DNA of 49,960 nt from NCBI GenBank assembly GCA_013820875.1, contig JACDHS010000018.1, forward strand, positions 1 through 49,960. The letters run 5' to 3'. The DNA comes from Verrucomicrobiota bacterium. Lineage in GTDB: Bacteria > Verrucomicrobiota > Verrucomicrobiia > Limisphaerales > JACDHS01. Below the pieces are notes generated by a model. That model saw nothing but the letters and a program-made list of their open reading frames with translations. It was not told where the DNA came from and did not search any database. Shown here in pieces: positions 1 through 49,960 of this stretch (the stretch's first letter is position 1; the number at the start of each line of letters is the position of its first letter). The position numbers and the translations under genes are program-made.

Positions 1-314
1 CAGCCCGCGTGGGCTGGGCTGAGGAATGGCCGCACCTTTGGTGCTTAGGACCAGAAGACAACAGCCGGTCGACAACCCTTTCGCGGCTCGGGAGACTTTT
101 TTGACGAGGGCGAGCGTATCCGGAAATTACTTTTGGTAATCGCTCTAGTTCTGACTTGCGCGCCGCTGGGAAACCCGCTCGCATTCATTTGTTTATCGGC
201 CTTCATTCCTTAACTAAATGGCAGTGGGCCAATCGGCCTGGGTATCGACAGGCACACAGGTGTCGGAAGTCGAACAGTCGGCGGCTGGTAGCCCGTTCCA
301 CCTGCTTTTCGAGG
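1..314. other. Intergenic stretch, no gene seen
   Basis: No convincing coding region lies here. A perfect hairpin, CAGCCC-GCGT-GGGCTG, occupies 1-16 at the window edge and could be the end of a terminator or a dispersed palindrome belonging to a gene outside the window. The rest is the downstream flank of the minus-strand oxidoreductase gene. An open frame from 156 rightwards is antisense to that gene and is not supported. Confidence 0.5.
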
Positions 315-1601
315 TTAAATTGTCCAACCGGCACGGTATTGCTTCTGGATGAACTTCTCCGCGTCGCGATTGTTCTTAACGCGCAGCTTGCTCGCATCCC
401 ATTCCAGTTTGCCGCCAGAACGGAACGCAACGAGACCGAGCAGCACCGTTTCCGTCAGCGCGGCGCCATAATCGAAATTGCAACTGGTGGGTGAACCTGT
501 TTTGCAGGCCTGGATCCATTCTTCATAATGACCGATCGATTTCGGAATGAACGGCGCGGGGGCGACAAATCCCTCGAACTTATTCTCCGGATACAACACA
601 TGTTTAGTGTAGTCGGCAATCAAAACACCTTTTTCGCCGACGAACATCACGCCATCCAACCAGCCTTTGATTCCCATTTCGTCGAGCAGAGCCGGACGCT
701 TTCCGCTGTCGTACCAATGCAGTTTGACAGGCGGCAATTTCCCGCGCTTCGGGAAGTCCCAATGCGCGATCAACCATTCAGGAACGGCTTCCGGATGAGG
801 CGCTGGCCCTTCCGCTTCAATGCTGGTGGGCGTGCGCAATTTCAAAGCCCAGAAGACGAGATCAAGATAATGACATCCCATATCGCCCAGTGTCGCGTTG
901 CCGAACTGCCAAAACACGCGCCATTCCTTGGGATGAAAGATCGGATGATAGGGACGCGATTTGACCGGTCCGATCCATAGATCCCAGTGGAGATGAGCGG
1001 GAACAGGCGGGTATTCCGTCGGCACCGGGGCAGTGCGGGATTTATGACACCAGACGTGACACTCGGTCACCGGACCGATGGCATCTTTCTGAACCAACTC
1101 CACCACACGACGATAGTTCTCGGTGGCATGCATCTGGGTTCCCATCTGGGTGGCGAGTTTTTTGTTCCGGGCGGTGAGTTGTGAAATGGCGCGCGCTTCT
1201 TCGACCGTATGCGTCAACGGTTTTTCGCAATAGACATGACGCCCGGACTTGAGCCCGGCAGCGGTGGCGACGGCGTGAGTGTGATCGGTGGTGCTGATGA
1301 CCACGGCATCAATATCCTTTTGTTCCAGCAACTTGCGGAAGTCGTTATACTTTTTCGCCTCCGGAAACCTGGCGGAGGCTGCTGCCAGGTAATTGTCATC
1401 CACATCGCAGAGCGCGACGATGTTTTGATGTTTCACGCCACTGATGTTGCTGCCGGCGCGGTTCGCTGTGCCGATGATGCCGATGTTCAGTTTATCATTG
1501 GGCGATTTGCCTTTTCCAAAAGCACTGCTGCCGATCCAGAACGTGGCGGCTGCAATGGAACTGTTCCGGAGAAAGATGCGACGTGAGATTTTCGGGTTCA
1601 T
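315..1601 (-). CDS. Gfo/Idh/MocA-family oxidoreductase, Tat-like leader
   Basis: Encodes 428 residues. The N-terminus carries SRRIFLRN followed by a hydrophobic stretch (residues 6-28), a Tat-type leader, so a folded cofactor-bearing enzyme is probably exported to the periplasm. Next comes an NAD(P)-binding Rossmann segment with GIIGTANRAGSN at about 41-52, and EKPLTHT near residue 126 matches the EKP motif of the family. The C-terminal half fits the alpha/beta domain that binds sugar-like substrates. The family oxidises or epimerises sugars, inositols or glycosides with a tightly bound nicotinamide cofactor; the actual substrate cannot be read from the sequence. Verrucomicrobia and Planctomycetes carry many Tat-exported members. 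It is divergent from the serine hydrolase gene at 1716, with about 110 bp between them for promoters. Confidence 0.88.
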   Translation of the reverse strand: MNPKISRRIFLRNSSIAAATFWIGSSAFGKGKSPNDKLNIGIIGTANRAGSNISGVKHQNIVALCDVDDNYLAAASARFPEAKKYNDFRKLLEQKDIDAVVISTTDHTHAVATAAGLKSGRHVYCEKPLTHTVEEARAISQLTARNKKLATQMGTQMHATENYRRVVELVQKDAIGPVTECHVWCHKSRTAPVPTEYPPVPAHLHWDLWIGPVKSRPYHPIFHPKEWRVFWQFGNATLGDMGCHYLDLVFWALKLRTPTSIEAEGPAPHPEAVPEWLIAHWDFPKRGKLPPVKLHWYDSGKRPALLDEMGIKGWLDGVMFVGEKGVLIADYTKHVLYPENKFEGFVAPAPFIPKSIGHYEEWIQACKTGSPTSCNFDYGAALTETVLLGLVAFRSGGKLEWDASKLRVKNNRDAEKFIQKQYRAGWTI

Positions 1602-1715
1602 GGAAGTGGTGTTGGTGTTGGTGCGATCCTATTTCCAAGACGCACCGGAGGTGAAGCAAAGTTTCAGGAAATTTCCTCGCAAAAATTGTCCGGAATGTCA
1701 TTTATAAAAGGGCAT

Positions 1716-2618
1716 ATGTTGAGAATTTTCCTCCTTTCAGTTACCAGTTTGTTCCTGATGAACATTGCTTCCGCCCAACCTGAACACATCTCGGTTCTCC
1801 GCGATAAAACTCAAAAGGCATTGAACGACCTTGCGGGGAAATCGGGCGGGGTGATGGGTTTTTGCGTTCTGGATCTGACGGATGGAACACGGTTCGCCTT
1901 AAACGAAAAACTGGTTTTTCCACAAGCGAGCGCCATCAAGATCGCCATTTTGATGGAAGTTTATAAACAGGCCGGCGAAGGGAAGTTCAAGCTCACCGAC
2001 ATCCGCCCGATACGGAAGGAAGATAAAGCGGGCGGCAGCGGCATTCTCAATGATCTCGGCAATGACACCGTGCAAATGAGCATCCGCGATCTTTGTGTGC
2101 TGATGATGGTGCTAAGCGATAACAGCGCCACCAACATGCTGATCGACCTCGTCGGACACGCAAACATCAATGCCACGATGGAATCCCTCGGACTGAGAGA
2201 AACCCGCGTGCGGCGTCGCATGATGGACACCGGGGCTTCGCATCGCGGCGATGAAAATACCTCCACGCCAACGGAAGCAGTTCGCGTCATGGAGCTTTTG
2301 CATACCGGGAAATTTTTGAATCGCGCTGCTTGCAAGGATATGATCTCCATCCTGAAGAAGGGGAAGACCACCAGTCTCGGCGAAGGTTTGCCGAAAGAAG
2401 TTGTGATCGCCTCCAAGCCGGGTGGCATTACCGGGGTGAAAACCGAATGGGCTATCATCGAGGTAAAAAATCGTCCTTATGCGGTCGCCGTCATGGAGAA
2501 CTACGGGATGGGCGATGCTGCCGAGACGTTCAAAGAGATTTCACGCACGTTGCATGACTATTTTTCACGTCTGGGCGAAGCAACCTCCCATGGGGCATTG
2601 GTGAAGAAACCGAAATGA
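1716..2618 (+). CDS. Class A beta-lactamase-like serine hydrolase
   Basis: About 300 residues with an N-terminal signal peptide (MLRIFLLSVTSLFLMNIASA). I chose the ATG at 1716 because it starts directly at that signal peptide and has AAAGGG just upstream; in-frame starts at 1686 and 1695 are alternatives. Counted from 1716, the acyl-enzyme motif is SAIK (Ser72, Lys75), the second motif is SDN (134-136), and the third is KPGG (Lys234) where classical class A enzymes have KTG. The usual omega-loop ExxLN is not evident; GDENTSTP occupies that area. Family knowledge: secreted penicillin-recognising hydrolases that cleave beta-lactams or act on peptidoglycan peptides. The unusual third motif makes true beta-lactamase activity uncertain. 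The stop overlaps the next start (ATGA at 2615-2618), suggesting translational coupling. Confidence 0.85.
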   Translation: MLRIFLLSVTSLFLMNIASAQPEHISVLRDKTQKALNDLAGKSGGVMGFCVLDLTDGTRFALNEKLVFPQASAIKIAILMEVYKQAGEGKFKLTDIRPIRKEDKAGGSGILNDLGNDTVQMSIRDLCVLMMVLSDNSATNMLIDLVGHANINATMESLGLRETRVRRRMMDTGASHRGDENTSTPTEAVRVMELLHTGKFLNRAACKDMISILKKGKTTSLGEGLPKEVVIASKPGGITGVKTEWAIIEVKNRPYAVAVMENYGMGDAAETFKEISRTLHDYFSRLGEATSHGALVKKPK

Positions 2619-4744
2619 AAACGCGCAGACATCCGATTGTTCTCGATCTCCCGGCAGGTGAGGGAGAACGCTCCAACAAAACCAAATCTCTTCAGCAGGT
2701 CCAACGTCTTCACCCTCACCTTAATCCTCTCCCTCCAGGGAGAGGAAAGGGCCCGAATCCCGTTGGGATTCACTACGCTGTAATCCTTCTGACGTTCCTG
2801 CTGCAGTTTTCCGCTTTCGCCCAAACACTCAACCTGCCGCCTCGTCCGGCCGATGCGCCAACTGGAACAGCCTTCGCGCAATCTCTTATTCCATTGGCTG
2901 GCCCATCTTCATCGAACAATCGAAATATCAGCGCGCGTGAAGCAGCCATCTGCGGACAAATACTGCAAGGCAACATCCCCTCCTGGATGCGCCAGCTTAC
3001 GCTCATCACGACCAATGGCATCGTAAATGGCACCAACCACACGGTGAGCTATTATGTGACGCGCGATTACCTGGCGATTGGTTCCGACACAGATTATTTC
3101 CTGACGCCGATGACTCCCCTGCTTGGCCAGTATCTCGCCAACAAACTGAATTGCACCATGCCGACGTCGAAGATGGTGAATCACATCTGGACAGCAGCGC
3201 CCTGCAAGCTGGCGCCCTCGCCGATCCCCTGGGGTCCGGAGATGGTGACCGTGCCGGTTTTTATTGACCATAATAACACCGTGCGCGGACAACGTTTTGC
3301 AGTCACCAATACTCATCCGCTCGGAACATTGGTCGGCGGCGACAAGAAAGATGTGATCATCTCCGGCCGCATTTACACAGCTTTCGCCAATGCGAGCATC
3401 ACGAAACCGGTCGTGATCTATGGATGGCACCAGTTGAACGGCACTCCCATCCAAGGGGTTTATAATGGCCACGAAGAAACCTACGCCGACTACAGCCATG
3501 GCGTTCGACTGGTGCAAATGGGTATCATCTTCAATGGCCAACCGAACACGGTGACGAACATCCTGACCAATCCGAATCTCGCGGGAGTGATCAGCAATGA
3601 TCCCTATTACACCTCCAACACCATCCCGACACCGCGATACCCGACGTTCAATTCCACTGCCCCGATCATCACCACTCCACCCGCCGCCCAAACCGTGACG
3701 CCGGATTCGACCGTCACGTTTCGTGCCTTTGCCATCGGTGACGGCCAACTCACTTATCAATGGCGCTGGAACGGAACGAACATTCTGAATGCGACCAATA
3801 CGACTTTGACGCTGATCAACGTTCAAACCAACCAGGCCGGGAACTACTCGGTCGCCGTCAGCAGTTCACTCGGATCAGCCAATGCCACGGCAGTGCTTTC
3901 CGTGGTGCCGGCGACACCGGTCCAGTTCGAAACCATCACGAAGACGACGAACGGAGTTGAACTCACGCTTTCGGGTGCGAGCGGGGAATCCTATGTGGTG
4001 CAAGCCTCCACCAATCTCATTTCATGGAAACCGATTTCGGTTCTGGCCATCACTAACGGCCCCCTGCCCTTTGTGGATCTTGAAGCGATCCACCTGGCAT
4101 CCCGCTATTACAAAGCCGGGCATGGTTCCACCTCCTGGTTGAACAATTTTGAAAGCGCGGCCATTGGAAGTGGAAACACCTTTTTAAATCCAATCAGTTC
4201 GGGTTCCACCATTTCATTCCTGAACACCAATGCGCCGACCTACGCTTACGTGACCAACAATCTTCCATCCGGCAACACCAGCAGCAAAGCGCTCGCAGTC
4301 GGTTGGACTTTTACCGGCGTGACGAACGCCTGGTTGCGATTGACCACATTCAACGCTCCACAGTTACCCAACCCAACTATCGCCTTCAACCAGGCGCTGC
4401 TCTTCGATATTTATACCAGCAACAGTCTTCACGTTGCAGTCGGCGTGCGTGAAACCGGAACCAGTGCGGAAATCGGCGCCAATGGAGGAGATACCGGCAG
4501 CATCGAATGGATCGGCACAACCACCACGACGCCACCGCGCGGAAGACTTGTCCCGGCTGGTGAATGGACAACGCTCCAGTTTTTTATTCCGCACGAATCG
4601 GTGCGCGCTTTCACTGGGGACGGCATTTTAAGTTCTGCCACAGGCAAGGGAGTTTTGGAGCATTTGGCGTTTACGCCCGTTTCGGGAACAACCGAACATC
4701 GTGTTCTGCTGGATAACTTCCGGGTGATTGATCTGGTTCCGTAA
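2615..4744 (+). CDS. Secreted Ig-domain protein with repeat-derived N-terminus
   Basis: 709 residues. Residues 1-52 are unusually hydrophilic and come largely from a palindromic element (see 2641-2755); the hydrophobic signal core (YAVILLTFLLQFSAFAQ) only starts at about 54. Codon by codon there is no ATG, GTG or TTG between the ATG at 2615 and the signal core, so 2615 is the only ordinary start. Residues about 75-345 form a globular domain I do not recognise, with aromatic-rich motifs such as YGWHQLNGTPIQG. Residues 349-432 are an Ig-like module (TYQWRWNGTN...AGNYSVAVSS). At about 440-503 there is a short beta-domain with YVVQASTNLISW, common at the ends of verrucomicrobial surface proteins. 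Residues 505-709 look like a carbohydrate-binding beta-sandwich. It is probably cell-surface or secreted and coupled to the upstream hydrolase gene. Function unknown. Confidence 0.8.
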   Translation: MKTRRHPIVLDLPAGEGERSNKTKSLQQVQRLHPHLNPLPPGRGKGPNPVGIHYAVILLTFLLQFSAFAQTLNLPPRPADAPTGTAFAQSLIPLAGPSSSNNRNISAREAAICGQILQGNIPSWMRQLTLITTNGIVNGTNHTVSYYVTRDYLAIGSDTDYFLTPMTPLLGQYLANKLNCTMPTSKMVNHIWTAAPCKLAPSPIPWGPEMVTVPVFIDHNNTVRGQRFAVTNTHPLGTLVGGDKKDVIISGRIYTAFANASITKPVVIYGWHQLNGTPIQGVYNGHEETYADYSHGVRLVQMGIIFNGQPNTVTNILTNPNLAGVISNDPYYTSNTIPTPRYPTFNSTAPIITTPPAAQTVTPDSTVTFRAFAIGDGQLTYQWRWNGTNILNATNTTLTLINVQTNQAGNYSVAVSSSLGSANATAVLSVVPATPVQFETITKTTNGVELTLSGASGESYVVQASTNLISWKPISVLAITNGPLPFVDLEAIHLASRYYKAGHGSTSWLNNFESAAIGSGNTFLNPISSGSTISFLNTNAPTYAYVTNNLPSGNTSSKALAVGWTFTGVTNAWLRLTTFNAPQLPNPTIAFNQALLFDIYTSNSLHVAVGVRETGTSAEIGANGGDTGSIEWIGTTTTTPPRGRLVPAGEWTTLQFFIPHESVRAFTGDGILSSATGKGVLEHLAFTPVSGTTEHRVLLDNFRVIDLVP
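2641..2755. repeat. Nested palindromic element inside a coding region
   Basis: Outer arms GGTGAGGG (2657-2664) and CCCTCACC (2713-2720) are perfect reverse complements. A separate perfect hairpin, CCTCTCCC-TCCA-GGGAGAGG, sits at 2726-2745. Translated, the element gives LPAGEGE and HPHLNPLPPGRG, peptides commonly produced when this class of dispersed extragenic repeat is read through. Here it lies in frame within the start of the 709-residue gene. Confidence 0.75.
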
Positions 4745-4811
4745 ACAGCTTTTCCACCTGCAAGTAGCCATTGCTGCTGCCACACAAACCTGCGACAATC
4801 GCGACACTCTT

Positions 4812-7800
4812 ATGTTCGCGTCAAAAATCCGTAGCGCCTGTTTCTTGAGCGTTGTTGCGCTGGCCAGTCTCTTCACTTCCGTCGGTCAAAGCCAAACTGA
4901 ACCTGAATTCCGCGCGCTTTGGGTGGATGCCTGGGGCTCCAACCTGAATAACGCCGCGAATTGTTTTCAAATGGTCACGAACTCGCGCGCCGGCAATATC
5001 AATGCGCTCGTCATCCAGGCGCGGCGACGGGGCGATGCTTTCTACAATTCCAATTACGAACCGAAAAGCGCTGGCGTTACCCAGTCCAACTTTGATCCGC
5101 TGGGCTATGTTTTAACTCATGCGCACGATACCAGCGGCGGTAAAAAGAAAATCGAGATTCATGCCTGGCTGGTGACCTATCACATCTGGCGTTCGCAAGA
5201 TGGCACGCCTCCAGCAGGTCACCCGCTGACCTTGCATCCCGATTGGTTGCTGAGTGATGTCAATGGAAACACGTTGATCAGCGGCCAATACACCTTCGAC
5301 CCCGGCCATCCTGAAGTGCAACGGCACACCTACAATGTCACCATGGACATCGTCACCAACTATCCGGTGGATGGAATCAATTTCGACTATGTCCGCTACT
5401 CCAGCGTGAACGAAGGATATAACCCGGTGACCGTCGCCCGCTTCAATCGCCTGCATGATCGCACCGGTCAACCAATCCCCACCGATGCCGTCTGGAAACA
5501 ATTTCGTCGTGACCAGATCACCTCCCTGCTCCGTAAGATTTACCTCAACGTCATTGATGTCCGACCGGAGGTGAAACTCTCCGCCGACACTATCACGTGG
5601 GCGCCGGGCCCGACCTCCGATGCGGGTTATTACAGCAGTTCTGCGGCCTGGAACAGCGTTCTCCAGGATTGGCGTGGTTGGATGGAGGAAGGGATCATTG
5701 ATATCAACATGCCGATGAATTATTTCCGGCAATGGACTCACCTGAATGATTTCATCAACTGGAGCACCTACGCCAAAGATCGCCGATTCAACCGGCACCT
5801 GGTCAATGGTCCGGGCATCTACCTCAACAGCGTTGAAGACGCGCTCTGGCAAATGCGCCACTCGCGCACCCCGACCGCCCTGGGAAATAAAGCCGACGGG
5901 ATGATGGGCTACGTTTACAAGCAGACCAACAAGGACGGTGTCCCCACCACCACATTCATCAAGTCGCTGGTGAGCCCAAGCATTTACGAAACGAATGCCA
6001 CGCCACTGTTTCAAACGTGGGTTCCGACACCGGAGATGCCATGGAAAACGACCCCCACCCGCGGACACTTGAAAGGTTATCTGTTAGGCCACTCCGCGAC
6101 CAACTTCCTCGATGGCGGCACCATTACGATTTCCGGTCCGGTTAACAAAACAATGAAGAGCGATGCCACAGGTTTCTATGGAGCCGTGGATTTATTGCCC
6201 GGCAATTACTCAGCCGCCGCCTCCTTCCCGGGTTACGCTCTCATCACGAGCAACTTCACAGTCACCACCGGTCTCGTGACCACAATGGATATCACCTTAC
6301 CCCCGTCAGGCCTCAGCATCCTTGATCATCCAGTAAGCCAGACCGTGAATGCAGGCGCCAATGTCACTTTCAGCGTTTCAGCCGTCGGCCAGCCACCGGT
6401 CACCTATCAATGGCTGTTGAATAGCACCAATCTCCCCGGAGCAACCCAGGCACATCTCGATCTCTTCAATGTGCAGGCTGCCAACGCCGGCACCTATTCG
6501 GTGATCGTAAGCAACCCGACCAATTCCCTGGCCAGTTCAAATGCCATCCTCACGGTGCGCGTCCCGCCTGGTATCATTGCTCAACCGCAAAGTGTTTCCG
6601 CCCAGCAGGGTGATGATGTGACCTTCTCGGTGGAGGTCACCGGATCCGCCCCGCTCAGTTACCAATGGCGGCGTAACGCTGCGAATATCGTCGGAGCCAC
6701 TCAGGATAGTTATACCCGCCTCAACGTGCAGCCCGCTGATGCGGCAAATTATTCAGTAGTCATTACCAACCTGGCTGGCAGTGCGACCAGTTCCAGTGCG
6801 GTGCTGACCGTTTCATCCGACTTGGTGGCTCCTTACATTGTCGAACAACCGCAAAGCCGAAACGCTTATGCCGGGCAAAGCGCCACGTTCCGCGTCAGGG
6901 CCAATGGGTCCGCTCCCTTCACCTATCAATGGCGCTTCAATACAACCCCGATCGCCGATGCTACCCGCAACCAACTGACGATGAGCGAAATCGATTTTTC
7001 ACGTTCCGGAAGTTATTCCGTGGTAATCAGCAACTCCGTTTCTGGCGTGACCAGTGCGGCCGCCCAACTCACCGTGGTGCCGCCATTTACCGTCGCCGGG
7101 ATGCAAGTGTTGTGGAAACTCGCCCAGGGCAGTCGCTCCTATGTCACGGCCAATTCCACAGAACGCGGCATTGCCTACAATCCCGTCAGTGGAAATGTCC
7201 TGCTCGTGAGTCGCGCCAATGCGAGCACCCGGATCTACGCCCTGGATGGCGACACCGGCAATGAAGTGCATATCATGAACATGACCGGCGTGACCGGTGG
7301 CACCTTTGCCCTCAACATGATTGGAGTCGCCGATGATGGGGTGGTTTACGCCTGCAATCTTGTGACAGGTTCTCCCGGTTTCAAAATTTATCGCTGGGAA
7401 AACGACGCACCAACCACCGCGCCTACAGTCCTGTATAATGGGAATCCCGCGCCACCGGAAACAACTCTACGTTGGGGCGACTCGTTTGATGTTCGCGGGT
7501 CAGGCAAGGACACGCAGATATTGATAGGTGCACGAAACGGAACTGCGTTTTGTATTTTTACAACCACCGATGGTTCTACATTCACTCCCCAGCGGGTCAA
7601 TGTCAGTGATGTGCCTGGGAACGTGGGACTGAGTTTTGGCGAAGCGGATAGTTTCTGGACCAAGGAAACCGGCCAACCCCTTCGGCATATCGCATATCAA
7701 ACCAATAGCATCAACGGCACCATCCTTGACTCCGTCAGCACTGGCATTATCCCCGGTTCAGTCACTCCCATCGGTATCAACACCGCCTTCAAATTAGTAG

Positions 7801-8210
7801 CCGGGGTAACCGTTCAAACACCCCATGGGCTCAGGCTTTATAACATCGAGACGTTACCCCCGACACCGATCGCAACGGAACCGTTTGCAACCGATAACTC
7901 CAACCCCAATTTCACCGGCGCAGTGGACTTTGGAGAGGATCGGCTTTACGCGAAGGATACCAACAACGGACTCATGGCATTGCGCTTACTGCCACTCGAG
8001 CCGCTCCGGTTTCATTCAGTGACCCGGTTGCCCGATGGACGCATCGCCGTCGAAACCGATATCTCCACCTTCAGTCATGGAATCGAAGGTTCGTCCGATC
8101 TCGTTGAATGGACGGAAATCAGCGCGGTCACCCCAACCAACGGCTATTTTGAATTCAGCGATCCCGGCACCAACATGACCCAACGGTTTTACCGACTGAA
8201 ACAACCGTGA
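4812..8210 (+). CDS. GHL10-type glycoside hydrolase with three Ig modules and a propeller-like domain (paralogue 1)
   Basis: 1132 residues from the ATG at 4812, which begins directly at a signal peptide ending near GQSQ; the frame is open further upstream but encodes nothing signal-like. Residues about 30-417 match the GHL10/DUF187 TIM-barrel family (FRALWVDAWGS start, VDGINFDYVRY, LSADTITW, MPMNYFRQW), which is thought to act on glycans. Residues 417-497 resemble a carboxypeptidase regulatory-like beta-domain (ATGFYGAVDLLPGNY). Three Ig-like modules follow at about 501-585, 585-672 and 673-757. Residues 757-1065 form a repetitive beta-rich, probably propeller domain (ERGIAYNPVSGNVLL; possibly DUF4623-like, from memory). 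The end has SSDLVEWTEI. It is secreted and probably acts on a polysaccharide. A closely similar paralogue lies at 8967. Confidence 0.85.
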   Translation: MFASKIRSACFLSVVALASLFTSVGQSQTEPEFRALWVDAWGSNLNNAANCFQMVTNSRAGNINALVIQARRRGDAFYNSNYEPKSAGVTQSNFDPLGYVLTHAHDTSGGKKKIEIHAWLVTYHIWRSQDGTPPAGHPLTLHPDWLLSDVNGNTLISGQYTFDPGHPEVQRHTYNVTMDIVTNYPVDGINFDYVRYSSVNEGYNPVTVARFNRLHDRTGQPIPTDAVWKQFRRDQITSLLRKIYLNVIDVRPEVKLSADTITWAPGPTSDAGYYSSSAAWNSVLQDWRGWMEEGIIDINMPMNYFRQWTHLNDFINWSTYAKDRRFNRHLVNGPGIYLNSVEDALWQMRHSRTPTALGNKADGMMGYVYKQTNKDGVPTTTFIKSLVSPSIYETNATPLFQTWVPTPEMPWKTTPTRGHLKGYLLGHSATNFLDGGTITISGPVNKTMKSDATGFYGAVDLLPGNYSAAASFPGYALITSNFTVTTGLVTTMDITLPPSGLSILDHPVSQTVNAGANVTFSVSAVGQPPVTYQWLLNSTNLPGATQAHLDLFNVQAANAGTYSVIVSNPTNSLASSNAILTVRVPPGIIAQPQSVSAQQGDDVTFSVEVTGSAPLSYQWRRNAANIVGATQDSYTRLNVQPADAANYSVVITNLAGSATSSSAVLTVSSDLVAPYIVEQPQSRNAYAGQSATFRVRANGSAPFTYQWRFNTTPIADATRNQLTMSEIDFSRSGSYSVVISNSVSGVTSAAAQLTVVPPFTVAGMQVLWKLAQGSRSYVTANSTERGIAYNPVSGNVLLVSRANASTRIYALDGDTGNEVHIMNMTGVTGGTFALNMIGVADDGVVYACNLVTGSPGFKIYRWENDAPTTAPTVLYNGNPAPPETTLRWGDSFDVRGSGKDTQILIGARNGTAFCIFTTTDGSTFTPQRVNVSDVPGNVGLSFGEADSFWTKETGQPLRHIAYQTNSINGTILDSVSTGIIPGSVTPIGINTAFKLVAGVTVQTPHGLRLYNIETLPPTPIATEPFATDNSNPNFTGAVDFGEDRLYAKDTNNGLMALRLLPLEPLRFHSVTRLPDGRIAVETDISTFSHGIEGSSDLVEWTEISAVTPTNGYFEFSDPGTNMTQRFYRLKQP

Positions 8211-8238
8211 GCAGTTGAGGAATAAACCCAGAATCAAC

Positions 8239-8679
8239 TCAAATCTCCGGCAGTTCATTCTTATTCCAGAAATTAAAGATCAGCTTGAGCATCTCGACGT
8301 TCTCCTCCTGGCTATGGGGTTTCATGAAGTAGCAGTTCGCCCCTTCCATGAAGGAACGTTTTACATCCAATTTATCTTTGGACGAACTCAGGACGATGGT
8401 CGGAATGACCTGGTAAACCGGATTCGCTTTGATCCACCTGAGCAACTCAAATCCGTTCATCACCGGCATTTTGAGATCCGTGAAAATGATGTCCGGGTAA
8501 GGAAACTTCTTCCGATCAACGTAAGGTCCGGTTCCTTCCAGGTAATCCTGCGCCTCCTTGCCATTTTGCAGGAGGTGGACCTGCTCACTGGGAAAGCCCG
8601 CCTTCGCGAGTGCTCTTTTCAAAAGAAAAGCATCATCCTCAGTATCTTCTACTATCAAAACAGTTCGAATTTTCTTCAT
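8239..8679 (-). CDS. Single-domain response regulator
   Basis: 146 residues, a receiver domain and nothing else. Acidic residues E11/D12 in VEDTEDD and phospho-acceptor D68 in FTDLKMP are present, as are the conserved Ser/Thr position (VLSSS, about 97-100) and Lys120 (YFMKP). The long insertion around 45-60 (GTGPYVDRKKFPYPD) is typical of the Rcp1-like group, in which stand-alone receivers are phosphorylated by phytochrome-type or hybrid histidine kinases. There is no output domain, so it acts by protein contact or as a phosphotransfer intermediate. No kinase gene lies in the window. It is antiparallel between the two GHL10 genes, so it is unlikely to be co-transcribed with either. Confidence 0.92.
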   Translation of the reverse strand: MKKIRTVLIVEDTEDDAFLLKRALAKAGFPSEQVHLLQNGKEAQDYLEGTGPYVDRKKFPYPDIIFTDLKMPVMNGFELLRWIKANPVYQVIPTIVLSSSKDKLDVKRSFMEGANCYFMKPHSQEENVEMLKLIFNFWNKNELPEI

Positions 8680-8966
8680 ACGTTTCGCCGGTCTTACGAG
8701 CGGGCCACTGAGTAAATTTATTCTGACACCCCTGAACTCTCCAATCGGGGGTTCCCCGCAAAGATTCCACTGATATCCGAGTAAAGTCCGGGTAGAGGCA
8801 GGCTATCTACATAAATAGGGGCCCTGCGTCACCGCTGTCCTCGGATGAGGTTATTCACGGTAATCCCATGCGATGATAAACCCTTTTGATTACAGTGCTT
8901 TTCCCTCGGGCCAAACAAAATGACTGACCGTAAACTGAAATCATGTATCTATATAGTATGTCTCCG

Positions 8967-11891
8967 ATGCTGAAAACTTTTCTCGGCTGCTGTTACTGCA
9001 CATTGGCAGTTTTATTTTTCTCCCAAACGGCTTCTGCCAAGACCAATGAATTTCGTGGCATCTGGACGGACGCCTGGCAAAACCATCTGCATTCTGCCTC
9101 GGCCATCGACGCCATGCTGGCCCAAATGCGCAGCGCCAACCTGAATGCTGTGGTGGGACAAATCCGGCGTCGCGGCGATTCGCTCTATGTTTCCAATTAC
9201 GAGCCGAAAATTTCGCAATTGGCGAACAACTCCTTTGATCCATTGGCCTATTTGACTCAACAAGCGCACAACACGAACAACGGTCCCCGCATCGAAGTTC
9301 ATGCCTGGATTGTCACTTACCCGATCTGGAGCGGAGCCACCAACACGCTCGTCACCAATCACCCGCTTTATCTTCACCCGGATTGGTTGAGCCGCAGCAA
9401 CAGCGTCAATGGACCAGTCCATACCGGCGGCGCTTCTCCTCGTTGGCAATTCGATCCCGCCCATCCCGAGGTGCAAAAGCATACGTTCAATGTCGCCATG
9501 GATATTATCTCCCGCTACGACGTGGACGGATTTAATTTCGATTACATTCGCTATCCCGAATACGGACAGGTCGGCAACTACCAACCATGGGGCTACAACC
9601 CGGTTTCCGTTGCTCGTTTCAATGCAAAATATGGTCGCACCGGTGAACCTGCCCCGGATGATCCGGATTGGTCAGAATTCCGTCGGGATCAAGTGACGGC
9701 GTTGCTGCGGAAGATCTATCTGTCCGCCATCGCCATCAAGCCGCACGTAAAAATCTCCGCAGACACCATCACCTGGGGACATCATGGAGTGACCAACACT
9801 GCTCAGTGGTCCACCAATGCAGCCTACTACGGCGTTCTACAGGATTGGCGCAGTTGGATGGAAGAAGGCATTCTCGACCTGAATATCCCGATGAATTATT
9901 ATCGGCATCACAACACGATCGAACCGCAGAACCACGCCAAGGCTTACACCAATTGGGCAAACTTCGCGATGGACCATGCCTATAATCGCCAGGTTGCCAT
10001 TGGACCCGGCCTTTATCTCAACAGCATTGAGAATGGATTGGTGCAACTCCGCCACTCTCGCTCTGTTACGGCTGCTGGGAACAGCGCGGTCGGTTCGTGC
10101 GGATACGTTTTCCATCAAACCAACAAGGATGGTCAGGCGAATTCAATTTTTTACAACGCCCTGGTGAATCCAACGGCTTACGATCCTGTCACCCCACCCA
10201 TGTATGCTCAACCAGCCACCATCCCGCCCATGCCATGGAAAACCGCCCCCATCCGCGGTCACTTGAAAGGGTTCGTCTCCGGCAGCAGTCCAACGAATTA
10301 TCTCGAAGATGGTGCCATCACCATCACAGGGCCTGAATCGCGCACATTGTATAGCGATGTGACAGGGTTTTACGGCGCTGTTGACCTGGTTCCCGGAAAT
10401 TACTCCGCGACGGCTTCTTTTCCTGGCTACGCTGACGTGACATCAAACTTCACCGTCACGGCCGGACTGGTGGCTGACCTCGATTTTCTTTTGCCGTCAA
10501 CCGCCGTTCACTTCGTCGAACATCCTGCCGGATTGGTAACAGCAGTTGGAACAGATGCAACCTTCTCGGTAACCGCCACGAGTGAAACAGCCCTTTCCTA
10601 TCAATGGCTCTTTAACAATTTCGAAATCCCTGGCGCCACCGGTTCAGCGTTCACACGAACCAACGTCCAATACTCGCACGAAGGAAATTACTCTGTTGCT
10701 GTCAGCAATTCGTTTGGGGGAACCATCAGTTCCAATGCGTTTCTTCGGGTCGTTTCTCCCTTGCGAACCACCGGAATGGAATTGCTCTGGAACCTGCCGC
10801 CCGGAAGCCGTCCCTACCTCACGACCAACGGAACGGAACGCGGTCTCGCTTATAATTCTGTGAGCGGAAACCTCCTGCTGGCGAGCCGCGCGGGTGGCGC
10901 TAAAATCTATGTACTCAACGCGGATACCGGGGCAGAGATCCGCACCATGAACACTGATACCGATGTCATCCAGGGCGGCTACCAGGATTTTACGCTTCAA
11001 ATGCTGGGCACAGGAGAAGACGGTGCGGTTTATGGGTGCAACATGGTTCTCGCCCCTGGCAACGGTTTTAAAATCTATCGCTGGAACAACGATGCGGCGG
11101 AGACCGTTCCCACTGTGGCATTCTCCGGCAATCCATGGCCTGCTAACGAACAGCGTTGGGGCGATACCTTCGATGTGCGCGGTTCCGGAACAAACACATT
11201 AATCCTGGTGGGAGCACGCACCGGGTCAAGTTTCTGCATCCTCACCACGGAGAACGGCGTTGATTTTACTCCACGCACCTTCAGCGTTCCATCGGTTACG
11301 GGTGGATTAGGCCTCGCTTTTGGTCTTGGGAATACTTTTTGGGGCAAGAACATTGCGAACTCGTTGAAGCAGGTTGAATTTGATCTCGCCACCCAGACGG
11401 CGAACATCGTCAACACTATCAGCACCGCCATTGTCCCCGACGCCGTGACCGCGATCGGTGTCAACCCCGCCCTGGATTTGATTGCAGGCGTCACGATTGA
11501 AACCCCGGATGCTTTCCATCTCTACGACTTTCTTTCTGCGCCACCAGCACTCATCGCATCCGAAAACTTTCCGGACCTGCCTAATGTGAATGGCACCGGG
11601 TCGGTGGATTTCGGACGGGATCGAGTTTATGCACTCAATTCAAATAACGGGATCCTGGCCCTGCGCTTGATTCCTCGCTGGCCGATTTCCATCCAATCGG
11701 TGATGCCACTTGAGAACGGGAAAATCGGGTTGCTGACCGATTCCGATCCTGTCGCGCAAAGTATTGAAGCAAGCTCGGACCTGATCGAATGGCAGGTCTT
11801 GACGACCCAATCTCCAACCAATGGTTACTTCGAAATCACCGATCCCGAGACCAATTCAACGCACCGCTTTTATCGGACGAAGGTTCCCTGA
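8967..11891 (+). CDS. GHL10-type glycoside hydrolase with one Ig module and a propeller-like domain (paralogue 2)
   Basis: 974 residues from the ATG at 8967 (MLKTFLGCCYCTLAVLFFSQTASA signal peptide, written here only to mark the cleavage at TASA); in-frame ATGs at 8943 and 8958 are alternatives. The order is GHL10/DUF187 barrel at about 28-425 (EFRGIWTDAWQ, VDGFNFDYIRYPE, ISADTITWG, IPMNYYRHH), regulatory-like beta-domain at 428-512, one Ig module at 512-597 (LSYQWLFNN...EGNYSVAVSN), propeller-like domain at 600-905 (ERGLAYNSVSGNLLL), and C-terminal SSDLIEWQVL. It matches the gene at 4812 throughout, except that the earlier gene has three Ig modules where this has one. That indicates tandem duplication followed by module gain or loss. 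Probably secreted and acting on a polysaccharide; the exact substrate is unknown. Confidence 0.85.
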   Translation: MLKTFLGCCYCTLAVLFFSQTASAKTNEFRGIWTDAWQNHLHSASAIDAMLAQMRSANLNAVVGQIRRRGDSLYVSNYEPKISQLANNSFDPLAYLTQQAHNTNNGPRIEVHAWIVTYPIWSGATNTLVTNHPLYLHPDWLSRSNSVNGPVHTGGASPRWQFDPAHPEVQKHTFNVAMDIISRYDVDGFNFDYIRYPEYGQVGNYQPWGYNPVSVARFNAKYGRTGEPAPDDPDWSEFRRDQVTALLRKIYLSAIAIKPHVKISADTITWGHHGVTNTAQWSTNAAYYGVLQDWRSWMEEGILDLNIPMNYYRHHNTIEPQNHAKAYTNWANFAMDHAYNRQVAIGPGLYLNSIENGLVQLRHSRSVTAAGNSAVGSCGYVFHQTNKDGQANSIFYNALVNPTAYDPVTPPMYAQPATIPPMPWKTAPIRGHLKGFVSGSSPTNYLEDGAITITGPESRTLYSDVTGFYGAVDLVPGNYSATASFPGYADVTSNFTVTAGLVADLDFLLPSTAVHFVEHPAGLVTAVGTDATFSVTATSETALSYQWLFNNFEIPGATGSAFTRTNVQYSHEGNYSVAVSNSFGGTISSNAFLRVVSPLRTTGMELLWNLPPGSRPYLTTNGTERGLAYNSVSGNLLLASRAGGAKIYVLNADTGAEIRTMNTDTDVIQGGYQDFTLQMLGTGEDGAVYGCNMVLAPGNGFKIYRWNNDAAETVPTVAFSGNPWPANEQRWGDTFDVRGSGTNTLILVGARTGSSFCILTTENGVDFTPRTFSVPSVTGGLGLAFGLGNTFWGKNIANSLKQVEFDLATQTANIVNTISTAIVPDAVTAIGVNPALDLIAGVTIETPDAFHLYDFLSAPPALIASENFPDLPNVNGTGSVDFGRDRVYALNSNNGILALRLIPRWPISIQSVMPLENGKIGLLTDSDPVAQSIEASSDLIEWQVLTTQSPTNGYFEITDPETNSTHRFYRTKVP

Positions 11892-12232
11892 TTTCCTCTG
11901 AAAGGGTTGCCTCGCTCACCTCGATGTTCGCGAGGCAACGGAATCGAACCGAGGAGGGCACGATTAAAAGGGTGAGATTGGAGGAATCGGAGCGCGGCGT
12001 AACCGCAGAGCGGTTCGTTGTTTCTATAGTTCTGATTTGTGCGAAGCATCAGCCGCAGCGGTCGAGGCTACAATCATGACTTCCGGACTGCCAACATTGA
12101 TCCCATCGCCGTACCTGCTGCGGCTGACTCTTCGAGCACAGCCGCGCTCCGATCGCACCCACCGAGGAGGCAATGGGGAAAAGCCTGTTGCAGAATCAAG
12201 CCTGCGATGGTTCTTTAGGGTCTTTCGGGATT
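11892..12232. other. Intergenic stretch with a 10-bp inverted repeat
   Basis: No gene is supported. Just after the upstream stop, GTTGCCTCGC (11906-11915) and GCGAGGCAAC (11930-11939) form a perfect 10-bp stem with a 14-base loop. It could be a terminator without a T-run or a dispersed palindrome. The remainder is GC-rich sequence of the kind seen between other genes here (GCGCGGCG... motifs), and the promoter of the peptidase gene must lie near its right end. Confidence 0.55.
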
Positions 12233-14398
12233 ATGAAAAATTTTCCATTAACTATCTGGGCGACCGTGATGGCATCCGCAATGACCTTCATTGCCTGCAA
12301 ATCAAAACCTGAGCATGGAGTGATTCCTCCCCCTAAACCAACAACTGTGCATACTCGACCAGTCGAACAACCTAAAACACTCGCCCAACTGCAAACCGCC
12401 GCCAGCCGCTACAATTCTGTGCTGGCCCTGCCTGACTTCGAGCAAACCCCCGAAGCAGTCAAAGCCGCCGTCGAGAACGCCATGAAAGTGGCCGATGCCA
12501 GTCTCGATCAACTCGGCAACCTCCGTCCGGAACAAGCGAATTTCAACAACACTGTCCGCGCGTTGGATGACATCGGATACAAAGCAGGTTTGACGGTGAA
12601 CCGCATTTATCTGCAAAAGGAAACCAGCACCAATGCGGCAGTGCGCGCAGCGGGCACGGAAGCGGTGAAAGTGTTTTCTGATTGGGCAGTCGGGCTCGAT
12701 TATCGCGAGAATGTTTACCGCGTTATCAAAGCGTTCGCCGATACAAAACCAAAGCTCCAGGGTGAAGATGCAAAGCTGCTCGAAGAAGTGATGCGCGACT
12801 ATCGCCGGGCCGGTTTGAACCTCCCCAAAGCCGAACGCGATGAAGTGGAACGCCTGCGCAAAGAGCTTTCCGCGGTCAGCACCGATTTTGATAAGAACAT
12901 CACTGACGCAAAAGGGACAATCACGTTCACGAAGGCGGAACTGGATGGCGTCCCGGAAACGTTCCTGAATCAAAAGGGGATTAAGACCGGCGATGACGAA
13001 TACACAATCATGGCGAATGTGACATTCCACATCATCACCGTGATGGACACCTGCAAAGTGGAAGAGACACGTCGCAGGTTGCTGTTCGAACGCGAGAATC
13101 TTGCGCGCGAACAAAACCTTTCGCTCCTGAACCAGATTCTCAAGCTTCGCCAGGAAATCGCGCAGAGACTCGGTTATAAGAACTGGGCCGATTACCAGGT
13201 GGAACCAAAGATGGCGAAGGACGGCAAAACAGCGCTGAACTTCCTGGAAGATTTAAAACGCGGTCTCCAACCGAAGTTCGAAGCGGAATTGGCTGAGTAT
13301 CAAAAGTTAAAAGCCAAAGAGACCGGAAACCCCAACGCAAAGATTAATATCTGGGATTGGCGCTATTACAGTAATGAACTGAAGAAACAGCGTTACAATG
13401 TGGATGCCGAACAATTGCGGGTTTACTTCCCATACCAACGTGTGCTCACCGGGATGTTTGATATTTATCAGCACATCTTCAGTCTCAATTTTACCGAAGT
13501 CGAACCTCCCTACAAATGGATTGAGGATTTGAAGTTATACGCGGTGACTGATTCTCAAACCGGTGAGCCAATGGGATTGTTCTACCTGGATATGTTCCCG
13601 CGCGAGGGCAAATACAATCACTTCGCGCAGTTCGGAATCATCGAAGGTAAATTGCTTCCCGACGGAAAATACCAGCGCCCTACTGTGGCACTGATTTGCA
13701 ACTTCCCACCGGCATCGGCTGACCGACCGTCACTGTTGTCTCATTCCGAGGTGCAGACATTGTTTCATGAATTCGGCCATGCAATGCATTCCATCCTGAC
13801 CCGCGCGAAACATTCCCGCTTCGCCGGAACGAGTGTGCCGCGCGACTTTGTAGAAGCGCCTTCCCAGGTGCTGGAGAACTGGGCCTGGGACAAGAAAGTG
13901 CTCGATACCTTCGCGGCCCGGTATGACAACCCAAATGAAAAGATCCCGGAAGCAATTCTGGAAAAACTGGAGGAAGCCAAACTGGCCACCGAAGGAACCC
14001 GCTACCGCAGGCAAATTGGCTTCGGTTTAACTGACCTTGTGTTGCATTCCGGTTACAAGGAAGGCCAGGACACGGTGAAGATCGCCAATCAAGTGACCGC
14101 CGACGCCTTCCTTGCTCCAATCGAAGGCACCGCCTATGTCGCCTATTTCGGACATCTCACCGGCTACGATGCCGGTTATTACGGTTATGCCTGGGCAGAT
14201 GCCATTTCCGCGGATATGGCGACGGTTTTTGAGAATGCGCCTGACGGTTATTTTGATAAAAACGCCGGCATGCGCCTTCGCAAAGAGATCTATGAGCCGG
14301 GCGATTCACGCGATGTGAATATTTCGATTCGCAAATTTCTCGGCCGCGAACGCTCGAACCAGCCGTTCCTGAAACAGCTCGGGATTGGAGAGAAATAA
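12233..14398 (+). CDS. M3-family zinc oligopeptidase, lipoprotein
   Basis: 721 residues from the ATG at 12233, chosen because it starts a lipoprotein signal (lipobox FIAC, Cys at about residue 22); an open frame runs 60 bp further upstream without signal features. The catalytic motif HEFGH is at about 512-516, followed about 25 residues on by a conserved Glu region (FVEAPSQVLENW), as in thimet oligopeptidase/oligopeptidase A and Dcp. Length matches the M3A family (about 650-720). Family role: zinc-dependent cleavage of short peptides inside a closed barrel. The lipobox suggests membrane anchoring, so it may process peptides in the periplasm. Nothing nearby indicates a specific substrate. Confidence 0.9.
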   Translation: MKNFPLTIWATVMASAMTFIACKSKPEHGVIPPPKPTTVHTRPVEQPKTLAQLQTAASRYNSVLALPDFEQTPEAVKAAVENAMKVADASLDQLGNLRPEQANFNNTVRALDDIGYKAGLTVNRIYLQKETSTNAAVRAAGTEAVKVFSDWAVGLDYRENVYRVIKAFADTKPKLQGEDAKLLEEVMRDYRRAGLNLPKAERDEVERLRKELSAVSTDFDKNITDAKGTITFTKAELDGVPETFLNQKGIKTGDDEYTIMANVTFHIITVMDTCKVEETRRRLLFERENLAREQNLSLLNQILKLRQEIAQRLGYKNWADYQVEPKMAKDGKTALNFLEDLKRGLQPKFEAELAEYQKLKAKETGNPNAKINIWDWRYYSNELKKQRYNVDAEQLRVYFPYQRVLTGMFDIYQHIFSLNFTEVEPPYKWIEDLKLYAVTDSQTGEPMGLFYLDMFPREGKYNHFAQFGIIEGKLLPDGKYQRPTVALICNFPPASADRPSLLSHSEVQTLFHEFGHAMHSILTRAKHSRFAGTSVPRDFVEAPSQVLENWAWDKKVLDTFAARYDNPNEKIPEAILEKLEEAKLATEGTRYRRQIGFGLTDLVLHSGYKEGQDTVKIANQVTADAFLAPIEGTAYVAYFGHLTGYDAGYYGYAWADAISADMATVFENAPDGYFDKNAGMRLRKEIYEPGDSRDVNISIRKFLGRERSNQPFLKQLGIGEK

Positions 14399-14579
14399 AC
14401 CAGGCGGAAGAACCGCGCATGATCCCATATGCCCGCAGGCGGCAGTGTCCGCGCAGTGTAGCGCGGCGCAGGCTTTGGGATCGATTCAGCCTGATTCGTG
14501 TTCCATTAGTGTTTATTCGTGGTTAAACCCTGCATCACTGTTGATTCCTTTGTCATTATTTGAAAGTCTCTGCCCGTTT

Positions 14580-15584
14580 ATGTCGTTGCTGAACGAAATC
14601 GAACCGCTCAAACAAGCCGCACTTGCAGAATTAAAATCTGCCGCGGATCTAGCCGCTTTGGACCAGGCAAAAGGTGCTTACGTCGGACCGAATGGAAAAT
14701 TCACCGCGCTGATGAAACAGCTCGGCACTCTCTCCAAGGAGGAACGCCCCGCCGCTGGCAAACTGATCAACCAGGCAAAAGTGGAATTGGAAACGGCACT
14801 GGCCGAACGCCGATCCGAACTGGAGTTGAAGGCAGCGCTGCCGAAAGAGCCAACCGACTTCACCCTGCCTGGTCGCCGCCGTCCGCTCGGCAAGCTGCAC
14901 CCGCTCACCCAGGTGACGGAAGATATTATTCGCAGTTTCCGCAAGATTGGTTTCGTGGTCGCCGATGGACCGGAAATTGAAGATGAATATCACTGCTTCG
15001 ACGCCTTGAACACGCCCGCCGATCATCCAGCGCGTGACCTTCAGGATACCTTTTATCTCAACACCACGGACAAACAGCTTCTGCGTACGCACACTTCGTC
15101 CGTCCAGATTCGTGTGATGAAGAAGCAGCAACCACCCGTGCGCATCATTGTGCCGGGGCGCGTTTACCGTCGGGACAACGCAGACGCCACCCACAATCCC
15201 ACCTTCCATCAGATCGAAGGTCTTTACGTAGATAAGAACGTGACCGTCGGCGATCTGAAAGGAACCGTTGAATTCGTTTTCCGCGAATTGCTCGGCAAAG
15301 ATACGAAGATTCGCTTTCGCCCGCATTACTTCAGCTACACCGAGCCCAGCTTCGAAATCGATTTTCAAAATGCCCTCGTGAAGAAGCTCGGCAAAGATTG
15401 GCTGGAAATCGCGGGGTGCGGCATGGTGCATCCGCAAGTGTTTGAGAATGTTAACTACGATCCGGAAGTGTGGACCGGTTGGGCCTTCGGTTTCGGCATC
15501 GAACGCATTGCGATGATTCGCTATGGAATCAATGACATCCGGTTGTTCTATGAGAATGATGTGCGGTTCTTAAGGCAGTTTTAA
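14580..15584 (+). CDS. pheS: Phenylalanyl-tRNA synthetase alpha subunit
   Basis: 334 residues from the ATG at 14580, which matches the usual PheS N-terminus (MSLLNEIEPLKQAALAEL); the frame is open 195 bp further upstream but that part is low-complexity intergenic sequence. An N-terminal coiled-coil tRNA-binding arm (about 1-90) precedes the class II catalytic core, with HPLTQV, motif 2-type residues around RVYRRDNADATHNPTFHQIEG, the TEPSFEID segment, and the GFGIERIAM motif 3. Acts with PheT as an alpha2-beta2 enzyme that charges tRNA-Phe in the cytoplasm. pheT follows after 8 bp, the standard operon. No leader peptide or T-box was recognised upstream. Confidence 0.97.
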   Translation: MSLLNEIEPLKQAALAELKSAADLAALDQAKGAYVGPNGKFTALMKQLGTLSKEERPAAGKLINQAKVELETALAERRSELELKAALPKEPTDFTLPGRRRPLGKLHPLTQVTEDIIRSFRKIGFVVADGPEIEDEYHCFDALNTPADHPARDLQDTFYLNTTDKQLLRTHTSSVQIRVMKKQQPPVRIIVPGRVYRRDNADATHNPTFHQIEGLYVDKNVTVGDLKGTVEFVFRELLGKDTKIRFRPHYFSYTEPSFEIDFQNALVKKLGKDWLEIAGCGMVHPQVFENVNYDPEVWTGWAFGFGIERIAMIRYGINDIRLFYENDVRFLRQF

Positions 15585-15592
15585 TTTTCAAA

Positions 15593-18037
15593 ATGAAAGT
15601 CACACTTAACTGGCTCAAACAATACGTCGATTTCGACTGGTCGCCTGAAGAATTAACCGAACGACTGACAATGCTTGGACTCGAAGTCGAAGGAGTCGAA
15701 AAGGTTTCCGGCGAATTCGAAGGTGTCGTCGTCGCCCAGGTCATCACCAAAGACAAGCACCCGAATGCAGATAAGCTCTCGCTCTGCCGCGTTAATGATG
15801 GCAAAGGTGAAAGGCAAATCGTTTGCGGCGCGCAGAATTTCAATGCAGGGGACAAGGTGCCGCTCGTCCTGCCGGGCGCTACTCTTCCGCCGAAAGCTGG
15901 CGAGCCACCTTTCACCATCAAGGTCGGAAAAATTCGCGGCGTGGAATCACACGGGATGCTTTGTTCTCCGCAGGAACTCGGTTTGCCCGATGACGTGGAT
16001 GGGCTTTTGATTCTCCCCGCCGACGCGCAGGTTGGTCAGCCGTTTGCCGAACATCTCGGGCGCAGCGGCAGTGATGTTGTTTATGATCTGGAGATCACCC
16101 CGAATCGTCCTGATTGGAATAGCGTTATCGGCATCGCACGAGAAATTTCTGCGGTCACTGGCAATCCGCTGAAGATTCCAGCGATTGAGTTAAGCCAGAC
16201 TTCTGCCGAACCCATTTCAAACTTTGTAGATGTTCGTATCGAAGACACAGAACTTTGCCCACGTTACACCGCCCGCCTGGTGCGCGGGGTTAAAGTCGGA
16301 CCAAGCCCCGCATGGCTTCGTGCCGCTTTGGAAAAGGTTGGACTGCGCAGCATCAACAACGTCGTGGATGTCACGAATTTCGTGATGCTGGAGATTGGGC
16401 AGCCGCTGCACGCGTTTGACTATTCCTTACTTTCTAAACCGGGGGACAGGCAGGATGCCTGTCCTACCATTGTGATCCGCCGCGCTGCTGAAGGCGAAAA
16501 GTTTACCACTCTCGATGCCAAAGAGCACAGGCTGAATAATCAGATACTCCTGATCGCCGATGAAACCAAAGGCATCGCACTTGCCGGGATCATGGGCGGG
16601 CAGAACAGCGAGATCAACGACAAGACCGCTGATGTGCTGATCGAGAGCGCTTACTTTAATCCGCAAAACGTTCGCGCGACTTCCAAGAGACTCGAAATCC
16701 GTACCGACTCTTCCTACCGCTTCGAACGCGGCGCTGATGTTGGCATTTGCGATTGGGCAAGCCGCCGTGCCGCGCAGTTGATTGTGGAAACCGCTGGTGG
16801 ACAGATTCTGGAAAGTTCAATCGACGCTTATCCGAACCCAGTTCAACCAAAAGAACTTTCCCTGCGCCATGCGAAAACCTGCGAACTGCTTGGCATTCCG
16901 CTGGTGCCATCGCAGCAGGTTGATTTTCTGCAGAAGCTTGGCCTCGAAATTCTGGTCCGTAACGGCGACGAATTCTGCACGGTTCGAATTCCAACCTTCC
17001 GCGTGGATTTGAAACGCGAGATCGATCTCATCGAAGAAATCGTGCGGCTCTATGGGATTGATAAGGTTCCCTCCACTGCACCGCGTGGCGCGATCGGATC
17101 AAATCCCTTCGACAAAGTTCACGACGAAATCGCAGACGCTCGCCGCATTCTGGTCGGCCTTGGCTTGAACGAGGCGCAAGGGCAAACGTTGATTTCAGAT
17201 TCGGCAGCTCGTCTAACCAGTGCTGATGAACAAATTGTCGCACTGGCAAATCCATTGAGCAGCGACATGAATGTGATGCGACCCAGCCTCATGCCCGGCT
17301 TGCTTGAATCGCTCCGGCACAACCTGAACCGTAAGAATACTGATGTCGCTCTGTTCGAACTCGGTCGCGTCTTCATCAATGACAATGGGAAACCAAAAGA
17401 AGAACGCCGCCTGGCGATCGCCTTAACCGGTCTGCGCAATCCAACCTTCTGGAGCGGAACCGATCGTGATGCCAAGTCGGACATCTACGACTTGAAAGGG
17501 GCTTTGGAAGAATTCCTCGAACACTTCGGGCTTCGAGGCATGAGTTACAATCGTCGCACTGAGAGCACGTCGCTGTTCCTCGAATCGGCCACGATCAATC
17601 TGGGCAAACTGCCCTTCGGCGAAATTGGACAACTCTCCCCTGCCCTCGCCAAACGTTACGATCTTCGCGACGCAGTGTTTCTTGCCGAACTAAACTTCGA
17701 CCTGCTGATTGCGCGTCGCAACACGGGCAAGTCGTTCAAGACCTTGCCGGCATTCCCATCCGTCCGCCGTGACGTCGCGATGCTCGTTCCGGAAACTGTC
17801 AACCACGACGCCGTTCTCAGCGTGGTAAAACAAACCAAGCCAGCCAACCTGGAAAACGTGGAACTCTTCGATGTGTTCCGCGGCAAAAACATTCCAGAAG
17901 GCCAAAAGAGCCTGGCATATGCCTTTACCTACCGCAGCCCTGAGAAGACGTTGACCGATGTCGAAGTGTCCGCCGCGCATGAAAAGCTTGTGAGCGGATT
18001 CCGGGATCAATTGCAGGCAGTCGTTCGCGACGCATGA
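15593..18037 (+). CDS. pheT: Phenylalanyl-tRNA synthetase beta subunit with repeat-derived insertion
   Basis: 814 residues, normal length for PheT. The N-terminus (MKVTLNWLKQYVDF) leads into the EMAP-type tRNA-binding domain at about 40-150 (HPNADKLSLCRV), then the B3/B4 editing domain at about 215-400, the B5 domain, the catalytic-like core, and a C-terminal anticodon-binding ferredoxin-fold domain (about 720-814; FPSVRRDVAM). In B3/B4, between AFDYSLL and IVIRRA, residues about 283-292 read PGDRQDACPT and come from a perfect palindrome (16444-16464). From family knowledge, E. coli PheT has only a few residues at this turn, so this is an in-frame insertion of a dispersed element in an essential enzyme. 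Co-transcribed with pheS. Confidence 0.97.
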   Translation: MKVTLNWLKQYVDFDWSPEELTERLTMLGLEVEGVEKVSGEFEGVVVAQVITKDKHPNADKLSLCRVNDGKGERQIVCGAQNFNAGDKVPLVLPGATLPPKAGEPPFTIKVGKIRGVESHGMLCSPQELGLPDDVDGLLILPADAQVGQPFAEHLGRSGSDVVYDLEITPNRPDWNSVIGIAREISAVTGNPLKIPAIELSQTSAEPISNFVDVRIEDTELCPRYTARLVRGVKVGPSPAWLRAALEKVGLRSINNVVDVTNFVMLEIGQPLHAFDYSLLSKPGDRQDACPTIVIRRAAEGEKFTTLDAKEHRLNNQILLIADETKGIALAGIMGGQNSEINDKTADVLIESAYFNPQNVRATSKRLEIRTDSSYRFERGADVGICDWASRRAAQLIVETAGGQILESSIDAYPNPVQPKELSLRHAKTCELLGIPLVPSQQVDFLQKLGLEILVRNGDEFCTVRIPTFRVDLKREIDLIEEIVRLYGIDKVPSTAPRGAIGSNPFDKVHDEIADARRILVGLGLNEAQGQTLISDSAARLTSADEQIVALANPLSSDMNVMRPSLMPGLLESLRHNLNRKNTDVALFELGRVFINDNGKPKEERRLAIALTGLRNPTFWSGTDRDAKSDIYDLKGALEEFLEHFGLRGMSYNRRTESTSLFLESATINLGKLPFGEIGQLSPALAKRYDLRDAVFLAELNFDLLIARRNTGKSFKTLPAFPSVRRDVAMLVPETVNHDAVLSVVKQTKPANLENVELFDVFRGKNIPEGQKSLAYAFTYRSPEKTLTDVEVSAAHEKLVSGFRDQLQAVVRDA
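16444..16464. repeat. Palindromic element inserted in frame in pheT
   Basis: Perfect 9-bp arms GGACAGGCA (16444-16452) and TGCCTGTCC (16456-16464) with a three-base GGA loop. Read in the pheT frame it yields DRQDACPT, a peptide I associate with read-through of a widespread dispersed repeat of Verrucomicrobia and Planctomycetes. Confidence 0.85.
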
Positions 18038-18226
18038 TGACGCGGCAGGTGAGTGGGCTTGTTTGCAGATAATACTTTGCTGAGTAAAAGCAAAGTTAGA
18101 GCGGAACGGCAAACGCCGGTCCACGATGGGTGGGGCGAACCTGTTTTTGTGGTGAAATTCAGGGGGGAAATTGCAGCCTGTTTTGAAATGTTTTTCAGGC
18201 TTTCCGTGGAGGGTCTGCGGACCGGC
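18038..18226. other. Left flank of the 42-bp repeat array
   Basis: No gene is supported. A hairpin with arms AGCCTG (18175-18180) and CAGGCT (18196-18201) lies upstream of the array, followed by GGTC-TGCG-GACC near 18212-18223. It could hold the pheST terminator, but no T-run follows directly. Confidence 0.45.
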
Positions 18227-18577
18227 AAAAAAGGGATTTTTGGGAGTCAGCAAGGTGTGTTGGCCGCCCAAAAAGGGATTTTTGACTGTCCGCAACCTTT
18301 GCGCACTCCTCAAAAAGGGTTTTTTGACTGTCCGCAAACCTTGCGAAGGTCGCAAAAAGGCTTTTTTGACCTTCGACAAGGTGTGTTGGGTGTCGAAAAA
18401 GGGTTTTTGGCGAGTCAGCAAAGGTTGTTGGGTGTCAAAAAAGGGATTTTTGACTGTTCGCAACCTTTGCGCACTCCTCAAAAAGGGTTTTTTGACTGTC
18501 CGCAAACCTTGCGGAGGTCGTAAAAAGGCTTTTTTGACCCTCAGCAAGGTGTGTTGGGTGCCAAAAATCCCTTTTTT
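18227..18577. repeat. Tandem array of eight 42-bp units with a higher-order period and an inverted end
   Basis: Eight units start exactly every 42 bp at 18227, 18269, 18311, 18353, 18395, 18437, 18479 and 18521. Each begins with an A-run, GGG or GGC, then a T-run. Units 2, 3, 6 and 7 also hold the hairpin CGCAA-N3-TTGCG. Unit 2 resembles unit 6 (2 differences), 3 resembles 7 (1), 4 resembles 8 (about 5), and 1 resembles 5 (about 10), so two 168-bp super-units can be defined. At the next in-register position, 18563-18577, the first-unit core AAAAAAGGGATTTTT (18227-18241) reappears as its exact reverse complement. Since 42 is a multiple of three, long open frames cross the array on both strands with 14-residue periods; I do not regard them as genes. 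Function unknown. Confidence 0.9.
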
Positions 18578-18907
18578 CGTCATTTTGCGCCCAAAATCAG
18601 CTTTTTGTTTTGAAGTCACTTGAGGCAAGGCGTCAGTGCCGGGATCTTAAAACCGGTTTTTCGGCAGTGGGAATGGAAGAAAAGGGGGCACCGTTTGTTA
18701 GGTGAAATCCATTGTCTCGCTCCGCTTCTCCCATTAGCCCAGATTAGCGGTACTGTTTTGGCGGTTTCGTAGCACTGTGACCCTGTGGTGAATCCGGTGA
18801 GAAACCTGGATTTGAAAAATTGGAGAGGCTGAACTACGGTTGCTTTCGCTGCGCCGCTTTGATTGGAGGCGCAACTCTACAAGACAATCAAAAGGGAAAG
18901 GGAATTT
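18578..18907. other. Intergenic stretch right of the array
   Basis: No gene is supported. The segment contains ATTAGCGG-type sequence near 18737, also seen at the ends of two genes in this window, and the presumed promoter of the PEBP gene. AAAGGGAAAGGGAATTT directly before 18908 is a good ribosome-binding site. Confidence 0.5.
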
Positions 18908-19366
18908 ATGGAAATTACGAGTCCGGCTTTTTCAGAGGGGGAAATGATCCCATCACAATACAGCCGCCAGGGAGGCGATAAAAGTCCGCCCCTGCACATT
19001 GAAGAAGTTCCTGAACGCACCAAGAGTTTGGCGCTGATCATGGACGATCCAGATGCTCCAGGCGGCACGTTCAACCATTGGATACTGTTCAACATCTCAC
19101 CCATGACCAAAGAGATCCGCGAAGACTCTCCGCCGGTGATGGCGACACAAGGGCGCAATGATTGGGGAGAAATCGGTTATGGCGGCCCGAAACCGCCTTC
19201 CGGTGAGCACCGGTATTTTTTCCGAATCTTCGCGTTGGATACGGTTTTTCCACTGGGACGCGGAGCCACCCGCGCAGATGTGGAGCGCGCCATTGAGAAT
19301 CATATGGTCGAAGAGGCGGAATTAATGGGCCGCTATGCCAGTGAACAAATGGCTGGGGCGAAGTGA
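18908..19366 (+). CDS. YbhB/YbcL-type PEBP-family protein
   Basis: 152 residues from the ATG at 18908, preceded by a strong purine-rich ribosome-binding site; an in-frame start at 18863 would add 15 residues without family similarity. Bacterial phosphatidylethanolamine-binding protein signature motifs are present: DDPDAPGG, FNHWILFNI, and YGGPKPPSGEHRYFFRIFALD in sequence, which line the anion-binding pocket of the fold. There is no signal peptide, so it is cytoplasmic. Family members bind anionic ligands or phospholipid head groups and in some cases inhibit kinases; the bacterial role is poorly defined. Monocistronic by spacing. Confidence 0.93.
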   Translation: MEITSPAFSEGEMIPSQYSRQGGDKSPPLHIEEVPERTKSLALIMDDPDAPGGTFNHWILFNISPMTKEIREDSPPVMATQGRNDWGEIGYGGPKPPSGEHRYFFRIFALDTVFPLGRGATRADVERAIENHMVEEAELMGRYASEQMAGAK

Positions 19367-19484
19367 TTCCCGCAAAACGCATCACGTAAAATGAAAGCAG
19401 CTTAACGGCTTCGAGGTTTTCCAAAAGGTCGGATCTGTGCCGTTTACCTTGGAAGGCGGGGGACTGAACACTAATACTTTGCTC

Positions 19485-19952
19485 CTACTCGCCGGGCCGT
19501 AGAAAGCCGTCCTTGCGCAGTTCATTGAGATCATCGGTTGAGAGAACGCGCAAGGCAGCCGGACGGTTCCGCTCAAACTTCTCGATCAATTCGTCGAGCA
19601 GTTCTGGATCTTCGGTGAAGCGCTTTTGTGCCATGTCGGAATGTGCATGGACGCACATCGTCACAACAAACAATGCGGAGCGATGCATCTCCTCGCCCCA
19701 GACCCGATGCGTTTCGATCCGGGCATCATCCGACAGTCCCGGATCCGCCATCGCGCGCGCCAGCAATTCGGCAAGCGACTGCCAGAGGGCGAGTCGTTCA
19801 TCGATCCCACCGAGTGGAAACTGGCGCAGAAAGCTTTCATGATCGCGCAGGTATTCGAGCATACTTTCGGCTTTCCATCGCAGCTCACGAATTGAGTCGT
19901 TCGGTTCCGGCGCAAACTTTGCCGCTCCTTCCATGCCAGGATAATCAATCAT
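19485..19952 (-). CDS. Hypothetical helical protein
   Basis: 155 residues, acidic and rich in Leu, Glu, Asp and Arg, predicted mainly helical from composition (for example LLDELIEKFERNRPAALRVL). There is no signal peptide, membrane segment or cysteine cluster, so it is cytoplasmic. I do not recognise the family. Three-base periodicity and the consistent composition favour a real gene over its antisense frames. It lies between the PEBP gene (convergent) and the PEP carboxykinase gene (same strand, 206 bp upstream). Confidence 0.6.
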   Translation of the reverse strand: MIDYPGMEGAAKFAPEPNDSIRELRWKAESMLEYLRDHESFLRQFPLGGIDERLALWQSLAELLARAMADPGLSDDARIETHRVWGEEMHRSALFVVTMCVHAHSDMAQKRFTEDPELLDELIEKFERNRPAALRVLSTDDLNELRKDGFLRPGE

Positions 19953-20148
19953 TAGAAGTCACGTTTGAGAAGATCGTGGATTGAAATCAATCATGCAACC
20001 ATCGGGGAATGTGCGGAATGAATCGTCTCCGGTGGGGCGGAGTCAACGTCCCAACTTTTGATTTGGAATTTCGGCACTGCTCTCTTCTGACGCTCTTCCG
20101 CTTCAAGCGACCTGCCCACTCAAATCCCGATGAAGCTGCGCTGCATGA

Positions 20149-20177
20149 TTAGCGTTCATCAGCGTTCATCAGCGGTT
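20149..20177. repeat. Short direct repeat forming the end of the PEP carboxykinase gene
   Basis: AGCGTTCATC occurs twice in tandem and is followed by AGCGG. On the minus strand it encodes the last residues, KTADER, and supplies the stop. A related sequence ends the sialidase gene at 39344 (KTAVNR), so this dispersed element contributes C-termini to unrelated genes. Confidence 0.6.
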
Positions 20178-23100
20178 TTCAAACTGCCGGATTCAGGCTG
20201 GACATTGAGATGGGCGGCGGGATCGGCTCCGAGACTGCCGCGCAACCATTTGGTGTAGCTCTTCTCCTGGACGATTTTTAACTGCGCCTTCGCATGGTCG
20301 AGCCGCGGCGCGATGCCGAGTCGCGTCGCTTCGCGCACATGACTGGCTTTGGCGAGAAATATTTCCAAATAGTCGATGTGCCGTTTCCACAACTGGATAT
20401 CGATCGCCTGCTTCTGTTGCAAACGCGCGGCATACCAATCGCTCTTGAGAAGGTTTTCGTGGGTGAACAGTTCGCGGAATTCGGGAGAGTTCAGGTGCAG
20501 TCCCTCGAACTGGTCGTCACGCATAATGTGCAGGAGAGCGCGGAGCGGCGGACAGGCCATTTCAATGCTGCCATCATTGAAGTAATGTTCGGCAACACGC
20601 CGTTGTGTGGCGATAATGTTATCCATGCCATCCGCGAATATGTCGCGGTCCTGGAGTTCGGGCTGGAGCATTCCTTCTGTGAAAACAATGTGCGGATGAC
20701 TCAGGATTCTGCCGAAGAACCGGTTGATAAATCGCTGGGTCACACGATAGCCGAGCCGACTGGCGAGAACCTTTTTTCCGTTCCATTCCGAGTCCTGGCA
20801 TTTTTCGAGGTAACCACCCTCAATCAGGAAGGCCGGGGAACGCTCTTTATCCGTCATGCGACTCCACACTTCCGGGACGAGCAAACTGATGTCGTGATCG
20901 ACGCGCGCATGCGGCCCCACGCAACCGGCAGCGGTAATGAATGCGTCGAACTCGCACAGGAGATAAGAAACGAGCGCGTTGTTCAGGTCGATGATCGGCG
21001 GCAGCGCGTTGAATGGACCTTTTGTCAGTGCGCCTTCAGAACCTGCACCTGTGGTGGAAGGCGATTTGCCGGTCATGCTGCAGATGAATTCCATGAACAA
21101 CTCCGGCAATTCCATGTAATGAATGGGATTAAAAACGGCGAGAGACCGAATACCGGCGGTGGCATCCGGCGGATTGTTACGTCGACCGGGCAGAATCGCT
21201 CGAACGGTCGTGATCAACGGTTCAGTCAACGGAATCTGACGCTGTAATCGTTCGCCAATTTCGGCGAGATGAACGGCCTGCGGATCCAGTAGATCGGGGC
21301 GGACCTGCAGGTAACGCGGATTCTTTGACGGCTTGCCTTCGATGAGTCTCGGATGGGCCGAGGAAACGAAGAACCTGGATTTCTCGTCGGCAGCGGCTTC
21401 CATGATCACCTGTTGCATCGGCGCGGTGAATTGGATGAATCCAATGGCGTCCTCCACAAGTTCCTTCGCGTGTTCGGCGGCAAGAGGTTCGTAGTTGGAG
21501 AAAAAGTTGTCGGCGCGGGTGAAGTCCTGTTCCGTCACTTTGTCGTACCCGCGATGAATGGCCTCGTCGGGACGCTGGAACAGGCGGTATTCGCAGTTCT
21601 GCACCACCTTGTACGAGCGCGCTTTGTTTTCGACATGAGATAATGCTTCGCCTGGAATGACGACCGATGCCGTAATGTCATCTTCCGCCTGCACTTTTCT
21701 TGCCGGATGAAAGTCTTTGCGCAACCCGAACACGCGCCACGAACCGTCTTCGGAGAAACCGACGCGCAGATAGTTCGTGATCAATTTGCGCCCGTTGCAT
21801 TTCAACTCGTAACCCGGCTGGCCATTAACCACGTCCACGCTGAAATGTTCGCGCCAGTGCTCGCCCCACTCGGCTTTGTAATACCGTTTTACGACGAAAA
21901 CGAGTTCCTTGATATGCTGCGGAATCGTTTCGAGCCAGGCATTGTAATCGTCGCAAAAGTCTTCGTTGTCAGGCGTGAGAAGCTTGACGACCGAACCCAG
22001 CGAACGTTCCGGGCTGAGAATCGCGCGGTGATCCTGGCCGCGACGATTCGGGTTTGCGTAACGATCGGCATAGTCGCGCTTCAAAAGTTCCGCCACGTAG
22101 TCGAAGTCGTTGTGAAAGTTAAACGTCACGACAGGCCCCTGGATGATGGCGTCGGAGATGGGTTTGGAAATCTCCGATTTGCCGCCGCCGGAAACGGTGC
22201 ATGGTTTGTGACAAAGCGTCGGCATACCGCGCGCGCCGATCAATCGCCAGGCGCGATCTCCAGGAGGTTTTTCCATCCGGATCCTGTAACCGGATGGCCG
22301 CACGTGAATCTTGTTTGCCAGCAGCTTGATGGATTGTTCCTTATCGCCGGTCTTCCACTTGACGGTCTGCCGGTAAAGATCGAACACGGAGTCTTCCGGG
22401 ACATAAAGGACGTTGGGGAACTTCTTGTCCACAGCGTAACCCTCAGGCTGCAGGTCGATGGTGTCCCCGAGGATTCTCAGGGTCTGCGCAAACGAGTGGC
22501 CGACGTTCGGTTCTTTCGAAGTGCCGCTGAAAGTCTCGCCGAGGTCGTAGGTCGGGAAGACGCGTGCGCCGCCCGCATGCTCTTCTTCAGCGAGGCCAAA
22601 CAGGTTCGCTGAATAACTGATCTGCGTTTTGACCTCCTTCTTGCAATAGCCGAAATAGTTGTCCGCGATAACCGTCACCATCACACCCCGCTGGTCGCGG
22701 CAGGTCACCTTGAAAGCAGTGCCGTTGTTGTAAAGTTCCTCCGGGGATTTCCAGCACATTCCATCGCGGCGCTGCCGTTCGGTGGCCGTATCCCAATGCG
22801 GCAGGCCGATGTCTTTTTTCCGAACACGAACCAGGTGCGGCGCAAGAATGACGCATCCGGTATGACCAACCCAGTGTTCGACATCCAGTCCGGCGTCATT
22901 GTGCGGCAGCAGCGGATCGCCGGCATTGCCGAAGATGCTTTCCACGAAATCGAGGTTGCTGACCAGGGTTCCCGGGGCGAAGAAACGTATCTCCATGGTT
23001 TTCTCCGGCACGAATCCTGGAACTTCCGGGCAGACGACCGGCCGCAACAAAAGTGAGACCATGCTCTTTGCCGGCTCTGGCTGGGACGCGGTAAAAGGAA

Positions 23101-23644
23101 GCCGCATCGATTCGTGGGGAGGATCGAGCGCGAGCAACAACAAGTTTGCAAAAGCAATTTTCGGAACTTCAGATTTATCATCGGGCACTGGCAACCCGCC
23201 TTCGGTGATATGAAAAACGCCCTGCGTCGTGCGACGATCACTCTGCGGATTGTGCAGCACTCCCTGCTTCACCTTGTAACTGGTCACGATGTCAGAAACA
23301 AATTCGTGACCGTCAGCGGGAATCGATAGCGTGCGCGCCAGTCCGTAGCGGTCCAGAATAAATGTTCGCGTCGGCAGGCGGACAGAAACGCCGGTAGCGG
23401 CCAGGTAGGAGTCAAGGAAATCCTGGATGCGCTGGTCGGCGGGGCAAAGATATTCGGAGAGCAAACGTTGTGCTTCGCGGTATTGAGCGAGGATCGCGGT
23501 GGAGATTCCGTCGAACGCCGACTCGCCGCGCAGATGGACGTTCGGCAACCCGAGCGCGGCCAGTTTGAGGTTTACATAACTTTCGAGGTATTCGTGCCGG
23601 GGTTTCCCGTCAATACTCAGGCCAATTTTTTCGGTCAGATCCAT
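20159..23644 (-). CDS. Diphosphate-type phosphoenolpyruvate carboxykinase
   Basis: 1161 residues from the ATG at 23644, where sequence resembling this family begins (MDLTEKIGLSIDGK); an in-frame start at 23785 would add a basic 47-residue stretch. It is far larger than ATP- or GTP-dependent PEPCK and matches, from memory, the PPi-dependent enzymes of Propionibacterium and Entamoeba (about 1100-1180 residues): IADNYFGYCKKEVKTQ near 325-340, HKPCTVSGGGKSEISK near 480-492, NYLRVGFSEDGSWRVF, ELPELFMEFICSMTGKSPSTTGAGSEGALTKGPF in sequence, and RVDHDISLLVPE. The reaction converts oxaloacetate plus diphosphate to PEP, phosphate and CO2, or runs in the anaplerotic direction. Cytoplasmic. The last residues come from a dispersed repeat. 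No metabolic partner gene is adjacent. Confidence 0.87.
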   Translation of the reverse strand: MDLTEKIGLSIDGKPRHEYLESYVNLKLAALGLPNVHLRGESAFDGISTAILAQYREAQRLLSEYLCPADQRIQDFLDSYLAATGVSVRLPTRTFILDRYGLARTLSIPADGHEFVSDIVTSYKVKQGVLHNPQSDRRTTQGVFHITEGGLPVPDDKSEVPKIAFANLLLLALDPPHESMRLPFTASQPEPAKSMVSLLLRPVVCPEVPGFVPEKTMEIRFFAPGTLVSNLDFVESIFGNAGDPLLPHNDAGLDVEHWVGHTGCVILAPHLVRVRKKDIGLPHWDTATERQRRDGMCWKSPEELYNNGTAFKVTCRDQRGVMVTVIADNYFGYCKKEVKTQISYSANLFGLAEEEHAGGARVFPTYDLGETFSGTSKEPNVGHSFAQTLRILGDTIDLQPEGYAVDKKFPNVLYVPEDSVFDLYRQTVKWKTGDKEQSIKLLANKIHVRPSGYRIRMEKPPGDRAWRLIGARGMPTLCHKPCTVSGGGKSEISKPISDAIIQGPVVTFNFHNDFDYVAELLKRDYADRYANPNRRGQDHRAILSPERSLGSVVKLLTPDNEDFCDDYNAWLETIPQHIKELVFVVKRYYKAEWGEHWREHFSVDVVNGQPGYELKCNGRKLITNYLRVGFSEDGSWRVFGLRKDFHPARKVQAEDDITASVVIPGEALSHVENKARSYKVVQNCEYRLFQRPDEAIHRGYDKVTEQDFTRADNFFSNYEPLAAEHAKELVEDAIGFIQFTAPMQQVIMEAAADEKSRFFVSSAHPRLIEGKPSKNPRYLQVRPDLLDPQAVHLAEIGERLQRQIPLTEPLITTVRAILPGRRNNPPDATAGIRSLAVFNPIHYMELPELFMEFICSMTGKSPSTTGAGSEGALTKGPFNALPPIIDLNNALVSYLLCEFDAFITAAGCVGPHARVDHDISLLVPEVWSRMTDKERSPAFLIEGGYLEKCQDSEWNGKKVLASRLGYRVTQRFINRFFGRILSHPHIVFTEGMLQPELQDRDIFADGMDNIIATQRRVAEHYFNDGSIEMACPPLRALLHIMRDDQFEGLHLNSPEFRELFTHENLLKSDWYAARLQQKQAIDIQLWKRHIDYLEIFLAKASHVREATRLGIAPRLDHAKAQLKIVQEKSYTKWLRGSLGADPAAHLNVQPESGSLKTADER

Positions 23645-23848
23645 AACAGTTGCACAACATTGTGAGCGGCCCCTGATTAGCAGCAAGATTTTTAACAATG
23701 AAGAACAGAGAGCCTCAACTGTCCCCTTGCTCCTTTTTTCCGGTTTTCCCGCTCGACATCTGCGTACGGGAAATGAAGATAGCACGCAACCTGGGATTGT
23801 TCACGGTGAAGGATCCAGTTACAACCAAACAACCTATCCAAACACCCT

Positions 23849-24373
23849 ATGGCACGCTGTAGCCATTGCTCTTCCATATTCTTCGGCGGCGTTCGTGAAG
23901 GCAACCAACGTTTCTGCAACACCAAATGTCAACAGGACAACGTATTGACGGTCATGTCGAATCAGATTCCGTCGGACATCGTGCGGCGAGACCTGATTGC
24001 CCTGCACCAGAGTAACTGCCCGCGTTGCGCTGGTCCCGGTCCCGTTGATCTGCACACGGCCTATTTCATCTGGTCATTCCTGGTTATCACACGTTGGTCC
24101 AGCAGTCCCAGGCTTTGCTGTCGTTCTTGTGGTCGCAAAGGACAAGTGGGCGGCATTCTCTTTTCGTTCTTCTTTGGTTGGTGGGGTTTTCCGTGGGGAA
24201 TCATCGGCACTCCCGTGCAAATATTCAAAAACATCGGAGGCATGTTCGGCGGTCCCAATCCCGCTGTTCCATCGAAGAACCTGGAACAAGTTGTTCGCAT
24301 CAGTCTCGCGAGCACAGCCATGGAACGAGGCATGCGCCCTCAACCCACGCCGCCGGTGATTGCGCAAAGGTGA
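23849..24373 (+). CDS. Zinc-ribbon membrane protein
   Basis: 174 residues. Cysteine pairs at C4/C7 and C23/C27, then C57/C60 (CPRC) and C91/C94 (CRSC), suggest two zinc-binding modules, the second split by a hydrophobic stretch (about 70-81). A strongly hydrophobic aromatic segment at about 101-125 (FSFFFGWWGFPWGIIG) is a likely membrane helix or helical hairpin. No enzymatic motif is visible. It is 12 bp upstream of the next membrane-protein gene, so the two probably form an operon. Function unknown. Confidence 0.75.
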   Translation: MARCSHCSSIFFGGVREGNQRFCNTKCQQDNVLTVMSNQIPSDIVRRDLIALHQSNCPRCAGPGPVDLHTAYFIWSFLVITRWSSSPRLCCRSCGRKGQVGGILFSFFFGWWGFPWGIIGTPVQIFKNIGGMFGGPNPAVPSKNLEQVVRISLASTAMERGMRPQPTPPVIAQR

Positions 24374-24385
24374 TTTACTTACTTC

Positions 24386-25450
24386 ATGAACAAACCGAAT
24401 CAACCCGGCGTGCTTCCGGTCAATCCAGTGGAGGCAACGTTGAAACCTTTTCCACAGCGAGCAGCAAAAATCTGCATTCTGCTTCCCCTGGTCATCGTTC
24501 TGTGGAACGCCGCATCGCGAGCCCTGGCTCCGCAGATCAGCTTTCTGTCCACCCCAAGCGGAGCGATTCTGTCCGCTGCACTTTGCCTGGTGATCACTGT
24601 CGCTGGATTGACTTTTGGGGTGATCGCACTGCTGGGAGTTCACCGTTTTGGACGCAAACAAATTCTTGGTCGCGCGCTCATTGGGATGACAATCAACGGC
24701 CTGCTACTCTCCATCCTGGTGACCAATTTCCTGGCTGGCCGGGCAAAAGCCCAGGCGCAATTGGATCAACTCGCCCAAACCCGGCAAGCGGTGCAGGATC
24801 TTAGAGAGGGGATCAAGAACGATACCTCTCCCAACGCCACCTCCACCCATATGGAAAAGCTCCAGAAACAGGTGGAAACCGCTGCGGATAAAACAACCGG
24901 ACCGGAGAGCGCGATAATGCGGGCGAATGCTGTATTCCTCAAGCAGATGCAAGAGACGTCGCGCACATTTGAAGATGCTTCACAACGTTTTGAACCCGAG
25001 GAGATTCTCAATTTAGCTTCTTCCACGACCCGGGAAGCTCTCGTCGCCAAGCGAACTGCCACTCAGGATTACATCGATGCAAACGTCGGCTTGCGCGCCT
25101 TCCTTGAAGGTGGCATAGAAATTTTCCGCGCCGAATTGGTCAAACAAAAACTGGCGCCGAAAGATATTGAACTGGCGACTGCGTCGTTACACAAAGGGTT
25201 CGGCGATAAACTTCCACTGCTGTTTCGTGTTCGCGATAGCATTACTGATTATGCAAGTGCGCTTCTTGCGGTTGTGAATCTGCTCGAAGAAAACCTGGGG
25301 AAATGGAGTTACGATGAGGCCACCGAGGAGTTCGAAACCGAAGACGAAATCCTGAGAGCGAAATACATCAGCCTCCTCGAAAAGATTGATGTCGCAGCGG
25401 ACGAACAGAACGCCGCGGAAGAACTTCGTCAGGAAATGTTATCGCGGTAG
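24386..25450 (+). CDS. Three-helix membrane protein with coiled coil
   Basis: 354 residues. Hydrophobic segments at about 26-47, 60-85 and 96-118 are probable transmembrane helices; the middle ones resemble the two-helix membrane domain of many small bacterial proteins (DUF4190-like, uncertain). Residues about 120-350 are soluble, charged and helical with coiled-coil character (QAQLDQLAQTRQAVQDL). No signal peptide is seen and the family is not recognised. It follows the zinc-ribbon gene by 12 bp with the same orientation, so a shared membrane complex is a reasonable inference. Function unknown. Confidence 0.75.
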   Translation: MNKPNQPGVLPVNPVEATLKPFPQRAAKICILLPLVIVLWNAASRALAPQISFLSTPSGAILSAALCLVITVAGLTFGVIALLGVHRFGRKQILGRALIGMTINGLLLSILVTNFLAGRAKAQAQLDQLAQTRQAVQDLREGIKNDTSPNATSTHMEKLQKQVETAADKTTGPESAIMRANAVFLKQMQETSRTFEDASQRFEPEEILNLASSTTREALVAKRTATQDYIDANVGLRAFLEGGIEIFRAELVKQKLAPKDIELATASLHKGFGDKLPLLFRVRDSITDYASALLAVVNLLEENLGKWSYDEATEEFETEDEILRAKYISLLEKIDVAADEQNAAEELRQEMLSR

Positions 25451-25548
25451 GCGTCGGTTTTCATAACGGATTCGATTGGAATGCGTCGTCGCTTGCGGCG
25501 CTCTGATCTTAAAGCGTAGCGCAACCCTGCCCTATCCTCTCCGAGTCT

Positions 25549-25566
25549 AGCCCCGTTTTTGGGGCT
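25549..25566. terminator. Possible terminator hairpin
   Basis: AGCCCC (25549-25554) and GGGGCT (25561-25566) pair around a GTTTTT loop, about 100 bp after the membrane-protein stop. The stem is short and no T-run follows, so the terminator assignment is tentative. Confidence 0.4.
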
Positions 25567-25607
25567 GGTCAGAGAGGTGATCGCATGTAGAATCGGTCGT
25601 TATTCCT

Positions 25608-28600
25608 ATGTCAAAACGATTTCTTCCTCCCTCGAAACCGTCGGCCGGTATTTTTTCAATCTCACTGCGGCGTTTGCGCTCAAACTTCGGCATGGCGACC
25701 ATGTTATCTGTGCTTGTTTGCGCAGGCGCATCGGACGCACCAAGTCAACAGCAACGCGCACTGGGGCTCGACGTCTCCGCATGGCAGGGCAACATTTCGC
25801 AGACCACCTGGAATAACATCCTGAATGTTGAGAATCGCCAGTTCGTTTTTCTTCGCTCCAGTCGCGGGGGAACCACCGGCTATTACAACCAGAGCGACGC
25901 CAGCAACTCGCAGGGGCTTAATACTCTTTCTCAGCGCTACGACGATCCTTATTTCGTGCAGAACATCAACCGCGCCACCACCGCGGGCATTTTGAGCGGA
26001 TCGTATCATTTCTCCCGGCCGGACATTATTGAAACAACGCTGAACTCCGATGGCATTGCCAACACAGGCGCGGATGAAGCGGATCACATGATCGAAATGG
26101 CCGGTGCCTGGATGCGTCCGGGTTACCTGTTGCCGGTGCATGACTTGGAGGCTGGTCTGAGCCAAAGGAGTTCAAGCCAGCTCTCACAGTTCTGTGTGGA
26201 TTTCTCCGACCGCGTGTACCAGGTAATGGGCATCCGCCCATTACTTTACATCAATCAGAGCTATGCCAATTACGTCAACTCGACGCTACCGCCAGTGCAT
26301 CCAGAGTTCTGGATTGCGCGCTATGCGAATCAAACAGACCCTGATTCTATTGACGTGCAGAATGGGCATCCGCCACCATCCCCTTCTACAGCGAACGTTT
26401 ACGGCAAGTGGAATCCGAACCACACGGTTGCCAATCCTTATCCTGACGGGCACCCGTGGACAATTTGGCAGTACGCCAGCACCGTCCGATTGCAGAGCTT
26501 CAACAACGGCAGCAGCAATCTCGACGGCAACGTGGCGCACGGCGGCACCGAATTCATCAAGGACTTACTTGTCCCGGCAGTTTGGATGAATGACAGCAGC
26601 GGCCAATGGACCACACAATTCAACTGGAACAGCGGGCAAACCCCGGTCGCGCCGGTCACCGGCCCAGGACAGGTAGCACCGATTGGAATACAAACTTTGC
26701 CGACTCCGCGCCTGCCGACGATGAACGACACTGTTGTCCTTGACCGCCCTAATGCCGACATCACTGTGACACTTGCCTCCGGCGCGCAAAATATCCGCAA
26801 ACTCTACGTCCGCGAGAGTCTCGCTATCACCGGTGGCTCGCTTAACATTAACTACGTGCCGTCCTGGGATTCGACTCCGATTTCCGCACAGTTCTCAGCC
26901 CCGGTCACACTTGGCGGCGCGGCCTCGGTAAGCGTCCACACCTTGCAGGTCGATGCCGCGCGAACATTTACCGTTGGCGGTGGCAGCACTCTTCAGTTCA
27001 GCGGAATCAACCTGATGCCGGGCAGCACGCCGGCAAAGATCACCCTGAACGGAAATGTGAATTTCGAAGCTTTGTCGAATGGCACGAACACCATTTCAAA
27101 CGGATCCGGTGCGGGCAACTCGGGCAGGATTGATCTCAGTGGCGGAAATCGCACCATTGGCATCGCAGGTGGTGCGGATTTATCGGTTGCCGTTCCCATC
27201 GAGAATGGCGCGATCACCAAGAACGGCATTGGAACAATGCGCGTCACCAGCGCCAACACCTACAGCGGCGGAACGACTGTCTCTGGCGGAAAACTTTTTG
27301 TAAACAACACCAGCGGCTCGGGCACGGGCAGCGGCGGGGTGACGGTGAGCGGCGGAATTCTCGGGGGGACTGGGACGATCTCAGGGGCAACCGTCGTCAG
27401 CAGCGGAGGAACAGTTGCACCGGGAACCAGCATCGGCACACTGACGGTCGGCAGTTCCACCTGGGCAGGCAACGGCAGCTACGAATGGGAAATCAAAGAC
27501 GTTTCCGCCGGTGACGGCATCGGCTGGGATAAACTCATGGTAAACGGCACGCTCGATGTGACCGCGACACCTGCTTCCAAGTTCGCTATCGATGTCACTT
27601 CCCTGACGCAATCGGATGCCCGGGGCCAGGTTTATAACTTTAATAATGCACAGTCTTATTCCTGGGTTATTGCCGAGGCGTCCGGCGGCATTTTGAATTT
27701 CGCGCCGGAAAAATTTCAGATCGTCACAGCTAATTTCGATAACAGTCTCGGCAGTGGCATTTTCACCATCACTCAGAGTGGCAACACGATTCGGCTCAAC
27801 TTCGGACCCGCTGGCCCTCCGGTCATCATGACAGAGCCACAAAGCCAAAGCGTTGCGCTGAACAGCGACGCCACATTTTCTGTCGCTGTTTCCGGAGCTG
27901 CTCCGCTGTTTTACCAATGGCGTTTTGAAGGAACGAACGTATTGCTGGCGACGGCGAGCATTTACACCCGTTCGAATGTTCAACTGAGCGATGCCGGTGG
28001 TTATTCCGTTGTGGCCTGGAATGCCCTGGGAAGCGCCACCAGCGGTGTGGCCAACCTGACAGTCATTTTACCGCCGTCCATTAATTCCCAGCCGGCGAGC
28101 ATCACCAACAACACCGGCACGACCGCCATCTTTTCGGTAGATACATCGGGAACGAGCCCTTCACACCAATGGCGAATGAACGGCAACGTGTTGAACAACG
28201 GCGGCAATGTGTCCGGCGCAACATCGCCGACGCTCACCCTTTCTTCTGTCTCCGCATTGGACGAAGCTGGCTACTCGGTGGTTGTCAGCAACAGCGCCGG
28301 GTCTGTCACAAGCGCCGTCGCCACACTGACAGTGGCGCAACCGCCAACCCTTTTGACGCAACCACAATCGCAAACTCGCTCGGCTGGCGAGAACGCTGCC
28401 TTCAGTATTGTGGCAAGCGGTTTCCAGCCGATGTCTTTTCAATGGCGCTGGAACGGTGACCCGATTGCAGGGGCCACGGATTCCACCTACACGCGTTCTT
28501 CCGTGCAGCTATCGGACGCGGGCAATTATTCCGTTGTGATCAGTAATTCCGTCGGAACTGTGACCAGTTCGAATGGAGGGCTCGCCGTGATTCCAACAGA

Positions 28601-31427
28601 ACCGTATGCAACGATTACGAACATCTGGAACATCCGCGCCGATTCACGTGCCTACGTGACGGCAGGCCACACCGAGCGGGGCATCGCGATCAATCCGTTC
28701 ACCGGACATGTTCTCCTGGCCAGCCGTTCCGCGCAGGTTGCCGGCAGCCTGGGCATCTTCATCCTGGACGGCGAGACTGGCGCTGAACTGGGCGCCATGA
28801 ACGTTGCCGCAATCAACAACACTGCGTTTTTCAAATTGAGCAAGATTGGGGTCGCGGAAGATGGCGCAATCTACGCCGCGAACATGACCACATCCTCAGC
28901 GGTTAACGACTTTTTCATCTATCGTTGGGCGGATGAATCCGCGGCTCCGACGATTGCATACTCCGGCAAGCCCGACGCTGGCGTCACGCTTCGCTGGGGC
29001 GATTCCCTTGCGATTCGAGGCGGCGGCACGAACACCCAAATCATGGTGTCAGGATCGGGCGCAACAACGAATATCGCCGTCTTCACGACGAGCAATGGTC
29101 TCTCGTTCCAGGTCGCAAAGCTGACCGCGTCTCCCGCCGTTAATCCGGGCGAATTTGCCCAGGGCCTCACTTTTGGAACGGGCGACAACTTTTTCAGCAA
29201 GCACGCAACCCACAGCTCTAATGTTGTAAAACAATTCTCACTCAACCTCGGAGCGAACTCTGCGACGCAGACCGCATCCGCGCCAATGGACGACAATGTG
29301 ATCTCCATGCGACTGTTGACCCAACAGAGCCTGCTCTGCACGGTGCTTGATGACAACTCAACAACCAACTCCGGCCACCAGGTTCGCCTCTATGATGTCG
29401 CGAACTTCTCCTCGCCTGTGCTCGTCTCGAATTTCTTTTTCCTGCCGATCGCCAATGGAACCAACAGTCCAAATCTCAATCGCGCCGGGCATGTGGACAC
29501 CGACGGCACCCGGATCGTCGCGCTCGACACGCAGAATGGAGTGGTCGCTTTGAAGCTGATTTTCGGTGGCCCGCCCACCCTGTCCAGCCATCCTGCCAAT
29601 CTACTGGTCAAGGTCGGCTCCAATGCGACTTTTGCAGTTGAGGCAATCGGCGTCGGTCTTCATTACCAATGGCTTTTCGGAGGTAATCCCATTCTGAATG
29701 CAACGAATTCATCCTTCACCATTCTCAACGTGCAGTCGATTAACGCTGGTAATTACTCGGTGGAAGTCAGCAACGCCGCCGGAGCAGTCGTAAGTTCCAA
29801 CGCTTTGTTGACCGTCAGCACCGACCAGACCGCTCCGACCATAGCCATCACTTACCCCGCCTCGAAACAACGTCTCATCGAAATGGTTGATGTAACTAAT
29901 GGAGTGGTTGTGGTTCGCGGAACCACATCGGACAACGTTGGTGCGACGCGCGTTGAATATCAGTTCAATGGCGGTTCCTGGTTGACGGCAACCGAGGCGC
30001 TGAACTGGTCGGCAACTGTGAACATGGTTCCCGGCGAGAACACCATCACCGTGCGCGCCTTTGATGCGGTGAACAATGCGTCGGCGCCCTTGTCACGCAC
30101 GTTCACCTACGTGACTTATTCCCTGCTCTCCGCGGAGATCCTTGGCGGAGGAGTGCTTTCGCCAGACCTTGACAATCAGTCGCTCGAAAACGCGAAGAGC
30201 TATCGCATGACAGCCTTGCCCTTGAGCGTGGACTGGGTATTCACCAACTGGACCCGGATTTCCGGCGGCACGACCAATGTTGTTTCCAGCAACGCGGTGC
30301 TGAATTTTCTAATGGAATCCAACCTGGTGCTGCACGCCAATTTCATCACCAACCCATTCGTGCGCGCGGCGGGGCTCTACCACGGGTTGTTCTATTCGAG
30401 CAATGGCGTGGCGCATGACAGTTCTGGCTTCTTCAAGATAAAGGTGACAGCAAAGCTTGGTTATAGCGCCAAATTGCTTCTGGATGGGAACGCCGTTTCC
30501 TTTAGTGGAAAATTGTCGTTGCCAGGCACCGCTGCCAGGGAGGTTCCGAGGACGAAGTTTGGCAAAGGACCATTGCAAGTGGAGCTGATCATGGATTTTG
30601 CCGATCACCTCGCGGGCCAGGTATCTGCAAGCAACTGGACGGCGCAGTTGAACGGCGATCGTTCTGTATGGAGCATCGACCCCGGCCAGCAGGCGGTGAC
30701 CTTCAGCAATCTCTACACGATGGCATTGCCGGGGTTGAGTAATCCGGTGAAAGGTCCGCCGGGAGCGAGTTATGGCGTTGTGATAGTGGACAGGCTTGGC
30801 AAGGTGCGGTTGAGTGGACGGGCGGCCGACCAGCATCCCATCCGGCAGAGCACCAAAATTTCAAAAACAGGCCAGTGGCCGTTTTACGTTCCCATGTACG
30901 TGGAGAAAAGGGCCGTGAATATCAATGGCGTCAACAAGACTAACAGGGAATTCCAGGGATCAATGCTTGGCTGGATTGACTTCGCCACAAATCAGCCCGC
31001 CGAAAAGACAACACTGGCCCCGCTCGGCGACGTGAGCTGGATCAAGACCGGCTGGACCAACACCATATATGCCGGCGGATTCAGCAATGTGAGCGCCAGT
31101 ATCGGTTCATGGTATGCGCCACCCGTTTCAGGCGTGAGAGTATTGAACCTCATCGACGGCCAACTTGTAATGAGCGAAGGCAATATGGGCATGGTCAAAA
31201 ATCTTATCACGTTGAAAAGCAATAATACCCTGACCGTGCGAACCACGCCTCTCCTTTCACTAAAGGGCGGCTTCAGCAAGACCGGGCAGATGCAGGGCGT
31301 TTTTGCGCATCCCGGATTGAATCATGCGCCCACTAAATACTTCGGCGTCGCGTTGCCGGATTACAATTACGCACTGGGCAGTTTCCTCGGAACCAATGAA
31401 AGCGGCGTAGTGAAACTGGAACCGTAA
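25608..31427 (+). CDS. Giant secreted GH25 muramidase with autotransporter, Ig and propeller-like modules
   Basis: 1939 residues. The signal peptide is preceded by a long basic region; the ATG at 25692 (MATMLSVLVCAGASDA) is an alternative start. Residues about 52-318 are a GH25 lysozyme domain: LGLDVSAWQG (Asp55), SYHFSRP, and HDLEAG (Asp179, Glu181), the catalytic carboxylates of the family, which cleaves MurNAc-GlcNAc bonds in peptidoglycan. About 320-735 is beta-helical and includes an autotransporter-associated repeat near 540 (NTYSGGTTVSGGKL). Ig modules are at about 737-822, 823-910 and 911-997, then a propeller-like domain at 998-1322 related to those of the two GHL10 proteins. Another Ig module (1320-1405), an Ig-type domain (1408-1503), an InlB-like repeat (1504-1585) and an unrecognised C-terminal domain (1583-1939) follow. 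Likely cell-surface or secreted, possibly predatory or for wall remodelling. Confidence 0.85.
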   Translation: MSKRFLPPSKPSAGIFSISLRRLRSNFGMATMLSVLVCAGASDAPSQQQRALGLDVSAWQGNISQTTWNNILNVENRQFVFLRSSRGGTTGYYNQSDASNSQGLNTLSQRYDDPYFVQNINRATTAGILSGSYHFSRPDIIETTLNSDGIANTGADEADHMIEMAGAWMRPGYLLPVHDLEAGLSQRSSSQLSQFCVDFSDRVYQVMGIRPLLYINQSYANYVNSTLPPVHPEFWIARYANQTDPDSIDVQNGHPPPSPSTANVYGKWNPNHTVANPYPDGHPWTIWQYASTVRLQSFNNGSSNLDGNVAHGGTEFIKDLLVPAVWMNDSSGQWTTQFNWNSGQTPVAPVTGPGQVAPIGIQTLPTPRLPTMNDTVVLDRPNADITVTLASGAQNIRKLYVRESLAITGGSLNINYVPSWDSTPISAQFSAPVTLGGAASVSVHTLQVDAARTFTVGGGSTLQFSGINLMPGSTPAKITLNGNVNFEALSNGTNTISNGSGAGNSGRIDLSGGNRTIGIAGGADLSVAVPIENGAITKNGIGTMRVTSANTYSGGTTVSGGKLFVNNTSGSGTGSGGVTVSGGILGGTGTISGATVVSSGGTVAPGTSIGTLTVGSSTWAGNGSYEWEIKDVSAGDGIGWDKLMVNGTLDVTATPASKFAIDVTSLTQSDARGQVYNFNNAQSYSWVIAEASGGILNFAPEKFQIVTANFDNSLGSGIFTITQSGNTIRLNFGPAGPPVIMTEPQSQSVALNSDATFSVAVSGAAPLFYQWRFEGTNVLLATASIYTRSNVQLSDAGGYSVVAWNALGSATSGVANLTVILPPSINSQPASITNNTGTTAIFSVDTSGTSPSHQWRMNGNVLNNGGNVSGATSPTLTLSSVSALDEAGYSVVVSNSAGSVTSAVATLTVAQPPTLLTQPQSQTRSAGENAAFSIVASGFQPMSFQWRWNGDPIAGATDSTYTRSSVQLSDAGNYSVVISNSVGTVTSSNGGLAVIPTEPYATITNIWNIRADSRAYVTAGHTERGIAINPFTGHVLLASRSAQVAGSLGIFILDGETGAELGAMNVAAINNTAFFKLSKIGVAEDGAIYAANMTTSSAVNDFFIYRWADESAAPTIAYSGKPDAGVTLRWGDSLAIRGGGTNTQIMVSGSGATTNIAVFTTSNGLSFQVAKLTASPAVNPGEFAQGLTFGTGDNFFSKHATHSSNVVKQFSLNLGANSATQTASAPMDDNVISMRLLTQQSLLCTVLDDNSTTNSGHQVRLYDVANFSSPVLVSNFFFLPIANGTNSPNLNRAGHVDTDGTRIVALDTQNGVVALKLIFGGPPTLSSHPANLLVKVGSNATFAVEAIGVGLHYQWLFGGNPILNATNSSFTILNVQSINAGNYSVEVSNAAGAVVSSNALLTVSTDQTAPTIAITYPASKQRLIEMVDVTNGVVVVRGTTSDNVGATRVEYQFNGGSWLTATEALNWSATVNMVPGENTITVRAFDAVNNASAPLSRTFTYVTYSLLSAEILGGGVLSPDLDNQSLENAKSYRMTALPLSVDWVFTNWTRISGGTTNVVSSNAVLNFLMESNLVLHANFITNPFVRAAGLYHGLFYSSNGVAHDSSGFFKIKVTAKLGYSAKLLLDGNAVSFSGKLSLPGTAAREVPRTKFGKGPLQVELIMDFADHLAGQVSASNWTAQLNGDRSVWSIDPGQQAVTFSNLYTMALPGLSNPVKGPPGASYGVVIVDRLGKVRLSGRAADQHPIRQSTKISKTGQWPFYVPMYVEKRAVNINGVNKTNREFQGSMLGWIDFATNQPAEKTTLAPLGDVSWIKTGWTNTIYAGGFSNVSASIGSWYAPPVSGVRVLNLIDGQLVMSEGNMGMVKNLITLKSNNTLTVRTTPLLSLKGGFSKTGQMQGVFAHPGLNHAPTKYFGVALPDYNYALGSFLGTNESGVVKLEP

Positions 31428-31775
31428 CGCGCTGGTGCTGGTGCCATCCCAATCTGCTGCCAGCATGTTGCCGGTAGCACATAAACAAGGCTGCCCGGTT
31501 TCCCGGGCGGCTGCGGATGTTCGAATTGAACACCGAAAACAGACGACTGAAGGGAAGGACACCACTACAAAGCCCATCGGTCCGCCACCGACAGTCAGCT
31601 CTCCTACGTCCTCGATCTCAATCCAAAGTGAGTCTGTCCGATGACAGTCAAGGAGAGCCAACGCCTCACGTTATCGCTGGGGTGTCGCTTCGGGAAGACG
31701 CACAAGCTTACTGAGCGGGCCTTCCCACGTTTCCAACTCGATTTGCGCATTTAAACTCACGTCAAGCTGTGTGTG
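31428..31775. other. Intergenic stretch between the muramidase gene and the cassette array
   Basis: No gene is supported. GCCCGG-TTTC-CCGGGC at 31493-31508 is a perfect 6-bp hairpin and may terminate the muramidase transcript. I looked for further attC-like ends to the left of 31776 and found none that also have a pairing stem. Confidence 0.5.
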
Positions 31776-31868
31776 TCCGAACGTTCTGGATCAGTGATCC
31801 CGCGGCGACGATGTTCGGCATGCAACAGAAACGCGAACGCGGGGTTCACTGCATCCAGTTTGTTGAAC
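31776..31868 (-). other. attC site A (last site of the array)
   Basis: Ends are TCCGAAC (about 31776-31782) and GTTGAAC (31862-31868). The inner arms CTGGATCAGTGATCCC and its partner CTGCATCCAG/CGCGGGG pair imperfectly. It is related in sequence to sites G and K. It is the integron end farthest from attI. Confidence 0.75.
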
Positions 31869-32055
31869 GATGGAAGACGATCGGAAACCATGAAACCGCT
31901 CGAGCGGAAGATCGAAAGAACGGTTGCGCCATCCCGCACCGTCTTGTTGCCGCGATCGAAACATCCAAATGGTTGCCTGAAGAAACCTGCGCGCAAAAAC
32001 TTTCCGCAAACACCTGACCAACAGCCAAAGCGGCCCCGACGTCCGACGCGGCTAC
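31869..32055 (-). other. Cassette 14, no convincing gene
   Basis: Between attC sites A and B there is room for about 60 codons. A minus-strand frame from 32061 to 31846 (71 residues, MNVAASDVGAALAVG) is open but both ends run into the attC sites and it has no recognisable features. This may be a gene-less or decayed cassette. Confidence 0.4.
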
Positions 32056-32167
32056 ATTCAACCCTGGAATGCAAATACCCCGAAGTAAAGCGGGGCAAGT
32101 CTCTCTATTATCCCAACCCTCACTCCCACTTCACTTCAAATTATCTACATTCCCTTTTTTGTTAGGC
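32056..32167 (-). other. attC site B (degenerate)
   Basis: Ends are ATTCAAC (32056-32062) and GTTAGGC (32161-32167). GGAATG and CATTCC can pair near the ends, but the expected long stem with a bulged T is absent; an internal CCCCG/CGGGG hairpin lies at about 32078-32095. The right end and its position 5 bp from the cassette 13 stop are convincing; the left end is uncertain. Confidence 0.5.
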
Positions 32168-32171
32168 ATCG

Positions 32172-32582
32172 TCATCTCTTCACAAACTCAATCAAGGTGT
32201 CTCGGCGGAAGGCCTCGCCTCTCGTCAGGGTCTCAAACTTCCGTCGCTCTCTCCGCATGGGCGGCAACCGCTCGGAGGAAATGTCCCCGCTGTAACAATG
32301 AACGTAAACAAACATCCTCTCTGCGCACGATGCAATCTGCTGAAGAATCTCGGTGGCGTCGTCGCGAAAAACCAAACTGCCATCTTCTGCGGGTTGGTGC
32401 TTCCCGGCGCACGACAACGCGCACGAACAGCCTCCAGTCGTAAGAACCCATGTGGAAAAGTCTGGCGGCGAAGACTGTCTCAGTGTCGGGTGGTCGTGTG
32501 GCAATAGCTGAAAGCCACGGCGAGATAGGGGCGCACTATTATCTGCTCGCTCGGGCACTGCTATGGAGATGAAGTCGCACAT
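32172..32582 (-). CDS. Cassette 13 hypothetical protein
   Basis: 136 residues. The start codon lies 11 bp inside the cassette boundary (32593) and the stop 5 bp from the next attC, the usual cassette geometry. The C-terminal half looks protein-like and helical (ATEILQQIASCAERMFVYVH), while the first 40 residues are less convincing, so a later start is possible. There is no signal peptide or membrane segment. Family not recognised. Confidence 0.5.
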   Translation of the reverse strand: MCDFISIAVPERADNSAPLSRRGFQLLPHDHPTLRQSSPPDFSTWVLTTGGCSCALSCAGKHQPAEDGSLVFRDDATEILQQIASCAERMFVYVHCYSGDISSERLPPMRRERRKFETLTRGEAFRRDTLIEFVKR

Positions 32583-32592
32583 GGCGCGAGAT

Positions 32593-32694
32593 GCCTAACG
32601 GTTAGAACTCAGCCATACCGGGCCGAAAAACACAATCCACGAAAGCGGAACTGAAGGCGCGATCCCGGTATTGGCTGCAGTTTTTTTGTTCGGC
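32593..32694 (-). other. attC site C
   Basis: Ends are GCCTAAC (32593-32599) and GTTCGGC (32688-32694). Arms CAGCCATACCGGG (32610-32622) and CCCGGTATTGGCTG (32664-32677) pair perfectly apart from one extra T on the plus strand. Confidence 0.88.
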
Positions 32695-33129
32695 TCATAG
32701 CTTTCGCTCAAAATTATCCCCGTCCAGCAGCTGAATCTTCGTGTCACTCGGATCGAAATAGAGAAATCCGTTCGTGTCACTGCCGTATGACCATTCCAGC
32801 ATGAGATCACCCGCTCGGACCGTTGTGTCGTGCTCCGCGTTAGGAACTACCTCGTAGTTGCCGTCGCTCTTCGCTTTGCGGTCGAAAGACTCGACCACCC
32901 GACCGGTTCCGCTCTGAACCGTTTTCGATTGCGGCGCACGGTATCGCCAACGATACAAGGCCTCCTGGTCTGGTCCAAAGGTGGTGAACTGAATGATTGC
33001 AGCACCTCCTCGATCCGTCTCAACGCGAATAATGTCATTTGTTGTAAGACTTATCGGACTATCTTCAATCTTGGACGAACGCGAGCAGCCAACAACTAGC
33101 AACAAACAGATTGTGATGATTAGTCTCAT
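32695..33129 (-). CDS. Cassette 12 small lipoprotein
   Basis: 144 residues. The N-terminus MRLIITICLLLVVGC is a lipoprotein signal with lipobox VVGC (Cys15), so the product is probably anchored in a membrane facing the periplasm. The mature part (about 129 residues) is beta-rich and polar with YRWRYRAP and LYFDPSD segments; no family is recognised. The stop codon abuts the attC end. Its location in a mobile cassette suggests an accessory envelope function. Confidence 0.75.
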   Translation of the reverse strand: MRLIITICLLLVVGCSRSSKIEDSPISLTTNDIIRVETDRGGAAIIQFTTFGPDQEALYRWRYRAPQSKTVQSGTGRVVESFDRKAKSDGNYEVVPNAEHDTTVRAGDLMLEWSYGSDTNGFLYFDPSDTKIQLLDGDNFERKL

Positions 33130-33139
33130 AAATTGGAGT

Positions 33140-33235
33140 GCCGAACGATCAGCTCACCGACGGCGGCCCGTCGGTGGCTCTTGGATTTGAAATAGACGCC
33201 GATGGGCCGCCGTTCGGTGCAGCGCCGGGTTCGGC
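33140..33235 (-). other. attC site D
   Basis: Ends are GCCGAAC (33140-33146) and GTTCGGC (33229-33235). Arms CACCGACGGCGGCCC (33155-33169) and GGGCCGCCGTTCGGTG (33204-33219) pair with one bulged T. Nearly identical in plan to sites E and F. Confidence 0.9.
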
Positions 33236-33520
33236 TATCTTCAGTCTATGCTCAAGAGCAGCATCGATAATGTTGTCCTTCTCGTGTCCGTATTTGAGTG
33301 CTGAAGAAATGAACTCTCCGGAGCTCTCGCACGGCATCTCCTCGACACCATCCTCAAGCTCTAAATTGAAAATATCAACGCAGCAGCCGCATCCCTCATT
33401 GTCACTTATGCCGAGAACGCGTCCACGGTTTCGAGACAACCAGCCATAGAACGCTGCAACCTCATTTGGCTCATCGGCTGGCAGATCAATCGCAACCACG
33501 GCTATTCTACGAAGAGGCAT
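33149..33520 (-). CDS. Cassette 11 hypothetical protein with attC-encoded tail
   Basis: 123 residues. Residues 1-95 form a small acidic protein with a cysteine cluster (GCGCCVDIF, about 43-51) that could bind metal, and a conserved-looking start (MPLRRIAVVAIDLPADE). The last 28 residues (EPGAAPNGGP...DGPPSVS) are translated from attC site D, so they are probably not part of the folded domain. No signal peptide. Function unknown. Confidence 0.7.
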   Translation of the reverse strand: MPLRRIAVVAIDLPADEPNEVAAFYGWLSRNRGRVLGISDNEGCGCCVDIFNLELEDGVEEMPCESSGEFISSALKYGHEKDNIIDAALEHRLKIAEPGAAPNGGPSASISNPRATDGPPSVS

Positions 33521-33529
33521 AATGTCCAG

Positions 33530-33626
33530 GCCGAACGAATCAGCTCACCGATGGCGGCCCTCCGGGAGCATTCGGATTGTCAGTTGACGCCGCTGGGCCG
33601 CCATTCGGTGCAGCGCTTGGTTCGGC
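33530..33626 (-). other. attC site E
   Basis: Ends are GCCGAAC (33530-33536) and GTTCGGC (33620-33626). Arms CACCGATGGCGGCCC (33546-33560) and GGGCCGCCATTCGGTG (33595-33610) pair with one bulged T. Confidence 0.9.
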
Positions 33627-34157
33627 ACGAAAATCAGGTCGTCTCCAACTTCCGTTGATCCACTTACCGGGTTCAGTATTCCCCTTACGGCCTCCGAACT
33701 GGATAGCCTCAAACAAGTGATCATCAGCAAAAAAACACTCCCACCACCCGTCAATCCAGGCAATGACAAAACCACGCTGCTCCTCAACAAACTTGAAATG
33801 CGTTTCGTCGAGCCTGCCCCGAATATTGCCCCATCGCGAAATGAGTGAACCTATGGACTCTGGACGGCATGGAACGCCTGTCAGATACGTCCACTCATCC
33901 AAACCAAGATATGGGCGCACTTTCGCAAAATTCCCGGGGGGAATGACGACGGCGTCGGGGCCTCCGTAAGGGCGCAGGACATGGCGAGCAATAAAGTCGT
34001 CGAACTCATCGAACAGATTATCTGCCGCAATTGGTTTAAAGCGCAGCACATCCCATGGAGCTCCCTCGTAAAAGCACAGGTGCTCGTCAAAAGCTTTGGG
34101 GACAGTAACGAGAAGTTCATTCCAACTTTTGGCATCTGAGGCTAAAGAGCGCATCAA
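33540..34157 (-). CDS. Cassette 10 hypothetical protein with attC-encoded tail
   Basis: 205 residues. The body (about 1-178) is a soluble aromatic-rich protein (YGGPDAVVIPPGNFAKV; AWIDGWWECFFADD) without signal or membrane segments. The last 27 residues (EPSAAPNGGP...GGPPSVS) are translated attC site E. The start (MMRSLASDAKSWNELL) sits close to the preceding cassette boundary at 34164. Family not recognised. Confidence 0.7.
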   Translation of the reverse strand: MMRSLASDAKSWNELLVTVPKAFDEHLCFYEGAPWDVLRFKPIAADNLFDEFDDFIARHVLRPYGGPDAVVIPPGNFAKVRPYLGLDEWTYLTGVPCRPESIGSLISRWGNIRGRLDETHFKFVEEQRGFVIAWIDGWWECFFADDHLFEAIQFGGRKGNTEPGKWINGSWRRPDFRAEPSAAPNGGPAASTDNPNAPGGPPSVS

Positions 34158-34163
34158 TCGTGG

Positions 34164-34259
34164 GCCTAACGTTCAGCTCACCGATGGCGGCCCACCGAGA
34201 GCGTCGGGATTATCAACTGCCGCCGCTGGGCCGCCATTCGGTGCAGCGCCTGGTTCGAC
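34164..34259 (-). other. attC site F
   Basis: Ends are GCCTAAC (34164-34170) and GTTCGAC (34253-34259). Arms CACCGATGGCGGCCC (34179-34193) and GGGCCGCCATTCGGTG (34228-34243) pair with one bulged T. Confidence 0.9.
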
Positions 34260-34799
34260 TCGATACTCAACTAACTTCTCTCTTGGTCCTTTCGGTGGAT
34301 CGTAAATCTCAGCTAGCGCGCTGCCGCCCTCGAATCGCAGCGGCCATCTGCAGGGAGTCTCAAGGATGGCGGCGATCATCTCCGGGTAGTCCGGGTGCAG
34401 AAAGATCGTAGTATCCACAGATGTGTTCATCTGGCTCACCGCCGGATACCTGCTCAACAAAAGAAACCCTCGAAACCAATCATCATCCGCAAGACGGATC
34501 TTAAGCCGCTCGGGTACTGTAGTGCCACAGCGCTCGATCAATTTGATCATATTGGATACACGGTGGCTGGCTGTCCGGCAGTCATCGAGGCTCGCCCCAG
34601 AGCGGAGGGCAAGGGACTTGAACGCGAGCTCAATGCCAAGAGCGTAGAGGTGGTATCGAGGAAGGTCCCAACACCGCTCTTTGGCCATGAGCCCCAAGGC
34701 GGCAAATCGCACAGATGCGTGAGCGAAGTGGACTCCGTCCTGAACCTCTGGCGAAAGCGGTCCGTGTGCTTCTATGTCATTAAGGCAGATGTAAGGCAA
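34173..34799 (-). CDS. Cassette 9 hypothetical helical protein with attC-encoded tail
   Basis: 208 residues. The N-terminal half is helical (HFAHASVRFAALGLMAKE; YALGIELAFKSLALRSG followed by CRTASHRVSNMIKL), reminiscent of HEPN-like four-helix bundles with a charged R-x-x-x-x-H-R element (DDCRTASHRV); this is only a resemblance. Middle residues contain LADDDWFRGFLLLSRYP. The last 28 residues (EPGAAPNGGP...GGPPSVS) are translated attC site F. No signal peptide. If HEPN-like, a role as an RNase toxin or defence effector is possible but unproven. Confidence 0.68.
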   Translation of the reverse strand: MPYICLNDIEAHGPLSPEVQDGVHFAHASVRFAALGLMAKERCWDLPRYHLYALGIELAFKSLALRSGASLDDCRTASHRVSNMIKLIERCGTTVPERLKIRLADDDWFRGFLLLSRYPAVSQMNTSVDTTIFLHPDYPEMIAAILETPCRWPLRFEGGSALAEIYDPPKGPREKLVEYRVEPGAAPNGGPAAAVDNPDALGGPPSVS

Positions 34800-34815
34800 C
34801 GTGTCCTCCTGCTAC

Positions 34816-34908
34816 GTCGAACGTCCCGCATCACTGACCCCGCGCCAGTGATACTCAAATTGTAACCACAGCGCTATCGCGGGGTTCAGTGCATGTGGTT
34901 TGTTAGCG
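34816..34908 (-). other. attC site G
   Basis: Ends are about GTCGAAC (34816-34822) and GTTAGCG (34902-34908). CATCACTGACCCCGCG and CGCGGGGTTCAGTGCATG pair apart from an extra T and C. Nearly identical to site K. Confidence 0.85.
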
Positions 34909-35124
34909 TGACGGCGCATCAGAAGCAATTTGTAGCCACAAGAGGAGCAGAAAAGCCAGCACTCCTGAAGGCAATGCAATCAAAACAGACGACCAAGTCG
35001 GCAGATCACTGAAAACATGCAAGAAACCGAAACAGAGTCCGGCAAAAAGCAAACTGCTGCCAACAAACACCGACAGGAACACCCGATCCTTCCACATTGG
35101 TCTGCCTTGGTCGCTGGGTTTCAT
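34903..35124 (-). CDS. Cassette 8 small membrane protein
   Basis: 73 residues from the ATG at 35124 (MKPSDQGRPMWKDRVF); an in-frame start at 35175 would lie inside attC site H and is rejected. Two hydrophobic helices (FLSVFVGSSLLFAGLCFGFLH, written as family-neutral TM1, and VLIALPSGVLAFLLLLWL) give a hairpin membrane protein. The stop lies in the attC end. Function unknown. Confidence 0.68.
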   Translation of the reverse strand: MKPSDQGRPMWKDRVFLSVFVGSSLLFAGLCFGFLHVFSDLPTWSSVLIALPSGVLAFLLLLWLQIASDAPSR

Positions 35125-35129
35125 CTGAA

Positions 35130-35219
35130 CGCTAACGTCAGCGTGAGCCACCGCCGGCTTGTGACTCAAGATCAAAACAGAAAGCGCAATCGGCGGTTGG
35201 CTCGACGCTCTGGTTAAGT
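35130..35219 (-). other. attC site H
   Basis: Ends are CGCTAAC (35130-35136) and GTTAAGT (35213-35219). GAGCCACCGCCG and CGGCGGTTGGCTC pair with one bulged T. Nearly the same sequence as site N. Confidence 0.9.
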
Positions 35220-35800
35220 GCGTTCGTCATCCATCTCTCCACCATCTCATCGGATTGAAAGCTCAAGTCTCGATGCAGCCAATATCCACCATCGGAAAGT
35301 CGGATGAAAAGCCACCCGGCAGTGATTGTGGTGTCGTAAGCGGTATTAGTTCCGTATTTCCACGCGTAAGTATTCCATCCGACTCGCTCAAATTTCCCCT
35401 TCAACTCTGGCTGTAAACTGCCATGGAAATAAGTGATCTGCCCATCAGCGAATCTCAGAAATGCGCGCTCTTCGCATCCATGCGCCGTGAACGAGCCTAC
35501 ATAATTCCCACGGAGGGGACATGGCACCGCCAGCCTGAAAAGAATGAGCAGAACGGTGAGACCACTGAGTATGCGCCAATGTCTCGCCAGAAAACCGCGA
35601 GTAAAGCGAATCAGAAAGGGAAATACTCTCCTTGCGCCAATCAACGCACCAACGCTAGCTGTAGCTATCAGACCGAGCTGTATCCAATCATGTAGAATCG
35701 ACCAATCGTCGTATGCGAGTGAGAAACAAAGGCCAAGCAACATCCAACTTGGTATTATCGCCAGAAATGCCCACCGCCGGGGAATGTGCGGATCTTTCAT
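35138..35800 (-). CDS. Cassette 7 membrane protein with soluble C-terminal domain
   Basis: 220 residues. Three hydrophobic segments at about 10-29 (WAFLAIIPSWMLLGLCFSLA), 38-55 and 75-92 are likely membrane helices, followed by a beta-rich soluble domain (residues about 95-190; GSFTAHGCEERAFLRF). The tail after about 195 (SVEPTADCAFCFDLESQAGG) is translated attC site H. The start is 4 bp from the preceding attC boundary. Family not recognised. Confidence 0.72.
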   Translation of the reverse strand: MKDPHIPRRWAFLAIIPSWMLLGLCFSLAYDDWSILHDWIQLGLIATASVGALIGARRVFPFLIRFTRGFLARHWRILSGLTVLLILFRLAVPCPLRGNYVGSFTAHGCEERAFLRFADGQITYFHGSLQPELKGKFERVGWNTYAWKYGTNTAYDTTITAGWLFIRLSDGGYWLHRDLSFQSDEMVERWMTNALNQSVEPTADCAFCFDLESQAGGGSR

Positions 35801-35803
35801 AGC

Positions 35804-35896
35804 ACATAACGCCCCGGCTCAGGCAGGCCGGGCCAACGATGTTTGCTTGTCAACCAACGCGCGATCCCGGCCTTGCCTGCAGCCGGTTGGTTGGCA
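35804..35896 (-). other. attC site I
   Basis: Ends are about ACATAAC (35804-35810) and GTTGGCA (35890-35896). CAGGCAGGCCGGG and CCCGGCCTTGCCTG pair with one bulged T. Confidence 0.85.
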
Positions 35897-35903
35897 TCGG
35901 TTT

Positions 35904-36137
35904 TCATTGCTTTTTACGTTGCACGAGAACCAAATCCTCGTCATCAAATTTAGTGTAAAGTCTGCCAAACGTAGGCCCCGTCAGCATGACGCCCTCGCCT
36001 TCTTCCTGAAAGAAATCTTCCCAACCAGCGCTCTCCTTAGTGATTATGCTCTCGACCACTCCGTCCCACTTGCCGATGCGCACTACGTCGCCCTCGCAGA
36101 TCGCATCTCCCGAGCGGTATGCCGGTGCAGGCTTCAT
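35904..36137 (-). CDS. Cassette 6 small conserved-looking protein
   Basis: 77 residues, compact and without signal or membrane segments. Sequence features include GDVVRIGKWDGVVESII, then EGEGVMLTGPTFGRLY and DDEDLVLVQRK, suggesting a small beta-barrel fold with an SH3-like look. From memory, similar proteins recur in integron cassettes, but I cannot name a family. Start and stop sit neatly between the two attC sites. Function unknown. Confidence 0.72.
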   Translation of the reverse strand: MKPAPAYRSGDAICEGDVVRIGKWDGVVESIITKESAGWEDFFQEEGEGVMLTGPTFGRLYTKFDDEDLVLVQRKKQ

Positions 36138-36198
36138 GCCACGTCAGAGATCAGGGACGGGCGCGTTAGCGCCCGTTCCCTGCATCGAATTGTTGGCA
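36137..36198 (-). other. attC site J (short)
   Basis: Ends are about TGCCAC (36137-36142) and GTTGGCA (36192-36198). AGGGACGGGCGC and GCGCCCGTTCCCT pair with one bulged T around a GTTA loop. At about 62 bp this is the shortest site of the array, and it lost one base in its left end. Confidence 0.78.
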
Positions 36199-36677
36199 TC
36201 AGTTTCTGTCCTATGATTCGGCGGCCAGAGAAAGTGCAGCAATATGCCGCCCAGAAGGCCGGGCATCCCTGCCGCGAACAGATTCTGAGCTATGAACACA
36301 CGCTGATCGTGAGAGGTGATGCCATACGGTGTCGCATCGAAGGGCATTAGATACGAAGCCAAAGCCGCAAATACCGGAAAGAACCAGCTGCACACAACAC
36401 CGAGAAACACGAAACACGCTATGCGGGTAAAGACGTAACGCCACTGCCTCCGGCTTATCCACCATGACCCGAGGCATAATAGTCCGGCGGCGGGAATTGT
36501 AAAAGGGGCGACGAAGAACGGCGCAAACACCCAAAGCGGTATCGTGCCAGAGCTGCCGAACCAGAACGAACGATTGTCACCGCCGTTGAGCAACGCAAGG
36601 ATATACGAACCGATAACAGGGGCAGCCCCGCACGCCAGGGCAACCGTGATAATCACTCTTAAAACTTTATTCTTCAT
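36144..36677 (-). CDS. Cassette 5 four-helix membrane protein
   Basis: 177 residues from the ATG at 36677 (MKNKVLRVIITVALACG); an in-frame start at 36722 lies inside attC site K and is rejected. Four hydrophobic segments are visible: about 5-29, 45-68 (WVFAPFFVAPFTIPAAGLL), 78-104 (FTRIACFVFLGVVCSWFF) and 128-147. The tail (about 160-177) is encoded by attC site J. Integral membrane protein of unknown role. Confidence 0.72.
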   Translation of the reverse strand: MKNKVLRVIITVALACGAAPVIGSYILALLNGGDNRSFWFGSSGTIPLWVFAPFFVAPFTIPAAGLLCLGSWWISRRQWRYVFTRIACFVFLGVVCSWFFPVFAALASYLMPFDATPYGITSHDQRVFIAQNLFAAGMPGLLGGILLHFLWPPNHRTETDANNSMQGTGANAPVPDL

Positions 36678-36679
36678 TA

Positions 36680-36772
36680 TGCCAACGTCCCGCATCACTG
36701 ACCCCGCGCCAGTGATACTCAATTTGAAACCACAGCGCTATCGCGGGGTTCAGTGCATGCGGTTGGTTAGCC
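36680..36772 (-). other. attC site K
   Basis: Ends are TGCCAAC (36680-36686) and GTTAGCC (36766-36772). CATCACTGACCCCGCG and CGCGGGGTTCAGTGCATG pair with a bulged T. Nearly identical to site G, 1.9 kb away. Confidence 0.9.
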
Positions 36773-36779
36773 AGAGTCT

Positions 36780-37085
36780 TCATACTGGGTCGACGGGACT
36801 GACGTGATCACCCTCCAAGTCAGTTGGAGGGTGACGCAAATGGTGAATCAAACTCTCGGTAATGGCGCGAAACACCTCATCTCGATTCTTCCCGGTTTCT
36901 CCTGAAATGGCATCAGCGAGATGACACGCGGACTCCGCAAGTAAGCGTCCCCATTGGTCGGGTTCGTCGACCCAAACCCATGCGGCCAAAGAAATCTGAA
37001 GCTCCCCATCAACTATCCATCCGCGAATCATCTCTATGGAGTCTTCGTCAGATTCTGCGTCTGGAGGATGTCCCAATGGTCTCAT
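36780..37085 (-). CDS. Cassette 4 DUF5076-like protein
   Basis: 101 residues, cytoplasmic, acidic. The pattern EMIRGWIVDGELQISL, then WVDEPDQWGRLLAESACHLADAI and PPTDLEGD near the end matches, from memory, the DUF5076 family of small proteins found widely in alpha-proteobacteria and in integron cassettes. No biochemical function is known to me. The start is 22 bp from attC site L and the stop 7 bp from site K. Confidence 0.78.
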   Translation of the reverse strand: MRPLGHPPDAESDEDSIEMIRGWIVDGELQISLAAWVWVDEPDQWGRLLAESACHLADAISGETGKNRDEVFRAITESLIHHLRHPPTDLEGDHVSPVDPV

Positions 37086-37106
37086 ATTAGTTGACGTGCG
37101 ATTGCG

Positions 37107-37233
37107 GGCTAACGATCAGGTGAGGCACGGCTGCTGTAAGCGTCGTCTCGCCTGTAACGAAACTGTTATAAAACCCGAAAAGATACAATCTGCAAACGCG
37201 GAGCAGCCGTTGTCCTCCACCGTCTGGTTCGGC
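37107..37233 (-). other. attC site L (long)
   Basis: Ends are GGCTAAC (37107-37113) and GTTCGGC (37227-37233). GAGGCACGGCTGCT and AGCAGCCGTTGTCCTC pair with a bulged T. At 127 bp it is the longest site of the array. Confidence 0.85.
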
Positions 37234-37521
37234 CTACTCCACTCTGAAAACCTGCTCTTCATCCTGGCCTCGAAATCTCCGGATGACGCGAAAATGATCG
37301 GCGTCCTCCTTGAATGCTAACAGAAACTCCTCGTCTGCTTTCGCTTTGTCGGCAGCCCACGCAAGGGCAATGCGACGAATCTCCTTCTGCTGCTCGTCGG
37401 GCACACCCTCAAGGACTGCGATATGCCTCCGAGATGGCAGGCACAACGTGGGAAGGTATCCATCAAAACCGTCCCGCTCAATGATTCGCCGTGTGATGCT
37501 GGCAAAATCGTCAATGGTCAT
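37234..37521 (-). CDS. Cassette 3 hypothetical protein
   Basis: 95 residues from the ATG at 37521 (MTIDDFASITRRIIERDGF); the longer open frame to 37683 runs through attC site M, whose translation gives VQRTGASRF-like residues, and is rejected. A small alpha/beta protein (YLPTLCLPSRRHIAVLEGVP; DADHFRVIRRFRG) without signal peptide. Its stop abuts the end of attC site L. Family not recognised. Confidence 0.72.
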   Translation of the reverse strand: MTIDDFASITRRIIERDGFDGYLPTLCLPSRRHIAVLEGVPDEQQKEIRRIALAWAADKAKADEEFLLAFKEDADHFRVIRRFRGQDEEQVFRVE

Positions 37522-37526
37522 ACGCC

Positions 37527-37627
37527 GCCGAACGCTAAGGTCAGCGACGGGAGCCAGCCGACGATGACGTTCATATTTACTCTGAGCGAAACGGCTGGCT
37601 CCCGTTCGCTGGACCGCTTGGTTAGCC
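37527..37627 (-). other. attC site M
   Basis: Ends are GCCGAAC (37527-37533) and GTTAGCC (37621-37627). GACGGGAGCCAGCCG and CGGCTGGCTCCCGTTC pair perfectly apart from one bulged T. Confidence 0.9.
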
Positions 37628-37954
37628 ACCCACTGGGATGTAAATCGATTTGAATCCATAACCAATAATGTGCATGTCGCCAAAACGAACTAAAGAACGC
37701 CTCTTCGTACTAAGTAGCTTCGTTCCGAGCGGTAGAGGCGGTGCCTTTTCCACTCGCAGCTTACCAAATGAATCGGGCCAAACGCGAATCTCATCCGCTG
37801 CATCGCACCAAACGGAAAAATGGCGAATGCGTTTGGTCCGCAGATCCGTGCACAAGAAATATACGGTCACATGACCATCCCCTCCACGCTCGACTTGGAA
37901 CACTTCAGCCTTCGTTCGTGGCGAGACGTATCGTGTAAGGGCAGTGAGTGTCAT
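37622..37954 (-). CDS. Cassette 2 hypothetical protein
   Basis: 110 residues, beta-rich and basic (TVYFLCTDLRTKRIRHFSVW; DMHIIGYGFKSIYIPVGG), no signal or membrane segment. The stop codon (TAA on the minus strand) is formed inside the attC site M end at 37622-37624. The start is 4 bp from attC site N. Function unknown. Confidence 0.72.
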   Translation of the reverse strand: MTLTALTRYVSPRTKAEVFQVERGGDGHVTVYFLCTDLRTKRIRHFSVWCDAADEIRVWPDSFGKLRVEKAPPLPLGTKLLSTKRRSLVRFGDMHIIGYGFKSIYIPVGG

Positions 37955-37958
37955 AGCA

Positions 37959-38048
37959 GGCTAACGCCAGCGTGAGCCACCGCCGGCTAGCGACTCAAGA
38001 CAAAAAGAGACAACGCAACCGGCGGTTGGCTCGACGCTCTGGTTGGGC
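37959..38048 (-). other. attC site N (first site of the array)
   Basis: Ends are GGCTAAC (37959-37965) and GTTGGGC (38042-38048), both close to consensus. GAGCCACCGCCG and CGGCGGTTGGCTC pair with one bulged T. Nearly the same as site H. Confidence 0.92.
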
Positions 38049-38058
38049 GATGCGTCTG

Positions 38059-38328
38059 TCATATCGTCCTCTTGAATCTCTGCCATAACTCCGCAATAGC
38101 CGCGTGCTCAGGGCCAGCCAAGAACGTCTGCGCACAAAGCCGCTCGTGCTGCTCGATTCGAGCCAGAAGCTGACTCGACTCCGATCCTCGCACCACCAGT
38201 GCGAGCAGCACTGCCGCGTCAGCCAGATACATCTGATACCTTGGTCGGTCATCGGCATGGTGGGTGTGCGCCAAGCTCTCTGAGAGACAGATGACGTAGT
38301 CTGCTAGAGCTTTCAAATTGGAATCCAT
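38059..38328 (-). CDS. Cassette 1 hypothetical helical protein
   Basis: 89 residues from the ATG at 38328 (MDSNLKALADYVICLSES); an in-frame start at 38346 would lie in the attI junction and is less likely. It is entirely helical in appearance (YLADAAVLLALVVRG; IAELWQRFKR), soluble, without recognised motifs. As the attI-proximal cassette it would be the best expressed if a promoter lies in the intI region. Function unknown. Confidence 0.72.
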   Translation of the reverse strand: MDSNLKALADYVICLSESLAHTHHADDRPRYQMYLADAAVLLALVVRGSESSQLLARIEQHERLCAQTFLAGPEHAAIAELWQRFKRTI

Positions 38329-38340
38329 GTGCGCGAAGTC

Positions 38341-38366
38341 GCCCAACCATTGATTATCAGTTGGCT
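38341..38366. other. attI-like integration site
   Basis: GCCCAAC (38341-38347) and GTTGGCT (38360-38366) form an inverted pair of core-like half-sites 12 bp apart, immediately upstream of the first cassette and about 70 bp from the divergent intI start. This is the position and layout expected for attI; assignment rests on context. Confidence 0.65.
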
Positions 38367-38435
38367 TTGCCTTGATAACTTGATATTACTCGGCTTTTCA
38401 GGCAAGTGTCCCAGCAGGTTCATGAGCGGAATTAA

Positions 38436-38709
38436 ATGTTTATGGTCGAGCAAAGTCAAGGTCACTCCGGTGCAGTTTCAGAACCCAAACTGTTGGATCA
38501 AGTGCGCGCCAAAATGCGGTTGCTGCACTATTCCATTCACACGGAGCGGTCCTACATCGATTGGATCAGACGTTATGTTGCTTTTCACCGGATGAAGTCC
38601 CGGGACGACCTATTTCCCAGTGAACCCAAGGTCGAATCCTTTCTCAGTGATTTGGCGATCAATGGCAATGTTGCCCCGGCCACACAGAACCAGGCCATGA
38701 ATGCCCTGG
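38436..38709 (+). pseudogene. intI: Truncated integron integrase (N-terminal fragment)
   Basis: The first 91 codons encode the N-terminal SAM-like DNA-binding domain of an integron integrase: LLDQVRAKMRLLHYSIHTE, then YIDWIRRYVAFH and ESFLSDLAINGNVAPATQNQ (the NVAxSTQNQALNALL motif region of IntI). After NAL the frame continues in unrelated sequence and closes at 38882. The tyrosine recombinase catalytic domain (Arg, HxxR, Tyr) and the IntI-specific insertion are missing. The fragment is divergent from the cassettes and adjacent to attI, as in intact integrons. Family knowledge: IntI recombines attI with single-stranded attC sites. This copy cannot do so, so the array should be fixed in place. 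Confidence 0.85.
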
Positions 38710-38930
38710 TGTGTCCCACCAGATCCGGCAAAATGCCCGTTCTTTCACCTTCCATCCGTTCAAACTTCCGACTGCCTGGCGGACAAGGTAGCCGCGATAA
38801 GGGTGATGGTGTGTCGGTGTGGTGGGCGGACTATTGTCGCTTGTGCGAAAAGCGGTGCGTTTGGGTGGCGTCACTGAACTGAACGTTTGTTCATTCCTCC
38901 GGGAAACCTTCCAATCGGCAAAAATGCCCT
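38710..38930. other. Stretch between the intI break and the 41-bp array
   Basis: No gene is supported; open frames here are continuations from the intI fragment or the array. The sequence after the break does not resemble an integrase in any frame I read. The breakpoint at about 38709 marks a deletion or insertion junction. Confidence 0.5.
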
Positions 38931-39268
38931 CTCGGTTACGTTTACAGAGACAACTTTCCCCGCATTTCTCCCTCGGTTACGTTTACCGAGACAATTTTCC
39001 CCGCATTTCTCCCTCGGTTACGTTTACAGAGGCAACTTTCCCCGCATTTCTCTCTCGGTTACGTTTACCGAGACAACTTTCCCCGCATTTCTCTCTCGGT
39101 TACGTTTACAGAGACAATTTTCCGCGCATTTCCCTCTCGGTTACGTTTACAGAGGCAACTTTCCCCGCATTTCTCTCTCGGTTACGTTTACCGAGGCAAC
39201 TTTCCCCGCACTTCTCTCTCGGTTACGTTTACCGAGACGTAAAACGATCGTTTTGGGACTCGGTTACG
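38931..39268. repeat. Tandem array of 41-bp units
   Basis: The core CTCGGTTACG starts exactly every 41 bp at 38931, 38972, 39013, 39054, 39095, 39136, 39177, 39218 and 39259. Units 1-7 are nearly identical (core, TTTACCGAG or TTTACAGAG, then CAACTTTCCCCGCATTTC). Unit 8 keeps the first 22 bp and unit 9 only the first 10. In units 2, 4, 7 and 8, CTCGGT and ACCGAG can pair around TACGTTT; in the others the right arm is CAGAG. There are no spacers, so it is not CRISPR. Since 41 is not a multiple of three, open frames crossing it change frame each unit and are not believable genes. An inverted core, CGTAACCG, occurs at 39308-39315. Confidence 0.92.
39241..39254. repeat. Perfect 14-bp palindrome at the array end
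   Basis: AAAACGATCGTTTT is its own reverse complement. It replaces the second half of unit 8 of the 41-bp array. It could be a protein-binding site or a recombination scar. Confidence 0.7.
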
Positions 39269-39343
39269 CCGACGATGGGCATTTTTTCGGTTCAGGTGTT
39301 TTGTTCGCGTAACCGCTTCTCCATTAGCGACTATCAGCGCAGA
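39269..39343. other. Array end and sialidase 3' flank
   Basis: It holds the inverted core CGTAACCG (39308-39315) and an ATTAGCGGTTCACTGCGG-type dispersed repeat that supplies the end and stop of the sialidase gene. No gene is seen. Confidence 0.5.
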
Positions 39344-40486
39344 TTAGCGGTTCACTGCGGTTTTTAGGTTTAATGGGAACCGGGCAAATGTGATCTTCTC
39401 ATTTGCATGGGCTTCTCCAGTTTCGTACAGACAGGCGACATCCAGATTCGGCATCACAGCCAGGCAGGAATAAGCAGACCACCCGGGCTGAATTGTTCTC
39501 GCCACGAACCAACTCCGGCCTTCGTCTTCGCTCACGTGCAGAGTCAGGTTTTTGCGACGACTTTCGTGGGTGGGATTCGCGAATAGCAGGCGGCTGGCTT
39601 GTTTTTTACCAGGCCATGTATGACGGACGATGGTTCCCTGGCAAATGGGTTCCAATAAATCTTTCTTTAACTCCGGGCTCGACCAGGTCGCGCCGCCATC
39701 GCGACTGATGGACTGACTGCGGAAAACGCCCGGGATGGTGCGCATATTCATGAGCAACGCGCCATCTGCCAATTCGACGACCTGCGCCTCGGAGACACGG
39801 CCATGAACGGTACCGCCAATGTGCCAGCTTTTCCCATGGTCATCGCTGTAAACAACATGTGAACCGCCACGCGCTTTCGGGTCGTCGCTGTTGTGGCAGG
39901 CCGGAATCACCAAACGACCTTTGAACGGGCCGCGTTGCACCTGTATCCCAACGCCCGGACCAGCGGCATACCATCCCCATGATTCGAGTTTGGTGTTTTC
40001 GGTAACGTCCAATGGCTTCGACCATGTCTTGCCATCATCGTCACTTTTCGCAATCCAGACGGTGCGGGTCAGGAGTGACCCGGGGCGTTTCAGGATTTTC
40101 GGATCCACCTTGCCCGGATTATGATTCATGAACAGCCAAATGGTTCCGGTCTTTTGGTCCTGCACCGGAGTAGGATTGCCACAGGTATTGATGCCATCAT
40201 CCCAGATCACTTGCTGTTTGCTCCACGTCTTTCCACCATCCGTCGAGCGCTTCAGTAATAGATCGATATTGCCATTGTCGTGCCGGTCGTCTTTTCGGCC
40301 CTCGCAAAAAGCGAGCAACGTCTTTCGTTTCGTCAGAAGCAACGATGGAATGCGATAGGTATTGTAACCATCTTCGCCCCCTACAAAAACATCCTTTTGA
40401 AAAGCGCTTTCCCCTGCCCCTTTCCCGAGTGTGGAGAAAAACAGGTTTAACAACATGGCGAATGTGAGGAAACGGAGTGGATTCAT
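39344..40486 (-). CDS. Secreted sialidase (GH33-like), last gene of the operon
   Basis: 380 residues with a signal peptide (about 1-24). The conserved YRIP (44-47, Arg45 of the carboxylate-binding triad) is followed by five Asp-box repeats: STDGGKTW, SDDDGKTW, SDDHGKSW, SRDGGATW and SEDEGRSW. EGRKDD (62-67) contains the general-acid Asp region, EAQVVELADG the Glu that activates the nucleophile, and CLYETG the Tyr nucleophile. It fits the six-bladed sialidase fold that removes terminal sialic acid from glycans outside the cytoplasm. The start overlaps the transporter stop by 4 bp. The last residues (KTAVNR) are encoded by a dispersed repeat. A paralogue lies at 45538. Confidence 0.93.
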   Translation of the reverse strand: MNPLRFLTFAMLLNLFFSTLGKGAGESAFQKDVFVGGEDGYNTYRIPSLLLTKRKTLLAFCEGRKDDRHDNGNIDLLLKRSTDGGKTWSKQQVIWDDGINTCGNPTPVQDQKTGTIWLFMNHNPGKVDPKILKRPGSLLTRTVWIAKSDDDGKTWSKPLDVTENTKLESWGWYAAGPGVGIQVQRGPFKGRLVIPACHNSDDPKARGGSHVVYSDDHGKSWHIGGTVHGRVSEAQVVELADGALLMNMRTIPGVFRSQSISRDGGATWSSPELKKDLLEPICQGTIVRHTWPGKKQASRLLFANPTHESRRKNLTLHVSEDEGRSWFVARTIQPGWSAYSCLAVMPNLDVACLYETGEAHANEKITFARFPLNLKTAVNR

Positions 40487-43059
40487 TTTTTAGAAAGACG
40501 GCGTTCAGTTGATTCAATTGGAGATCGAAATAGAGAATGAATGGTCAACTGCTTCCCGGAGAGCAGCGGTTTGGAGCCAAAGAATAAGCTGGTGAAATAA
40601 CCAAACACAACACAACTCACCATTCCTATCCCACCGAACAGAAAGAAATGCAGCCTGGTATTTTGCTGGATCCATCCAAGGAGAACGGCACTGGCTATCA
40701 GACCCATAAGAGCTCCTGTAGCATTGGCACGCCGCGTAAAGATGCCGAGCACAAAAACACCGGCCAATCCGCCGCCAAGCAGTCCAATAATCCGCAGAAA
40801 AACGTCCCAAAGAGATTTGATGTTGTAACCGGCCATCAACAACGCAGTCGCGGTTCCAGCAATGCCGAGGAGAACTGTCAGGGTGCGGGCGAGTCGAAGA
40901 CAGGTCCGATCAGATGCATTAGGGCGGGCGCGGCGGTAAAAGTCGGTAGTGATCACAGTGGACATGCTGTTGATACTGCTATCAAGACTCGACATCGCAG
41001 CAGCGAACACTCCGGCAATTACGAGACCTACGACGCCGGTGGGCAAAGAATGAGAGATGAACCATGGGAAAACGGCGTCTGTATCGAGCGTTGGGTTCAG
41101 TTGCTCGGGATGTGTTTTGTAAAAAACATAGAGCGCGGTTCCGACGGTAAAGAACAGAAGCGTTGCCGGCACAACAAGAATCATATTGGTCCACATGGAT
41201 TTTGCGGCTTGCTTCTCATCAGGAGTAGTAAGGTAACGCTGCACCACAGATTGATCCGCTGAATACGGCCCGAACAGAGAGAGCCATGTGCCAAGGGTCA
41301 TAACGAGAATGCTCGTGGTGGTCATGTCCCAAGTCCAATCCACCATATGAAATTTGCCTTCGGCTATGCCGGTCGAAACGATCGTTCCAAATCCCCCGTC
41401 CACCTGGGATGCGATCAAAAAGAGGCTCACAACAGCAGCAAGAAGAAGCACTGCGACCTGCGCCAGATCAGTCCATATGACGGCTTCAATTCCGCCGGTC
41501 GCACTGTAGAACGTTGTCAGAACCCCCATCAGCACGATGCAAAGGTAAATGTTGATGCCGGTAACAGCCGACAACGCCAGCGCAGGCAGAAACAGAACAA
41601 TTCCCATTCGGCCCATCTGCAAAATGCAAAACGTGGCGGCAGCGAACATCCGGACAACTACGTTGAAACGATGTTCCAGGTATTCATAGGCAGTTGTAAC
41701 GTTGAGCCGCCGAAAAAATGGAAGGTAGAAAAACACCACGATTGGGGTGATGGCGACCACCATCATGTTGTTGAGAAAATACGTCCAGTCAGTGGAGTAA
41801 ACCTTCGCAGGTATCGCCAGGAACGTAATGGCGCTGAGTTGTGTTCCGAAAATGGAAATGCCCGCCGCCCACCATGGAATGCGTTTTCCACCAAGGAAAA
41901 AATCCGCCGTGGTCTGGTGCCGTCGGGAACAGTAAAGACCTATCAGCACTATTGACCCGAGATAGCCTGCAAGCGTGATGTAGTCGAAAGTTCCGAAAGC
42001 AGATTTCTGTGTAATTGTGGTCGCGCTCCAGATTGCCGGGGACCGAACTCCTGGACGCACTTCCCCGCTGGGAATCACAATGCGCCCCTCCCAGTTTACG
42101 GCCGGAACGGTGACGTGAGCGAATGGGGCGTTCTCCATTCGAGTCCACGTATCGGTGATGGTATGGTAGGCAAGAATTTCTTTTGGAAAGCCGGGATGCT
42201 CATCCACCGGCTGAAACCCCAGTTTTGAGCCATCATCACCACTCATCACCAGGAAGTGTGACCGGCCAATCGTTGGCGCTGGCGAGGGAGCCGCAACCGC
42301 GGGCCGCGGCATTTTTGCGATTTCTTTCCAACCTTTTTCAGGAGTATAACGAAATGCATCGTCCAAATACGTGCGTTGAGGTTTGCCATCCGGACCAGCA
42401 AATAAATCTGTTCCGCCCGCTAAAAAAAATGAGCCGTCCTGCGCCGCAGCCACCGCGAGCATTCGGGCCGGACCGGGCCATGGCTCGAGTTCCTCCCATT
42501 TTCCATTCGGTTTTGAAAGGTCGAGCGACCAGAAAACATGCATCGTGTTGGTCGCATCCGGGGTTTCGATTCCACCTGCAACATAGATGGAATTGCCCAG
42601 GAGTGCACCAGAGCCAAAGGCGCTCGGCATTGGAAGGGGCGGCAGTTTTTTGGTGGTGATTTTTTCCTTTTCCCACTTCAGGAGAAAAACGTCAGTGAAA
42701 TGCTCGTTCACATCACCACCACCGATACAAACAAGCCCTTCCGCCGTCGTAATGGAAATTCCGTAACCGTTCGGGCGCGGCAGGGTGAATCCGATTTTCC
42801 ATTCAGTTTTTGGACCGGGCAGAACGTAGATGGCGTCATGCCAAATCTTCTTACCGCCTTCCCACGGCATTGCATCAGGGAAATTGGCGCCGCCTGCCAC
42901 AATCAAGGCATTTCCGCTGACACCTGAAAACGGCCCGGCGACTCCGGTTTTATCTGGCAAGTCCGGTAATTTTTCCCACTTCAAGAAATCCGCGGCGAAT
43001 GCAGCGGGCGACAACACCAGGCACACCAAAAAAATTATAATGCTGCTGCCTGATCTCAT
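40483..43059 (-). CDS. Fusion of N-acetylneuraminate mutarotase (Kelch) and sodium:solute symporter
   Basis: 858 residues. Signal peptide at about 1-22. Residues 24-350 are a Kelch-like propeller of the cyclically permuted mutarotase (NanM-type) family, with GGANFPDAMPWEGG, several AGG turns and the C-terminal GEVRPGVRSPAIW. The remainder (about 359-830) is a sodium:solute symporter with about 12-13 membrane helices (DFFLGGKRIPWW, AAAMSSLDSSINSMSTVITTDFYRR). NanM converts alpha- to beta-sialic acid in the periplasm; SSS carriers such as SiaT import sialic acid with sodium. Joining both makes a one-piece anomerase and transporter, with the propeller outside. Overlaps both neighbouring genes by 4 bp. 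The substrate assignment comes from the operon. Confidence 0.9.
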   Translation of the reverse strand: MRSGSSIIIFLVCLVLSPAAFAADFLKWEKLPDLPDKTGVAGPFSGVSGNALIVAGGANFPDAMPWEGGKKIWHDAIYVLPGPKTEWKIGFTLPRPNGYGISITTAEGLVCIGGGDVNEHFTDVFLLKWEKEKITTKKLPPLPMPSAFGSGALLGNSIYVAGGIETPDATNTMHVFWSLDLSKPNGKWEELEPWPGPARMLAVAAAQDGSFFLAGGTDLFAGPDGKPQRTYLDDAFRYTPEKGWKEIAKMPRPAVAAPSPAPTIGRSHFLVMSGDDGSKLGFQPVDEHPGFPKEILAYHTITDTWTRMENAPFAHVTVPAVNWEGRIVIPSGEVRPGVRSPAIWSATTITQKSAFGTFDYITLAGYLGSIVLIGLYCSRRHQTTADFFLGGKRIPWWAAGISIFGTQLSAITFLAIPAKVYSTDWTYFLNNMMVVAITPIVVFFYLPFFRRLNVTTAYEYLEHRFNVVVRMFAAATFCILQMGRMGIVLFLPALALSAVTGINIYLCIVLMGVLTTFYSATGGIEAVIWTDLAQVAVLLLAAVVSLFLIASQVDGGFGTIVSTGIAEGKFHMVDWTWDMTTTSILVMTLGTWLSLFGPYSADQSVVQRYLTTPDEKQAAKSMWTNMILVVPATLLFFTVGTALYVFYKTHPEQLNPTLDTDAVFPWFISHSLPTGVVGLVIAGVFAAAMSSLDSSINSMSTVITTDFYRRARPNASDRTCLRLARTLTVLLGIAGTATALLMAGYNIKSLWDVFLRIIGLLGGGLAGVFVLGIFTRRANATGALMGLIASAVLLGWIQQNTRLHFFLFGGIGMVSCVVFGYFTSLFFGSKPLLSGKQLTIHSLFRSPIESTERRLSKK

Positions 43060-43964
43060 TTTGCGGTCGGCAACAGGTTAAGAACCCGTAGTTCATGCTG
43101 CAATTTTTCATAGGCTTCAGCAGAGATGCTTTGCAGCGGGGCGCGCACGGGGCCGCAATCCATGCCGAGCATTTTCATGACGGCTTTTCCTGCTGATAGT
43201 CCGCCATAGCGAGACAACGCATTGATCATTTCGATGGCTTGCGTTTGATGAGCTTGAGCAGCTTTCATATCCTTGTTTTGGAAAGCGCCGATGACTTTGT
43301 GGTAGGTGGCAGCAGCAAAATTATAAGTACTTCCAACAAATCCTTCCGCCCCCATAGCCAGCGCAGAGAGCATGATTTCATCGCGTCCGAACAAAATGTT
43401 GAAGCGACCGTTATCGAAAGCAACGCACTGGCGATAATCCATCAGGTTTTCAAAAGTGTATTTAACTCCAGCCAGGTTCGGAATTCGTTCCGCTGCGACC
43501 TTGAGAAAATCAATGACCGCAAAGGTCACGCCATTCATGGCTGGCATGTGATAGTAATAAAACGGAAGGTTTGGCGCAGCAGCGGCGATCCTGGAGCAGA
43601 ACTCCACCAATGCATTGAGAGTAGCGGGCCGAAAATAATCCGGAGCGATCGCCGCCACTGCATATGCACCAGCTTTGTTTGCGTGCGCGGCGAGCAGTTG
43701 CGCATCAGAAAGACAGTTGTGCCCTACATGGACGATGATCTTCAAATCGCGGGGAGCCACCGCGATCCAATGTTCCGTGATCGCCATCCGCTCGGTCGTT
43801 GTCAGAGAACTCCATTCGCCGGTCGTTCCACAAACGAATGCAGCAATGACGGAATTTGAGGACAGCCAGTCCGCTTGTTTGCGAATGAGGTTGTAATTGA
43901 TCGTATCATCTTCGTGAAACGGGGTATGCGGTGCAGCGATCAGACCGGTGAGTTTTATGTTCAT
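43056..43964 (-). CDS. nanA: N-acetylneuraminate lyase
   Basis: 302 residues, the normal size of the DHDPS/NAL TIM-barrel family. GTTGE at 46-50, YYYHMP (Tyr137 region) and the Schiff-base Lys168 in LAGVKYT are in place. The later segments ILFGRDEIMLSALAMGAEG and FVGSTYN match the lyase subgroup rather than dihydrodipicolinate synthase. The enzyme splits sialic acid into N-acetylmannosamine and pyruvate in the cytoplasm. It is 25 bp from the sulfatase gene and overlaps the transporter gene by 4 bp. The next enzymes of the usual route (ManNAc kinase and ManNAc-6P epimerase, or a ManNAc-to-GlcNAc epimerase) are not in this window. Confidence 0.93.
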   Translation of the reverse strand: MNIKLTGLIAAPHTPFHEDDTINYNLIRKQADWLSSNSVIAAFVCGTTGEWSSLTTTERMAITEHWIAVAPRDLKIIVHVGHNCLSDAQLLAAHANKAGAYAVAAIAPDYFRPATLNALVEFCSRIAAAAPNLPFYYYHMPAMNGVTFAVIDFLKVAAERIPNLAGVKYTFENLMDYRQCVAFDNGRFNILFGRDEIMLSALAMGAEGFVGSTYNFAAATYHKVIGAFQNKDMKAAQAHQTQAIEMINALSRYGGLSAGKAVMKMLGMDCGPVRAPLQSISAEAYEKLQHELRVLNLLPTAK

Positions 43965-43989
43965 TCGATGTTTTATTTCTTAGCAGCTA

Positions 43990-45492
43990 TCATTGAGGCG
44001 CTTCGCCTGGAGTGGGTGAATTGGATTTCTTGAGTAATGGCCCGCTTGTGTGATCGAGACTGATGTTCAACTGCCGGCTCAATTCCGCCACCCGCATCGC
44101 TTGTTGAGGGTGATCAGCCAGATTCACGTGTTCGTTCAAATCAGTTTGAAGGTCATAGAGCTCACGATCCAAAATCGCGCGCGTCTGGAAATCGATCCAC
44201 TCGACGTAACGCCAACGATCTGTTCGCATGGCATAACCCATTTTCTGCGGTTGCTGGTTCAGTTGCCACGGGCGCGGAAATTGGCTCAACGCAAATTCCT
44301 TCACTTTGCCCCTGGGATTGGCGAGCAACGGCACCAGGCTAACACCATCCAGCTTTGGAGGGCGTGGCAGTCCGCAGAGTTCGGTCAAGGTTGGAAACAG
44401 GTCAACCAGTTCGACCAGTGCTTTGGTCTTTCGTCCGGCAGCTTTCTGGTTCGGCACACGGATAACCAACGGCACACGAGCGTCAAGTTCGAAATTGGAA
44501 GCCTTCGCCCACAAGCCATGCTCGCCGAGGTGAAATCCGTGATCCGAAAAGAGCACAACGATAGTGTTCTCGTGTAAACCGAGCCGTTCGAGCTCATCCA
44601 ATACCTTGCCGACCTGAGCATCCATAAAACTCGTGGCGGCATAGTAGCCATGGCGAAGTTCTCGCGCCTTTTCTGAAGAAACTGGTCCTTCTTTGGGCAT
44701 ATCGACATAGCCGCGCAACTCGTTCCATTCGTGCAACGCGATGGCGGGAACGTCCTTCGGTGGCATAACTGGAGTTGGAGCAGGAATTTTCGCGGGGTCA
44801 TAGAGTTCCCAATACTTCTTCGGCGCGGCAAACGGCAGATGTGGTTTGCGAAAACCGACAGCCAGAAAAAATGGCGTGTCGTTTCGGTTGAACTCACGCA
44901 GCGCATCTATGGCCGCAATTGCGATTTTTCCATCAGCGTAATCTGCATCCGCGTTGTTGGCGATGAGCGCGGCTGTCTGTTTAGCCTGATTTTTCTTGCG
45001 GCTGCCTTCTTCTGGCTTTTGACCGTAGTCCTCAATCTTATCGGAATGGTCAAACTGTTCCGGCACCGACCACGACTGCGGGTCGTTCATCCCTGTCTGA
45101 CCGTGATAAATCTTTCCGAACGACCGAGCAAAGTAGCCGTGCTTCTTGAAATGCTCGGGCAATGTCACCACATCCGGCGCAGTTTGACGAAAATGATCGA
45201 CCATGTTCCAGACGCGAATCGAATCGGGTCGGCGTCCAGACATAAACGATTGCCGCGAAGGATTGCACACAGCCTGTTGGCAATACGCGCGCTCGAAGGT
45301 CAATCCGGTTTTCGCCAAATGATCAATTCTCGGAGTGACGGCAATTCCATCGCCGTAACAACCAAGATTTGTGCGCAAATCGTCAATGGAAATAAAAAGG
45401 ACGTTCAGGCGCGACTCCGATCGCGCAACAACATCGAACGAAAAAAACGAAGAGAAAAATAGCCAGAGGAGAATGATGACTGCTGATTTCAT
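43990..45492 (-). CDS. Secreted Cys-type sulfatase
   Basis: 500 residues with a signal peptide (about 1-24). Metal-binding DD at 37-38 (FISIDD) and the formylglycine signature C-N-P-S-R (Cys76 to Arg80) are followed by GRRPDSIRVW, giving the type I sulfatase fold close to iduronate-2-sulfatase-like members. Activation needs a formylglycine-generating enzyme, which is not encoded here. DHGFHLGEHGLWAK matches the second metal-binding region. It removes sulfate esters from glycans. Its place between the two sialidases suggests sulfated mucin-type or similar sialoglycans as the substrate. The target linkage cannot be read from the sequence. Confidence 0.92.
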   Translation of the reverse strand: MKSAVIILLWLFFSSFFSFDVVARSESRLNVLFISIDDLRTNLGCYGDGIAVTPRIDHLAKTGLTFERAYCQQAVCNPSRQSFMSGRRPDSIRVWNMVDHFRQTAPDVVTLPEHFKKHGYFARSFGKIYHGQTGMNDPQSWSVPEQFDHSDKIEDYGQKPEEGSRKKNQAKQTAALIANNADADYADGKIAIAAIDALREFNRNDTPFFLAVGFRKPHLPFAAPKKYWELYDPAKIPAPTPVMPPKDVPAIALHEWNELRGYVDMPKEGPVSSEKARELRHGYYAATSFMDAQVGKVLDELERLGLHENTIVVLFSDHGFHLGEHGLWAKASNFELDARVPLVIRVPNQKAAGRKTKALVELVDLFPTLTELCGLPRPPKLDGVSLVPLLANPRGKVKEFALSQFPRPWQLNQQPQKMGYAMRTDRWRYVEWIDFQTRAILDRELYDLQTDLNEHVNLADHPQQAMRVAELSRQLNISLDHTSGPLLKKSNSPTPGEAPQ

Positions 45493-45537
45493 CCTATGAG
45501 AAAACTCAGAAATTAGCCATGGCCGACACGAGCGCTT

Positions 45538-46734
45538 TCATCTCCTTCCGATGAAACCGCGTGACTGTCTTGCCTGCACCGAGTCATTGCCCTCTGTCAG
45601 CCAGTCCAGAGTGAAACGCGCAAAGGTGATTTTCTCATATGAGTTTGCATCGCCGCGTTCATAAAGGCAGGCGATGGTCTGATCTCGTAAAATGGCGAGG
45701 CTGGAATAAGCCGTCGCTCCCGAGTGAAGCGCTTTTGCCACAGGCCATGTTTTGCCTTCGTCGTAACTCATACGCACGGTCATGTTCACACGCTTCTTTT
45801 CGTCAGCGGGATTGGAAAATAAAATGCGGCTCTTTTCGTTTCTTCCCGGCCAGGTGTAGCGGAGAATGCTCGCCTGGCAAACTGGCTCAATCAGTTCGGG
45901 ATGATCGACGGACTTACTCCAAGTCACGCCACCATCAGCGCTGATGGAATGATTGCGCCGGCTACGTCCCGTGTAGGCGCGCATGTCCATCAGCAACGTA
46001 CCTTTTTTGTCGGCCAATTCGACCAGTTGACATTCGTTCATTCTCGGAGTGATCACGCCGCCAAGTTTCCAAGTCTTGCCGTGATCATCGCTGTAAATCG
46101 AGTGTGCTGCATACTCGATCGGCAAACCACGTGAACCACCCGTTGGCTCGTCAAAACTATGATCGCATGGAATCACCAAACGCCCTTTATACGGACCATG
46201 TTTGATTTGAATTCCGACACCAGGACCGGTTGCATACCAACCCCATGATGGATCCTTAACATCCCGGGTAATTTCAACTGGTTTCGACCATGTCTTTCCG
46301 TCATCGGTGCTGTTGCAAACCCACACGGTTCGAGTGCTTTTTGCTTTCTTGCTCTTTATATCCTTTTCATGGTCATTACCAAGGTTGTGCGTCAGCAACA
46401 GCCAGATCGTCCCGGTCTTTTCGTCAACAACGGGGCAAGGATTTCCGCAGGTATTATCACCGTCATCCCAAACTACCTGTTGTGGGCTCCACGTTGTGCC
46501 GCCATCCTTCGAACGTTTGAACACCAGATCAATATTACCTGTGTCAGACTTGCTACTCTTTCGCGCTTCACAAAAAGCGAGAATGGTTCCCTTCTTCGTC
46601 ACAATCAAAGAAGGAATCCGATAGGTGTGATAGCCATCGACTCCACCGACGAAAATGTCAGTCTGCGTCAACTCGTTAGCAGACAGCGCTCGAGACAAAC
46701 AAAGAAGAGCAACAATGCAGGAGAGGATTTTCAT
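45538..46734 (-). CDS. Secreted sialidase (GH33-like), paralogue 2
   Basis: 398 residues with a signal peptide (MKILSCIVALLCLSRALS). YRIP at 38-41, Asp boxes SKDGGTTW (75-82), STDDGKTW, SDDHGKTW, SADGGVTW and the variant SYDEGKTW, the Glu region ECQLVELADK and the Tyr region CLYERG support a GH33-type sialidase. It is clearly paralogous to the gene at 39344 over its whole length, but has a longer insertion after THNLGN and a basic C-terminal tail (QARQSRGFIGRR). Two sialidases in one operon may differ in linkage preference (alpha-2,3 or alpha-2,6). 45 bp from the sulfatase, 27 bp from the oxidoreductase gene. Confidence 0.93.
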   Translation of the reverse strand: MKILSCIVALLCLSRALSANELTQTDIFVGGVDGYHTYRIPSLIVTKKGTILAFCEARKSSKSDTGNIDLVFKRSKDGGTTWSPQQVVWDDGDNTCGNPCPVVDEKTGTIWLLLTHNLGNDHEKDIKSKKAKSTRTVWVCNSTDDGKTWSKPVEITRDVKDPSWGWYATGPGVGIQIKHGPYKGRLVIPCDHSFDEPTGGSRGLPIEYAAHSIYSDDHGKTWKLGGVITPRMNECQLVELADKKGTLLMDMRAYTGRSRRNHSISADGGVTWSKSVDHPELIEPVCQASILRYTWPGRNEKSRILFSNPADEKKRVNMTVRMSYDEGKTWPVAKALHSGATAYSSLAILRDQTIACLYERGDANSYEKITFARFTLDWLTEGNDSVQARQSRGFIGRR

Positions 46735-46761
46735 ATATTAAAAATTCGTTGTGGTTCTCGG

Positions 46762-48525
46762 TTAAGGAGTCGTTGCCGCAGGTCCGAGAACCTGTCCATC
46801 AGCCCGAAGGCGGTCGGCCAAATTGCCGTAGTTTACTTGTTGCACAGGGACACCTTCGTCAATTGAGAGACAGGCTGCGGTTGCAGCAGATTGACTTAAG
46901 ATCATGAAGACCGGCTCCATCCGAATAGAGCCAAACGCTACGTGACTGGCAGAAAGCGCAAATGTGACGAACAGATTCTCGCATTCGGAAATTTTTGGCA
47001 CTATTGCTCCATACCCGATCTTATACGGAGCTGGAACAGGACGTCCAATTGTGCCTTCGCTTACTGGTTGCCCATCATGCAAAACGCGTCGAACCGCGTG
47101 CATATCAATTCCATACGCACCCATCCCAATAGAGTTCTGCGCGATGCGCTCACCAGCACAATGTTGTTCGACCATCACAAAATCTGAAATCATGCGACGC
47201 GCCTCGCGCACATACAACTGGTGTGGCCAACCGCCGTTGTCAGTGAACTCATCCTTGCATAAACCAAATGACTTCAGTTCATTGCGAACCGTCTCCGGCA
47301 CGCGGGAGTTCGTTGCCAGAAAATAGAAAAACCCTCTCAAATAATTTTCATGCTCCCGAGCAATGCGCTCGCGAGTTGGCCAATCAGCGTTGGGATACTC
47401 ATGTGCACCACCAATGAAATCCGTGGAAATCGCCCAGCGATTGTTGAAGTCGTACTTCCCGTTCTGCAGCGGATCGTATTTCAAGAAATCACGCAGAGTC
47501 AGCTTTTGTCCGGCAGCCTGACGCGCTTCAATCCAACGGGCCAGCAGTTCGTAATTCGCGGGATCGTAATCACCAGGCGCCGCAATCGGGATGCTGTTCG
47601 TCAAGTTGTCGGTCAGGCAAACGCGATAGTTGTAGCTTTGCACCAATTTATCCGCAGAACCGATTTTTCCAATCTCACCATGATGAAGAAGATAAGGCAA
47701 AAGCCCGCTCGAAGGATCACCCGGTGATTTGTAAGGATCTATTGCAACTTCAAACTTGCCCGCGCGCAGACTTAAAGCAGGCCCCTGCACTCCGTTTATC
47801 GTCTCGCCGTAGGTCGAATTCGCCTCTCGTCCAACCGTATAAGAGACATTCGCCATTGCCATCAGATCTCCTTCGTACGACGCGTCAATGAACACTTTCG
47901 CGCGCACACGCAGTCCACTATCTGTCACCATCTCCTGAATGCGTCCTTTCTCTTTACGAAGAGATTTCAGCCGTCCATTAAAATACACCGGCACCTTCTC
48001 CTCGGCCAGCCACTGAGTGAACACAGATTCAGCAACTTTCGGTTCAAAGGAGAGTGAAGGTGGCTTCGCAAAATCGTAACCACGGCGAGTCGGATCGCTG
48101 CTAGTCTCACTTTCGAAGACGTTTTTCGAATTTTGACCATAATGCCTCCCCACCCGGCTATAAAATTCTTTAGCCAGCCCGCCAACAATCCAGACTCGCT
48201 CCCGGGAACCCACATCGGTCCAACTCAGGCCGCTCGCACTCATCCCGCCCAGGTGTCGTCCCGGTTCAATGATAACAGCAGATTTTCCCATCCGACTCGC
48301 TTGAACACCGGCTACCACACCACCGGATGTCCCGCCGTAAATGCAGACATCGGCATATACCGTTTTCGGCAGGCTCACTTTATTACCACCCGGGGCCGCT
48401 TGAGATGTTGCAGTGATAGCCACCAAACACATGCCCCAAAAAAGCTTCAATGCACGCAAGCATTTGACCTTCGCAATATCCGCCCTAAAACCCGACACTC
48501 TAAAGCTGAGTAAAAAACAGATCAT
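46762..48525 (-). CDS. FAD-dependent oxidoreductase, exported
   Basis: 587 residues. An FAD-binding dinucleotide motif (CIYGGTSGGVVAG, Gly64-Gly69) and the following VIIEPGRHLGGMSASGLSW match the FAD_oxidored family common in Planctomycetes and Verrucomicrobia, where genes of this type sit in glycan-use clusters. A hydrophobic segment at about 24-43 ending in ATSQA acts as a signal peptide; the assigned start gives a long n-region, and a TTG start at about 48456 is possible. The reaction and substrate are unknown. The gene follows the regulator after 5 bp, so it belongs to the sialic-acid operon, but no known sialic-acid step requires this enzyme. Confidence 0.82.
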   Translation of the reverse strand: MICFLLSFRVSGFRADIAKVKCLRALKLFWGMCLVAITATSQAAPGGNKVSLPKTVYADVCIYGGTSGGVVAGVQASRMGKSAVIIEPGRHLGGMSASGLSWTDVGSRERVWIVGGLAKEFYSRVGRHYGQNSKNVFESETSSDPTRRGYDFAKPPSLSFEPKVAESVFTQWLAEEKVPVYFNGRLKSLRKEKGRIQEMVTDSGLRVRAKVFIDASYEGDLMAMANVSYTVGREANSTYGETINGVQGPALSLRAGKFEVAIDPYKSPGDPSSGLLPYLLHHGEIGKIGSADKLVQSYNYRVCLTDNLTNSIPIAAPGDYDPANYELLARWIEARQAAGQKLTLRDFLKYDPLQNGKYDFNNRWAISTDFIGGAHEYPNADWPTRERIAREHENYLRGFFYFLATNSRVPETVRNELKSFGLCKDEFTDNGGWPHQLYVREARRMISDFVMVEQHCAGERIAQNSIGMGAYGIDMHAVRRVLHDGQPVSEGTIGRPVPAPYKIGYGAIVPKISECENLFVTFALSASHVAFGSIRMEPVFMILSQSAATAACLSIDEGVPVQQVNYGNLADRLRADGQVLGPAATTP

Positions 48526-48530
48526 CGAAG

Positions 48531-49607
48531 TTATGAAGCAAGCGGGTTATGAAACTTCACTGGAATCAAAACGCTGTGCGGTTTCGGACTTTGTCCGCTA
48601 CACAACTGTTTCAGCATCCGACCAATAATTGCGCCCTGTTCTTCCTGGGTTACGGTTGGAACAACGCACGGAAAAATTGAGGAAGTTTCCGCAACAACAA
48701 TTCGCAATTGTTTAGGCACATGTATCTTGATATCCGCTGCTGCTATCGCTGCGACACGAGCCAACTTCTCCGACCGGCAGATCAAAGCAGTAGGCGCATC
48801 TTCTTGCCTCAATAGAGATTTGATTGTCCCAAGAGTTACCTCCTCAATTGCTGGAACGCTACGCACACGAATCGAAATCGCGCCTCCCGAGGAAGCCCGA
48901 CAATGCTGAGCGCCATCCATGAGCAAATTATCTCCAAATCCCCAGCTATCGCGCATCAAAACTGCGATCTTGCGATGCCCCTCTTCGACAAGAAAATTGA
49001 CCAACACCTCCCCGATTTGCTTCTGGTCCCGATCAATCCAGGGTAATTCACTGGTTTCTGGAAATACACTACCGAACACAACGGATGGAACATTCGAGTC
49101 CCGGAAAAACTGCTGAATTTCCACTGAACTCACAAACAGAACCACACCTCCCAAAGTATTATTCTTCTCAGATTGCTCTAATAAATTGCGCGCGAAACCA
49201 AGTTCTCCTGACACAGGTAAAAAAGTGTGCTGAATATTTGCATCCGGCAGCTCCGAATTGATCCCGAACAGTGCCTGCTCAACGCTTGTTCGTGAGAAGC
49301 GAAAATAGGTCACTGGCATAATCAAATGAACACAGTGAACTATTTTCTCGCTTGCCGACTCAACAAACATCCCCGAAATGAAGGTTCCTGCCCGTCGGCG
49401 GCGTTCGAGGACATTACGCTCCGCCAATGACTGAAGCGCACGGTTTGCCGTGATCAATGTTACGCCGTATTTTTCAGCTATTTCCAGCCCATTGAAGTAA
49501 CGTTCCCCGGGCCTTAAGCCGCGATGCCGTATGTCTTCAAAAATAACAGAAGCCAGCTTGGAGGTTTCACTGCGCTCCGGAAAATCCGAAAAAGACGACT
49601 GATTCAT
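48531..49607 (-). CDS. GntR-type regulator with a LacI-like sensing domain
   Basis: 358 residues. Residues about 14-80 form a GntR-type winged helix (SVIFEDIRHRGLRPGERY, EIAEKYGVTLITANRALQ, GTFISG). Residues about 90-350 resemble the periplasmic-binding-protein-like ligand domain of LacI/GalR regulators (VVLFVSSVE, GHRKIAVLMRD). This AraR-like arrangement binds a sugar and controls nearby catabolic genes. As first gene of the cluster it most likely controls the sialic-acid operon, including itself. A promoter and a repeated TGAGATTA lie upstream (49648-49694). The ligand is inferred to be a sialic-acid-related sugar. Confidence 0.88.
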   Translation of the reverse strand: MNQSSFSDFPERSETSKLASVIFEDIRHRGLRPGERYFNGLEIAEKYGVTLITANRALQSLAERNVLERRRRAGTFISGMFVESASEKIVHCVHLIMPVTYFRFSRTSVEQALFGINSELPDANIQHTFLPVSGELGFARNLLEQSEKNNTLGGVVLFVSSVEIQQFFRDSNVPSVVFGSVFPETSELPWIDRDQKQIGEVLVNFLVEEGHRKIAVLMRDSWGFGDNLLMDGAQHCRASSGGAISIRVRSVPAIEEVTLGTIKSLLRQEDAPTALICRSEKLARVAAIAAADIKIHVPKQLRIVVAETSSIFPCVVPTVTQEEQGAIIGRMLKQLCSGQSPKPHSVLIPVKFHNPLAS

Positions 49608-49647
49608 GAACCGAAGAAGTAAAGGAAGAAGAAAACCTTGTAAATAA

Positions 49648-49666
49648 TAATCTCACCTTAATCTCA
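49648..49666 (-). promoter_or_regulatory. Candidate operator: TGAGATTA direct repeat
   Basis: TAATCTCA on the plus strand occurs at 49648-49655 and 49659-49666, two perfect copies 11 bp apart (one helical turn), immediately downstream of and touching the promoter -10 element. A repressor bound here would block transcription, so this is a good candidate site for the regulator encoded just downstream. Confidence 0.5.
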
Positions 49667-49694
49667 TGTTATGATATTATTTTCTTTTTCTCAA
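49666..49694 (-). promoter_or_regulatory. Candidate sigma70-type promoter of the sialic-acid operon
   Basis: On the minus strand, TTGAGA (49694-49689) and TAACAT (49671-49666) are separated by exactly 17 bp in an AT-rich stretch. The distance from the -10 element to the regulator start at 49607 is about 58 bp, a plausible leader. No strong ribosome-binding site precedes the ATG. Confidence 0.55.
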
Positions 49695-49704
49695 TGGACG
49701 AGTG

Positions 49705-49785
49705 AACCTAAAAACGGCAGTTGAGTGGCAAAGCTTCGCCCTTCGGGGCAAAGAAATTCTTACCTCGGCACCAAATTTTTAGGTT
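49705..49785. repeat. Inverted-repeat element with internal hairpin
   Basis: AACCTAAAAA (49705-49714) and TTTTTAGGTT (49776-49785) are perfect 10-bp inverted repeats. Between them lies GCCC-TTCG-GGGC (about 49739-49750), a stable tetraloop hairpin. The 81-bp unit could be a small non-autonomous dispersed element or a structured RNA. Confidence 0.65.
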
Positions 49786-49960
49786 GCGTGACTTACCGTG
49801 ACTCTTTTCAGCCGCTGTTCGCCAAAGAGGCGGTGATCCTAGATCCGGCAGTTGGCGGAGCTTGAAAGTTATGTAAGTTCTTTATTACATGGGACATGAG
49901 TCCGCAAATTGCGCTGGTGCCGACTCACCCAGAAGGTGAGCGGGTTAGTGAGGTTCAAAC

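Follow-up and report, generated by a model that had tools for sequence, protein, structure and literature searches.

What kind of element is an intergenic array of exactly spaced 42-bp units that ends in an inverted copy of its own first core, and how did it come to be where it is? Such an array lies at 18227-18577 of the window, the 49,960-nt stretch analysed here, from the draft genome of an uncultured Verrucomicrobiota species. The window's own assembly (G000, 5.70 Mb in 239 contigs) and assemblies of relatives were searched for copies of the array and for other tandem arrays. The array is probably the inside of a non-autonomous, dispersed, intergenic element, F1, which resembles the BOX elements of streptococci and has spread as a finished composite.

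Layout of the array

The array has nine cores centred exactly 42 bp apart, from 18234 to 18570; the starts of the A-runs shift by 1 bp (spacings of 41-43), and the core centres stay exactly 42 bp apart. With Tandem Repeats Finder (TRF), a period of 168 bp scored 562 (90% matches) and one of 42 bp scored 206. The core centres and the TRF result bear out the first-pass annotation of this DNA, which had described eight units at exact 42-bp spacing falling into four types, each repeated once. The unit order is a-b-c-d-a-b-c-d, followed by the inverted ninth core, and within a copy units of the same type are ~88-89% identical vs 63% for units of different types. The ninth core (18562-18577) is, as annotated, an exact reverse complement of the first core (18227-18242), over 16 bp and not the 15 bp originally given. 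A CRISPR array was ruled out, the whole 42-bp unit being repeated with no unique spacers. Table 1 lists the features.

Table 1. Features of the F1 and F2 elements in the window (positions in the window).
Feature	Position	Strand	Basis or occurrence
Outer left extension of F1	18087..18202	+	Subfamily A copies only: C155, C44, C232; shorter in C37
5' end module of F1 (TCCGTGGAGGGTCTGCGGACCGGC)	18203..18226	+	Present in nearly all copies keeping this end
Unit 1, type a	18227..18268	+	Core centres, unit typing
Unit 2, type b	18269..18310	+	Core centres, unit typing
Unit 3, type c	18311..18352	+	Core centres, unit typing
Unit 4, type d	18353..18394	+	Core centres, unit typing
Unit 5, type a	18395..18436	+	Core centres, unit typing
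Unit 6, type b	18437..18478	+	Core centres, unit typing
Unit 7, type c	18479..18520	+	Core centres, unit typing
Unit 8, type d	18521..18562	+	Core centres, unit typing
3' end module of F1: inverted core AAAAATCCCTTTTTT, then CGTCATTTTGCGCCCAAAATCAGCTTTTTG	18562..18612	+	Present in nearly all copies keeping this end
Outer right extension of F1, subfamily A	18613..18752	+	C155, C37, C119, C151; ends in CCAGATTAGCGGTA (18739-18752)
F2 element, second array element in the window	38345..39302	+	Copies at C69 and C56, 92-93% identical
ORF opening with a truncated integron-integrase 5' fragment, inside F2	38436..38879	+	TIGR02249 positions 1-72
F2 array, 7.6 units of 41 bp	38929..39238	+	TRF; sequence unrelated to the 18227 array

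Copies and ends of the F1 element

Searched at the DNA level, the window's own assembly showed F1 sequence, including sequence outside the array, at ~16 places in full, partial or interrupted form, so the single occurrence that would have spoken against a repeat element does not hold. Copies with ends are 76-93% identical over ~360-440 bp and lie on different contigs beside different neighbouring genes. With up to 3 mismatches, the F1 3' end occurs 14 times in this assembly and in none of 96 relatives. BLAST matched F1 in 0 of 38 relatives, the exact unit pattern had no match in GTDB genome contigs, the end pattern had none in viral contigs, and F1 had none in plasmids or phages.

Alignment of the copy flanks shows that conserved sequence runs past the array on both sides and that the ends are kept. 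It covers ~18203-18612 in most copies and ~18087-18751 in a subfamily (the window, C155, C44, C232/C119, C37 and C151), these boundaries being soft and differing between subfamilies. In the aligned copies the 5' end module closes with GGAGGGTYTGCGSACCGGC, the 3' end module reads TTTTTTYGTCATTTTGCGCCCAAAMTCAGGTTTTTG, and the 3' end matches the 5' end imperfectly in inverted orientation. The ends are thus roughly inverted copies of each other, which explains the inverted ninth core. F1 is built of a 5' module, a row of quasi-palindromic 42-bp units and a 3' module that inverts the 5' end imperfectly. Two places (C31 and C72) hold end-only relics with almost nothing between the ends, and one copy (C232/C119) is split by an insertion sequence. 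This insertion sequence, with ends starting TGAGGTTCCCCCGATTTAG, lies at the end of C232 (locus L022) and the end of C119 (L011), and the assembly breaks there.

Unit order among F1 copies

The number of units ranges from 1 to 8 among the F1 copies. The full order abcdabcd was found in C220 and C151 and the order abcdbcd in C167, C72, C54 and C12; the others are abcdacd (C37), abcd (C155), abcdbd (C109), acd (C69) and a single unit (C217). The types are always in order, and the inside of F1 changes by gain or loss of whole in-register blocks, in agreement with the block duplication of a diversified four-unit set proposed in the first-pass annotation. Units at the same position are 90-93% identical across copies, which is at least as high as for same-type units within a copy, and the four types therefore diverged before the composite spread. 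One copy (C120) has an inverted segment at L016:2170-2343, consistent with recombination between palindromic units.

Mobility of F1

We infer that F1 has been mobile because it is dispersed with conserved ends. A recombinase or transposase acting in trans would have spread it, recognising either the ends or the folded hairpins, and the inside would grow and shrink by recombination or replication slippage between the palindromic units. For the host, F1 may be mostly parasitic or neutral, with possible effects on neighbouring transcripts. A transposase flanked by F1 ends, as expected of an autonomous partner, was not found in the window's own genome, no active enzyme was found, and no target-site duplication was seen in the F1 flanks. 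No empty site was found at pheT, the pheT-PEBP neighbourhood not being kept in 80 relatives.

Comparison with known elements

The first-pass annotation had held that no described class has these features, which is too strong, as pneumococcal BOX elements have the same architecture. BOX elements of Streptococcus pneumoniae and S. suis are 67-637 bp long and consist of an end module, variable tandem inner modules and another end module; they occur in many copies, form hairpins and have open frames on both strands (PMC3049150). In F1, too, the inner modules vary in number and are enclosed by two distinct end modules, and the copies are many, dispersed and intergenic. The likeness is one of architecture, in another phylum where a sequence relation is not expected, and BOX elements are the closest known kind by this measure. 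Unlike BOX, F1 has 42-bp inner units of four ordered types that are gained and lost in blocks, and the genome as a whole holds many unrelated unit families with one period. A BOX-like element system is thereby placed in a phylum distant from that of S. pneumoniae.

Like miniature inverted-repeat transposable elements (MITEs), F1 is short, non-coding and dispersed, with roughly inverted ends. Its ends carry 16-bp exact inverted cores plus imperfectly inverted sequence. Unlike MITEs it has no parent transposon or target-site duplication that could be found, and its inside is a tandem array. The genome also recalls Borg elements in having many unrelated, independently formed tandem arrays (PMC9879509). 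Borg repeats are perfect and A-rich, have units of varied length (e.g. 18, 20 and 21 nt) and lie about half inside genes (PMC9879509), whereas the units here are diverged, confined to 41-43 bp and intergenic, and in several families they are part of dispersed elements. A description of a 41-43-bp array class was not found in the open-access literature.

Ends common to several families

The motif CCAGATTAGCGGTA was also found outward of F1, F2 and F3 arrays. With up to 2 mismatches, GCAGATTAGCGGTT occurs 19 times in the sampled sequence; 8 of these lie outward of F1, F2 and F3 arrays at a distance of 300 bp or less, where 0.4 would be expected. The adjacent left flank is common to F5 and F6 arrays, and the adjacent right flank to F12 and F13 arrays, with unrelated units in both pairs. 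Flanks and ends that are common to families with unrelated units indicate that ends and units are partly exchangeable. In S. suis BOX, the inner module is the same and the ends are different (PMC3049150).

Separately, the repeat GCTGTTTTCGGTGGAATAG was seen outward of arrays of the unrelated families F7, F8, F9 and F20 (L130, L057, L138 and L143), 4 times vs 0.12 expected.

A genome-wide class of 41-43-bp arrays

In 590 kb of the window's own assembly, part of which was picked for holding F1 copies, TRF gave a period of 41-43 bp in 46 of 50 arrays. An unselected 407-kb sample of it gave the same picture, with 24 of 27 tandem arrays at 41-43 bp (16 at 41, 5 at 42 and 3 at 43). About 18 array families with unrelated unit sequences were distinguished in the sampled part. 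Away from contig ends, which are enriched in arrays, there were 16 arrays per 407 kb, extrapolating to roughly 220 in the genome; in this fragmented draft, homogeneous arrays may be shortened and unit counts too low.

Tandem repeats of one bacterial genome usually have scattered unit lengths. A period common to unrelated sequences suggests that unit length or shape, rather than unit sequence, is what is constrained in these arrays, and this is the main conclusion drawn here. That about nine in ten arrays have a 41-43-bp unit despite unrelated sequence points to a length-measuring step in array formation or persistence, and such a step would make the origin of bacterial minisatellites testable. 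The 27 units are more palindromic than shuffles (mean 0.58 vs 0.46, z about 12), 12 of them individually at p<0.05; F5, F14, F15 and F18 are not palindromic, nor are several homogeneous arrays, and the correlation between array homogeneity and palindromicity was not significant. Each unit has two dyads half a period apart, but a periodic palindrome yields such spacing in part automatically, so this was not counted as independent evidence. Arrays showed no clear bias with respect to gene orientation and no clear preference for gene ends, as judged from mechanical gene calls.

The only other genome of the same family (G001), a sister genus, has ~5 arrays in 146 kb, at 40-42 bp, with the period kept and the unit sequences different. 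Such arrays are much scarcer in other families of the order. Partial samples of these families (0.48 Mb) held no arrays at 39-43 bp, and 1.31 Mb around pheT in 80 relatives held 6 arrays at 39-42 bp, of which G001 contributed one.

Among relatives, ~40-bp arrays lie just upstream of pheT at L146:1316-1393 and L208:2227-2380; the L208 array separates pheS from pheT, two genes with ~9 bp between them in the window.

Integron integrases near the arrays

The second array element of the window, F2, is roughly 950 bp long and has three copies in the genome. Its integrase fragment matches TIGR02249 with an E value of 2.7e-19 and has a DNA match at 38490-38711. The only other integron-integrase remnant found in the assembly (C237) has a 41-bp F17-type array 117 bp past its 3' end, and both remnants thus adjoin 41-bp arrays. 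At full-length intI loci of the order, arrays within 1.5 kb (19-22- or 41-42-bp period) were found on the 3' side of 8 of 33 loci and on the 5' side of 1 of 33, with about 0.4 expected per side from the 1.31-Mb pheT survey, an imperfect background; the 19-22-bp class was added post hoc, after the data had been seen. The link between integron integrases and arrays is a possible lead.

One explanation of these observations is that an integron integrase made or moved the palindromic units by recognising folded single-stranded hairpins by their shape. The arrays would then be comparable to attC and attI, which are shape-based recombination sites of variable sequence, and they do lie near integrase genes. 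However, the units repeat directly without cassettes, and the R''/R' boxes of attC (RYYYAAC and GTTRRRY) occurred 0 times in the arrays, although they were also found 0 times in the flanks, making this a test of little power. No full-length integron integrase was found in this genome, the richest in arrays. As the period class was also widened after the fact, and other causes may make the surroundings of intI rich in repeats, this explanation is unlikely.

A broader version stands somewhat better, as a tentative possibility: a process of the Limisphaerales-type clade, possibly derived from an integron integrase and acting on folded single strands, may make and spread modular arrays from unrelated intergenic sequence. 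It is about equally tentative that the unit sequence would be free in such a process and that the enzyme would set the length (a ruler of ~21 or 42 bp) and the quasi-palindromic shape. If the integron link holds, integron integrases would do more than capture cassettes.

In other families of the order, 21/42-bp arrays lie just downstream of full-length integron integrases at L248:1156-1367, L249:947-1178, L289:1071-1290 and L283:30-141.

Folding, bending and coding

Transcribed arrays could fold as tandem hairpins and stabilise or terminate neighbouring transcripts, and RNA folding of the hairpins had been suggested in the first-pass annotation. The predicted fold is indeed strong (-181.7 kcal/mol for 441 nt, z -6.07 vs shuffles), with long hairpins predicted from units 1+2 and 3+4. 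Covariation lends an RNA role no support: 15 distinct sequences showed no two-sided compensatory change in the c-d hairpin, and the DNA folds equally extremely (z -6.84). Rfam gave no match to the array, simple consensus searches gave no promoter-like or terminator-like site, and the lack of a clear preference for gene ends also counts against a structured RNA, which we consider quite unlikely.

The same annotation had noted that 42 bp is four helical turns and proposed that A-tract bending or a phased protein array was served by the spacing. The exact 42-bp spacing in F1 agrees with such a scaffold of bent DNA or phased nucleoid-protein sites, and the confinement of unrelated families to 41-43 bp is what a helical or footprint constraint would give. 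As a general account it is not supported, however: 41 and 43 bp are not whole turns, and in families at exactly these periods the helical phase shifts by as much as about half a turn across 8 units. Many of the ~18 families lack A-tracts (for instance F4 and F9), their unrelated sequences exclude one sequence-specific protein, and the unit number varies among F1 copies. The bending reading fits F1 alone and not the 41- and 43-bp families, and a scaffold is quite improbable as the explanation of the array.

Repeats of the REPIN/BIME type, mobilised by a REP-associated tyrosine transposase (Y1, RAYT), are likewise intergenic palindromes of alternating orientation, sometimes in ordered tandem clusters, with genome-specific sequences (PMC3116915, PMC3733652). 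The alternating inverted ~21-bp palindromes of F1 resemble BIMEs, and the F1 copy at C120 lies directly beside a RAYT-like reading frame that has decayed. Against this, the period here is fixed at 41-43 bp, there are many families per genome, and arrays are the usual form, unlike the doublets of REPINs and BIMEs. Linkage to RAYT is not clear: the assembly has only 7 Y1 hits, arrays beside them are not clearly commoner than array density predicts, and no RAYT gene flanked by F1-type palindromes was found in it. No GTAG or CGTC tag was noticed by eye at unit ends, and an origin as REPINs or BIMEs is very unlikely. The decayed frame at C120 (LMNRGDRREPIFTDD) lies in L016 just downstream of the F1 copy and upstream of a gyrB-like gene.

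Although a 42-bp unit would make 14 codons and long open frames cross the array on either strand, a coding tandem repeat of 14 amino acids is hardly credible, as the 41- and 43-bp units of sister families shift the frame, the longest frame differs between F1 copies, and a gene caller based on codon usage leaves the arrays intergenic. The conserved coding family that the first-pass annotation had allowed for is therefore not what was found, and the array is noncoding. With the same caller, nearly all arrays of the genome were intergenic, one lying within a probable overextended gene start.

Follow-up and report, generated by a model that had tools for sequence, protein, structure and literature searches.

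In published descriptions, an integron consists of a single intI, a single attI and a single array of cassettes (PMC8618304). The window analysed here, the whole stretch of 49,960 nucleotides from a contig (C220) of a Verrucomicrobiota genome, holds a cassette array beside an intI that is broken. How is such an array to be understood? We consider it rather probable that this attI-headed array of 13 attC sites, its intI cut after about 93 codons, is one among the docks of a multi-dock integron served in trans.

That the region is an integron array is settled. An Rfam search of the window found nothing, and the attC model was therefore built from the window itself: the covariance model R1 was made from 13 hand-delimited window sites, which it matches by construction. 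In a search of the 50-kb window, R1 returned 13 attC between 31776 and 38049 in a single orientation, with E values from 8e-19 to 3e-8. The remaining minus-strand matches are palindrome echoes of the same 13 sites, and the sole match outside the array has an E value of 0.56. The earlier note had expected a covariance model to find 12-14 attC on one strand, and 13 were found, with a model built from those sites. Their identity is independently backed by covariation in the stems (10 of 11 pairs, in the plus-strand alignment, with changes on both sides and pairing kept) and by about 95 further R1 sites elsewhere in the genome. On the bottom strand, all 13 form imperfect palindromes of 62-128 bp in which boxes are conserved and some bases stay unpaired; they end in GTTRRRY-like and RYYYAAC-like boxes, and one follows each of 13 ORFs. 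When the plus strand, which is the attC bottom strand, was folded as single-stranded DNA, z was about -2.7 or lower in 10 of the 13 sites; the three weaker folds gave -1.2, -1.7 and -2.1. The single unpaired T that had been read in nearly every stem is present, joined in most stems by a second unpaired base, the two making up the canonical pair of extrahelical bases.

Counted from the attI end, and all on the plus strand, the sites lie at 37959-38049 (attC 1, R1 score 65.9 bits), 37527-37628 (attC 2, 64.5 bits), 37107-37234 (attC 3, 54.9 bits), 36680-36773 (attC 4, 88 bits), 36138-36199 (attC 5, 43.1 bits; short, with one degenerate box and a fold z of -5.4), 35804-35897 (attC 6, 82.1 bits), 35130-35220 (attC 7, 55 bits), 34816-34909 (attC 8, 83 bits), 34164-34260 (attC 9, 81.5 bits), 33530-33627 (attC 10, 80.6 bits), 33140-33236 (attC 11, 79 bits) and 32593-32695 (attC 12, 71.7 bits). 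The last, thirteenth by R1, lies at 31776-31869 (73.4 bits), and its cassette lacks a convincing ORF. A candidate fourteenth site at 32055-32168 was dropped as a working site, having no fold (z -0.3) and no R1 match; comparison of fold and copies identifies 32056-32167 (plus strand) as a decayed palindromic attC, complete copies of which lie in contigs C27 and C217. About 10 further loci in the genome carry the distal flank (31865-32055, strand not assigned) as well, in copies whose ends vary and whose interior has deletions. A reading of the 300-bp distal segment as a retroelement, suggested by copies with one common and one differing end, was rejected: the full copies consist of a palindromic attC and a repeat-rich flank, with inner deletions.

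The cassette genes bear out what had been claimed for them from the letters: at least 13 cassettes (13 attC and 13 ORFs), genes on a single strand (13 of 13 on the minus strand) and mostly unknown products (one Pfam domain, DUF5076, among the 13 ORFs). They lie between 38347 and about 31776, in one orientation and with the ORFs near attC. Cassette 1 encodes 89 aa of no known family (38062-38328), cassette 2 encodes 110 aa (37625-37954), cassette 3 encodes 95 aa (37237-37521), and cassette 4 the DUF5076 protein of 101 aa (36783-37085, Pfam E 7e-21). The product of cassette 5 is membrane-like (177 aa, 36147-36677), its ORF extending into its attC; for that of cassette 6 (77 aa, 35907-36137), the second of the arrays on contig C9 holds a relative with 62% identity. 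These are followed by cassette 7 (220 aa, 35141-35800), cassette 8 (73 aa, membrane-like, 34906-35124), cassette 9 (208 aa, 34176-34799, with a TTG start and likewise extending into its attC), cassette 10 (204 aa, 33543-34154), cassette 11 (123 aa, 33152-33520), cassette 12 (144 aa with a lipoprotein-like start, 32698-33129) and cassette 13 (136 aa, 32175-32582). Searches of the cassette proteins with PADLOC and NCBIfam gave nothing beyond one chance-level match.

At the right end, an attI heads the array (38341-38404, minus strand, delimited by an alignment of 16 attI copies). Its last bases read ATGG^TTGGGC, the crossover G^TT at 38347-38345 being the start of the first cassette; it lies between this cassette and an intI fragment, and is homologous to attI sites that adjoin an intact intI. 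The fragment (38436-38715, plus strand) is the 5' part of the gene, about 93 codons, the remaining 240 or so being absent. It matches positions 1-72 of 315 in TIGR02249 (hmmscan E 2.7e-19), its best solved relative is IntI4 (PDB 2a3v), and it faces away from the cassettes, the usual arrangement in integrons. The ORF that begins with it (38436-38882, plus strand) loses similarity after MNALV. With 72 of 315 profile positions left, there is no functional intI beside the attI; it is settled that the integrase of this locus is broken. The earlier note, which identified the structure without any integrase, is thus wrong in this detail: the relic and the attI stand at the right end of the array, and the window holds a degraded integron rather than a bare cassette cluster.

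The fragment ends at an insertion (38717-39301) in which imperfect 22-bp inverted repeats (38717-38738 and 39277-39298) flank eight 41-bp tandem repeats. The insertion is common to contigs C69 and C56, and parts of it also occur elsewhere in the genome. The intI fragments of C220, C69 and C56 have an identical break point, and one break common to all three implies that the platform was copied after breakage. The attI and the insertion adjoining the fragment are almost identical in C220 and C69, and the two fragments differ by seven synonymous and two non-synonymous codons, all within codons 22-73; this looks like a patch converted from a diverged functional intI. The 41-bp repeats have a palindromic core (unit CTCGGTTACGTTTACCGAG, 38888-39240) and recur in C5, C25, C148, C12 and C37, where they abut attI or broken intI; a different 41-bp unit, of the TCTTCCAAAACATTTTGGAG type, adjoins the upstream side of group A attI sites. 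A further repeat of about 75 bp, TTAGCGACTATCAGCGCAGATTAGCGGTT, occupies 39300-39376 and has at least 30 dispersed copies in the genome.

On both sides, the array is flanked on this 50-kb MAG contig by ordinary chromosomal-type genes, which do not distinguish chromosome from plasmid. A 1939-aa protein with GH25 lysozyme-like and immunoglobulin-like domains and an autotransporter-type repeat is encoded at 25608-31427 (plus strand). At 39344-43059 (minus strand), a BNR sialidase-like gene adjoins a fused N-acetylneuraminate epimerase-like/sodium-solute symporter gene, and the pair is likely a unit for the use of sialic acid.

In loci of Desulfobacterota, Nitrospinia, Methylomonas and Verrucomicrobiae, the same attI core precedes intI by about 100 bp, and the IntI N-termini of these loci are 41-77% identical to the window fragment. 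The attI core and the IntI N-termini of these relatives thus allow the attI and the intI fragment to indicate, each independently, the same integron lineage. These integrons (L161-L197) contain the closest IntI relatives found; unlike the window, they keep, in the loci analysed, an intact intI beside one attI, and some also have orphan attI. Three genomes, Desulfobacteraceae SURF_7, Methylomonas koyamae and the SKS1.bin79 MAG, combine an intact intI and its attI with extra attI lacking intI, orphan here meaning that no intI lies within the fetched kilobases. The orphan attI-like loci are L297-L301 in SURF_7, L302-L303 in M. koyamae and L306 in SKS1.bin79. In two relatives of the window genome, G001 from the same family and G012 from the same order, attC arrays likewise adjoin several attI-like sites that have no intI next to them. 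In SURF_7, M. koyamae, SKS1.bin79 and G012, attC of fitting polarity adjoin four orphan attI; R1 is untuned to those genomes, so that their array content is underestimated. The coexistence of orphan attI with intact intI in three other genomes suggests, at the level of sequence, that orphan docks are not peculiar to one MAG.

We then have to ask how far the window array stands alone in its own genome, a 5.7-Mb MAG of 239 contigs with 2.2% contamination, in which contigs often end where arrays end; the counts come from genome searches and fetched stretches of this draft assembly. A whole-genome search with R1 gave 99 attC at E<=1, and 108 matches were accepted in 38 fetched stretches of the genome. 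In relatives from the order, the same search gave mostly 0-24 attC, and 47 in G001, a comparison that favours the own genome from which R1 was derived. With a relaxed attI core pattern, the 446 kb of own-genome DNA that had been fetched gave 20 sites, and Markov-shuffled DNA gave 0, 0, 0, 1 and 0. Each of the 20 precedes a first attC of matching polarity, at a distance of 249-737 bp. Sixteen copies align and are conserved up to ...ATGG^TT and divergent beyond; as read from the alignment, conservation that halts at G^TT is what marks attI sites that have taken up different cassettes. The sites divide into several subtypes, and some of the loci share the distal flank found in the window (31865-32055). 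Contig C69 carries three docks (at 1558, 40800 and 89498) and C9 two (at 23502 and 63332), and several arrays on single contigs mean that these docks are different loci of one genome. There is good support for about 20 arrays headed by attI in this genome, the main caveat being that the genome is a MAG. The earlier note was right about the integron array, but its term sedentary chromosomal integron implies a single working locus; here the integrase beside the array is broken, and about 20 such arrays exist.

A search for the integron integrase family detected no intact intI in the assembly. It yielded the N-terminal fragments of C220, C69 and C56, a C-terminal scrap in C237 (1589-1675, with an attI-headed array about 9 kb away), two general tyrosine recombinases and some weak matches at chance level. 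The two full recombinases, on C127 and C198, were rejected as IntI; their similarity to the profile is confined to its general catalytic part, they have equivalents in G001, and they are taken, from these matches, as XerC/XerD-like. Among 293 genomes of the order, 92 have intI above the cut-off. For ten of the 20 attI, the assembly extends 2 kb or more on the intI side, and among these an intI fragment occurs only at C220 and C69 (position 1558), the other 8 showing no trace; several attI loci meet a contig end on the intI side, where intI could be hidden.

Evidence that cassettes have moved comes from cassette 4. The whole cassette (DUF5076 gene and attC) recurs with 98.4% identity in the second array of C69, and on both sides the homology begins and ends at G^TT. 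The attI of the two loci are only about 80% alike, which indicates that the cassette moved long after the loci had separated. This is movement by G^TT recombination, and past movement only; it involves the one cassette pair in common among 70 internal cassettes. Both loci lack an intact intI, although such movement needs IntI, and the pattern points to IntI having transferred cassettes between loci.

In the reading we prefer, the intI of this locus was severed after about 93 codons by the insertion, and IntI from elsewhere in the cell would have excised cassettes at attC and inserted them, in trans, at any attI dock. All 20 attI would be substrates of a single IntI, and the docks would have spread by the copying of attI with their repeat-rich flanks. 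The integrase, missing from the assembly, would once have served the docks in trans or may still do so; its intact gene may lie on a contig that the MAG lacks, or may have been lost, in which case the arrays would be frozen. We infer one IntI in trans from the common cassette, the conserved attI cores and the intact intI found alongside orphan attI elsewhere, and the sequence pattern fits several attI served in this way. Against this reading stand the lack of an intact IntI in the assembly, the single common cassette pair, the contig ends at which an intI could be hidden and the several attI subtypes. Given these subtypes, a part of the docks may go back to integrons that were acquired separately and not to copying; probably whole loci were copied and others acquired independently.

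The main rival is intI loss at many loci: several complete integrons would have been acquired or duplicated, and every intI later lost or broken, leaving fossil attI-headed arrays and no trans action. Published origins of CALINs are off-target insertion, intI loss and rearrangement (PMC8618304), and attI-bearing arrays without intI match these routes neatly only as intI loss at many loci. The truncated intI of C220, C69 and C56, the scrap in C237 and the differing attI subtypes are what such decay would leave, and the part of PMC12444791 drawn on here documents intI decay in Xanthomonas. We nevertheless find this explanation rather unlikely, as no trace of intI adjoins the attI in 8 of the 10 loci where the intI side is assembled for 2 kb or more, the three fragments share one break and so point to a platform copied after breaking, and three other genomes hold orphan attI alongside intact intI.

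Far less probable is an artefact of assembly or binning, in which arrays of several strains or species would be mixed in one MAG, or contigs misjoined. The 239 contigs, the 2.2% contamination and the many arrays that stop at contig ends could arouse this suspicion; contamination so low is, however, at odds with many genomes, the three attI-headed arrays on C69 and the two on C9 lie at different positions, and the related G001 and G012 also show several attI beside arrays. We give least credence of all to a plain CALIN, filled by a remote IntI inserting cassettes off-target at secondary sites with attI uninvolved. CALINs have been described as arising in this way (PMC8618304) and no complete intI is nearby, but the array is headed by a true attI, conserved to the crossover and homologous to attI beside intact intI.

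The proposed multi-dock integron resembles known systems in part. Like the sedentary chromosomal integrons of Vibrio and Xanthomonas, the window has an attI, cassettes in one orientation, foldable attC, a divergent intI and mostly unknown products; unlike them, its intI is truncated, and the genome has about 20 attI-headed arrays instead of one platform. With at least two attC and no nearby integrase (13 attC and an intI fragment only), it falls under the definition of a CALIN, and its 13 attC compare with a CALIN average of almost 6 (PMC9024848); a recognisable attI and an intI fragment at its head set it apart from that definition. Xanthomonas integrons, in the portion of PMC12444791 considered here, also combine a broken intI with several array loci per genome; the CALINs described in that portion lie away from the intI/ilvD locus, come without mention of an attI and are far fewer than the loci here. 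A search of open-access papers turned up no account of genomes in which attI is present in several or duplicated copies.

More tentatively, and with somewhat less confidence than for the window itself, one may think of a distributed integron in which one intI, unlinked or lost, serves about 20 attI docks, orphan docks being general and overlooked in several phyla. They would be overlooked because standard searches target only intI and attC, and tools seeking these alone would miss the attI-headed state. If this is true, part of the material filed as CALIN is attI-headed, and if there are many docks per genome, cassettes could be inserted, and might also be expressed, in many places on the chromosome simultaneously.
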